The notes: a model not told the origin generated them from the letters alone. 44,411 bases of DNA from Lujinxingiaceae bacterium (GCA_013697635.1 JACCWM010000087.1:1-44411); one strand, 5' to 3'. Numbered from the stretch's first letter, positions 1 to 44,411 are shown. Translations and numbers: made by a program.

Positions 1-1104
1 CAGTACCTCGATCTGACGCCGCCACGAGGAAGCATCAGCGCGGGCAGCGCCGTGGCCACCAAGGGCGACTCGAGCGCCCAGGTTGCCCTCTCGCTCAATG
101 GCGTCAGCGCCCAACCCGGCGCAGAGGTCGACTATCAGGTGCGCGTTCGAAGCGGCGCGCATTCACAGCTCTCGGCGGTCACGCGTGGCCGCCGCGCCAT
201 CGGCGCGCTGAGCTATCAGTGGGAGCGCTCCTCGGGCACGACCAACACCAATTTTTCCCCGCTTGCCTCGGCAACCACGGCATTGTTCAACGACGCGACC
301 GCACCCTCCAACGGCGACAGGCGCTACTACCGCAACCGCATCAGCGCAGCCAACACCGACACGGTCACCAGTCAGAGCGACTACGGCTTTCGCACCAGCG
401 GCTGCGCGGTCAACACCAGCTTCTTTGGCGAGATCGGCGGCATCGCGACGACCGGCGCGATCACCCAAAACGCCAACATCGCCGCCGTGCGAAACGCGAT
501 CTTGCGCGCAAACGAGCTGGAGCCGCCGGCTCAGCAAATCTCGCCGGCTATCCAGATCACGAACGCGATCGTGATCGCCACCTCATTTCGCACCAATCTT
601 CAGTTCTGGATTCAGGATTCCAACTCCGCAATTCAACTCTATCTCACCCAGCCGCTCGCCATCGGCATCGACATCGCCGTCGGCCAGCGCGTCAGCTTCG
701 TTGCAACTCACTCGACCGTCTACAGCGGCCAGCCCCAGATCTCGAGCGTGAGCAACTTCCAGGTGAACAGCTACGACAACCCCGTGCCCTACATCGAGCG
801 CACCGGCCAGGACATCACCATGAACGCCCATTACTACCGCAACGTGCGCGTCAGCGGCCAGCTAGGCCAGACTGCCACGGCCTGCGGCGGCAGCAGCTTC
901 TGCTACGACTTGACCCATGGCCCGGCCAGCGCACCAAAGACGGTCGTCTTTCGCAGCGCGAGCACTTCACTCACGCCCGGCGCCTGCGTGACCTTTCTTG
1001 GGCCGGTCGTGGCCTTTCCCGGGCCGCTCGATTATCTCAGCGCGGAGCCCATCCCTCAGCTCGACACAATTCTCTATGAATGGCATGTAGCGGACCTGCC
1101 CTGA
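1..1104 (+). CDS. C-terminal part of an FN3-repeat surface protein (5' end outside window)
   Basis: The reading frame is open from base 1, so the start lies upstream and 367 residues are visible. A GTG at 52 is an internal codon, not a convincing start, because no ribosome binding site precedes it and the frame continues upstream. The first ~135 residues form fibronectin type III-like beta modules. Their wording (ATKGDSSAQVALS, then WERSS...FNDATAP...RYYR...YGFR) closely matches modules in the large lipoprotein at 15802-20208, so the two proteins share a module family. The last ~190 residues contain a possible OB-like beta domain (FWIQDSNSAIQLYL, VGQRVSF) with a pair of cysteines around CGGSSFC. 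The protein is probably exported and bound to the cell surface. The TGA stop lies 42 bases before the MoxR gene, so read-through transcription is possible. The family is clear only at the FN3 level. Confidence 0.8.
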   Translation, partial: QYLDLTPPRGSISAGSAVATKGDSSAQVALSLNGVSAQPGAEVDYQVRVRSGAHSQLSAVTRGRRAIGALSYQWERSSGTTNTNFSPLASATTALFNDATAPSNGDRRYYRNRISAANTDTVTSQSDYGFRTSGCAVNTSFFGEIGGIATTGAITQNANIAAVRNAILRANELEPPAQQISPAIQITNAIVIATSFRTNLQFWIQDSNSAIQLYLTQPLAIGIDIAVGQRVSFVATHSTVYSGQPQISSVSNFQVNSYDNPVPYIERTGQDITMNAHYYRNVRVSGQLGQTATACGGSSFCYDLTHGPASAPKTVVFRSASTSLTPGACVTFLGPVVAFPGPLDYLSAEPIPQLDTILYEWHVADLP

Positions 1105-1146
1105 ACTTGCACGGCCCGACGCTCTCACGAACGACCAGGAGCCCCG

Positions 1147-2331
1147 ATGACCCAAAACGTGCAGATTCCACCCGCCGAGCTCATCCACCAGGACGAGCTG
1201 CGCTTTCTCCAGCACTTTGATTCGGGTCCGCGCCCGCCGGGCTGGCGGTTGACGCCGCGCGCGGTGGTGCAGTTCATCGTGGGCACGGGCGGCGAGAAGC
1301 TCAAGCTGGCTGCGGGAACCAAGGCCCCGGAGGGCGTGGCCCAGAGCCTGGCCATCTGCGAGAAGTTCGTCGGCCAGCGCGAGCTCGTCGAGCGCTGCGT
1401 GGTCACGCTTGCCAGCGAGCGCGGCCTGCTGCTCGTCGGCGAGCCTGGCACGGCCAAATCGATGCTCTCCGAGCTATTGGCCGCGGCCGTCTCGGGCACC
1501 AGCGCGCTGACCGTCCAAGGCACGGCCGGCACCACCGAGGACCAGATTCGCTACGGCTGGAACTACGCCCTGCTCATGGCCCGCGGGCCCCACCCCGAGG
1601 CTCTCGTGCCCTCGCCAGTGCTCACCGGCCTTCGCCGCGGCGCGATCGTGCGCATCGAGGAGGTCACGCGCTGTCTGCCCGAGGTGCAAGACGCGCTGAT
1701 CTCGCTGCTCTCGGACAGGCGCATGGCGATCCCCGAGCTCGACGAGGCCGTCGACGGCGAAGGCGGCACACGCATCGAGTTTGCCGCGCCGGGCTTCAAC
1801 GTCATCGCCACGGCCAACCTGCGCGACCGCGGCGTCTCGGAGATGTCGGCCGCGCTCAAGCGCCGCTTCAACTTCGAGGTGATCGCGCCGATCGCCGACA
1901 TCGAGCGCGAGAAGAACCTGGTGCGCTCACGCGCCTCGGCCTCGCTTGCCCGCGTCGACCAGAGCTTCCAGCTCGACGAGGCCGTGCTCGAGGCATTGGT
2001 CACGGCCTTTCGCGACCTGCGAAGCGGGCGCACCGTCGAGGGCTGGAGCGTCGAGAAACCCACGACCGTAATGAGCACCGCCGAGTGTGTCTCGGTGGCA
2101 AGCTCGATCGGCATCCAGGCCGCCTACTTTCCAAGCGAGCGCGACGTGGCATCGCTGATCCCAGGCTATCTGCTCGGCGTCGTTCTCAAGGATGACGCCC
2201 AAGATCGCGGACGGCTGTTGGCTTATTGGGACAGCGCCGTCACGCGACGCGCCGAGGGCGGCGGCCGGCTTTGGAAGCGCTTGTTGGAGCTTCGCTCGGT
2301 ACTCGAGGAGCACCATGGCCGCTCAACCTGA
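1147..2331 (+). CDS. MoxR-family AAA+ ATPase
   Basis: This 394-residue protein is a MoxR-type AAA+ ATPase, a class that acts as a chaperone-like motor with vWA-domain partners. Walker A is GEPGTAKS (residues 98-105). The Walker B region reads IVRIEE (167-172), with two glutamates where DE is usual. Sensor 1 is VIATAN (219-224) and the arginine-finger region is LKRRF (237-241). About 70 extra N-terminal residues (PPGWRLTPRAV...) precede the AAA core. The ATG at 1147 follows AGGAG by five bases. The stop overlaps the next start by 17 bases and that gene encodes a vWA domain, so the ATPase and its likely partner are translationally coupled. CbbQ/NorQ and magnesium chelatase subunits are related AAA+ groups, but no Rubisco, nitric oxide reductase or chelatase genes are nearby. 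Confidence 0.92.
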   Translation: MTQNVQIPPAELIHQDELRFLQHFDSGPRPPGWRLTPRAVVQFIVGTGGEKLKLAAGTKAPEGVAQSLAICEKFVGQRELVERCVVTLASERGLLLVGEPGTAKSMLSELLAAAVSGTSALTVQGTAGTTEDQIRYGWNYALLMARGPHPEALVPSPVLTGLRRGAIVRIEEVTRCLPEVQDALISLLSDRRMAIPELDEAVDGEGGTRIEFAAPGFNVIATANLRDRGVSEMSAALKRRFNFEVIAPIADIEREKNLVRSRASASLARVDQSFQLDEAVLEALVTAFRDLRSGRTVEGWSVEKPTTVMSTAECVSVASSIGIQAAYFPSERDVASLIPGYLLGVVLKDDAQDRGRLLAYWDSAVTRRAEGGGRLWKRLLELRSVLEEHHGRST

Positions 2332-5300
2332 GCACGATTTTGCAGCCGACAGCCGCGAGCTGACCGACGCGCTGGAGGCGCTGACCAGCTCGACCACGCC
2401 GCTGGTGATCGGCGTGCGCCACCACTCGCCGGCGCTCGCGGCGGTCATGGCTCGCCTGCTCGACGACTTTGCCCCCGACCGCGTGCTCATCGAGCTGCCC
2501 GTCGAGTTCGCGCACTGGCTCACGTGGCTGGGAGATCCCGGCTTGCGGGCGCCCGTTGCGCTGGCGGCCGCGCGCGCCGACGGCGCAGGCATGTCGTTCT
2601 ACCCTTTTGCCGACTTCTCGCCCGAGCTCGAGGCGGTGCGTTGGGCCGTGGCTCGCGGCGTGCCCGTCGAGCCCTTCGACCTGCCGGCCGGCACCCGACT
2701 CGAGGCCGCCTTCAAGACACGCACCGGCGCGCGCGATGACGCCCAGCCCGGGCTGACCGCCGCCTTGTACAAAATGGGTCGAACCGACGACTTCGAGTCA
2801 CTCTGGGATCGCGTCGTCGAGGTGCACGCCCCGGGCGCAAGCGCCGAGAGCTTGCGCCGCGCCGCGCTCTACGTGGGCTGGGCGCTTCGCCGCGACAGCG
2901 CCGAGGCCGAAGGCGTCTCAGACTACGACCAGCTGCGCGAGACCTTCATGCGCGAGCGCCTCAGGGCGCTTGGCGCCTTTGAGGGCAGCCAGAGAATCGC
3001 TGTGGTCGTCGGCGCATTTCACGGCCCGGCGCTGCTCAGCGAGCCTTCCTTCTATGCGCCGGTGACCCACGTGGCGGGGGTCGATGAGGTCGTCACCGCG
3101 CTTATCCCCTACGCCTTCGAGCTGCTCGATTCGCGCTCGGGCTATCCGGCGGGCATCCGCGATCCGATGTGGCAGCAGGCCATGTTTTGCGCACTGCGCG
3201 ACCAGGCCCCGCTCGACGAGGTGATCGCCGACACCCTGGTTCGCATCTGCCGCAGCATCCGCACCAGCGGCCATGTCGCCGGCATCCCCGACGCCGACGC
3301 CGCCATGCGCATGGCCATGAACCTGGCAAACCTTCGCGGCCTGCTCGCCCCGGGCCGCCAGGAGTTGCTCGAAGCCATCCAGACGGCCATGGGCCAGGGC
3401 GAGCAGCTTGGCCGCGCCCATGTGCTGGCGCGCGCACTCGAGCAGACACTGGTTGGACGTCGCCGCGGCCAGCTCGCCGGCGGCACACCGCGCTGTGGGC
3501 TCTACCCGCACGTCATCGAGCTCTTTGGCGCCCTCAAGCTGCCCGGCCCGGCCAGCACCAGCGCGGACGAGCAGATCATGCGCCTCGATCCGCTGCGCTC
3601 CGATCTCGACCGCCGCCGCCACGTCGCCCTGCAACGCCTGGAGGCCTGCGGCGTGCCCTACGCCGAGGAGCAGCAGCGCCAGGCAGTCGGCCTGGGCGAG
3701 ACTCTGACGCGGGCCTGGTCGGTAAACTGGCAGCCCTCGACCGAGGCCATGCTCGAGATGGCCGGCGTCTGGGGTGCAACCCTCGAGCAGGCCGCCACAG
3801 GCGCGCTCAAGATCCAGGAGAATCGCCTGCGCGCATCGGACGCCTGGACGGCCTCGGCCATGCTCGAGGCCGCGCGCCGCGCCGCCGAGTGCGCGCTCAT
3901 TGAGCTGACCCGCGAGCTGCTTCGTGAGCTCGAGGGCCCTTTTCTCGAGCAGGCCGATCTGGTGAGGATCCTCGATGCGCTGGTCTTCATCGAACAGCTC
4001 GAGCGTGGCCACATCCCCGGCCTCGACAGCCACGGCTTCGACGGCGAAAACGCCGCACGCCGCAGCGCATTTTTGGCCGCGGCCCTTCGCGCGCTCGAAG
4101 CCCTGACAGGTTCGGATCAACTCAACGATGCGCGCGCGCTGATCGCCCTCGTCTCGCTCTTCCAACACCAGGAGGCCCACGACGCGCTCGGCCACGGCAA
4201 GCTGGCCTGGCTCGTCGCATGCATGGCCGACGACGGCTCGCCGTTGATGCAAGGCGCCGGCTGCGCCGCACGCCACCTCATGGACGCTGAGGACATGGCG
4301 AGTTTCTCCCAGCGCCTGGGCTCCTGGCTCGACGCCGCCGTTGAGCCCGCCGCCATGGTGATCCTGTCCAAGCGGCTTCGCGGCGTGCTCGTCGCCGCAG
4401 GCCCGCTTCTGGAATCGAGCCCCGAGTGCCTCGAGGGCCTCGTTGGCCGCGTCGGCGCCCTGGCCGACGTCGACTTTCTTCGCCGCCTGCCCGCCCTTCG
4501 CGACGGCTTCGACGTGCTCTCCCCGGCCGCCAGAAGCCGCTTCCTCACCACCCTCGACGACGCCTTCCCCGCAAGCCTCGACCCACGCGGCCACACCCAC
4601 GCCTTCACCCTGGCCGACGCCCCCGAGTTGCTCGCCATGTGGGCATCGGCCAACTTGGCCGGCCAGCAAGCGCTCGCGCATCTGGGCACGATCGCGCTCG
4701 CTCAAACGGCCGCCTCCACGGCCCCGATCGGTGCGGCCCCGATCGGTGCCAGGCACCCGCACAAGTCCAATACCAGCAACGGAAATTCGCAATCACCTTT
4801 GCCGCCCGACCTCCCCCACGAGATCACGTCGCTGGAGCGCTGGCGCCTGATCCTCGGGCGCGAGCGCGAGAAGCTCAGCGGGCGCGCCGCCGGGGCTGCG
4901 CGGGCGCTCGACGAGCTCTACGGACAGGGCCAGGGCGAAGGCTCGCACGGCGGTCTGGGCGGAGATGGGGGTGGCCAGGAGCAAAGCTATCCGACCACGC
5001 GCGCGTGGGCCGACGATCTCGAAGAGCTCTTCGGCGCGCCGGTGCGAGACGAGGTGCTCGGAAAGGCCGTTGAGCTTGGACGAAGCGCCGCCGCGCTCGA
5101 GCTCGACGCCGAGAACGTCACCCCCTCGGTCGAGCTGCTCGAGCGCGTGCTCGCCCTCAAAGGAAGCCTCTCGGAAGGGCAGATGGCCAGGCTTCGAAAG
5201 CTGATCGACCGCATCGTGCGCGAGCTGGTCAAGGCCCTGGCAACGCGCGTCAAACCCGCGCTTACCGGCGTGCTCAGCCCGCGCACGACGCGGCGAAAGG

Positions 5301-5926
5301 GCGGCCCAGTCGATCTCAAGCGCACCATCGAGGCGAACCTCAAGACCACGCGGCCCAAAGAGGGCGGCGGATTTGAGATCGTGCCCGAAAAAGTCTACTT
5401 CAAGACGCGTAATCGGCCGGCCACCGACTGGCACATCGTCCTCGTCGTCGACGTCTCCGGCTCGATGGAAGCCTCGACGATCTATTGCGCCATGATGGCC
5501 GCGATCTTCTTTCATCTGCCGGCCGTCTCGGTGAGCTTTCTGGCGTTCAACACCGAGGTCATCGACTTGAGCGAGCGCGTCGACGACCCGCTCAGCCTGC
5601 TGCTCGAGGTGCAAGTCGGCGGCGGCACACACATCGCCCGCGGCCTGCGCTACGCACGTGAGATCACCAAGGTTCCTGCGCGCACGCTGGTCGTGCTCGT
5701 GAGCGATTTTGAGGAGGGCTACGAGGTCTCAGGGCTGATCCAGGAGGTGCGCACGCTGGTCGAATCCGGCGTCAAGGCGCTCGGCGTCGCCTCGCTCGAC
5801 GACGCCGGAAAACCACGCTTCAACCGCGCGATCGCCGAGATGGTCGCGGGCGCCGGCATGCCCGTCGCCGCCCTGACCCCGCTCGAACTAGCCCGCTGGG
5901 TAGGGGAGCAGATGCATGCCAGATAG
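2315..5926 (+). CDS. DUF5682-like protein fused to a C-terminal vWA (CoxE-like) domain
   Basis: The ATG at 2315 is preferred because GAGGAG lies four bases upstream; the longer frame from 2192 has no such site. The protein has 1203 residues. The N-terminal part (about 1-250) carries RHHSP (35-39), VLIELP with E60, and VVVGAFHG (230-237), the pattern I associate with DUF5682; it loosely resembles TraB/ChaN/EreA-type folds. A long helical middle follows. At about 805-890 there is a low-complexity and Gly-rich linker that contains an exact 15-bp tandem duplication (4720-4749). The C-terminal vWA domain has an intact metal-dependent adhesion site: DVSGS (D1046, S1048, S1050), T1105 and D1131. In other genomes I remember DUF5682 and vWA as separate neighbouring genes, so the fusion is notable. 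It likely works with the upstream MoxR ATPase. Its substrate is unknown. Confidence 0.88.
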   Translation: MAAQPEHDFAADSRELTDALEALTSSTTPLVIGVRHHSPALAAVMARLLDDFAPDRVLIELPVEFAHWLTWLGDPGLRAPVALAAARADGAGMSFYPFADFSPELEAVRWAVARGVPVEPFDLPAGTRLEAAFKTRTGARDDAQPGLTAALYKMGRTDDFESLWDRVVEVHAPGASAESLRRAALYVGWALRRDSAEAEGVSDYDQLRETFMRERLRALGAFEGSQRIAVVVGAFHGPALLSEPSFYAPVTHVAGVDEVVTALIPYAFELLDSRSGYPAGIRDPMWQQAMFCALRDQAPLDEVIADTLVRICRSIRTSGHVAGIPDADAAMRMAMNLANLRGLLAPGRQELLEAIQTAMGQGEQLGRAHVLARALEQTLVGRRRGQLAGGTPRCGLYPHVIELFGALKLPGPASTSADEQIMRLDPLRSDLDRRRHVALQRLEACGVPYAEEQQRQAVGLGETLTRAWSVNWQPSTEAMLEMAGVWGATLEQAATGALKIQENRLRASDAWTASAMLEAARRAAECALIELTRELLRELEGPFLEQADLVRILDALVFIEQLERGHIPGLDSHGFDGENAARRSAFLAAALRALEALTGSDQLNDARALIALVSLFQHQEAHDALGHGKLAWLVACMADDGSPLMQGAGCAARHLMDAEDMASFSQRLGSWLDAAVEPAAMVILSKRLRGVLVAAGPLLESSPECLEGLVGRVGALADVDFLRRLPALRDGFDVLSPAARSRFLTTLDDAFPASLDPRGHTHAFTLADAPELLAMWASANLAGQQALAHLGTIALAQTAASTAPIGAAPIGARHPHKSNTSNGNSQSPLPPDLPHEITSLERWRLILGREREKLSGRAAGAARALDELYGQGQGEGSHGGLGGDGGGQEQSYPTTRAWADDLEELFGAPVRDEVLGKAVELGRSAAALELDAENVTPSVELLERVLALKGSLSEGQMARLRKLIDRIVRELVKALATRVKPALTGVLSPRTTRRKGGPVDLKRTIEANLKTTRPKEGGGFEIVPEKVYFKTRNRPATDWHIVLVVDVSGSMEASTIYCAMMAAIFFHLPAVSVSFLAFNTEVIDLSERVDDPLSLLLEVQVGGGTHIARGLRYAREITKVPARTLVVLVSDFEEGYEVSGLIQEVRTLVESGVKALGVASLDDAGKPRFNRAIAEMVAGAGMPVAALTPLELARWVGEQMHAR

Positions 5927-7733
5927 TCGTCCCACAATTAGCCCGGCACTGATGGCCGCGCTCACCGAAGCCGCCCCCTCGCGCCTGGTGCGAAAGCTCG
6001 AGAGCGAGCCCACCCTGGGCGCGCCCTGGGCCTGGAGCACCACCGCAGATGGCCACACCATTCAGACCGACAAGGACGAAACGGTCACGCTTCGCCCCGT
6101 TGGCGGCGTGCTGCGCGACGGCGAGCACATCGCCTGCTCGTGTCTGCTCACGCCGCGCTGCTTGCACGTTTTGGCCGTCGCTCACCTGCTCGATCTCGAC
6201 GACGGCAGCAGCGCTCAGCCCGACGCACCAGGCGATGATGTCGACGACATCTTTGTGCCCGCCCCGATCGACGACACCGCCCTCAGCCCGGCCCAAAAGG
6301 CCGCCGCCTTGGCCCTGTGGGAGGCCGGCAGCGCCCTGCTTGACCACGGCGCCGCCAATGCCCGCATGACCATCGTCGCCGAGCTGCTTCGCGCCGTACA
6401 CACCTGTCGCATCGCCGGCCTGCACCGCGGCGCCGCCGCTGGCCTGCGCACCGCCCAGTGGATTCGCCAGCTCCAGAGCGCCAGCAGCGGCTTTCAACTC
6501 GAAGGCCTCTCGGCCGATTTGCACGACCTGCTCCTGACAAGTTGGATGCTGGCCCACGCCGACGTTGCCCCCACGCCCTCGCTTCACGCCTGGGTCGGCA
6601 CCGCCCGGCGCACCTACGCGCTCGCTGGCGGCTTGCGCCTCTTTGGTTTGTTCTGCGAGCCGGTCATCGCCCAATCGGGCTACGGCGGGGTCGCCGTCAC
6701 CCTGGCCGAGCGCTCCGGGCGCATGTGGACCCTCTCGGATGTCTATCCAGCCGGCGCCAACCGCGTCATCGGCGCCTACCTGGGCGGCATCTCGATCGGC
6801 GACACCAGCCTGGCACCGACCGACCTTTGCCGCGCCGGCCTCATGCTTCAACACGCCGCAGGCTCGCCCGATGGCCGCCTCAGCATGGGTAAGAATGTGC
6901 GCGCCGTCACCTCCGACGCCGGCGACTGGAACTCCGAGACCCTTCGCCCCCTCTGGGAGCACCCCCTGGCCGCCCAGCTCGACCGTGCCTGGCAAGCCCT
7001 CGCGCTCCCGATCCCCGAGCGCCCGGCCGGCAGCGACCTGATCTTCTTGGACGGCCACGTCGTCGGCGCCCACGACGACGCCCTGATTATCGAAGCCCAC
7101 ACCGGCGGCGACGAAAAAGTCCTCATTCGCTGCGTCGCCTCCGTGCTCAACGAGGCCCTGGCCTACCGCGACAACCTGCGTCTGCTGGCCCGCGCGCCCG
7201 GCCTAAATCTTCGCTTCATCGGCCGCCTCGACTTCGACCAACCCCATCAGATAGCCCTACTCGCCATCGCCAACGCCCCCCAAGACGACGCCATTGCCAC
7301 CTCCGCCCCCTCCCTCGCCCTACCCGACACCTGGCGCGCACGCGTCAACCTCGGCCTCGATCGCCTCCAGACCGGCTTCATCACCCACACCGAAGCTCGC
7401 CCAACCAAAGCCAATCTCATCGAAACCGATCAGATGCCCACACCCCTTGAGATCCTGCGCCGACGCCTCCAACGCCTCGTCTACGGCGGCCGCATGACCC
7501 TTCGCGCCGAGATCACCCCCGCACTTGAGCGCGAGGCCCTCCAACTCGACCACCGCCTGCTCTCCCAGGGCGCGACTTTACTGCGCGCCCTTGCCATCAG
7601 TGGCCTTCCCCGCGGCCGCACCTGGACCGGCGAACACGAGGTCACCGACCCCCAGGCCCTCGCCCGCTGCTGGCTCGCCGCCACCGTCTACGACGAAGCC
7701 GCCACCCGCGCGATCATGCGCAGCCGCTGGTAG
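5916..7733 (+). CDS. SWIM zinc-finger protein
   Basis: This 605-residue protein starts at an ATG seven bases after GGGGAG and overlaps the end of the DUF5682-vWA gene by 11 bases, so it is the third coupled gene of the module. A SWIM-type zinc ligand set is visible at C74-x-C76-x5-C82-x-H84 (CSCLLTPRCLH). The five-residue spacing is at the short edge of the family pattern CxCxnCxH. SWIM domains bind zinc and are often used for DNA or protein binding. The remaining ~500 residues are a mixture of helices and beta segments that I cannot assign. No signal peptide or membrane helix is apparent, so it is probably cytoplasmic. SWIM proteins are recurrent neighbours of MoxR/DUF5682/vWA genes in actinobacteria (from memory), which supports membership in the same system rather than a chance neighbour. 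Confidence 0.85.
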   Translation: MPDSRPTISPALMAALTEAAPSRLVRKLESEPTLGAPWAWSTTADGHTIQTDKDETVTLRPVGGVLRDGEHIACSCLLTPRCLHVLAVAHLLDLDDGSSAQPDAPGDDVDDIFVPAPIDDTALSPAQKAAALALWEAGSALLDHGAANARMTIVAELLRAVHTCRIAGLHRGAAAGLRTAQWIRQLQSASSGFQLEGLSADLHDLLLTSWMLAHADVAPTPSLHAWVGTARRTYALAGGLRLFGLFCEPVIAQSGYGGVAVTLAERSGRMWTLSDVYPAGANRVIGAYLGGISIGDTSLAPTDLCRAGLMLQHAAGSPDGRLSMGKNVRAVTSDAGDWNSETLRPLWEHPLAAQLDRAWQALALPIPERPAGSDLIFLDGHVVGAHDDALIIEAHTGGDEKVLIRCVASVLNEALAYRDNLRLLARAPGLNLRFIGRLDFDQPHQIALLAIANAPQDDAIATSAPSLALPDTWRARVNLGLDRLQTGFITHTEARPTKANLIETDQMPTPLEILRRRLQRLVYGGRMTLRAEITPALEREALQLDHRLLSQGATLLRALAISGLPRGRTWTGEHEVTDPQALARCWLAATVYDEAATRAIMRSRW

Positions 7734-7753
7734 CCCGCCAAATTTTTCGACGT

Positions 7754-8374
7754 TTAGCACTTGGCCAGATAGCAGCTCTTGCGGGTTGCCTCGGAGAGCG
7801 ATTCGACGATGCTCTCGGTCAAAGGCGTCACGGAGCTGATCAGATCGTCGCCTTCGGCTTTGGGTGGCATGACCACCTCTTTCCAGGCGAACTGATGCTC
7901 TTCGTTGCAGCCTGACCAGAGCGAATAACCCCAGCGGTCGGGGGCAAAGCCTCGCCAGACTGCCACGTAGAGGTGGTGCTCCTCGCAGAAGAGGTGGTTT
8001 TGGGGATCGACTAAGGCGGGGTCGTAGTGGACCTGGGGGGTGAAGTGCAGCTGCTCGCTCGCGGCGAGGTGTTTGGCGAGCGACTCGGCGATCGTCTCGA
8101 GCAGGGTGGTGTCGACCGGGCCAGGCATGGGCTGGCTGATCCCGACGTCGGTGAACGAGATCGTCTTGAAAACCGTGTCGCTGTCGCTGGTGATGAGAAA
8201 CGGCGAGTAGTAGTGCTCGCGCTCGACGCTGACGACCGAGGCGATCGACTCCACGGCGGCCGGGCTCATGGCCAGCTCGCCGCGTGTGGCCGGTGCCGGT
8301 ATGCTTGTTCGAGCGAGCACGACGCTGCCCAAGAGCAAAACCGCGATCGTTATGGGCAAACCAACTCGACGCAT
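7754..8374 (-). CDS. Small exported protein of unknown function
   Basis: I chose the ATG at 8374 because GAGG lies five bases upstream and the protein then begins with a clean signal peptide (MRR followed by a hydrophobic run to about residue 21). A start 24 bases further upstream lacks a ribosome binding site. The 206-residue product has four cysteines in the mature part (CEEHH, SGCNEEH and a C-terminal SCYLAKC) that could form two disulfides, and it is otherwise mixed alpha/beta. I do not recognise a family. It is convergent with the SWIM gene, ending 20 bases from it, and a candidate promoter lies just upstream, so it is probably monocistronic. Confidence 0.7.
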   Translation of the reverse strand: MRRVGLPITIAVLLLGSVVLARTSIPAPATRGELAMSPAAVESIASVVSVEREHYYSPFLITSDSDTVFKTISFTDVGISQPMPGPVDTTLLETIAESLAKHLAASEQLHFTPQVHYDPALVDPQNHLFCEEHHLYVAVWRGFAPDRWGYSLWSGCNEEHQFAWKEVVMPPKAEGDDLISSVTPLTESIVESLSEATRKSCYLAKC

Positions 8375-8411
8375 TCCAACCTCAATCACCATGGCCAAAG
8401 ACTACGATCCA

Positions 8412-8439
8412 AATATACGCATTGTCGATCGCTTTTAAA
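8412..8439 (-). promoter_or_regulatory. Candidate sigma-70-type promoter for the gene at 8374
   Basis: Read on the minus strand, TTTAAA (8439-8434) is followed after 16 bases by TATATT (8417-8412). The -10 hexamer matches consensus at five of six positions and the -35 at four of six. Transcription would begin near 8405, about 30 bases before the start codon. This is pattern recognition only, in a locally AT-rich patch. Confidence 0.4.
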
Positions 8440-8573
8440 GCCTCTTCTCTGATCGTGGCACGAAAGCAGGCGCCAACATTGATTTGCTCTTGCGAGCTAC
8501 GAAGCCTGAGGCTACTTGTTAGAGTCAGTCATTCAAACGCATGCCGCATTACGATGATGGCCGAGGTCAAAAG

Positions 8574-8819
8574 ATGCAACAATTTCCCACGATCGCCGTG
8601 TTTGTGTTGATCGCAAACGTCGGCCTCTGCGGGACGACGCCCAAGAGCGCCGTGCCCGAGGACGCCGCGGCGGTGCCGGCCGCAGAGCGTTTGCAAGGCG
8701 GGCGCAACGTTTACCAGGGCAACGTCAACCACAACCTCGGTGCCCTGCGCGACGATCTCGACGAGACGGTCAAGGAGCGCTTCGATGAACAAAGTAAGAC
8801 CGTCGAGGCGACCAAATAA
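8574..8819 (+). CDS. Small exported or lipoprotein-like protein, 81 residues
   Basis: The ATG at 8574 follows GAGGT by six bases; an upstream ATG at 8541 has no ribosome binding site. The N-terminus is hydrophobic (residues 5-18) and ends in VGLC, so C19 might be a lipid attachment site, although leucine at -1 is unusual for a lipobox. The mature part is short and charged (about 60 residues) and has a predicted helix near the end (DDLDETVKERFDEQSK). No family is recognised. It could be a small periplasmic or inner-face lipoprotein. Expression from its own promoter is likely, because the upstream neighbour is divergent. Confidence 0.6.
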   Translation: MQQFPTIAVFVLIANVGLCGTTPKSAVPEDAAAVPAAERLQGGRNVYQGNVNHNLGALRDDLDETVKERFDEQSKTVEATK

Positions 8820-8848
8820 TGATCGAAACGGTGACACTCCAGGGCTTG

Positions 8849-8918
8849 GTACCTGCAAGCGCCTCAGTTAGGGTAGCTATCCCAGAACACATCCGGTAGG
8901 CTTCTACCCTACAGGTAC
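8849..8918. repeat. Nested inverted repeats upstream of the LRR gene
   Basis: Two perfect inverted repeats are nested: GTACCTG (8849-8855) pairs with CAGGTAC (8912-8918), and TAGGGTAG (8869-8876) pairs with CTACCCTA (8904-8911). On the 3' side the two arms are contiguous; on the 5' side they are separated by 13 bases. The structure lies between the stop at 8819 and the start at 8961. It could be a leader structure for the LRR gene, a terminator for the small gene upstream (no T-run follows), or a binding site. Confidence 0.4.
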
Positions 8919-8960
8919 TGGCACCTTAAGCCTGCATGTCGACGAAACAAAAGATTGTCC

Positions 8961-9626
8961 ATGAGCGATATACATGTTTCCTATCAGTGGCTTCAGCGAG
9001 GCCGAGGAACGAGCGAGTTGGTACGCCGCGAGGCGGTAGCAACGGGCGCCGATGGGTCACCGGTTGCCGCCGATGATATTTTCGCCCAGATCGCCAATCT
9101 CAAGGGCATGCCTCACTTTGCCGATGTACGCGAGCTACGCCTCGAGGAAAACGGCCTGGCCGATCTGACACCGCTGACCAGCCTCAACGACATCGAAGTA
9201 CTCCATCTGGCGGGCAATGACATCGTCGAGTTGTCACCGCTCTCCTCGCTGGTCAAGCTGCGCATCTTGGATTTGAGTCGCAACCCCAATCTCGAGAGCT
9301 TGAATCACCTCAGCAGGCTCACGGCTCTGGAGAATCTGAGCATCTATCAGACCCAGGTCGACGATCTCGAACCAATCGCGCACCTGTCCAAGCTCAAGGT
9401 CCTCAACTTCTCCAACACCCGCGTCACCGATCTGGCGCCGTTGTTGCAGATGGCCTCGCTTTGCGAGGTGCAGCTCTTCGAATTCGGCGAGATCGAGCGC
9501 GGCACCGATGATTGGAACATCATCGTTGAGCTGCTCTCGCGCCAGATTCGCGTCGACTGCCACGGCGTCGGCCGCATGGTCAGCGCCGCCACAGAATTGC
9601 GCCGCCGGCGCCGACAAGACCGTTAA
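8961..9626 (+). CDS. Leucine-rich-repeat protein
   Basis: This 221-residue protein has about five 22-residue leucine-rich repeats of the SDS22/internalin type between residues 45 and 165 (for example VRELRLEENGLADLTPL, IEVLHLAGNDIVELSPL, LRILDLSRNPNLESL). The C-terminus is very basic (RRRRRQDR). LRR arrays form curved protein-binding surfaces; no enzymatic domain is attached. No signal peptide is apparent, so it is likely cytoplasmic. The ATG at 8961 is preferred over a TTG six bases earlier, although neither has a strong ribosome binding site. The gene ends only three bases from the end of the convergent 1675-residue gene. Confidence 0.8.
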   Translation: MSDIHVSYQWLQRGRGTSELVRREAVATGADGSPVAADDIFAQIANLKGMPHFADVRELRLEENGLADLTPLTSLNDIEVLHLAGNDIVELSPLSSLVKLRILDLSRNPNLESLNHLSRLTALENLSIYQTQVDDLEPIAHLSKLKVLNFSNTRVTDLAPLLQMASLCEVQLFEFGEIERGTDDWNIIVELLSRQIRVDCHGVGRMVSAATELRRRRRQDR

Positions 9627-9629
9627 TTC

Positions 9630-12600
9630 CTAAAACGATGGCACGTCGCCGTCCTCAAAGCGCTTCCAGGCCCGCTCAAAGAGCGTGTGGACGGGCTCGA
9701 GAACCACGATGTTACCCAGCGGCGAATGGGCATCGGCCGTGGTTCGATAGATCTGGAGCTTCCAGGTCTCGATCGGCAGATGCGGCGTCTTGAAAGCTTC
9801 CCAGCCGCCGTCGATGAAATAGCTGCGCCCGGCGCGCGCGCGCTTGGCCTCGACCAGGATCTTCTTGACGACGAGCTCCTTGCCCGCCTTGGTGTAACGC
9901 GCAGCCGTCCAGCCGTTCCAGATGCGCACGTTGGCTGTCGTCGGGTTGTACAGGGTCAGCGTCTGTAAGAAGAGCACAGCGGCGTCCTCGCTGACGCCAA
10001 AGCGCTCGCGCACCTGGGCGACAAGTTCGGGCACCGAGTGCAGCGCGTTGGCCTCGTACTCACCCTCAGCTACGGGCGAGGTGCAGGCGCGCTCGCACAG
10101 CGCTCGAAAGCCCTCGGAGACCAATATTTCAATGCGCGTCAAAGCGGCGTCGATCTGTGGATAGCTGGCTCGAAGCGCGCGTTGCTCGACGGGCAACGCG
10201 CCGCCACCAAGCAAAAAGTGCGTCCGGTAATACTGCGAACAGCTATACATGCCGCCAAGGGCCACCATACTCTCGGTCTCGACCAGATCGATGCCCAGGC
10301 CTTCGCGGCGCGCGCCACCGAGCGAATCGAGCCACTGGTTCTTGCGCAGCGCATTCTTCGCCGCGTCCTCGCCGTAGAAATACTCGGTGTGCAAGAATGC
10401 GAGCAACTTGGGACTGGCGAGCTGATCGTAGACGGCCTTGTAGAGCGCCTGAGCGTTGGCGCGAAGCGCGTCACCGACGGGGTACATCAAATACATGTAA
10501 GCGATAAGCGACATCGCGTCGGCGAAGGGGCCGTCGCCAAACAATGGCTCGGTCACGGCTGGATCGTCCTCGACGGCGACCGTGTAAACGCTGGGATAAT
10601 TGCGGTTCTCGATGTTGAATCGGCTTTGCACCGCCCGGCTGTAAGTCTGGGAGCTGCTCGGGTCGACGAGCGCAGTGAGCAACGCCCTCGAATTCAGGGT
10701 CAGCCGCAGGTTCTTGTCGACCTCGATGATCAACGCATCGGGAAGCGCCGTTTTTTTACCAAAGACCTCGTTCCAGGCCTTGGCCATGGTGGCCACAACG
10801 CCGAAAGAATCCTCGCCATTGGCACCGATCGACCAGAGCTCCTCGGGGTTGGCCGGAAACGAGCGCTCATAGAACTCAAATAACTTCTCGACGTTGAGGC
10901 CTCGAAGCGTCGAGCGCGCCGCATCGGCCTCGGTCACCTTGAGGCCCATCTCGGTGCGCAGCTCCTTGCTAAGAAAGTTCTTCTCCCAACTGCTGATGTT
11001 CGGCATACCGACCCAAATCAGCGCCGCCTCGGCAAAGCTCAGACCGGTGAGTTCGGCCAGCTTCGTGGCCGCCTCGGCACTCCAGGGCACCTGGCCCTTC
11101 TCGGACATGGCGAGCACAAAGCGCGCAATATTCGCGCTGGTGAACGAAGAGCGGCTGAGCACGCGCTCGCTGGTCATGTTGGCGCCCGCCAGCACCTTGA
11201 ATTTGCCGTCGGGGGCATACTCGAGCACATTGGATTGATTGGTCGCATAGCTGCTTTGAAGCACGCCGGTGTAGCGGTTGCCCTCGTAGACCGTCGCCCA
11301 AACCCCGCTCTCCTGGTTCTTGGGCAAGTAGGAGGCCGCATTGGTATCCAAAATGCTGTAATTGACCAGGCGCAGTTGACCCTCGTATTCAAGAAAGCCA
11401 AGCTCTGCCCAGGTCGTAAGCAGCGCGGTGATCCGTCGACTGCTGTTTGGATCGCGCCCATGGCGCGAGGCGATGAAGGCCAACGCCCCTTCCCTGCCAA
11501 ACAACTGTTGCCAGGGCGTCTTGAGAAAGACATGCGCTGCGCCGTCGTCACCTTCGAACAGGAAGCGCCGCTCGGAGCGCAGCGCATCGATCAGCGAAAC
11601 AGCGCCGTTGTTCCACCAATAGCCGAACTGATGTAGACCCACGGAATTGAGCGCCTGGCTGATGTCACCATCCTCGATGGCATCGCCAATAGGGTTGTTT
11701 ACCAGGTTTTGAGGTGAAGCAGACTCGAACAACTTGATATACGATTGGGCCGCCTGCGCGGCTTCTTGGACCACACTCGCCACCGCCTCGATGAACCCTT
11801 TATCGCTTGCATTGGCCACAATGCTGGCGACGAGCGCTTCGAGTTCGACAGCCTTGGGCGCTTTGCCAGCCTCCCGCTCACCGCGCAGCACACCGGCCCA
11901 ATGTTCACCGCAGGCATAGAGCGTGGCCTCGCTCTTAAGTGCGAGCCCGCTCGAGACGATGCGCACGCACAGCTCATCGATCCAGGCGGCCAGTCGCTCG
12001 GATTTGGCTACGGTCGTCGTGGATGCAGCGAGATCACCGAGCACCGCGGCCAGCACGAGCGTTGCGACGGCGTCCGCGCTCAAATTGCGCAGGCTCGTCG
12101 AGCCGTCACCGTCGCGGGCCGTGCAAAGGTGCATGAATCGAAAGTTCAAATAACCCAGCGCCGAGGCGGTGTGGCTTGCCGTCGAGGCGACATAACCGCC
12201 GTCGTGCGCGCAGATCGACAAATCTGCGGTGATCGGGCGCAAGAGCTCGTCACCGGGAAACTTCGCAAGCGCGACCGGACCGCTAAAGCCTGGTGTCGAC
12301 AAGGCGAAGCGCCGCCCGTCGATACTCTCCCATTCGGTGAGATACGGCGCCAAAAGCGGCGTTCGCACGCGCCAGCCGTAGAGCCCATCCTTGCCACCAA
12401 GTGGTGAATCTTGCATCTCCTCGCTCAGCGGATACAGCTCGAACCTCGAGATATTGAGCTGCTTGCCCTCGGCAACAAAGTCCTCAAAAAAGCGCGGCAT
12501 CGAGCGCCGGCCGACCGTGCCCGTGCGCGGATCGAACTCGGCCAGACTCTGGTCGTTCCAATCGCCGCGCAGCGTCCAGTAATTCTCTTTGTCGCTGAGC

Positions 12601-14657
12601 ACCAGACCGCTGGCCAAGCCATCTTTGTCACCGGGATACAGCGCCCGCCCGCCGTAGCTGATGCCTCCATCGGCAAGCTCAATGGCCACACCGGGCTGGC
12701 CCAGATGGCTCGTAAAGTCGAATATCTCCGACGGATTACCGCTCCAGTACGCGCTACCTCGCCAGTGACTGTCGTAGAAGCCGACGAGCAATTGCCCGCC
12801 GGCGTAGCGTACCCAGTTGAGCCGGCTGCCTGCGGGTAGCTGCAAGTCGTGCTCGAGAACACGCCCTTTGGGGCCGACGACGATCGCGCGCAGTGCGTTA
12901 TAGAGCATGGCAAAGGGAAAGATCGCGACGAGCGTGGGCGAGGAGGCATTCTTGCCTTTGGTGCTCAACTCTTCGAAGGCCTCCTCATAGGCTGGCCAGC
13001 AGAACTCGTCGAGCAGACCGGTTTGAAGCGTGCGCCAGAGCGGCGAGACCAGATCGACCTGACAGCCAAGCTCGTAGGCATCTGGAAACTCGGCAAAAGT
13101 CGCGGCGCTGACGTTTGCGCTGAGCGTGCTCTCGGTGGCGACGAACGCCGGCAGCGCGCCGCGACTGAGCTCGCTGATGCGCTCGGTCAACCAGGCACGC
13201 CGGGCGCGCTCGAGCCCGGAGCGGCCTTTTGCGACACGCTGAAACTCCGCGTTTCCAAAGGCCTCGCCAACGGCGCTGTCCAGCGAGAGCGCAAAGCGCG
13301 CGTCGTTGCCGACAAAGACCAGGTCGCGCAGATGCTCGCTCGACTCGGCGTCGGCACCGGCCCAGCCCGCCAGATCGAAGTTTGCCTGGCTGACAACCGG
13401 GATCTCCAGCTCAATGGCGAGGTCGACCAGATCGATGTCCGCCTTGGAGTAATAGCCGCCGTCGCCGAAGCTGAGCTCGACGCCGTCATTCTTGAGGCGG
13501 GCGGCCATGCGCCGCATGATTCCAAAAACGACGTCGGGCTGATTCGAGGAGCTGCGCCAGGAGTAGCGCTCCATGCTGTGGCTGAGCGTGCGCGACAACC
13601 AGGCCGCGGCGCTGTCCTCCGGAGCGGCGGCAACAGCCATCTGACCGGCCGGCTCATAGAGCGCGTCGAGCGCGCCGCACTCCTCGAGAAACTCCAGCCA
13701 CTCGATCTTGTAGGCGGCTTCGGCGCCTTGTGGCGTCGGAAAAAGGTTGAGCAGGCGACCGCGCATCGCGGCGTCCTTGACGGCGAGCTTGGCGAACGGC
13801 TTGCGGTAGGTCTTCCAAAACTTCACTGCTGCGCGCGAGAGCGAGGGCGCCTGCCAGACCTCACGGATAAAGCGCGCGTCCTCGTCGGCCTGCTTGAGAC
13901 CGGCGATGCGCACGAGCTTTCGAAGCTGATCGACCAGCGCGGCATGCGGCGGCGTGCCCCCCAGCGTGCGGCGAACGCACAGATCGAAGAAGATCTCGTA
14001 GGCCTGCCCGTCACCGTAGCGCTTGATCAGATCCGTGGCGTAGTCGGTCATCGCCTTGTTGGTCAGCGCACCGGCCAGCGCAAACTCGATGAAGGCCTCG
14101 CGGCGCTGATTCTCGTCGACCTCGAGCGCGTAGATCTGCTCGGCGTCGCGCGCCTTGCCAAAGGCGCTCGCGGCATATGCTGTATTTCCTGCCTCGAGAA
14201 AGGCGCGTCCGACCTGCTCGTAATAGGAGGGCAAGAAATGCGGTAGCGTGCGCGCGAGGTCCTCGGCGATCACGTCGAAGGCCTCCTTGGCGTGGCCGGG
14301 CTTGGACTTGGCCGCGCGCGCCTGGCGGTTAAGCGCCTTGGAGACCTCAAGGGCGCGCACGCCGTTGGCCGGATCGTGCACAAGCACCCACTGCGGAAAA
14401 CCCAACAACTGGCGCTGGCGGCGCGCGACCTGCTCGACAACGCGCCCCGCCGTAAAGCCGAAGTACTCCATGCTGCTGTCCTCGCCGGGCGCGAGGCTCG
14501 TCGAGGTCAGGCGCACGACCGGGCGATCTCCCAGCGCCGGGTGCACGTAGAAGCGCGCATCGATCTGATCGACGACGGCGTCGTTGGGAAGGCTTGTGGT
14601 TGCGGGCAGATAGGCCCCCGCTTTGAGAAGCTGATGTGGTTCAATGCTCACAACCAT
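9630..14657 (-). CDS. Giant conserved protein of unknown function, MoxR-system-associated type
   Basis: The ATG at 14657 is chosen because AGGAG lies five bases upstream; an in-frame extension to 14750 would run into the preceding gene. The product has 1675 residues with no signal peptide or membrane segment. Residues 39-50 read HPALGDRPVVRL. A TPR-like helical stretch follows at about 140-300. A beta-rich middle (roughly 570-860, with repeated YW, FDF and GG turns) could be propeller-like, and the rest is helical. Near the C-terminus are RARAGRSYFIDGGW and PHLPIETWK, which I remember from very large actinobacterial proteins encoded beside MoxR genes and usually named only hypothetical or DNA-binding protein. 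The gene follows the DUF4132-like gene by 55 bases, so the two form an operon. The function is unknown; a scaffold for the MoxR/vWA module is an inference. Confidence 0.75.
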   Translation of the reverse strand: MVVSIEPHQLLKAGAYLPATTSLPNDAVVDQIDARFYVHPALGDRPVVRLTSTSLAPGEDSSMEYFGFTAGRVVEQVARRQRQLLGFPQWVLVHDPANGVRALEVSKALNRQARAAKSKPGHAKEAFDVIAEDLARTLPHFLPSYYEQVGRAFLEAGNTAYAASAFGKARDAEQIYALEVDENQRREAFIEFALAGALTNKAMTDYATDLIKRYGDGQAYEIFFDLCVRRTLGGTPPHAALVDQLRKLVRIAGLKQADEDARFIREVWQAPSLSRAAVKFWKTYRKPFAKLAVKDAAMRGRLLNLFPTPQGAEAAYKIEWLEFLEECGALDALYEPAGQMAVAAAPEDSAAAWLSRTLSHSMERYSWRSSSNQPDVVFGIMRRMAARLKNDGVELSFGDGGYYSKADIDLVDLAIELEIPVVSQANFDLAGWAGADAESSEHLRDLVFVGNDARFALSLDSAVGEAFGNAEFQRVAKGRSGLERARRAWLTERISELSRGALPAFVATESTLSANVSAATFAEFPDAYELGCQVDLVSPLWRTLQTGLLDEFCWPAYEEAFEELSTKGKNASSPTLVAIFPFAMLYNALRAIVVGPKGRVLEHDLQLPAGSRLNWVRYAGGQLLVGFYDSHWRGSAYWSGNPSEIFDFTSHLGQPGVAIELADGGISYGGRALYPGDKDGLASGLVLSDKENYWTLRGDWNDQSLAEFDPRTGTVGRRSMPRFFEDFVAEGKQLNISRFELYPLSEEMQDSPLGGKDGLYGWRVRTPLLAPYLTEWESIDGRRFALSTPGFSGPVALAKFPGDELLRPITADLSICAHDGGYVASTASHTASALGYLNFRFMHLCTARDGDGSTSLRNLSADAVATLVLAAVLGDLAASTTTVAKSERLAAWIDELCVRIVSSGLALKSEATLYACGEHWAGVLRGEREAGKAPKAVELEALVASIVANASDKGFIEAVASVVQEAAQAAQSYIKLFESASPQNLVNNPIGDAIEDGDISQALNSVGLHQFGYWWNNGAVSLIDALRSERRFLFEGDDGAAHVFLKTPWQQLFGREGALAFIASRHGRDPNSSRRITALLTTWAELGFLEYEGQLRLVNYSILDTNAASYLPKNQESGVWATVYEGNRYTGVLQSSYATNQSNVLEYAPDGKFKVLAGANMTSERVLSRSSFTSANIARFVLAMSEKGQVPWSAEAATKLAELTGLSFAEAALIWVGMPNISSWEKNFLSKELRTEMGLKVTEADAARSTLRGLNVEKLFEFYERSFPANPEELWSIGANGEDSFGVVATMAKAWNEVFGKKTALPDALIIEVDKNLRLTLNSRALLTALVDPSSSQTYSRAVQSRFNIENRNYPSVYTVAVEDDPAVTEPLFGDGPFADAMSLIAYMYLMYPVGDALRANAQALYKAVYDQLASPKLLAFLHTEYFYGEDAAKNALRKNQWLDSLGGARREGLGIDLVETESMVALGGMYSCSQYYRTHFLLGGGALPVEQRALRASYPQIDAALTRIEILVSEGFRALCERACTSPVAEGEYEANALHSVPELVAQVRERFGVSEDAAVLFLQTLTLYNPTTANVRIWNGWTAARYTKAGKELVVKKILVEAKRARAGRSYFIDGGWEAFKTPHLPIETWKLQIYRTTADAHSPLGNIVVLEPVHTLFERAWKRFEDGDVPSF

Positions 14658-14712
14658 GGACGCTCCTGGAGTGCTTTGCAGTGATCGTGTCGCATTCAAG
14701 GCCGCCCGGGAA

Positions 14713-15600
14713 TTACTCCTCGGTCTTCTCTTCCTTGGCGCGCCCGGCATAGACGGCGGCGGCCATACGCATGCCCTCGGAGAAGGCCACCGGCCCGACG
14801 CTTCCCAGCGCGAGCGGGCGCTCCTTGTCGTCCACCCAGATCAGCTCGCCGGTAAAGGTCTCGTACTCGGGGTAGTCGCAGCCAATCCAATAGCGTGCTT
14901 CGACGTGCACTCCAGCCTCCCAGACCGGGCAGCAAGCGAAGCCGCCGCGCACCCGATAGCCCAGGCTGCGACAGCGCCCATTGGCAAAGTTGAGCTGGTC
15001 GAACTTGCCGTTGGCGAAGCTTTGGATCGAGCGCTGATCGTCTTTGTGCTCGGCGCCGCGCGGATAGATCTCACGAAAGAGCTGCGAGAGGCCCTGCTCC
15101 ATGGCAAGCTCGACGGCGATCTCACGCAGGTCGGCGATCTCGGCCAAAAGCACGGGATGGGGAATGACCACCGTCTCGACGTTGAGCCAGATCGTCTCGC
15201 CATCGAGATTGACCAGCCCGACACCACGCTGGGCATCGGCGCCTCGCAAAAAGCCCACGTGCTCCTCGTCACCTGCTGCGAAGCCTTGAGGCGCGACGAC
15301 GGCGTTCTCCAGAGGCTTTCGCCACGCCGGATCGTCCCACACAGCGAGGATGACCTGAACCGGCACAGGCAGCGAGCGCAGCATCCAACCATCGACCGTC
15401 TCGATGCAGGTGCGCTCGTGCTCGACGAGAAGATCGAGCACCTGGCGAAGCTGCTGAACGGCATCGCTGCTGCGCACCTTGGGCGGCAAAGTGGCGAGCA
15501 GCTTACCCTTGGCATTGCGACAGACAATCTTGCCCTCGTCGATCGTGACCGCGTAGCCGCCGTCGGCGTCGACCCATGGTTGTATCGCTTCAACAGCCAT
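14713..15600 (-). CDS. DUF4132-like protein
   Basis: This 295-residue protein begins at an ATG preceded by GAGGATAGGA. Its central part (about 90-215) resembles the DUF4132 domain: WDDPAWRKPLENAVVAPQG, then GFLRGADAQRGVGLVNLDGE, IPHPVLL, and MEQGLSQLFREIYPRG. The C-terminal part contains a GYRVRGGFA strand and GPVAFSEGMRMAAAVYAG. DUF4132 proteins are uncharacterised; many are fused to or encoded near WGR/MolR-type proteins, and stand-alone versions occur beside giant MoxR-associated proteins (from memory, not checked). It is the first gene of a two-gene operon with the 1675-residue protein downstream. It starts about 140 bases beyond the terminator of the upstream lipoprotein gene, so it must have its own promoter, which I could not place with confidence. 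Confidence 0.7.
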   Translation of the reverse strand: MAVEAIQPWVDADGGYAVTIDEGKIVCRNAKGKLLATLPPKVRSSDAVQQLRQVLDLLVEHERTCIETVDGWMLRSLPVPVQVILAVWDDPAWRKPLENAVVAPQGFAAGDEEHVGFLRGADAQRGVGLVNLDGETIWLNVETVVIPHPVLLAEIADLREIAVELAMEQGLSQLFREIYPRGAEHKDDQRSIQSFANGKFDQLNFANGRCRSLGYRVRGGFACCPVWEAGVHVEARYWIGCDYPEYETFTGELIWVDDKERPLALGSVGPVAFSEGMRMAAAVYAGRAKEEKTEE

Positions 15601-15738
15601 ATTTCCTATCCTCTCAAGCGTTTAGGGCTTCAGGTGGTGAGCTGAGTGCGGTTGGTGCTGCTGACTACTTTGAGCAGGTTGCATCTCATATTCTCCCGGC
15701 CCGTTCAACTTGAAAACACCAGCGCTGTTGTAGGATCC

Positions 15739-15773
15739 AAAAAAATGCGGCCGTGCTCAAGGCACGGCCGCAT
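15739..15773 (-). terminator. Intrinsic terminator of the 1468-residue lipoprotein gene
   Basis: A perfect 12-bp stem (arms 15745-15756 and 15762-15773, ATGCGGCCGTGC and its complement) closes a five-base loop. Read on the minus strand it is followed by seven T residues (15745-15739). It lies 29 bases after the stop at 15802. This is a textbook rho-independent terminator and separates the lipoprotein gene from the DUF4132/giant-protein operon. Confidence 0.92.
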
Positions 15774-15801
15774 CGATCAAGCGAGTGTTACAAGCTCGAG
15801 A

Positions 15802-18800
15802 TCACTGCCACCACAGCCTCGGCGGTCCGCCAAAGGGCATCACCCAGATGTGGTTGGCCGCCGGCGCGAAGATCCAGCTCGCGTTGAAGCTCGACGTCTC
15901 GCCCATCTGTGCCGTGGTCAAGGGCGTGCCGCCGGAGCTGGTCGCGCTTCCCGTCGTCACATTCCAATAGGAGTCCGTGACCGTGGCGGAGTTCGCGCCA
16001 ACGAGGCCGCCGACGTTACCGTTTCCAAGCACGACGTTGGTCGCGTACGAATTGGTGATCGAGCCGGCCACGTTTCGCCCGACCAGGCCACCGACCGCTC
16101 CGTTGCCGCTGTTGCTGGCCGTACCGGAGCTGAAGCAGTTACGGATCGTACCCTCGTTGCGCCCGACCAGGCCACCGCCGGTGCCATTGCTGGAGAACGA
16201 ACCGGTCACGAAGCTGTTCTCGATCAGGCCCTTGTTGAGGCCGACCAGCCCGGCGGTGCGTCCACCGCCGCCGGCGATGTAGTTGAGCAGGCCGATCTGG
16301 CGGATCGTGCCGGTGGAATCGGTGAACATCGCCGAATTCTCCGCGCCGCCCGGGATCGACAGGTTGCTGATGCGCCGGAAATTGCCGTCGAAGACGCCGC
16401 TAAACGGTGTCGTGCCCGTGCCAATGCGATTGTAGGTGACGTTGTTCATATTGATGTCGGCCAGCAACTTGAAGTGGCTATTCCAATACTGAGCATTGCC
16501 GGCAAGGCCGATGCGGTTGAGTTGCGCAGCCGTGCAGATCGTAAACGGGTCGTAGATCGTGCCGGCGCCGCCACCAAACAGAGTTCCGGCTGGATCACAG
16601 ACCGAGTCGGCAAAGAAGCTGATCGTCGCACCGAGCTTGACCAGCGGGGTCGCAATCGAGAGCGCCTTGGGACCGGCCTGCGTCGAGGTCATCTCGCAGG
16701 TCGCCACGCCCAGAGCGTTGGTGGCGCTACAGCTGCCATAGGCGTTACCGCCACCCGTCGCGCTGAAGGTCGGCACGACGCCAGCGACAGGATTTCCGTA
16801 CGTGTCCACCAGCGTGATCGTGATCGAAGCAGCCGTGACACCGTCGGCCAGCCCATTGGTGCCCGTGATGTTCGAATTGGCCGCAACCGGCGCCGCTGCG
16901 CTGATGTCGAAGCTGTTGCTCGTCGCGGTTGCCAGAGCGCCGCTCGCTGCGCCCAGGCGATAGCCCACAGCGGCACGGTTGATCGACAAACCGGGAAAGC
17001 TCGCCAGACCGGCATTGGCCTGGCGCGTCAGCGTACCGCTGAGTACACCGTCGCCAGCCGGGTTGGTCGTGATCGACAAGGTGATCGATGCCGCCGAATC
17101 GCTCACACGGTCGCCGTCGGCATCAATGACCTCCACACCGACGCCGCCCAGGCTTGCGCCGGCCGCGGCCGAAGCGGGATGCGTCACGAAGCGAAGGCCC
17201 GTGGGCACGGCCGACAAGGTCGTGAAGCTGATGTTCTCACCGTATGACGTGCCGGCTGCCGTCGTGGCAAATGCCCGAACGTAGTAAGTGGTCGCCGCAT
17301 CGAGATCGGAGACCAGAGCGCTGAATTCATCGGTGCTCGAGCTTGCCCCTAAAGACTCACAATCGGCCGTGTTGGGCACGGCCACCGTCGACCAGCAAAA
17401 GCCGTGAGCGGTCGGGTTGGGAGCACCGAGCACGGTGATCGTACCAAAGGCACGTGCGCTCTTGGCCTGAACGCTGTCCACCGAATTGGTGGTCACCGTC
17501 GGCAGCGCCGCACGAAAGCCGCGATCCGAGCCCGAACTCTGAGACAGGGCACCTGCAGCGCTGACCGTCACGCGGTAGTAGCGCCCTGCGCCCGTTGCCG
17601 GGGCCGTTGCATCGTTGTATGTCGGCACGGCCGTATCGACGAGCCTCACGAAGCCACTTGGTGCATCGGTCGACGAGCGATCCCAACTAAAGGCGCGCGT
17701 GCCAACTCCGCGGTGACCCATAGCGGCCGACGATGCCGTGCTCAATCCGGCGTCATTGACGGAGACCACACGGTAGCTAACGCTCGAGCCAGCCGAAGCC
17801 TCGCCACCGGTTGCCGAGAGCACGACATGGAGCGCTGAAGTTCCCTTGCTTGCACCAAGGGTCACGGCCGAGAGCGTGGCCGCCGGCGCAGCGGTGTCGG
17901 TGTAGCTGAGGGCGTTGCCCAAAGCAATCCAGCTGCCATTGCCATTGATCTCGATCTGGTAGCCGTCAACACCGTAGCCGGCGAGAAAACCGCTATCCGA
18001 GCCGGACGCCGCGCCCGAACCGGCGTCGTTGAACGCGCGCACGGTGTAGGTGTGGCTTGTGCCAGCATCGGCCGTCGAAGCGCTCCAGGAAACCGTGACA
18101 TGTGCGGTGCTCGTGCCCTGGGTCGCCGTGACATTGCCTGGCGTCGAAGGTACGCCGGCTCGGGAGGCGGTCGTGTCGGTGTGGCTCGTGACCAGCACCG
18201 ACTCGAGCAGTGCTCCGTCGCGGTAGACGTCGTAGCCGCCCACCGCAAGTGCTTCGCGGTAGCCTGTCGCCGCATCAGAGGGTTCGCTGGAGAGGGCCGG
18301 ATAGGTGGCCACGACGGTGTACTCATAGCTCTGTCCGTTTTGCACGGAAGACGCGCTCCAGCTCAGCTCGACGACTTCACTCGACACACCTTTGGTCGCG
18401 CTCAACGCCGTAGGCGCCGACGGCACGCCAGGAGCGCCGGCAGCATCGTCTTCGAGGCTGTCCGCCTCATCGCCGAGCTGGCCGATCGCGACGCCGTCAC
18501 GATAGACGATGTACCCCGTCGCGCCATCGATGCCCGTCCAGGTGATCCAGACGCTCGCGCTGCTGTCGCGGGTTGCATCGACATCGGTCGGAGCCGGAGC
18601 CGCCGTCACGAAGGCAATCTCGTTGCCATAGTAGTAGGCATCGGCATCGGCCAGGAATGCGCGCACGTAGTAGGTGCGGCCTGGGAGCAGGGTCTCGACG
18701 AAGAGATCGAAAGCTGTAGCCTGGTCGAGCTCACCCAACTGCTGACAGTCGGCGTCGTCGAGCGAAGGTTCCTCCTCGGTCGACCAGCAAAAACCGTGAT

Positions 18801-20208
18801 CGATGATCGGGGCAAGCCCCAACACACTGACCGTCGCGTTGAGCGTGGCCGCGTAGGCTTCGATGTCGGTTGCGGCTTCGGTGACAAAGGTGAGTTCGGG
18901 GCAGACCGTCGCGCCGTTGCAGCTCGTCGACTCGAGCGAGGCACAGACAAACGTGTCGAGATTGCACGGGCCGCAGGCCGTACCCGGCTCGGTGGCCAGA
19001 TCGTCGAGACCACCACAAGCATTGAGATTGGGATCGACGTCACAAACCAGCTCGTTCTCGTCGTCACACTGCCAGACCTCACCCTCGCCGCAGGCATCGC
19101 CAGGTTGCTGGGAGAGCACCAGACAGCCGCCGCAGGCGTTGAGCTCGCGAGCATCGATGCAGCTCGTCAGGTTGAGCGAAGCACAGACGACATGGCCGTC
19201 GCCGCACGCGCCACACGAATCACCCGGCGTCGCATCGAGCACGGCCGTGCCACCGCAGGCGTTGGAGCCTGAGCACACGATCTCGTCCAAGCCAGCGCAT
19301 GAGAAGACGCCCTCGTCCTCACACTCTTCACCGATAGGATGGTCTTCCAGCTCGGTGCAGCCGCCACAAACGTTGCGGTCGGGATCAAAGCAGATGACGT
19401 CATTCTCACCGTCACACATCCACTCGCCCTCACAGGCACCACACGCGTCGCCAGGCTGCTCGAGCAAAGCCATGCAGCCGCCACACGCATTGACGCCCGC
19501 TTGCTCGCCTTCGCAGCGCACATCTTCAAAGCCGTCACAGACCACCGCGCCCTGAGCACACTGGCCGCAGGCTTCACCGGGGTTCGCGCTCAACTCTTCC
19601 TGGCCACCGCAGTTGTTCTCGTCTTCGCCAATACAGGCGACTTCATCGGTGTTGATGCAGCTCCAGAGGCCATCGGACAATGCACCGCGGGTGCACGCTG
19701 TGTCCGGCTCACCAGCCAAGCCGGCGCAGCCGCCACAGGCGTTATTGAGCGATGCGTTTTGGCAGCTCAAGGTGAGACCTGTGCAGGCAAGTTCGCCGTC
19801 GGAGCACGCCCCGCAGCTCTGACCGAGCGTTCCAGTGAGCGTGCCACAGCCACCACATGCGTTGGCCTGGCTTGCCCCTAAACAGTGAACGGCATTGAGC
19901 CCGTTGCATACGATACGCCCATCGTTACAGGCGCCGCACGGCGAATCCGGTCCCAAATTGCTGCCTACGGGAAACAGCTGCAAGTCGCCACCGCAGGGGT
20001 TGACGAAGGGCCCCGTATCGCTGTCGGACTGGGCGTCGCTTGGATCAGAATCCTGATCATCACTATCGGTCAAGACATCGCCGACATCGACGATTCGGTT
20101 GTTCTTGTTCTTGCTGACATCTTCATCGCAGCCCGAACATCCTCCGCAAAACAACACGACAAGCGCGACCAATAACCAACGCCCTAACTCAAAATCAGGA
20201 TATTTCAT
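15802..20208 (-). CDS. Large composite lipoprotein: Cys-rich repeats, FN3-like, Ig-like and GLUG repeats
   Basis: This 1468-residue exported protein starts at an ATG preceded by GAGGAAAGAG. The signal peptide ends at FCGGC, so lipidation at C24 is likely though the lipobox is atypical. An Asp/Ser-rich linker (about 35-68) follows. Next come about nine Cys-rich units of ~40 residues (about 70-440, recurring NACGGC, PG.ACG.C, C-x-G-x-x-x-V-x-C). Two HGFCWST...YYVRAF modules flank several FN3 domains (about 440-990). Invasin-like Ig domains follow (about 1000-1210, for example VDTYGNPVAGVVPTFSA), then four GLUG motifs (GGLVGRNEGTI type, about 1310-1420). The C-terminus is aromatic (PPRLWWQ). It is probably an adhesin-like or matrix surface protein. 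The FN3 wording matches the partial gene at 1-1104. It is transcribed alone, ending at the terminator at 15739. Confidence 0.9.
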   Translation of the reverse strand: MKYPDFELGRWLLVALVVLFCGGCSGCDEDVSKNKNNRIVDVGDVLTDSDDQDSDPSDAQSDSDTGPFVNPCGGDLQLFPVGSNLGPDSPCGACNDGRIVCNGLNAVHCLGASQANACGGCGTLTGTLGQSCGACSDGELACTGLTLSCQNASLNNACGGCAGLAGEPDTACTRGALSDGLWSCINTDEVACIGEDENNCGGQEELSANPGEACGQCAQGAVVCDGFEDVRCEGEQAGVNACGGCMALLEQPGDACGACEGEWMCDGENDVICFDPDRNVCGGCTELEDHPIGEECEDEGVFSCAGLDEIVCSGSNACGGTAVLDATPGDSCGACGDGHVVCASLNLTSCIDARELNACGGCLVLSQQPGDACGEGEVWQCDDENELVCDVDPNLNACGGLDDLATEPGTACGPCNLDTFVCASLESTSCNGATVCPELTFVTEAATDIEAYAATLNATVSVLGLAPIIDHGFCWSTEEEPSLDDADCQQLGELDQATAFDLFVETLLPGRTYYVRAFLADADAYYYGNEIAFVTAAPAPTDVDATRDSSASVWITWTGIDGATGYIVYRDGVAIGQLGDEADSLEDDAAGAPGVPSAPTALSATKGVSSEVVELSWSASSVQNGQSYEYTVVATYPALSSEPSDAATGYREALAVGGYDVYRDGALLESVLVTSHTDTTASRAGVPSTPGNVTATQGTSTAHVTVSWSASTADAGTSHTYTVRAFNDAGSGAASGSDSGFLAGYGVDGYQIEINGNGSWIALGNALSYTDTAAPAATLSAVTLGASKGTSALHVVLSATGGEASAGSSVSYRVVSVNDAGLSTASSAAMGHRGVGTRAFSWDRSSTDAPSGFVRLVDTAVPTYNDATAPATGAGRYYRVTVSAAGALSQSSGSDRGFRAALPTVTTNSVDSVQAKSARAFGTITVLGAPNPTAHGFCWSTVAVPNTADCESLGASSSTDEFSALVSDLDAATTYYVRAFATTAAGTSYGENISFTTLSAVPTGLRFVTHPASAAAGASLGGVGVEVIDADGDRVSDSAASITLSITTNPAGDGVLSGTLTRQANAGLASFPGLSINRAAVGYRLGAASGALATATSNSFDISAAAPVAANSNITGTNGLADGVTAASITITLVDTYGNPVAGVVPTFSATGGGNAYGSCSATNALGVATCEMTSTQAGPKALSIATPLVKLGATISFFADSVCDPAGTLFGGGAGTIYDPFTICTAAQLNRIGLAGNAQYWNSHFKLLADINMNNVTYNRIGTGTTPFSGVFDGNFRRISNLSIPGGAENSAMFTDSTGTIRQIGLLNYIAGGGGRTAGLVGLNKGLIENSFVTGSFSSNGTGGGLVGRNEGTIRNCFSSGTASNSGNGAVGGLVGRNVAGSITNSYATNVVLGNGNVGGLVGANSATVTDSYWNVTTGSATSSGGTPLTTAQMGETSSFNASWIFAPAANHIWVMPFGGPPRLWWQ

Positions 20209-20414
20209 AAGTCTCTTTCCTCAAAAAAATGAACAAAAACATTGCGCTTAGCTCTAGGGACCGACTGCTGGTACGTGGCAAAAAACATGCCTTCCCTGAA
20301 TTGCCGGATTTGAATACGGGCTATACCAGAGTCTTGAGAACAATGAAAGAACTCTGAGCACTGAAAATGCACAATTTGCAAACCAGGTGCTCCCCCAGAA
20401 TTAAACCCTTGAAA

Positions 20415-23400
20415 TCAAAGTACTTCGAGCAGGCTCTCACGCGCGCGCAGGTCCGCGGCGTGCGGCGCATCGCACGTATCGAAGAGGGAGGCTGCGAGAA
20501 GAAAACACCGACTTGCCCGCGCCGAATCGCCTTGATCGAGCATCTGTTTGCCGGCCGACTCGAGCAGTTCGCCGAACTCACGCGCGATCAGCGCGGAAAA
20601 CACAAGCGTGTCGCTCACTGCGTCGAAGTGCTCATCCCAGAGACCGAGCTCCCCTTTGTGCCCAAAGACGATCAAAAGGGCCAGATGGGGCGCGGCGTGA
20701 AAGGTTGGAAAGACGCGCACCTTGAAACTATCGATGTCTCTTTCAATGCGCATTTGCACCGCGTCGAATTTCCCTTCGAGCAAGTCACACATGGCCAGCA
20801 AGATCGACGCGGAGGCCTCGATCGAGTGGCCGATCGATTGGGCTACAAGCAACGCCTCTGCGTAGCAGCGGCGTGCCTGAGCGATGTCATTGCGACAGCG
20901 CGCGGCGTCGCCCAGCAGGCGGGTCGTGACTGCAAGACCGGCGCGGCTGCCGACCTTCGTAAAGAGGGCATGAGCGGCATGGGCGGACTCTTCGGCACGC
21001 GCGAGCTGGTCGACGAGTTGCACTTGCGAAGCGGCAAGTAAGCACCAGGCCTCCTCCAAGATGTGTCCGCTGGCGTTGGCGACCTGGCGGCCTCGAATCA
21101 CACAGCGCTCTGCCTCGACCAGGTCTCCCGAGTTCAAGTAGATCCAAGAGAGGCCATGCAACGCGCGCGCGACTCCTTGCGCATCATTGCATTTTTCGAA
21201 CAGCTCGAGCGCTCGTTGGTAGTGCGCGAGGCTTTCGTCGGAGTCCCCTGCGAGACCGAGCAGTCCGGCCTTGATCCGAAACGCATCGGCAAGGACGATG
21301 TCGGTCACATTCTGGGTGCGCAACACCGCTTCAATCTCGGCGCTGGCGCCGCCATGATTGCCCAGATAGCGTAAGGCGTCGGCGCGTGCACAGTGGCTGC
21401 GAAGATGAAGCGAGCTGTCCCCCGAGAGCGTGGCAAGCCCGACGGACTTGTCGTAGAGATTGGCCAAGACGATCGCTTCCTGATAGCTGCTGGTCAGCAA
21501 ACGCCCTTGAATCGCTTGCCACAAGGGCTCGAGCGCTGCGCTGTAAGCGTTGGCCGCAAGGAAATGGCGTGCGCGCCGCTCATAGCGGCACGAGCCGTTG
21601 TTGCTGGCCTCATGAATGACTGCGGCGCACGCCCGATGGATGTCGGCCCATCGTCCGGCTGCGCGAGCACTGGCCTCCAGGCTGTCACGGTGTGCCCCCA
21701 GGGCAAACGACCAACCCGTGCTGCGTCGTTGTCCAAGGCCGCTGAAGATCAGGGCGTCGACCAGATCAGCGGCGATGTTGACTCCCATGTGATCGCACAC
21801 GGACTGCCACTCCGCGGTGTCGACGTCCTGACCGATCGCGGCAGCCACTTCCAGCGCCATTTGGGCCACCGCAGGCTCTTCGAGTTGCTCGAGCATGCGA
21901 TGGATGCGCGCCGTGCAAAGCGCCTGGATGTTGCGCGGAAAAACCCCCTGACCGGTCTCGCGCAGGTGATAGCCCTCCGGGCTGGACATGAGCACGTTGC
22001 GCTCGATCCAGTCGCCGACCAGTTGCACGGCAAACAAGGGATTGCCCGCTGTATGCGTGGTCAAAAGCGAGACGAGATCGTCTTCGAGGCCCAGCATCTG
22101 GCGAACCAGGTCGCCGTGATCGGCTGGCGGAAGCGCGTCGAGCGACATCTGAATCACATCCTCGCGCGCTCGCAGCTTCCAGAGCAGCGCCGTCTCAAGG
22201 GCCCGCTCGTCGAGCGCATCGAGCCGATAGGAGACCAACACCAGCACCGGCAGTGGCTGGGTGGCCTGCGCCTCGAGCAGATGCTCGACAAAGCCCAGAC
22301 AATCCTGACTCCACTGGGCGTCGTCGATGCAGATGATCACCGGGCGCTGCTTGCAAAGGTAGAACAGATAGCGCTCAAACGCTGCGTAGCGCTCCGCCGG
22401 TCCATAGTGCACCACCATGGGCACACGCGCGCTCGGTGTTTCCTCGTAATAGACCGGCTTGATCAACTCCACGACCCCGGCGGCGTCCATCGCCAAACGC
22501 TCGGCTGTGCTGCCTTCGCAGCGAAGCAGCTCGATGTGCTGGCGCGTGCGCTCGTAGAGCTTCTCGCGCGTCAGCCCCAGACCCGTCAGATGGGTTTGGA
22601 TCATGCGTGGAATCCCGTCGGCGACTCCCATGATCGGGCTGTTCGTGGCCTTCATGATGGTCGCACCACCAAGCTCGTTGGCGCGCTGGGCCATCCAATG
22701 CAAAAGCCGCGTCTTGCCGAATCCGGCCGGCCCATCGACCATCACCACCCTGGCCGAGCGGCTTTGATGGACCTCGCTCAGCGCTTTCCAAATCGTGTCA
22801 CGCTCGCCCTGGCGGTCGACAAAGGGGATCTCGCGCAGTCCGAACAACCCCTGGCCCGCGCCCAACAAAGGAAAGCTGGCGCGCCCATCGCCTGGTCCGC
22901 GCCAACGCAGCGGCAGTGGCGGTTTCTCGCCCACGCTCAAGCTGCCTTCGCCGCGACGAAGCGTGTCATCGCGCACGACTCCAGCGAGCAAATCCTGCGA
23001 GATCAGCTGCGTCGCCTCCCCAAACGAGCTCAACGTGGGCACGAAGACAGGCTCGCCCGGCGCATCCATTCCCAGGGTGTTCGCGTACGCATTGGCCGGC
23101 GCGTAGTGCGCTTGCTGGGCGCTGTCATGGGCCTCGTCTTGCACCAAACCACTTTGATCGAGCGACTCCAGGGCCCAGGCGGCGTCGGCCGCACACTGAT
23201 AGCGCTGACCATGATCTTTGGCCAACAAAATCTTGAGCCAGCCTTCAAAGCCTTCAGGCACAGCAAAACGAGGACTCAGGCGCGGAACCTCAGCCGAGAT
23301 GTGCTGCATGGCAATGGCCAACAGCGAGCCCCCGACAAAGGGCGCCTCACCGCCGGCGAACTCAAACGCCATGCATCCCAGCGCATAAAGATCCGTCCAC

Positions 23401-24014
23401 GGACCGTAGTCGCGCCACTGGCCATGGATCTGCTCGGGCGCCATGTACAAGGGCGTGCCGGCCGAGATGGCCGGCACATCGGCCGTCTGCGATGAAAAGC
23501 GCGGATCGGCAATATGGGCGATGCCAAAGTCCGAGAGCATCAAGCGCACCTGCCCGCGCTCGTCGGAGGTGCGCAATACGTTGGGCGGCTTGAGATCGCG
23601 GTGAACGATCCCGTGGGCGTGGGCATGGGCCAGCGCATCGAGGATCTCGAGCAAGAGTCGACGCAGCTGGAACCAGGAGCGAATCGGCGCCATGTTCTCC
23701 AGAGAGCCGAGCGTCGCAAGCTCCATGGCAAGCCATGGCGATCCTTCGCCCAGGCCGGCTTCGGCCGCCGCCGCAGCGGCATTGACGACGCCGTAATCAT
23801 AGACACGCACGATTCCAGGATGATCGAGGCCGGCTATCGCCTGCACCTCGCGATGAAACCCCTCCAAATAGCGCGTTTCGGCGGCGAGCTTGCCGATGAC
23901 CACCTTGATCGCGACAGCGAGCTTTTGCTGACCGTGAACGCCATGCCAAACCTCACCCATGCCTCCCTGGCCCAGAAGGTGTGTGATCTCGAATGGTCCA
24001 AGCTGCGCTGCCAT
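20415..24014 (-). CDS. Ser/Thr protein kinase with AAA/STAND-type ATPase and TPR regulatory domains
   Basis: This 1199-residue protein combines three parts. The N-terminal kinase domain is complete: glycine loop GQGGMG (15-20), lysine K37 in VAIK, HRDLKPPN (138-145), DFG (162-164) and APE (192-194). An Ala-rich insert (about 78-86) sits between kinase strands. After a linker, an ATPase domain begins with FVDRQGE (398-404); Walker A is GPAGFGKT (428-435) and Walker B is VIICIDD (559-565). The C-terminal ~400 residues are TPR-like helical repeats. This PknK/MalT-like architecture is typical of signal-integrating kinases of myxobacteria and relatives. It has no membrane helix, so it is cytoplasmic. 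The start lies 37 bases after the esterase lipoprotein stop, so the two may be co-transcribed. The input signal and substrates are unknown. Confidence 0.93.
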   Translation of the reverse strand: MAAQLGPFEITHLLGQGGMGEVWHGVHGQQKLAVAIKVVIGKLAAETRYLEGFHREVQAIAGLDHPGIVRVYDYGVVNAAAAAAEAGLGEGSPWLAMELATLGSLENMAPIRSWFQLRRLLLEILDALAHAHAHGIVHRDLKPPNVLRTSDERGQVRLMLSDFGIAHIADPRFSSQTADVPAISAGTPLYMAPEQIHGQWRDYGPWTDLYALGCMAFEFAGGEAPFVGGSLLAIAMQHISAEVPRLSPRFAVPEGFEGWLKILLAKDHGQRYQCAADAAWALESLDQSGLVQDEAHDSAQQAHYAPANAYANTLGMDAPGEPVFVPTLSSFGEATQLISQDLLAGVVRDDTLRRGEGSLSVGEKPPLPLRWRGPGDGRASFPLLGAGQGLFGLREIPFVDRQGERDTIWKALSEVHQSRSARVVMVDGPAGFGKTRLLHWMAQRANELGGATIMKATNSPIMGVADGIPRMIQTHLTGLGLTREKLYERTRQHIELLRCEGSTAERLAMDAAGVVELIKPVYYEETPSARVPMVVHYGPAERYAAFERYLFYLCKQRPVIICIDDAQWSQDCLGFVEHLLEAQATQPLPVLVLVSYRLDALDERALETALLWKLRAREDVIQMSLDALPPADHGDLVRQMLGLEDDLVSLLTTHTAGNPLFAVQLVGDWIERNVLMSSPEGYHLRETGQGVFPRNIQALCTARIHRMLEQLEEPAVAQMALEVAAAIGQDVDTAEWQSVCDHMGVNIAADLVDALIFSGLGQRRSTGWSFALGAHRDSLEASARAAGRWADIHRACAAVIHEASNNGSCRYERRARHFLAANAYSAALEPLWQAIQGRLLTSSYQEAIVLANLYDKSVGLATLSGDSSLHLRSHCARADALRYLGNHGGASAEIEAVLRTQNVTDIVLADAFRIKAGLLGLAGDSDESLAHYQRALELFEKCNDAQGVARALHGLSWIYLNSGDLVEAERCVIRGRQVANASGHILEEAWCLLAASQVQLVDQLARAEESAHAAHALFTKVGSRAGLAVTTRLLGDAARCRNDIAQARRCYAEALLVAQSIGHSIEASASILLAMCDLLEGKFDAVQMRIERDIDSFKVRVFPTFHAAPHLALLIVFGHKGELGLWDEHFDAVSDTLVFSALIAREFGELLESAGKQMLDQGDSARASRCFLLAASLFDTCDAPHAADLRARESLLEVL

Positions 24015-24051
24015 AAAAATCCGTACTGATGCTTCGACCAGATCTGGCCGA

Positions 24052-25053
24052 TCAAGGTTTTTGGTGATCCATCAAAAAATCGAGCACGGCCGGCATGAAT
24101 CCGCCCTGAAAGATCGGGATATGACCACCGCTGTTGATCTTCCACAACGCCACCGACGTACCCCCATCACAGCCTGTCCAGGTCGTGACATCGGTCTCCG
24201 CGCCCGCCAAGGCACCGACCAGATCGAGCGCCTCGCCGGCTGCCCCGTCCGGCGCGCAGCCGTTGCGCTCGACCCAACTGGCCACCGTCGGCTCGGCGCC
24301 CGGATACTGGTTGGCCGCGCCGTCATAGGCGATCGTCGCGTCCAGCGTGCCATGGATCTGAAGCACGGCCACCGGATCGCTGCCCGTGCACTTGGCATCG
24401 TCCAAGAACGTCGTTCCGGCCAGACTCGCGATCGCCGTGATCTGATCGCCCAATTCACAGGCGAGCCGATAACTCATGAAGCCGCCATTGGAGTGGCCGA
24501 TGAGATAAACCCGGGATGCATCAATGTTGTAGCGCTGCTTGGCCTCCTCGATCAATGCACCAAGGTAGGCCACGTCGTCGACGCCGGTGCGCCCAAAATC
24601 ACAACAGAAATCCGTCGCGTTCCAAAACTGGCGGCCCGAGGCATCCTTCTTGCCGTCAGGGATCACCGTCACAAATCCATAACTATTGCGCTGCGCGCTC
24701 ACACCCAGGTAGCTGTCCTGCACGGCGCCGGTGGCGGTATAGCCATGGAGCAACATGACCAGCGGCCAGCTCCGATCCTCGGAATACTGCTCAGGCAAGA
24801 GCACACGCGCCGGACGCTCCCCGCCAAAGGGCTGCTCCGCGATGGGGTCCGCATCCGTCTGCGCCTCGTCTGTGTCCGCTTGCGATAGATCGTTTTGCTG
24901 GGCGTTATCGCCCTGCTGGACGACGTCCTCATCAATGATGATGGGCGAATTCTGCGGGCCCTCGTCGTCGCTGCAGCCAACCAGCCCAAGCCCGACCACC
25001 AGCGCCAGGGCCCAGCGCGCAATCATTGTATGGTTCATCATCAAATCATCCAT
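24052..25053 (-). CDS. PHB depolymerase/feruloyl esterase-family lipoprotein
   Basis: This protein of up to 333 residues is a secreted alpha/beta hydrolase of the LpqC/polyhydroxybutyrate depolymerase-like esterase family. The signal peptide ends in LVGC, giving a lipid site at C27. An acidic Gln/Asp-rich linker (about 35-72) follows. The catalytic set is visible: nucleophile S188 in GHSNG, acid D238 in IHGTLD, and H311 in SGGHIP; LLHG (101-104) supplies the oxyanion region. Paired cysteines (C150, C151, C222, C267, C295) suggest disulfides. It would cleave ester bonds in polyesters or plant-type esters outside the cell; the exact substrate cannot be read from sequence. The start is ambiguous among ATGs at 25053, 25041 and 25038, none with a good ribosome binding site. 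The downstream kinase gene starts 37 bases away. Confidence 0.88.
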   Translation of the reverse strand: MDDLMMNHTMIARWALALVVGLGLVGCSDDEGPQNSPIIIDEDVVQQGDNAQQNDLSQADTDEAQTDADPIAEQPFGGERPARVLLPEQYSEDRSWPLVMLLHGYTATGAVQDSYLGVSAQRNSYGFVTVIPDGKKDASGRQFWNATDFCCDFGRTGVDDVAYLGALIEEAKQRYNIDASRVYLIGHSNGGFMSYRLACELGDQITAIASLAGTTFLDDAKCTGSDPVAVLQIHGTLDATIAYDGAANQYPGAEPTVASWVERNGCAPDGAAGEALDLVGALAGAETDVTTWTGCDGGTSVALWKINSGGHIPIFQGGFMPAVLDFLMDHQKP

Positions 25054-25105
25054 CGTTCAAGAAACCCATCGATCGCCAAACATCGGCCCACACACTGACC
25101 TTTTC

Positions 25106-25750
25106 CTAAACCTCGTGCAAGAGCGCAAGTAACTCGGGCTCGATCGCACCAGGCCTGGTCACCACGGCCTTGCCGTCGACGATGTCGACGACGGTTGAGG
25201 TCACCCCCGCCACCAGATCCCCGGCATCAACGAAGATGTCGATCCGGCCGATGAAGTTCTTGCGGATCTGTGCCGGAGAGCTTTCACCATGCTTTTTGCC
25301 CTTGTTGGCGCTCGAAGCGAGCAGTGCCCCTTTGAACTCTTCGACCACACGGCGGGTGACTTCACTGTCTGGAATGCGCACGCCGATCTTGCCGTTGGCC
25401 TTGACGATCTGCTTGACCACGCCGGCGGGAAGCTCCGGGTTGGCTTCGAACAAGATCGTCAGCGGCCCCGGCCAAAAGTTGTCGATGAGAATCTTGGCGA
25501 CCTCGCCGACCTGGGCCGCCACCTTGTAGAGGGTCTTCTTGCTGTCGACGAACACCAACGACGGAGCATTGTGCACGCGCCGCTTGGACTGCCATAGCCG
25601 CGTGACGGCCTCCTCGTCATCGAGCGCGGCGAGGATGCGATACGTTCCGTTACACGGCACGCAGACGAGCCCGCCTTGCTTGAGCGTCTTGTTCAACTCG
25701 CGGTACAACTCCGGCTGATCCTCGCCCTTTTCCAACTTGATGATTTTCAT
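25106..25750 (-). CDS. YrdC/YciO-fold protein, divergent
   Basis: The ATG at 25750 has GGAGGT six bases upstream, which decides the start against a 31-codon longer frame. The 214-residue product has the YrdC/Sua5 fold signature: KRR (56-58), FWPGPLT (92-98), SSAN (146-149), TSTVVD (184-189) and TRPG (198-201). Sua5/TsaC enzymes make threonylcarbamoyl-adenylate for t6A modification of tRNA. However, the canonical N-terminal PT-x-T-x-YGL segment is replaced by VPCNGTYRIL (31-40). This may therefore be a YciO-like paralogue rather than the essential TsaC. It lies 52 bases upstream of the esterase gene and follows the AAA ATPase gene by 106 bases, with a candidate promoter of its own. Confidence 0.85.
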   Translation of the reverse strand: MKIIKLEKGEDQPELYRELNKTLKQGGLVCVPCNGTYRILAALDDEEAVTRLWQSKRRVHNAPSLVFVDSKKTLYKVAAQVGEVAKILIDNFWPGPLTILFEANPELPAGVVKQIVKANGKIGVRIPDSEVTRRVVEEFKGALLASSANKGKKHGESSPAQIRKNFIGRIDIFVDAGDLVAGVTSTVVDIVDGKAVVTRPGAIEPELLALLHEV

Positions 25751-25808
25751 CCACACACCTCCAGCATCATAGCCAAAGTCCGATGACGTTCCATCCATAA
25801 CGTCGCTG

Positions 25809-25836
25809 ACTATAGCATGAAACCGGCGGCCACCAA
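25809..25836 (-). promoter_or_regulatory. Candidate extended -10 promoter for the YrdC-like gene
   Basis: On the minus strand TTGGTG (25836-25831) precedes TATAGT (25814-25809) with a 16-base spacer. The -10 is preceded by TGC, giving an extended -10 motif. Predicted initiation near 25802 leaves a leader of about 50 bases before the start at 25750. The -35 match is weak. Confidence 0.45.
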
Positions 25837-25856
25837 CTGCCACGTCTATGCAAAAA

Positions 25857-27068
25857 CTAGACGACGCGAAGACCGCCGCGCCCTCGCTGGCTCTCCTCGG
25901 AATCGAAGGTCACGTCACCGCTGACAGGCTCGCTCGACCAGCCATCGACTTTGGCGCGGCGAAGCGCTTCGATCACGTGGGCGACAGAGAGCTCGGCCAA
26001 CATGTTCTCGAGGCGGACCCACTCGCCGTTGGGAATCTCGACGCCCACGCGCACGGCCATCTCACCGATGATGCGCCGGCGCACACGCTCGTCGGGCTCG
26101 TCGACCTTGATGATCTGATCGATGCGCCCGGGCCGACGCATGGCCTGGGGCAGCTTGGTATGGTCATTGGAGGTAAACAGCACAAAGGGAATGTCGCAAT
26201 AGCCCTCCTCGAACATGCGCAGCTTGGCCTCGAAGCCATGGCCGCCGACGCGGTCGATGTCATCGACGATCACCATCTCCGGGCGCAGCACGCTCAAGAT
26301 CAGGGCCCAATCCGTGACACGCACCTCCGAGCAGAAGTCCGCCGTGAGCATCAGCGTGCGCTTGGAGAGCTCGCGCGCTGCATGAAAACAAAAGGTCGAT
26401 TTGCCCGTCCCTGGACGCCCCTGAAGCAGCACGTTGCGCCGAATTCCGGCCTCTCGAAACGCCTTCCACTGCGCGATCAAGCCCAGCAGCGAGCCCTCGT
26501 AGGCGTGCGTCGACAGATCGATGTCGCGAAAGGTCATGCCGTCGTTGATCACGTCGATGATCACCGTCGAGCGCGCGCGCCAGAACGCCTCGGCGACCGC
26601 GTCCAAGATCCGATCACCACCGTCGCTCGTCCAGCGCACGTAGAGCTCCATACGCTCACGGGCGCGCTCCGTATCACGCAGGACGCACACCTTGATGCCG
26701 TTGGTCAGCGTGATCTCGTGCAGCTCACCATAGTTGTCCCGAAAGACCATCTCGACCTCGGGCAGCTCGAGCAGCTCTTCGAGCAAAAAGAGCACGTCAC
26801 AGCGAAAGGGCGCATAACCGTGGCCTCGAAGCCAGGCCCGCAGCGTATCGAAGCTTCGACACGCATCGAAGGTATGCTCCATATAGCGGCCCACGAACTG
26901 CACCCAACTGCCGGGCTGGGTCGGCGAGAAGTTGCCAACCAACTGCGAGACCTTGTCGACGTTGCGCTTGACCTCGATGAGCTTGCGCTGCGCTTCGGGC
27001 GACAGATCGACCTCACCCAAAAGCGTTCGCGCAGAAACCGTGTAGAGCAATCCGAGCAAAGCGTGCAT
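25857..27068 (-). CDS. BCS1-like AAA ATPase
   Basis: This 403-residue protein has a C-terminal classical AAA domain: Walker A GRPGTGKS (217-224), Walker B VIVDDID (266-272), sensor 1 FTSND (298-302) and the arginine-finger segment RRPGRID (311-317). The TxGxGKST and RRPGRID pattern is closest to BCS1/CDC48-type AAA proteins. The N-terminal ~200 residues do not match a family I know and may bind the substrate. Its first helix is mildly hydrophobic but not a clear membrane anchor. The ATG at 27068 follows GGAG by five bases. Its role is unknown; unfolding or remodelling of a protein partner is the general expectation. The gene lies 106 bases upstream of the YrdC-like gene and 119 bases after the M20 peptidase gene. 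Confidence 0.88.
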   Translation of the reverse strand: MHALLGLLYTVSARTLLGEVDLSPEAQRKLIEVKRNVDKVSQLVGNFSPTQPGSWVQFVGRYMEHTFDACRSFDTLRAWLRGHGYAPFRCDVLFLLEELLELPEVEMVFRDNYGELHEITLTNGIKVCVLRDTERARERMELYVRWTSDGGDRILDAVAEAFWRARSTVIIDVINDGMTFRDIDLSTHAYEGSLLGLIAQWKAFREAGIRRNVLLQGRPGTGKSTFCFHAARELSKRTLMLTADFCSEVRVTDWALILSVLRPEMVIVDDIDRVGGHGFEAKLRMFEEGYCDIPFVLFTSNDHTKLPQAMRRPGRIDQIIKVDEPDERVRRRIIGEMAVRVGVEIPNGEWVRLENMLAELSVAHVIEALRRAKVDGWSSEPVSGDVTFDSEESQRGRGGLRVV

Positions 27069-27187
27069 GTCTTCTCCAACTCGACCTGTTTATTCTGGAC
27101 CACGAACTCTGCAATCCATAATAGAGGCCGACGAAGCCGACTCCAAGGCTAAACTGTTGATTTAGCTAAACTTTTGAGCAATTCACC

Positions 27188-28669
27188 CTAGAACGCCTCC
27201 TTGTCGACGTTGGCCAGAAGGCGCGTCCAAAAGGCGATGAGCTGCCCGTAATTGACCACCGCGATGCGCTCGTCGGTGCCATGAAGTCGGGCCAGATCTT
27301 CGGGGCGAAAGGTCGCAGCGCCAAAGCGGTAGACCTCGGGCGTCAGCGCCAAAAAGTGGCGCGAGTCGGTCGCGCCGAGCATCATTCCGGGCGCAACCGG
27401 CACGCCGGGAAACACCTCACGAATGGCGCGCTGCAGCGCCTGATAGCCAAAGCCGTCAAGCGAGGCCAGCGGGCTCGCCGCCGAGCGAAACCGGCCGACG
27501 GCTTCGACGTCGACGCGCGGATCGTCGATGGTCTGGCGCGCGTACTCGAGCACATCTTCGATCGAGTCGCGCGGATGAACCCGAAAATTGAGGATCGCCG
27601 TGCTGCGTTGGGGCAGAACGTTCTCCTTCTGGCTGGCCGACAACATCGTCGGCGCCATGGTCGTTCGCACCAGCGCATTGGTGCTGGGCTTGGCTTCGAG
27701 CTGGCCGAGCAAGAGCGGGCCGAAGAGCCAGCGGTTGGCAAAGACCAACTTCAGTCCAAAATCCATCTCGGGCGCCACATGATCGAACATCAAGGCCGCC
27801 GGGCCATCGAACGAGGCGGACATGGGCTCGGCGTGCAGCCGCTTGAGCGCGCGCGCAAGCGTGATCACGCTCAAATCCTCGCCAGGCGGCATCGACGAGT
27901 GACCGCCCCCGCTCTTGGCCCCAAGCTCTACGCTCACATAGCCTTTCTCGGCCACACCGACGAGCGCAAGCGGCCCGCCCACACCGGGCACGATCCCCTC
28001 GGTGATCACCAGGCCCTCGTCAAAGACGGCGATCAGCTCCACGCCCTGCTCTTGGAGCCGGCGAGCAACCAAGCCGGCGCCATCCTCGCCGCCGATCTCC
28101 TCGTCATGGCCGAAGACGAAATGCACCGTGCGCCGAGGTGTATGGCCGTTTGCCAGCAAAATCTCGGTTGCCTCCATCAGGCCCAGGGCGTTTTGCTTAT
28201 TGTCCAGCGCCCCTCGTCCCCAAACGTAGCCGCCCTCGATCGCGCCGGAGAACGCCGGATGCGTCCACTGGCCCTCGGTGCCGGGCTCGACGGGCACCAC
28301 GTCGATGTGCGCGAGCACCACGACATGTTTGAGTTGGGGATCGCTGCCGCGCCACGTGTAGTGCAGCGTCATCTGCGAGACCACTTCGCGCTCGAGGGCG
28401 GCGTGGGTTCTCGGATACCACTGCTCGAGCAGCTCGTGCAGCGCCAGAAACGGCGCGGGATCGGTGGGGGTTGCTTGCGTCGAGATCGTCGCGAGCTGCA
28501 AGGCTTGCGACAAGCGCCTGGCCGCCGCATCGGCGTCGACCACCACCTCGACGGGCGCAACCGCGATCTGTTTTGAAGAGAGCGTCGCCGCGCGCACGAT
28601 CGCGATGCCCAGCACGATCGCCAAAACCCCGCAAAACACCACGATTCCCGTCAACGCGCGCTTTTTCAT
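27188..28669 (-). CDS. M20-family metallopeptidase, membrane-anchored (PM20D1-like)
   Basis: The start at 28669 gives a 493-residue protein with an N-terminal membrane helix (about 7-26), whereas the longer frame is Arg-rich nonsense. The M20 dizinc site is readable: H121 and D123 (HIDVVP), D156 (RGALDNK), catalytic E190 and E191 (GHDEEIGG), D218 (FDEG), and a late histidine in TDSRHF. A dimerisation (lid) domain lies between. The family includes carboxypeptidases, deacylases and N-acyl amino acid hydrolases; the arrangement is closest to PM20D1/carboxypeptidase S. It probably acts in the periplasm on peptides or N-acyl amino acids. The ribosome binding site (GTGAGA) is weak. It starts 77 bases after the exonuclease III stop. 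Confidence 0.92.
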   Translation of the reverse strand: MKKRALTGIVVFCGVLAIVLGIAIVRAATLSSKQIAVAPVEVVVDADAAARRLSQALQLATISTQATPTDPAPFLALHELLEQWYPRTHAALEREVVSQMTLHYTWRGSDPQLKHVVVLAHIDVVPVEPGTEGQWTHPAFSGAIEGGYVWGRGALDNKQNALGLMEATEILLANGHTPRRTVHFVFGHDEEIGGEDGAGLVARRLQEQGVELIAVFDEGLVITEGIVPGVGGPLALVGVAEKGYVSVELGAKSGGGHSSMPPGEDLSVITLARALKRLHAEPMSASFDGPAALMFDHVAPEMDFGLKLVFANRWLFGPLLLGQLEAKPSTNALVRTTMAPTMLSASQKENVLPQRSTAILNFRVHPRDSIEDVLEYARQTIDDPRVDVEAVGRFRSAASPLASLDGFGYQALQRAIREVFPGVPVAPGMMLGATDSRHFLALTPEVYRFGAATFRPEDLARLHGTDERIAVVNYGQLIAFWTRLLANVDKEAF

Positions 28670-28746
28670 CGAAGTTCTCACTCTACTTACCACCAAACTT
28701 GCCGCAAAGTAGCCATCGGCCGTCGACCACCGACCACGCCGGTTCC

Positions 28747-29580
28747 TCAAGCAACGACGCCAAAGGTCGGGGTACCAGGGGACCCGACAGGCCTCGTCAC
28801 GCGGGCATCGAGCGTCACGCTGACCGGGCAGTGATCCGAGCCCACGACGTCGGCATGAATTGCCGCCGCTTGCACGAACTCCATCGCCCCGGGCGTGGCG
28901 AGCACGTAGTCGATGCGCCAGCCCACGTTGCGCTCGCGGGCGCCCAGGCGGTTGCTCCACCACGAGTAATTGCCCGCCGAATCGTCGAAGTGGCGAAAGG
29001 TGTCGACCCAGCCGTCGGCGATCCAGCGGCCAAAGGCCTCGCGCTCCTCGGGGCGAAAGCCGCTGGTCTTCTCGTTGGCCTTGGGCCGGGCAAGATCGAT
29101 CGCCTCGTGGGCCGTGTTGAAGTCGCCCATCACCAGGATTCGCTCGCCGGCCTCGAGCTTTGGCAGCAACAACGTGCGCAGATGCTCGTAGAAGCGCAGC
29201 TTGTAAGGGATGCGGCTCAAATCGCGGTTCTTGCCGTTGCCGTTTGGAAAATAGGCGTTGACCACGAGCAATTCGCCCAGGCGCGCCATCTGCACGCGGC
29301 CCTCGGCGTCGAACTCCTCGATGCCCAACTCGCTGACGATCTCATCGGGCTCGTCGCGCATGAACAGCCCCACACCACTGTAGCCTTTGCGCTGTGCCGC
29401 AAAGATATGGTTGTACCAGCCCTCGGGCTCGCGCACGTTTTGTGGCAACTGCTCGGGCAGCGCGCGCACCTCCTGGAGTCCGACCACGGCTGCACTGCTC
29501 GACTCGAGCCACTCCATGAACCCCTTTGTCGCACAGGCGCGCAACCCATTGACGTTCCACGAGACTACTTTCATCGCCAT
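28747..29580 (-). CDS. xth: Exodeoxyribonuclease III (AP endonuclease)
   Basis: This 277-residue protein of the Mg-dependent endonuclease/exonuclease/phosphatase fold matches ExoIII closely in length and motifs: SWNVNGLRA at the N-terminus, the metal-binding GLQE, GYSGVG, NAYFPNG, GDFNTAH, RIDYVL and the C-terminal SDHCPV with the catalytic Asp-His. It incises DNA at abasic sites and removes 3' blocking groups in base excision repair. I chose the ATG at 29580 (AAGG seven bases upstream); an ATG six bases later would also work. The tail after SDHCPV (RPVGSPGTPTFGVVA) is slightly longer than usual. It is followed 77 bases later by the M20 peptidase gene. Confidence 0.95.
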   Translation of the reverse strand: MAMKVVSWNVNGLRACATKGFMEWLESSSAAVVGLQEVRALPEQLPQNVREPEGWYNHIFAAQRKGYSGVGLFMRDEPDEIVSELGIEEFDAEGRVQMARLGELLVVNAYFPNGNGKNRDLSRIPYKLRFYEHLRTLLLPKLEAGERILVMGDFNTAHEAIDLARPKANEKTSGFRPEEREAFGRWIADGWVDTFRHFDDSAGNYSWWSNRLGARERNVGWRIDYVLATPGAMEFVQAAAIHADVVGSDHCPVSVTLDARVTRPVGSPGTPTFGVVA

Positions 29581-29708
29581 CTCACTGCCCTTGCTGCAAT
29601 CGTCGCCAAAAACCGCCGTTGGCAAAAACGGCCCTGCTCCATCAACTAATCCCATAGCCCAACGCATCGGCAACGCCAACCATCTCAGACCAAATCGTGC
29701 TGACCAAT

Positions 29709-29746
29709 GCATCCCCGCTGCCTGAGCTTTCAGGCGGCAGGGATGC
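29709..29746. terminator. Strong hairpin downstream of the SRPBCC gene
   Basis: A 17-bp stem (arms 29709-29725 and 29730-29746, outermost GCATCCC/GGGATGC, innermost GCCTGA/TCAGGC) with one wobble and one mismatch closes a four-base loop. It begins 24 bases after the stop of the SRPBCC gene (29770) and lies about 130 bases before exonuclease III. No T-run follows, so it is not a canonical intrinsic terminator; mRNA 3'-end stabilisation or a REP-like element are alternatives. Confidence 0.5.
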
Positions 29747-29769
29747 CCAAGCTTAGAGTGCGCGTGGCA

Positions 29770-30474
29770 TCACAAGGTGACGTCGCCGATCATGCCGGTA
29801 TCGGTCTCGGTCTCGACCAGGCGCTTGAAGCGCTCCATGTCGTTTTTGATGAAGCTCGCCGGGATGGCATTGAGGAACTGGCCCACGATCTTGCCCAAAA
29901 CGCCAGCCGGGGGCTTGTAGCAGATGCGTGCAGTGACTTCGGTGCCCTGGCCGTTGGCCAGACGCCTGAAGCGCACGGTGCCTTCGTTGTAGATGTCGGC
30001 GCCCTGGATCGAGCTCCACCGGATCAGCTCGTTTTCGCGCATCTCGATGATCTCGGCATCCCAGTCGATCGTCTGATTGGTCACGGGAACGGCCGCCTCC
30101 CAGTGTGAGAGCCTGTCGTCGATCTTCTGAATGCTCTCGATGTGCTCCATGAAACGGGGGAAATTTTCAAAATTGCACCAGAACTCGTAGACCTCTTCGA
30201 CCGGTTGGTTGACCACGACCGACTCCTCGAGCTCGATCATCTGGCCGCCCTGAAGCGAAAGGCCGTTGCGTCCCCGAAGTTGCTGGAAGAGCAGCGTGCC
30301 GCCGGCGGCCGCGACCAGCAGCCCGCCGATCGAGCGGCGCGACAGCCCCAGCAAAATCAGCGCGCCGCCGCCGACAAGGGGCGCCACCTGGCCTGGGCTC
30401 ATATTGCTGAGCTTGTCCTTGAGCAGGGCGCCCTTTTCGTCGGTCTTCATCATCTCATCGGATTGCTGTGCCAT
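29770..30474 (-). CDS. SRPBCC (polyketide cyclase/COQ10-like) protein with N-terminal hydrophobic segment
   Basis: This 234-residue protein starts at an ATG seven bases after AGAGG. Residues about 30-65 (VAPLVGGGALILLGL, then GGLLVAAAGGTLLF) form two short hydrophobic segments, as in DUF2892-type inner membrane proteins. The remainder (about 80-230) is an SRPBCC/START-like domain: VNQPVEEVYEFWCNFENFPRF is the typical opening, and the C-terminal helix follows KPPAGVLGKIVGQ. Such domains form a hydrophobic ligand cavity; the same two-part architecture is common in cyclase/dehydrase-annotated membrane-associated proteins of unknown ligand. The gene is divergent from the kinase at 30884 and is followed by a strong hairpin at 29709-29746. 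Confidence 0.88.
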   Translation of the reverse strand: MAQQSDEMMKTDEKGALLKDKLSNMSPGQVAPLVGGGALILLGLSRRSIGGLLVAAAGGTLLFQQLRGRNGLSLQGGQMIELEESVVVNQPVEEVYEFWCNFENFPRFMEHIESIQKIDDRLSHWEAAVPVTNQTIDWDAEIIEMRENELIRWSSIQGADIYNEGTVRFRRLANGQGTEVTARICYKPPAGVLGKIVGQFLNAIPASFIKNDMERFKRLVETETDTGMIGDVTL

Positions 30475-30883
30475 GGTTCAACCTCTCGTCTACTGGAATC
30501 GAACGCATTTGTTTCGCTATACCCGCGCCCAACGCCGCTCATATGTGCTCTGGGCATGGCGTTGGTGGCGAGGCGACACCTGAACGGTGTTCCCTGAGAA
30601 AGATAGGTGAGTTCTTCGCTCAACAAAGCACCAACCCGACAAATCCAACACGGCGCGCCGACCCAAAGCCATGAATAATACATTCAAAGGCTGCGCGTCG
30701 GTTGCATATGCGCTGGGCGACGTGGTAGTTATTGGACCGTGCGAGCGATGCAGCAGTAGGAAGCAATTCGGGTTGGCGACGCAACCCAGGTCAACCCAAT
30801 TTCCCTTTGTCGTGAGCGGTTTGCTGGCGATTGTGGGCGATTTTTCCTGGCGAAGTGTCCGAGGAGATGCTTCGGAGAAAGTT
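30475..30883. other. Divergent intergenic region, no gene supported
   Basis: This 409-bp gap must hold the promoters of the divergent SRPBCC (minus) and kinase (plus) genes, but I cannot place either confidently. It contains an 8-bp inverted repeat CCAACGCC/GGCGTTGG (30529-30536 and 30558-30565) and a small ACACC/GGTGT hairpin (30576-30590). The kinase frame stays open upstream to an ATG at 30671, but that extension lacks a ribosome binding site and does not look like protein. Confidence 0.5.
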
Positions 30884-33800
30884 ATGGATTCACAAACCCT
30901 GTCCCTGCCCGAGATTGGCGACCTCATCGGTGGCCGCTTTCGCATCCTGGAGATCCTGGGAACAGGCGGCTTTGGCACGGTTTACCGCGCGATGCAGGAG
31001 AACATCGGGCGCGACGTCGCGCTGAAGTTTCTCACGCCGATCATCGCCAAGGATCCGATCAACGTCGAGCGCTTCCGCCGCGAAGCCTACCACGTCAGCC
31101 AACTGCGCCACCCCAACACGATCACCTTGTTCGACTACGGTCAAACCGAAGACGGCCTGGCCTACATGGTCATGGAGCTGCTCAACGGCGACAGCCTGGC
31201 CGACGTCATTCAAAACGAAGGGGCCATGGACTGGCCTCGCGTCGCCCACATCTACATCCAGGTGCTCAAGAGCATCACCGAAGCCCATCGGCGCGGCCTG
31301 GTCCACCGCGACCTCAAGCCGGAGAACATCTTTTTGTGCGAGATGTTCGGCGAGCTCGACTACGTCAAGGTGCTCGACTTTGGCGTAGCCAAGATGACCT
31401 TGGCCGACTCCGGCGACGGCGATGAGGGCGAAGAGCAGTTGACCAAGGCCGGGCGCATCTTCGGCACCCCGATGTACATGTCGCCCGAGCAGGCCTGCGC
31501 CGAGCCGATCACCCCGGCGACCGATGTCTACGCGCTGGGTCTTTTGCTCTTCGAGATGAGCACGGGTCTGCCGCCGGTGACGGGGCGAAACCGCATGGAC
31601 GTCATCCACAAACAGATCCGCGATCAGGTCCCCGAGCTCACCGCCGATCTGATCAACTCGCCGATGGGCCGCCTGATCCAAAAGTGCTGCCAGAAGACCC
31701 CGAGCGCGCGCTACCCCGACGCCACGGCCTTACTCGAGGGCTTCATCCAGGCCGTCCAGCAGTCGGCGATCTATCCGGCGCCGATGGGCGGCTCGCGACC
31801 CGATCTGGCCGTGGCCTATATGATGCCGGCCGAGCCCGCGCCGCTTCGCGAGGCCCCGGCCGTCGCGCCGCTCTTCGAGGCCTCCTCGCCGATTTTGACC
31901 TCGGCGCCAGAGCTCGACACCGGCGAGCGCGCCAGAAAAGCTGCGCCACCGCCGCTTCCAGACAAAGTTCGCAGCAATCCCAGCGGCGCCCAGACCGCCC
32001 TGCCCCGTGAGGCCAACGGCCCCGTGCGCCGCCAACCCTCCTTGGAGGATCGCTCGCACTCGCGACCACGCTATGAGCTGCCGCTGATTGGCCGTGAGCC
32101 CGAGTTCGCACAGATCTACACCCTGATGGAAGACACCGCCCACATGGGTACCGGTCACTTCCTGCTGCTCGAGGGTGAAGGCGGCCTGGGCAAGACCCAC
32201 CTCTTGCAAGGCGTGCTCGCCAAAGTGCGCGAGCGCGACATCGCCACATCCCAGGCCAACTTTCGGCGTCGCTCGCTGCCCATGGAGGCGCTTCGCGAGG
32301 TGATCGCCGGGCTCTGGGGCGTCGCCCACAGCGAGCGCATGCAGGTCGACACGATCGTGCGCCAGGATCTCAAGGATCTCGGCGGCTTCTCGGACGGCGA
32401 GATCACCTTCTACGTCGAGTTCTTGCGCCCGCGCGCGCCCGAAGACAGTGAAATCGCCTCGTCCGAGGCCGGCGCGCTCTACGCGCGCCTCGAGCGCTTG
32501 ATGCTTCGCCTGGCCGAGCGACGCCCGCTCGTGCTCGTGCTCGAAGATCTGCAGTACGCCGACAGCGCCAGCCTGGCGTTTTTGGAGTACTTCGCGGTCA
32601 CGCTTCGTACCCATGCGGTGCCGGTGCTCGTGATGCTCTCGCTTCGCCCCGAAGAGCGCAGCCTCAACCCGGATCTCGAGCACAGCCTGCGCACGATCAG
32701 CGCAAACGTCGGCGTCGGCTTTACGCGCCTGCGTCTGCGCCGTTTGCGCGGCCGCGATTTGGCGTTTCTGCTCGACTCGATCGTGCCGCTCGAGGCGCGC
32801 ATCAAGGAGCGCATCGGCTGGCTCAGCCAGGGCGTGCCCCTTCACGCCATGCAGATCATTCGCTACCTGCAAAACGAAAACAATCTGGTGCGCAAGGGCG
32901 ATCGCTGGGGCTTGAAGAACGGCACCCCGCGCAAGATCAATTTGCCACCGGATCTGATGGATCTGATGACGCTTCGCATCGAGCAGGCGATCACCAAACA
33001 CGCCCATCGGCCCAAGCTGCGTAGTGTCTTGCAGTGGATCGCCATCTTAGGCATGCGCGCGCCCATGGAGCTTTTGGCCAGCGTCGTACAGCAAAACGAG
33101 CACATCGAGTTGGCCAGCCTCGAGCAGGACCTGAGCGCGCTGACCGACGAGGGCATCGTGCGACAAGCCCTTCATCAAAACGTGATCTGCGTCGAGTTCG
33201 ACAACAGCCTGCTGCGCGAAGCGATCCTCACCGAGCTCGCCGACCAGTGGGCCTCGCGCCGGCTGCACCGCGCCGCCGCCGAACAAAAGGTCGCCTTCTA
33301 TCGCCACCGCCAGCTCGAGGTCCCGCTCGTCGAGATTGCCGATCACTGGCGCCAGGCCGGCGACACCGACAAATACCGCGACACGCTCTATTCGGCCTCG
33401 CGTCGCTCGATGGCCCGCTTCGATCTGCGCGGCGCGCGCGACCAGTACCGCGAGCTGATCAACCTGCTCGAAGAGCGCAACGAGCGCGCCGAGATGTGGA
33501 CCGACGCCCAGCTCGCGCTGGCCGAGCTCGCGCGCCGCTTCGGTGAGTTTGGCGTCGCCGAGGACCACTACCGACGCATCGTCGAGCAGGGCGTCGCCCA
33601 GGGCCGCGAGAAAGGCCGCGCGCTTCGTGGATTCGCCCACCTCTTGACCGTGCAATGCCGCTACAACGAGGCCTTGCAGTATTACAGTCTCGCGCTCGAT
33701 TGGAGTCAGCAGATCAAGGACGGCCCTGGCGTCGCCAAGGCCCTCATCGGCCTCTCGCGCGTACACCTGATGCAGGGCGACGCGCGCGCCGGCGAGGCTG

Positions 33801-35011
33801 TTCGAAAACGCCTCGAAGAGATGGCCACAAACCTGCCCGAGGGCGAGGTCAGCGGCAAAGTGTTGTTGCATCTGGCCGAAGCCGCCCAGCGGCGCGGTCA
33901 GTTGACCAAGCGCTACGACTATCTGGTGCGCGCGCGCCTGGCCTTCCAGGCCTCCAACGATCGCCAGGGTTTGAGCGATGCGCTGATCGCGCTCGGCGGC
34001 GCCTTGATGGGCCCCGCGATGAACGCGCCCGATCGCTTTCAACAGGCCGAGAAGACCTTGCGCGAGGCGCTCGAGCTCAAACGCTCGATCGGCGATCGTC
34101 ACGGCGTCGCCGAGGCCTTTCGCCACCTCGGACAAATGGAGCTCGAGCGCAACAACCACGACACCGCCGAGACCCTGCTCACCCAGAGCCTCAACATTCA
34201 TCAGGCGCTGGGCGCACCCTTCAACATCGGCGCGACCCAAAACGCGCTGGGCGTCTTGCACATCCACCGGCGCCACTACGAGCGCGCCGACGCCCACTTT
34301 GATCAAGCGATCGACATCTTCAAGCGCATGGGCGACGAGATCGCCTGCTCCCAGCCGCTCTTGAACAAGGGCATCGCCGCGATCAACATGCGAAACGTCG
34401 CCCAGGCTCAGACCTGCCTGCGCGAGGCACGCCGCATCAAAGAGAGCTTTGGCTCGAGCTGGGCGCTCTTCGATCTGCGAAACCACCTGGCGCTCGTCGC
34501 GATGTGGCTTGGAGAGTTCGATCAGGCCGAGCGCTTGCTCGACGAGACGCTCGAGCAAGTCGACGCCCATGGCACTGGCGAGGATCGCGCCGTGGCGCGC
34601 AGCCTGCTCGGCTTGCTTCGCTGCTTCCAGAGCCGGCTGCAGATGGCCGCCCTCGAGCTCGGCCGCGCCCGCGCCGACGCCGAAGATCTCAACATGGGCA
34701 GCGTCACCCTGTTTTGCCAGGCCAACGCCGCCTTCTATGCCTGTTTGACCGAGTCGGCGACCACCTTTGAGAACCTGCTCAAGGCGATCGAGCCCGCCGA
34801 GATGCTCAACTCGATCGACCGCGACATCTGGCTCGAGCTGCTCGAGAACATGGCCATTCACACCGTCCACCGCGAAAAAAATCGCCAATCGACGCGCTTG
34901 TTGCGCGCCGTGGCTACCTTCTGGCAGCGCTTTGGCCAGGTCCAGCGCGGCGACGCCCTGGCGCGCCAGGCCAAAGAGCTCGACGCCGAGCTCTCATTGA
35001 CGCGCCACTGA
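30884..35011 (+). CDS. Ser/Thr protein kinase with AAA/STAND-type ATPase and long TPR array
   Basis: The ATG at 30884 has GGAG six bases upstream and places the kinase domain at its normal distance from the N-terminus, giving 1375 residues. Kinase motifs are complete: GTGGFG (26-31), K48, HRDLKPEN (141-148), DFG (165-167) and SPE (200-202). A Pro-rich linker (about 295-395) leads to an ATPase domain beginning LIGREPE (401-407), with Walker A GEGGLGKT (431-438) and Walker B LVLVLED (549-555). The last ~550 residues are a long TPR array (repeated ALxxLGxxxLExxxxxxAExxL units). The architecture parallels the kinase at 20415-24014, but sequence identity looks modest, so they are separate paralogues. 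It is cytoplasmic, with signal and substrates unknown. It is followed 30 bases later by pterin dehydratase, possibly co-transcribed. Confidence 0.93.
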   Translation: MDSQTLSLPEIGDLIGGRFRILEILGTGGFGTVYRAMQENIGRDVALKFLTPIIAKDPINVERFRREAYHVSQLRHPNTITLFDYGQTEDGLAYMVMELLNGDSLADVIQNEGAMDWPRVAHIYIQVLKSITEAHRRGLVHRDLKPENIFLCEMFGELDYVKVLDFGVAKMTLADSGDGDEGEEQLTKAGRIFGTPMYMSPEQACAEPITPATDVYALGLLLFEMSTGLPPVTGRNRMDVIHKQIRDQVPELTADLINSPMGRLIQKCCQKTPSARYPDATALLEGFIQAVQQSAIYPAPMGGSRPDLAVAYMMPAEPAPLREAPAVAPLFEASSPILTSAPELDTGERARKAAPPPLPDKVRSNPSGAQTALPREANGPVRRQPSLEDRSHSRPRYELPLIGREPEFAQIYTLMEDTAHMGTGHFLLLEGEGGLGKTHLLQGVLAKVRERDIATSQANFRRRSLPMEALREVIAGLWGVAHSERMQVDTIVRQDLKDLGGFSDGEITFYVEFLRPRAPEDSEIASSEAGALYARLERLMLRLAERRPLVLVLEDLQYADSASLAFLEYFAVTLRTHAVPVLVMLSLRPEERSLNPDLEHSLRTISANVGVGFTRLRLRRLRGRDLAFLLDSIVPLEARIKERIGWLSQGVPLHAMQIIRYLQNENNLVRKGDRWGLKNGTPRKINLPPDLMDLMTLRIEQAITKHAHRPKLRSVLQWIAILGMRAPMELLASVVQQNEHIELASLEQDLSALTDEGIVRQALHQNVICVEFDNSLLREAILTELADQWASRRLHRAAAEQKVAFYRHRQLEVPLVEIADHWRQAGDTDKYRDTLYSASRRSMARFDLRGARDQYRELINLLEERNERAEMWTDAQLALAELARRFGEFGVAEDHYRRIVEQGVAQGREKGRALRGFAHLLTVQCRYNEALQYYSLALDWSQQIKDGPGVAKALIGLSRVHLMQGDARAGEAVRKRLEEMATNLPEGEVSGKVLLHLAEAAQRRGQLTKRYDYLVRARLAFQASNDRQGLSDALIALGGALMGPAMNAPDRFQQAEKTLREALELKRSIGDRHGVAEAFRHLGQMELERNNHDTAETLLTQSLNIHQALGAPFNIGATQNALGVLHIHRRHYERADAHFDQAIDIFKRMGDEIACSQPLLNKGIAAINMRNVAQAQTCLREARRIKESFGSSWALFDLRNHLALVAMWLGEFDQAERLLDETLEQVDAHGTGEDRAVARSLLGLLRCFQSRLQMAALELGRARADAEDLNMGSVTLFCQANAAFYACLTESATTFENLLKAIEPAEMLNSIDRDIWLELLENMAIHTVHREKNRQSTRLLRAVATFWQRFGQVQRGDALARQAKELDAELSLTRH

Positions 35012-35041
35012 CCTCAACCTTCAGTTATGGGGATTTCAACG

Positions 35042-35326
35042 ATGAGCACACCACGTCTGTCCGAAGATCAAATCAACAATACCCTGGCCCAGCTGCCCGA
35101 CTGGAGCCGCGACGGCGACGCCATTGTACGCAAGCTCAAGTTCCCGAGCTTTTTTGAAGCGATCACTTTCATCACCCGCATCGCCCGCCACGCCGAAGCG
35201 GCCGACCACCACCCCGAAATTTTCAATGTCTACGACAAGGTCGAGCTGCGCCTGACCACCCACGACGCCTCTGGTCTGACCCAAAAGGACTTCGACCTGG
35301 CCGCCCAGATCGACGCCGAGGTCTGA
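35042..35326 (+). CDS. Pterin-4a-carbinolamine dehydratase
   Basis: This 94-residue protein has the full length and the active-site pattern of the PCD/DCoH family: H56-H57-P58 (DHHPEIFNVYDKVELRL) and H74 (TTHDASGLT), with D85 in the C-terminal helix. The enzyme dehydrates 4a-hydroxytetrahydrobiopterin to recycle the cofactor of aromatic amino acid hydroxylases; in bacteria lacking such a hydroxylase it may have other roles in pterin or molybdopterin metabolism. No hydroxylase is in this window. The ATG at 35042 is preferred (GGGGA nine bases upstream); an ATG at 35027 would add five residues. Confidence 0.95.
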   Translation: MSTPRLSEDQINNTLAQLPDWSRDGDAIVRKLKFPSFFEAITFITRIARHAEAADHHPEIFNVYDKVELRLTTHDASGLTQKDFDLAAQIDAEV

Positions 35327-35330
35327 ATCT

Positions 35331-35390
35331 CACGCCTGGGGAGGTGGCGCTTTCCCCTCCCCACGCCTGGGGAGGTGGCGCTTTAGCGCC
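35331..35390. repeat. Direct repeat with embedded palindromes between convergent genes
   Basis: A 23-bp direct repeat (35331-35353 and 35362-35384, beginning CACGCCTGGGGAGG) spans the gap between the convergent pterin dehydratase and E1 genes. Between and across the copies, CCTCCCCA (35356-35363) pairs with TGGGGAGG (35368-35375) around a four-base loop, and GGCGCT (35377-35382) pairs with AGCGCC (35385-35390). The same 8-bp arms recur at 44301-44320. A bidirectional terminator or REP-like role is possible; no long T-run is present. Confidence 0.65.
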
Positions 35391-35414
35391 GGTGGGGGCT
35401 CTTGCCGCGGCTTC

Positions 35415-37616
35415 TCAGTACTTCGCCAGCCACTCGATCACCTCGGCCACATCCTCGATCTGTGGCAGAATGCGATCCTCGACGTCCGGGTGGTAGGCGA
35501 CAAAACAGTCGAGCGCGGCGACGCGCTTGACCGGGCCGTCGAGGTATTCGAAGAGCTCATCGGCGATGCGCGTGGCGATCTCCGTGCCGTAGCCCCAGCT
35601 CATGTTGTCCTCGTAAACCACGATGACCTTGTTGGTCTTTTTCACCGAGGCGCTGATCGCGTCCCAGTCGTAGGGGCTGAGCGTGCGCAGATCGAGGATC
35701 TCGGTGCTCACATCAGGCAGCAACTTGGCTGCCCGGCGGCTTCGCTCGACGAGCGCGCCGTAGGTGATCACGGTGACATCAGTGCCCTCCTGCACGATCG
35801 AGGCTTTGCCAAAGGGGATCATGTAGTTGGGGCCGGGGTTTGCCCCCTTGTTGTAGGTCTGGCGGTAGAGGTGCTTGTGCTCGAGAAACATCACCGGGTC
35901 GTCGCAGCGAATCGCCGTGCGAAGCAGGCCGTTGGCATCAGCGGCGTTCGACGGCATCACGACGCGAAGGCCGGGGATGTGGGTAAAGAGCGTCGCGCCC
36001 GACTGGCTGTGATACGGCGCGCCTCCCTTCAAATAACCGCCGATCGGCACGCGCACGACCACCGGTGCCTTAAAGTTGTTGTTCGAGCGCCAGCGCATGT
36101 TCGAGAGCTCGTTTTTGAGCTGCATGTAGGCCGGCCAGATGTAGTCAAAGAACTGAATCTCGACCACCGGCTTGAGCCCGCGCGTGGCCATGCCGATCGC
36201 ACGCCCGATGATGTTGGCCTCGGCAAGCGGGCTGTTGAAGACGCGCACGCTGCCAAACTCCTCTTGCAGGCGGTGGGTGACCTTGAAGACGCCGCCCTTG
36301 CCTTTGACCTTACCCAGATACTCGTCTTTGGTCACGTCGGCGACGTCCTCGCCAAAGATCACGATGCGCGGATCGCGGCGCATCTCGGTGCGAAGACAAT
36401 CGTTGATCAGATCGACCATCGTCGTCTCGCCGCTCTCGGTGTCCCACTCGGGCTCGCTCGAAAAGTCGCTCGAGGTGGGGTCGACATCGGGGCTGTATAC
36501 AAAATCCAGCGCTGTGTCCGGGTGCGGCGTGGGCAGGCTGAGCGCCTCGTCGACCGCGTCGCGCACCTCGGCGTCGACCTCGTTTTGCAGGGCCTTGATC
36601 TCGCTCTTGGTCAAGATCGCTTCGGTCACCAGAAACTTGGCGAACGTGGTCACCGGATCGCGCGCAGCGTCGGCGGCAAGCTCGTGCTCGGGACGATAAT
36701 TCTTCTCGTCGTCGCTCATCGAGTGGCTGTAGGGGCGAACGACGTGGGCGTGGGTCAGCGCCGGGCCGTTTCCGGCGCGGATGTAGGCCACGGCCTTGGA
36801 GATCTCGTGGTAGCTCTCGATCGGGTCACAGCCGTCGAACTCAGTGATGTAGAGGTTTTCAAAGCCGCTCACCGCCTTGGAGATCGAGCCGCCCGCGGTC
36901 TGAACACTCACCGGAACGCTGATCGCATAACCGTTGTCCTCGACCATGAACAACACCGGCAACTTCAAGACGGCCGCCGTATTGATCGCCTCCCAGAACT
37001 CGCCCTCGCTTGTGGCACCGTCGCCGATCGAGACGTAGACGACCTCGTCGGACTTGTAGAGATCGGTGCGCTCCTTCAAGTCGTCGAGCAGGCCCATGAT
37101 GCGCCCGACCTGGGCGCAACCAGCGGCCTGCAGGTGCTGGGTGCCCGTGCACGACGACTGGCTGACGATGTTCAAGTCCTTGTGGCCCCAGTGCGAGGGC
37201 ATCTGGCGGCCGCCCGAGTTCGGGTCCTCGCTCGAGCCGACGGCCGAGGCCAAGACCTCGGTCGGCGTCATGCCCAGCGCGATGCAAAGCGCACGATCGC
37301 GATAGTAGGGAAAGAACCAGTCGTAGGTCGGGCGCAGCACCTTGGCCGCGGCCACGAGCACGGCCTCATGGCCGGCGCCCGAGATCTGAAAGTAGATCTT
37401 TTGCTGGCGCTTGAGGTTGATCTCGGCATCGTCGAGCTTTCGAGACATGTAGATCAGGCGGTACATCTCGACCAGATCGCTTGCGGTGAGGCCGCGGTAC
37501 TTGTCCTTTGATCCGGCTTTGGACTTGCCAGAGCCATTGGCTGCGCGCTTTTTCTTGGCCGTCGTGTCGCTCTCTTGTGTGCCTTCCACCGAATCACCTC
37601 CGACTTTGCTCGCCAT
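35415..37616 (-). CDS. 2-oxoacid dehydrogenase E1, fused alpha and beta subunits
   Basis: This 733-residue protein carries both halves of a thiamine-diphosphate-dependent E1. The alpha part (about 40-370) contains the ThDP motif GDG (198-200) followed by 27 residues and N228, the hallmark spacing. The beta part starts near residue 395 ([42 protein letters not shown]) and ends with the transketolase C-domain ([13 protein letters not shown]). The first ~40 residues are a Lys/Ser-rich extension. E1 decarboxylates pyruvate or a branched-chain 2-oxoacid and acylates the E2 lipoyl domain; E2 and E3 are not in the window, so the substrate is undecided. The ATG at 37616 has AGGTG six bases upstream. 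GTG and ATG codons just upstream are alternatives. Confidence 0.93.
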
Positions 37617-37725
37617 CTCCATCACCTGGGGCTGGATAGACTTCTATGGGGCCAAACTGATTGAGTACTCTCTCCGGCCAACAGTTAGCACACCTGCTGG
37701 CGGGGGGTAAAGAGATGCAAGCTGC

Positions 37726-40314
37726 TCAACTGACCACAAAATTCAAGATCCGCTTGGGCACAAAGATCACCCGTCGAAGCTCCTTGCCCTCAATATGGCG
37801 AGCGATGTCGGGCTCGGCCATGGCAAGCTCGACGGCGGCCTGCTGTGTAATGTCGATCGGCACCGTCAGCGTGCCTCGCAGCTTGCCCATGACCTGGACG
37901 GCGAGCTGGTAGCTGTCGTCGACGAGGTACTTTGCGTCGGCCGCCGGCCAGGGATGATGGGTGATCGAGCCCACATGACCCAGACGCTGCCAGATCTCCT
38001 CGGCGGCGTGCGGAGCATAGGGCGCCAGAATCTGGACCAGGCTCTCGACGACCGCTTTGGGCACCGTCTCCTGCTTGTAGAGAAAGTTGACGAACTCCAT
38101 CATCGCCGCGATCGCCGTGTTGAAGCGAAGCGCCTCGGTGTCGTCGGTCACTTTCTTGATCGTCTTGTTGAGCTCGCGAAGCAGCTCCTCGCTGGCCTCA
38201 CCGCCGACCTTCGCGCTCAAACCCTGCTCCTCGCAGACCAGCCGCCAGATGCGCGACAAAAACCTGTGCACGCCGCTGACGCCGCGCGGATTCCAGGGCT
38301 TGGTCTGCTCGAGCGGGCCCATGAACATCTCGTAGAGGCGCAGCGAGTCGGCGCCGTACTGCGCGATCACGTCGTCGGGGTTGACCACGTTGCCGCGCGA
38401 CTTGGACATCTTCTCGGTGATCTCCTCGAGCTCGACGCCAAACTCCGGGTGGTAGGGCTTCTCGTCTTTCCAGACCACCGCGTCGCCAGGCACCGTAAAC
38501 GAGGTCAGCTCGGCATGATTGGCGCCGCGCTCCTTGTAACTGAGCGCCTGGCCGTCCTGGGTGCGGTAGTACTGGTAGGTCAGCCCCAGGATCATGCCCT
38601 GGTTGACGACGCGCTGAAACGGCTCCTTGGTCGAGACCGCGCCGATATCAAAGAGCACCTTGTGCCAAAAGCGCGCGTACAAAAGGTGCAAGACCGCGTG
38701 CTCGGCGCCGCCCACGTAGAGATCGACGGGCATCCAATAACGCTCTTTCTCCGGATCGACGAGCTTCTCGGCGTTGTGCGGGTCGATGTAGCGCAGATAG
38801 TACCAGCACGAGCCCGCCCACTGGGGCATGGTGTTGGTCTCGCGGCGCGCGGGCTGACCGCTCACCGGATCGACCGTGTTCACCCAGTCCTCAATCGTTG
38901 CCAGCGGCGACTCGCCGGTGCCGCTTTGCTCGTAGCGCTCGACCTGGGGAAGCTGGATCGGCAAGAACTGCTCCGGCAGCGGCGCGTGGCTGCCGTCCTC
39001 CAGATGAATGATCGGAAAGGGCTCGCCCCAAAAGCGCTGGCGCGAGAAGAGCCAGTCGCGCAGCTTGTAGTTGATCGTGCCCTGGCCGACGCCCTGCTCC
39101 TCCAACCAGGCGATGATCTTGGCCTTGGCATCGCTGACGTTGAGCCCGTCCAAAAGCCCCGAGTTGACCAAAAGCCCGTCGCCGGTGTGCGCAGCCACGT
39201 CGACCTCGCCGCCCGAGATCACCTCGACGATCGGCAGCTCGAACTTTCTGGCGAACTCCCAGTCGCGCTCGTCGTGGCCTGGAACTGCCATGATCGCGCC
39301 GGTGCCGTAGCCCCACAACACGTAGTCGGCCACCCAGATCGGGATCTGCTTGCCGTTGACCGGGTTGATCGCATAGGCGCCCGTAAAGACGCCGCTCTTG
39401 TCCTTTTGCAGGTCCGTGCGCTGCAGCTCGCTCTTGTTGGCCGCTGCCTGGCTGTAAGCCAGCACCTCGGCGCGCTGCGCGTCGCTTGCCAGCTCGGCGA
39501 CCAGCGGATGCTCCGGGGCGAGCACCATGTAGGTCGCGCCAAAGAGCGTGTCGGGGCGCGTGGTGTAGACGCGGATCTTGGCGTCTAGACCACCGGCCGT
39601 CTCGGCTGCCACGGCAAAGTCCACCTCGGCCCCGCGTGAGCGCCCGATCCAGTTGCGCTGCATGTCCTTGAGGTGCTCGGGCCAATCGATGCTCTCCAGA
39701 TCCTCGAGCAGGCGGTCGGCATAAGCCGTGATCTTGAGCATCCACTGGCGCATCGGCCGTCGGATCACCGGATGGCCGCCGCGCTCGCTTCGCCCCTCAA
39801 TCACCTCTTCGTTGGCCAGCACCGTGCCAAGCGCCGGACACCAGTTCACCGGCACCTCGGCGATGTAGGCAAGCCCGCGCTTGTAGAGCTGCAAGAATAT
39901 CCACTGCGTCCACTTGTAGTAGTGAGCGTCGGTGGTGTTGACCTCGCGGTCCCAGTCGTAGGCAAAGCCCAACGCCTTGAGCTGCGCCGTAAAGGTCGCG
40001 ATGTTTTTCTCGTTGGTCACGCTCGGATGCGTGCCCGTCTCCAGCGCGTACTGCTCGGCCGGCAGCCCAAAAGCGTCCCAACCCATCGGATGCAGCACGT
40101 TAAACCCGCGCGCAAACTTAAAGCGCGCCACGATGTCCGTCGCCGTATAACCCTCGACGTGACCCACGTGCAGCCCCGATCCCGACGGATACGGAAACAT
40201 GTCGAGCACATAGAACTTCGGCTTGCCGCCGCCCTCAAGCGAGCGAAAGGTCTTGTCTCTCTCCCACACAGCTTGCCATTTAGGCTCGATCTCTTCGGGA
40301 CGGTATTCGGACAT
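37726..40314 (-). CDS. leuS: Leucyl-tRNA synthetase
   Basis: This 862-residue class I aminoacyl-tRNA synthetase has the bacterial LeuRS length and order. The N-terminus [14 protein letters not shown] is typical. HVGH (49-52) is the HIGH signature. The CP1 editing domain contains [18 protein letters not shown] is at 635-639, followed by RGN. The anticodon-binding and C-terminal domains follow. It charges tRNA-Leu and hydrolyses mischarged products. The ATG at 40314 is preferred over a GTG 12 bases upstream because it gives the family's normal N-terminus; neither has a strong ribosome binding site. It is followed by the E1 gene after 109 bases without a convincing terminator. Confidence 0.97.
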
Positions 40315-40435
40315 TGGAGCGCTCACATCATCGGGGTGGTGGGTTTAAAGGCCGCAAGCACATCTAATCGAAGCCCCACGCCGGGGCAAGAGTAGAAAGC
40401 GCCGCTCGTGTGTGCCATTCCCTTGAATTTGGCGC

Positions 40436-40464
40436 TTGTCATCTCAAAAATGACTGGCTAAGCT
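40436..40464 (+). promoter_or_regulatory. Candidate sigma-70-type promoter upstream of the gene at 40603
   Basis: TTGTCA (40436-40441) and TAAGCT (40459-40464) are separated by 17 bases. The -35 matches consensus at five of six positions; the -10 is weak (three of six). It would give a leader of about 130 bases before the start at 40603. Confidence 0.33.
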
Positions 40465-40602
40465 CGTGCTCATCATAAACCTATCGCAGGGGTCGTAAGA
40501 ACTGCGGTGACTTCGTTGATCTTGTTTCGTCTTCGGATTGGACAGCACGCGCTTTAGGCAGCGCACGCGAAAACTCCAGGACGACGTCAGGAGGACATTT
40601 GT

Positions 40603-41421
40603 ATGAGTGCGAAAACCAAGTTTGAACTGTTGTTGAAGATGTTGAACCTGCGCGTGCTTCCCCTCGGCCGCGCCCTCTACGCCCTGCGCTGCATCCTTCG
40701 CGAGGCTCAAGCGCTAGGCGCCCCCGAGCTCGAGGCGCGTTGCCAGACGGCGATCACCAGCGGCAAGCAGGCCCACCGCCTGCTGATGCGCTATCAGGGC
40801 GACAGCCTCGACAACTCCAAGGCGCGCGGCAACACCCGCCAGATCGACCAGAGCTCCGACCGCAATCTGGCTGGCATGTTTGCTCAGGCCGACAACGCCG
40901 CCAAAACGCTCGACGCCAATCACCCCCGAGGTGCGGCCGGGCGTCGCTTCTTGCGCGCCGCCTTTGCGCGCGGCCTTCGAAGCGTGACCCAGATTCCCTT
41001 TGAGGAGCAGTTGACGATAATGGAGTCGATTCGCGATCTGTGCCACGACACGCTCGCCGACGACGTCAAGCTGCTTGGCCTCGAGGACTGGGCCGAACGC
41101 CACGACGAACTCACTGAACTCTACGCCGAGAGCCTCGCCTTCGTGCGCGGCGAGCAGGTGGGCTGGCCCCATGTCAAGGAGGCCACGGAGGTCTTTCGTA
41201 TCAACTACAACCAGGCCGTGGTCATCTTGATGGCAAGTTTCATCGAGACCACCGACGAGCACGAGGCCGCTCGCCAGCGCCTCTTGGCCCCGATCTTCAT
41301 CCAGCAAGACGCCGTCAGCGCGCTGCGAAAGCGCAACCGCAAGGTCATCGACGTCGACCCGACCACCGGCACCGAGATCGACATCATCGAACTCTCCGAT
41401 GGCTCGCTCCAGCCCTCCTGA
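40603..41421 (+). CDS. Helical protein of unknown function
   Basis: This 272-residue protein starts at an ATG eight bases after AGGAGG, a strong ribosome binding site. No signal peptide or transmembrane helix is evident. The sequence is nearly all alpha-helical and charged, with an Arg/Ala-rich segment at about 108-128 and a short beta-type C-terminal tail (KVIDVDPTTGTEIDIIEL). I do not recognise a family. It could be a cytosolic structural or regulatory protein. It is divergent from leuS, is transcribed alone, and is followed by the unusual hairpin array at 41488-41745. Confidence 0.8.
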   Translation: MSAKTKFELLLKMLNLRVLPLGRALYALRCILREAQALGAPELEARCQTAITSGKQAHRLLMRYQGDSLDNSKARGNTRQIDQSSDRNLAGMFAQADNAAKTLDANHPRGAAGRRFLRAAFARGLRSVTQIPFEEQLTIMESIRDLCHDTLADDVKLLGLEDWAERHDELTELYAESLAFVRGEQVGWPHVKEATEVFRINYNQAVVILMASFIETTDEHEAARQRLLAPIFIQQDAVSALRKRNRKVIDVDPTTGTEIDIIELSDGSLQPS

Positions 41422-41475
41422 GCCAGCATCGCATGGCTCCCCCATCAGGTCGCCGGCCGCCCTCCGAGCTACCCA

Positions 41476-41745
41476 ACACCACCTTTTGGGGTCACAGCCC
41501 CCCGGAAAAGCCGTTTCATCGCGCCTCTCCTGGGTGATCAACCCCAAAAGGTGGTGTCCAACGACGCGCCCCCAAGGTCACCGACCCCAAACTGAGCACC
41601 AAAACGACACGACGCCGGGGTCTTCGACCTCCCGCGGCGTTGTGCAACAGCTCGTTCTCGGGGTCATCGACCCTGATCTGAGCACCAAAACGACACAACG
41701 CCGGGGTCTTCGACCTTCCGCAGCCTCATCACCTCGGGTGACGAA
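41476..41745. repeat. 43-bp-periodic array of short stem-loops with embedded inverted repeats
   Basis: Six units start at 41488, 41531, 41574, 41617, 41660 and 41703, exactly 43 bases apart. Each opens with a small hairpin of the form GGGGTC-NNC-GACCCC (for example 41617-41630, 41660-41674, 41703-41717; the outer pairs vary). Units at 41574 and 41660 are nearly identical over 44 bases (41592-41635 against 41678-41721, two mismatches). A perfect 17-bp inverted repeat lies in the first two units (41476-41492 and 41541-41557). Around 41608-41644 an outer 9-bp stem (CACGACGCC/GGCGTTGTG, one wobble) encloses the inner hairpin. A last small stem TCACC/GGTGA lies at 41729-41741. The array fills the non-coding gap between convergent genes. 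No coding sequence is supported in it. Confidence 0.8.
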
Positions 41746-41782
41746 GCGCAGCTCAACGCCGGCCTAGATGCCGCACCGCAAG

Positions 41783-41818
41783 GCCCACCGTTGCTTGATG
41801 AAACGACACCCGGTGGGC
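41783..41818 (-). terminator. Possible terminator hairpin after the glutaredoxin-fold gene
   Basis: GCCCACCG (41783-41790) and CGGTGGGC (41811-41818) form a perfect 8-bp stem around a 20-base loop, 12 bases after the stop of the minus-strand gene ending at 41831. The loop is large and no T-run follows, so termination is uncertain. Confidence 0.35.
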
Positions 41819-41830
41819 GAATTGGAACCT

Positions 41831-42544
41831 TCAGCCGTAGGTCTTCTCGAGATAGGCGACGATCTCGTCGGACTCGAACATCTGGGTTCCCGTGTTGGGA
41901 TCGACCAGATAGGGCACCATCACCCGGCCGGCGAGCGCTTTGAACTCGGCGCGGCGTTTGCTGCCCTTGCCGACGTTTTTGACGACGTAGTCGAGGTTGA
42001 GCTCGCACATCGCCTCGCGCACCTTGCGGCAGTAGGGCGAGGCCTCGAAATTGTAGAGCTCGAGCAGCTCGGGGGGTTGGTCACGCTCGCCGAGACCATC
42101 GCGCACCTTGCTGCCGCGCGGGCGCACGATCGAGGCCGACATCGAGCTTGCCGTGTCTATGGGCGAGAGCGCGCGGCCGATGGCCGAGCGGCCTGGGCTG
42201 TAGGTGCTCATCAAATAGTTGATGATGTCCTCGGACTCGTAGAGGCGGGTGTCGGTGTTGGGATCGATCAGATAGGGAAACATCGACTGGCCGCCCTGCT
42301 CGACGACGAAAGCGCGTTTGGTGCTCGCGCCCTTGGCGCAGGTGCGCTCGATGAACTCGAGATCGAGCTCGGTGAGCACGTCGCGCACCTTGCGGCAAAA
42401 CGGGCAGCCCTCAAAATCGTAGAGCTCCAGGCGCTTGGCCGGCCGGGGCGGATTCTCACGGCTATAGGCCGACACTTTCAGACCGCGGCCACCGCGCATC
42501 ACCGACGCCATCCACGACTGGGCGTTATTTGCAGACATTGCCAT
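41831..42544 (-). CDS. Tandem glutaredoxin/GST N-terminal-fold protein
   Basis: This 237-residue protein contains two copies of the thioredoxin-like GST N-terminal domain. Domain 1 (about 38-115) has the redox motif CPFC (47-50) and the cis-proline segment FPYLIDPNT (89-97). Domain 2 (about 160-236) has SPYC (169-172) and VPYLVDPNT (210-218). So the first domain keeps both cysteines while the second keeps only the C-terminal one. No GST C-terminal helical domain is present. Similar two-domain proteins occur in plants and cyanobacteria. It is probably a cytoplasmic thiol-disulfide or glutathione-linked protein. The ATG at 42544 has AGGA five bases upstream. It is the last gene of a three-gene operon, starting 23 bases after the ferritin-like gene. 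Confidence 0.88.
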   Translation of the reverse strand: MAMSANNAQSWMASVMRGGRGLKVSAYSRENPPRPAKRLELYDFEGCPFCRKVRDVLTELDLEFIERTCAKGASTKRAFVVEQGGQSMFPYLIDPNTDTRLYESEDIINYLMSTYSPGRSAIGRALSPIDTASSMSASIVRPRGSKVRDGLGERDQPPELLELYNFEASPYCRKVREAMCELNLDYVVKNVGKGSKRRAEFKALAGRVMVPYLVDPNTGTQMFESDEIVAYLEKTYG

Positions 42545-42567
42545 CATCTTCCTTACAACAAGAGTGT

Positions 42568-43368
42568 TTAGAGCAAATTGAGCTTGCGCAGCTTGGGCTC
42601 GACGACCTCGCGATAGGTCTTGTCGAAGACGAGCGCCTGGCGCTCGGGGCTGAACAGCCCGAGCTCGACGAGCTCGGGCTCGGGCCAGGCCGCGAGGTTG
42701 CGCTTTTCGGGGGACATCTGGGCGAGCAAGGGCTTGGCGACGCGAAAATGCGGCTCGAGGGTGACCTCGACCAGGTGGCGCCAGCTCGACATGGTCGAGG
42801 CCGGGAAGCGCTTGAGCGATTTCTCGATGTAGACCCAGCCAAAGTCCTGGTGGCCTTCTTCGTCGTCGACCGTGGCGCCGAGCACGGCGCTGACCACGGG
42901 CTGCTCACAGCGCGCGCGCAGATCGCTGATGAAGCCAAACGAGAGCGACTCGCTGATCGCCACCATCGTGATCGCCGTGGCCATGGCCCGCTCTCCCATC
43001 GGCGCCTCGAGATAGGGCTTGGGATCGTCCAAAGTCACTGGCGAGGGAAAGCGCGGCTCAAGGCCGAGCGCGCGACACATGCCGGCGCAAAGCGCGGTGT
43101 GGCGGATCTCGTCGGCGACCAGATCGATCGCACCCGAATAGATGTCGATCGGATCGCCGGCGCCGAGCACCTCGGTCAAAAAGCGCGTCATGATCTGGGT
43201 GGAGCGAAACTCGGTCTGGGTGCGCTGCAACCACACCTGCTGAGCGCGCTCGATCAGCGCGGGAGGATAATCTGCGGGATTGATGCGGCTGTAATCCACC
43301 GCGTCGCCCATCAACTCTTCATGGAAGTGGGCGAAGAGGCCGCCGGCCTCACGAACGATATGACTCAC
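42568..43368 (-). CDS. Ferritin-like diiron-site protein
   Basis: This 266-residue helical protein shows the spacing of a four-helix ferritin-like diiron site: E53, E87-x2-H90 (ADEIRH), E140 (ISESLSFG), and E170/E171-x-H173 (DDEEGHQDFGW). Such sites bind two irons and support oxidase, oxygenase or peroxide-reducing reactions; which of these applies cannot be read here. It has no signal peptide. The start is GTG at 43368, supported by AGAGG five bases upstream. It lies nine bases after the Cys-rich gene stop and 23 bases before the glutaredoxin-fold start, so all three are in one operon. I do not recognise a specific named family. Confidence 0.8.
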   Translation of the reverse strand: MSHIVREAGGLFAHFHEELMGDAVDYSRINPADYPPALIERAQQVWLQRTQTEFRSTQIMTRFLTEVLGAGDPIDIYSGAIDLVADEIRHTALCAGMCRALGLEPRFPSPVTLDDPKPYLEAPMGERAMATAITMVAISESLSFGFISDLRARCEQPVVSAVLGATVDDEEGHQDFGWVYIEKSLKRFPASTMSSWRHLVEVTLEPHFRVAKPLLAQMSPEKRNLAAWPEPELVELGLFSPERQALVFDKTYREVVEPKLRKLNLL

Positions 43369-43377
43369 TACAACCTC

Positions 43378-44265
43378 TTATTTGGGACATTGATCGGGAA
43401 GGCCGCAGGTGCCCTCACCACAGTCCTCGAACCAGTAATTACAGGCCACGCCGGCCGGGCAAAAACACGTGGTGATCTTGCCTTCCTGACAGCAGTCCTC
43501 CCAGACACCGTCGCCTAGATCGATCGAATGGATGACGTCTTTGGAGTCGCCAACATCGCCGCCTGTGCCCACGTCGGCGTCCTCGGGGCAGCTGTTGGGC
43601 ATCGCGCAGCTACCGTCGGCGCACTCCGTAAACCAGTAGTTGCAGGCCGCGCCGGCTGGACAAAAGCAGGACGCCAGCTCGCCGTCCTGACAGCAGGCCT
43701 GCCAGGTGCCATCTTCGGCATCCGGTGCGACATCGGTGCTCGCGTCGGTGCTCGCGTCGGGTTCAACCGAGACATCGCTCGTTCCCACATCGTCGCCACA
43801 AGAACCGTACATGTTGCAGGTGCCATCGGCGCAGGCCTCGAACCAGCCGTAATTGCAGATCGCGTCGGCCGGGCAAAAGCAGGTCGTGATCTGAGTACCC
43901 TCGCAGCAAGGCTGCCAGGTGCCGGCCTCGGCGTCGACCTCGGCGTCATCGACGACATCGCCGTCGCAGCTCGACCCGCCAGGCTCGGTGCAGGTGCCAT
44001 CGCCACAGTTTTGGAACCAGCCGTAGTTGCACTCGACGCCTGCCGGGCAGGCACAGGTCGCGATCAGCCCGTCGACGCAGCAGGACTGTTGCGAGGCAGG
44101 CTCGCGGGTGCAGCCGACAATGCCAGCCGTCACCAGACCCAGCAGGCCAAGCACGAGCGCAAAGCTGCTCAGGCCGCCCGAGACGCTCACGCAGCCCGCG
44201 ATGAAGATGCAAATGCCGAGCAATGAACCCGTCGAGAAAACCCACCGCTGCCAGCCACGTGCCAT
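43378..44265 (-). CDS. Exported Cys-rich repeat protein
   Basis: This 295-residue protein has an N-terminal hydrophobic segment ending at IAGC (about residue 25; a possible lipobox), a second hydrophobic run (about 33-52), and then four Cys-rich repeats of ~40 residues. Each repeat reads approximately W-x2-CC-x-(D/E)-G-x4-CFCPAG-x2-CNYxWF-x2-C-x-DGTC. Asp/Thr-rich linkers separate the repeats. All cysteines come in a fixed pattern (CC, CxC, C, C, C), which suggests disulfide-bonded or metal-binding mini-domains outside the cytoplasm. No named domain is recognised. The ATG at 44265 has AGAGG six bases upstream; an ATG three bases earlier is equally possible. It is the first gene of an operon with the ferritin-like and glutaredoxin-fold genes. 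Confidence 0.82.
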   Translation of the reverse strand: MARGWQRWVFSTGSLLGICIFIAGCVSVSGGLSSFALVLGLLGLVTAGIVGCTREPASQQSCCVDGLIATCACPAGVECNYGWFQNCGDGTCTEPGGSSCDGDVVDDAEVDAEAGTWQPCCEGTQITTCFCPADAICNYGWFEACADGTCNMYGSCGDDVGTSDVSVEPDASTDASTDVAPDAEDGTWQACCQDGELASCFCPAGAACNYWFTECADGSCAMPNSCPEDADVGTGGDVGDSKDVIHSIDLGDGVWEDCCQEGKITTCFCPAGVACNYWFEDCGEGTCGLPDQCPK

Positions 44266-44298
44266 CATCGTCGACCTCTATTCTCATTCATTTCATAT

Positions 44299-44332
44299 CC
44301 CCTCCCCACTTGTGGGGAGGATCAAGGAGGGG
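44299..44332. repeat. REP-like palindrome
   Basis: CCTCCCCA (44301-44308) and TGGGGAGG (44313-44320) form an 8-bp stem around CTTG. The surrounding CCCCTCC and GGAGGGG (44326-44332) add a second, overlapping inverted pair. The stem arms are identical to those at 35356-35375. The site lies upstream of the Cys-rich gene operon. A dispersed repeat is the simplest reading. Confidence 0.6.
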
Positions 44333-44411
44333 CGTAGTAGGCACGGTCAATCAGCGCTCACGTCGCTCTAAGACATACCCCAAGCCTAGAGCAGAGCGCG
44401 CTCAATTGCAA

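What the first reader, a model, noticed from the sequence alone, without database searches (positions are those of the whole stretch)
1147..7733. Coupled MoxR ATPase / DUF5682-vWA fusion / SWIM zinc-finger operon
Three genes overlap by 17 and 11 bases: a MoxR AAA+ motor, a 1203-residue protein joining a DUF5682-like N-terminus to a vWA domain with intact MIDAS (D1046-x-S-x-S, T1105, D1131), and a SWIM protein. MoxR-vWA modules with extra partners have been proposed from comparative genomics as NTP-dependent conflict or quality-control systems, but no member of this exact type has, to my knowledge, a demonstrated function. The fusion ties the unknown domain directly to the vWA domain and so to the motor.
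Basis: partly seen in the sequence, partly recalled or inferred. Interest (0 to 1): 0.75.

Follow-up and report, generated by a model that had tools for sequence, protein, structure and literature searches.

The report
AAA motor with hidden TIKI-like hydrolase
The three genes are one half of a widespread five-gene bacterial machine, related to the uncharacterised yehI-yehLMPQ genes of E. coli, in which a ring-shaped motor is coupled through its adaptor to a domain that looks like an unrecognised member of the TIKI/TraB hydrolase superfamily; nobody has yet shown what it does.

Summary
The set is not an orphan. It is homologous to E. coli K-12 yehL-yehM-yehP-yehQ; YehL is a published MoxR subfamily, and yehM is in 97% of E. 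coli genomes. Three things go beyond the finding. (1) The N-terminus of DUF5682 is a TIKI/TraB-type hydrolase-fold domain: profile-profile E=6e-10 against TraB/PrgY (controls 0.066 or worse), invariant active-site-type His and Glu, and a structure model whose best matches include ChaN, HopBA1, EreC, RRSP and BcR135. (2) The machine has five genes: DUF4132, a ~1650-residue protein without any Pfam family, MoxR, DUF5682-vWA, SWIM. In relatives 68 of 68 and 74 of 75 testable loci keep the first two directly upstream. (3) The fusion probably arose twice, and three clades differ in accessory protein (giant, YehI-type DUF4132, DUF5691). Best mechanism: the MoxR ring pulls on the vWA and so remodels or gates the attached TIKI domain. 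Catalysis, substrate and biological role are not shown. New variant of a known kind.

The parts
1147..2331 (+). MoxR AAA+ ATPase of the YehL subfamily, 394 aa; Walker A GEPGTAKS (residues 98-105), Walker B IVRIEE (167-172), sensor-1 region ATAN (221-224)
   Evidence: AAA_5 E=8e-38; 45% identity to E. coli YehL over 385 columns, E=7e-103; motifs
2315..5926 (+). DUF5682-vWA fusion, 1203 aa (homologous to E. coli YehM joined to YehP)
   Evidence: Pfam; blastp to YehM E=2e-23 and YehP E=1e-65
2399..3124 (+). TIKI/TraB-type hydrolase-fold domain of the fusion (residues about 29-270); putative site H36 (GVRH), E60 (LIELP), D122, R208/E209/M212, H236 (GAFH)
   Evidence: hhalign to TraB/PrgY 96.6%, E=6e-10, controls; AF2 pLDDT 90.4; structural matches ChaN, HopBA1, EreC, RRSP, BcR135; residues invariant
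3152..4690 (+). all-helical middle region of DUF5682 (residues about 280-792), fold not assigned
   Evidence: AF2 model of the fusion, mostly pLDDT 70-95
4694..4993 (+). low-confidence linker between the DUF5682 part and the vWA part (residues about 794-893)
   Evidence: segments 766-806 and 842-863 of the model under pLDDT 50
5237..5902 (+). CoxE/NorD-type vWA domain with complete MIDAS (D1046, S1048, S1050, T1105, D1131)
   Evidence: VWA_CoxE E=6e-57; best Foldseek hit is the NorQD complex; vWA folds Z up to 19; invariance
5916..7733 (+). SWIM zinc-finger protein, 605 aa (YehQ-like); CSCLLTPRCLH at residues 74-84
   Evidence: (YehQ profile E=1.5e-17)
9630..14750 (-). 1706-aa protein without Pfam family ('giant'), conserved partner, here inverted and downstream
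   Evidence: directly upstream of MoxR and codirectional in 74 of 75 testable loci; no Pfam hit
14713..15600 (-). DUF4132 protein, 295 aa, overlaps the start of the giant gene; same domain as the C-terminus of E. coli YehI
   Evidence: PF13569 E=1e-20; directly upstream of the giant gene in 68 of 68 testable loci

Best explanation
A chaperone-like AAA+ remodelling machine. The MoxR protein forms a hexameric ring (inferred from NorQ and RavA). The CoxE/NorD-type vWA part of the fusion docks on the ring, probably through a finger in the pore as in NorQD (inferred), and ATP hydrolysis twists or stretches the rest of the chain. Because the vWA is covalently joined to the DUF5682 part, the force acts on a TIKI/TraB-type hydrolase-fold domain (fold and motifs shown; catalysis inferred) and opens, activates or feeds it. 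The SWIM zinc finger, the DUF4132 protein and the giant protein are taken to recognise or hold the substrate (inferred from operon conservation only). The outcome would be ATP-gated cleavage or remodelling of a dedicated protein target in stress or quality control. The target is unknown.
For: TIKI assignment by several routes. Profile-profile: E=6e-10, 220 columns, both GxxH motifs and the Glu in register; the unfused subset alone E=1e-9; eight unrelated or GumN profiles and 30 column shuffles gave nothing better than 0.066. Family model: the DUF5682 HMM finds TraB proteins of relatives at E=2e-5 to 1e-3, and 4 of 21 members weakly hit Pfam's ChaN/Tiki model, best E=0.044. Structure: model pLDDT 90.4; ChaN Z 8.4, HopBA1 7.7, EreC 6.7, RRSP 6.5 and BcR135 6.2 stand above the unrelated rows, families listed as TIKI structures in PMC6254334. 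H36, E60, D122, R208, E209, H236 are invariant from E. coli to Myxococcota. Motor and adaptor: YehL-type MoxR; intact MIDAS; the vWA matches the NorQD complex, where MoxR pulls on the vWA protein's linker (PMC13036017). DUF5682-vWA fusions fall into two separate clades, which supports physical coupling.
Against: No activity, complex or phenotype is known. TIKI folds can be inactive (PMT lacks the 2His/2Glu set, PMC6254334) or bind haem (ChaN), so the domain may only bind. The extra Glu two residues before the first His of RRSP is absent here, as it is in TraB. In E. coli and other clades DUF5682 and vWA are separate proteins, so covalent coupling is not essential. The fold matches are moderate (Foldseek alone had none at E below 0.001). 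Ring formation and docking were not modelled.
Confidence: 0.5

Rival explanations
1. Cofactor- or metal-insertion chaperone like NorQD, CoxD or CbbQ: the TIKI domain is a binding module (as ChaN binds haem), and the machine opens a client for metal or haem insertion.
For: The well-characterised MoxR-vWA pairs act on client assembly or metal insertion (PMC9976466, PMC13036017); VWA_CoxE family; ChaN is among the best folds.
Against: No metalloenzyme gene was seen to recur beside the operon; the conserved neighbours are DUF4132, giant, YehI or DUF5691 proteins. By sequence, TraB gave the clear match.
Confidence: 0.22
2. Conflict (anti-phage or anti-plasmid) system analogous to the MoxR-vWA ternary systems, the TIKI domain being the effector.
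For: Variable accessory components on a constant core (three clades); patchy in Myxococcota (22 of 112 genomes over the cut-off); some plasmid copies lie next to toxin-antitoxin or restriction genes, recombinases and insertion sequences.
Against: yehM is in 5284 of 5426 E. coli genomes, nearly always chromosomal and single-copy; no PADLOC match; one unannotated hit in 50,697 phage records; no C-terminal effector on the vWA; the window neighbourhood is not a defence island.
Confidence: 0.15
3. DNA-damage or stress-response machine acting on DNA-bound complexes, with SWIM and DUF4132/giant as nucleic-acid-associated parts.
For: A DUF4132 protein of D. radiodurans (DRA0166) and a WGR/MolR-like protein (DR2173) are induced by mitomycin through DdrO/IrrE (PMC8533742); a Streptomyces giant protein is annotated as DNA-binding protein.
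Against: No LexA-type boxes upstream in 71 loci or the window; DRA0165-0166 has not been linked here to a MoxR/DUF5682 operon; SWIM motifs can also bind proteins (own knowledge).
Confidence: 0.13

Closest known systems
E. coli K-12 yehI-yehL-yehM-yehP-yehQ (YehL subfamily of MoxR ATPases)
   Same: Same core families in the same order: MoxR, DUF5682, vWA, SWIM, with a DUF4132 protein upstream
   Different: In E. coli DUF5682 and vWA are separate genes, DUF4132 is the C-terminus of the 1210-aa YehI, and there is no giant protein; function of both unknown
TIKI/TraB/PrgY superfamily (TraB, ChaN, Ere esterases, RRSP, HopBA1)
   Same: Fold, two GxxH motifs, glutamate, R-x3-M motif
   Different: Arg in the first motif (GVRH, not GTAH), a long helical C-terminal region, and attachment to a vWA and a AAA+ motor
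NorQ-NorD and RavA-ViaA
   Same: MoxR motor plus vWA adaptor with MIDAS; NorQD is the best Foldseek match of the fusion
   Different: The adaptor carries a TIKI hydrolase-fold domain; SWIM, DUF4132 and giant partners; client unknown
MoxR-vWA ternary conflict systems (Kaur et al. 2020, PMC7159879)
   Same: MoxR plus vWA plus conserved further components in one operon
   Different: None of the named third components found (VMAP, iSTAND, FtsH, propeller); no effector fused to the vWA C-terminus; core in E. coli

Membership tests
YehL-subfamily MoxR operon (yehLMPQ type) | MoxR ATPase homologous to YehL over its length | tested here: met
   45% identity, 385 columns, E=7e-103
YehL-subfamily MoxR operon (yehLMPQ type) | linked DUF5682, CoxE-type vWA and SWIM genes in the same order | tested here: met
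   SWIM to YehQ by profile only (1.5e-17)
TIKI/TraB superfamily | significant profile similarity to a recognised member | tested here: met
   TraB/PrgY E=6e-10, controls 0.066 or worse; no match to GumN-type members
TIKI/TraB superfamily | two His and Glu of the active site (GxxH ... E ... GxxH) | tested here: met
   H36, E60, H236 invariant in 21 diverse members and in 32 close ones; the Gly of the first motif is not strict in distant members (PVRH)
TIKI/TraB superfamily | TIKI alpha/beta fold | tested here: met
   model pLDDT 90.4; ChaN Z 8.4, rmsd 4.6 over 147; other solved TIKI families named in PMC6254334 rank directly below
TIKI/TraB superfamily | hydrolytic activity | not testable with these tools
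   needs an assay
MoxR-vWA ternary conflict systems (Kaur et al.) | one of the named third components (VMAP, iSTAND, FtsH, beta-propeller) | tested here: inconclusive
   no such Pfam domain in the five proteins; only a partial bpMoxR match, 49 of 205 positions; VMAP and iSTAND models were not searched by themselves
MoxR-vWA ternary conflict systems (Kaur et al.) | variable effector domain C-terminal to the vWA | tested here: not met
   vWA ends at residue 1196 of 1203
NorQD-type MoxR-vWA chaperone | intact MIDAS on a vWA partner encoded beside the MoxR gene | tested here: met
NorQD-type MoxR-vWA chaperone | vWA finger inserted in the MoxR pore | not testable with these tools
   no complex modelling; parts of the region before the vWA core are of low confidence
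Known anti-phage defence systems | match to PADLOC-DB models | tested here: not met
   no hit at 0.01 for MoxR, fusion, SWIM, giant or LRR protein

The most novel reading that the evidence does not exclude
A new class of ATP-driven hydrolase machine: a MoxR ring that, through a covalently attached vWA adaptor, powers or gates a TIKI/TraB-type protease or esterase, with SWIM, DUF4132 and giant proteins as substrate-selection parts; widespread from E. coli to Streptomyces and Myxococcota.
Probability: 0.35. Interest if true: 0.85.

Novelty: new variant of a known kind. Interest (0 to 1): 0.62.

Why it matters
YehL is one of only two MoxR ATPases of E. coli K-12 (PMC3893208), and its partners are uncharacterised. 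Giving DUF5682 a fold and a candidate active site turns an anonymous operon, found in 97% of E. coli genomes, into a testable enzyme hypothesis with three residues to mutate. If the domain is active, MoxR-vWA motors would gain a hydrolase output besides assembly and metal insertion.

Tried and rejected
Sequence search of solved structures with the N-terminal profile, SWIM and giant proteins gave nothing credible. Foldseek alone gave no match at E below 0.001 for the N-terminal domain; the VIA-align second look was needed. Giant protein against YehI-type and DUF5691 profiles: no similarity. GumN-type TraB members: no similarity to DUF5682. LexA-type boxes upstream of the operon: none. Promoter and terminator scan: no more than chance. 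The idea that the fusion is unique to this genome was rejected: fused forms are the rule in this clade. No VMAP, iSTAND or other named ternary partner appeared in the Pfam scans.

Full report
Observation. Pfam gives AAA_5 on the first, DUF5682 (PF18934, 8.6e-165) plus VWA_CoxE (6e-57) on the second, and a sub-threshold SWIM on the third. The SWIM protein carries CSCLLTPRCLH, and 86 of 92 family members have such a motif.

What the operon is. E. coli K-12 has the same families in the same order: yehL (MoxR), yehM (DUF5682), yehP (vWA), yehQ (SWIM). Window MoxR is 45% identical to YehL over its length (E=7e-103); the fusion matches YehM (2e-23) and YehP (1e-65), and the SWIM protein matches the YehQ profile (1.5e-17). 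YehL names one of the published MoxR subfamilies (PMC3893208). So the system is known as genes, but not in function: no paper in the library contains DUF5682, and the yeh genes appear only in deletion or genome lists.

Fused and unfused forms. A tree of DUF5682 domains puts fused proteins in two separate clades, one around the window and one around L045-L050, with unfused relatives between them, E. coli included. This fits two fusions (or one fusion and later splitting), and recurrent fusion is good evidence that the two parts work together.

The operon is longer than three genes. In 74 of 75 loci with room, a gene for a protein of about 1650 residues without any Pfam family lies directly upstream of MoxR on the same strand; in 68 of 68 with room, a DUF4132 gene lies directly upstream of that. 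In the window both genes exist but are inverted downstream: the giant protein at 9630-14750 and DUF4132 at 14713-15600, minus strand (PF13569 1e-20). In a close relative (G004; L038 and L154) they follow the SWIM gene on the same strand. In a relative with a single-contig genome (G005) they lie about 4 Mb away but are kept. All 10 of 58 relatives with the giant protein also have a DUF5682 match, against 24 of 58 overall over the cut-off. E. coli YehI carries DUF4132 at its C-terminus. A third clade (Deinococcus, Methylosinus and Hymenobacter plasmids; Myxococcota L035-L037) has DUF5691 in this place, with SWIM in front in two of the plasmids (44). The picture is a constant core of MoxR, DUF5682 and vWA, mostly with SWIM, and three alternative accessory sets.

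The N-terminus of DUF5682 is a TIKI/TraB-type domain. The lead was the motif pair GVRHHSP...LIELP and REx2M...VVGAFH, which recalls TraB/PrgY. Tests: (a) profile-profile alignment with TraB/PrgY proteins of related genomes: 96.6%, E=6e-10, 220 columns, motifs in register. (b) Controls: eight unrelated or GumN profiles and 30 column-shuffled TraB alignments gave nothing better than 0.066; the unfused members alone still gave 1.2e-9. (c) The DUF5682 Pfam model picks up TraB proteins in relatives at 2e-5 to 1e-3 (one of these ORFs is scored as TraB, and two others read as TraB), and 4 of 21 DUF5682 members weakly hit Pfam's ChaN/Tiki model, best E=0.044. (d) The AlphaFold2 model of the domain (pLDDT 90.4) has ChaN (Z 8.4), HopBA1 (7.7), EreC (6.7), RRSP (6.5) and BcR135 (6.2) at the head of its structural matches, behind a Tetrahymena complex IV subunit (10.3) that I did not identify. 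PMC6254334 lists ChaN, HopBA1, BcR135 and RRSP as TIKI structures. Each line is moderate; together I take the fold assignment as about 95% sure. H36, E60, D122, R208, E209 and H236 are invariant from E. coli to Myxococcota, which favours a working active site but does not prove it.

Mechanism. In NorQD the MoxR ring grips a finger of the vWA domain in its pore and twists the linker to the rest of the adaptor (PMC13036017, PMC9976466). The vWA of the fusion has the NorQD complex as its best Foldseek match and a low-confidence, probably flexible segment between DUF5682 and vWA. By analogy, MoxR would pull on the vWA and so move the DUF5682 part, which begins with a hydrolase fold. Shown: gene set, order, fusion, motifs, predicted folds. 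Inferred: ring, docking, force on the TIKI domain, catalysis, substrate recognition by SWIM, DUF4132 and giant proteins.

Biological role. For a house-keeping or stress role: yehM is present in 5284 of 5426 E. coli genomes, single-copy and nearly always chromosomal; no PADLOC match; one unannotated hit in the phage records. For a conflict role: patchiness in Myxococcota, alternative accessory proteins, and plasmid copies beside toxin-antitoxin or restriction genes. A DNA-damage link is suggested only by DUF4132 and WGR proteins of D. radiodurans, and no LexA-type boxes were found.

Organism. A relative in the same class (G032) has a contig that matches CAINDO010000133.1, an uncultured Myxococcales bacterium, in length and in the stretches compared, so the window is most likely from Myxococcota.

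Noticed in passing
G000:C11:52000-57622 (L034), with DUF4132 at C11:49791-50249: The same genome holds a second system of this kind: MoxR plus DUF5682, cut by the contig end, with a 969-residue DUF4132 frame a few kilobases upstream.
   Followed up: partly
G000:C125:41614-46479 (L160:3534-8483): A paralogue of the giant protein stands without MoxR, DUF5682 or SWIM beside it, so the giant family also has a life outside the operon.
   Followed up: partly
window 8955-9626: Small leucine-rich-repeat protein between the two halves of the split operon; no partner role tested.
   Followed up: no
window 20415-24014 (-) and 30671-35011 (+): Two large protein kinase-AAA_16-TPR proteins, 24% identical over about 1200 residues.
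   Followed up: no
window 15802-20208 (-): 1468-residue probable lipoprotein with Big_1, GLUG and weak fn3 matches.
   Followed up: no
L164:5738-10657 (Streptomyces sp. NBC_00984 plasmid): The giant protein is annotated as 'DNA-binding protein' there; I found no domain to support it.
   Followed up: no
model m05a6218ff5a6 (window 2399-3253) against 7w5z_E / 8bqs_DQ: The best structural match of the TIKI domain is a subunit of Tetrahymena mitochondrial complex IV (Z 10.3); its family was not identified here.
   Followed up: no
L087:18-3654 and 3634-8581: A Planctomycetaceae locus has two giant genes in tandem upstream of MoxR.
   Followed up: no
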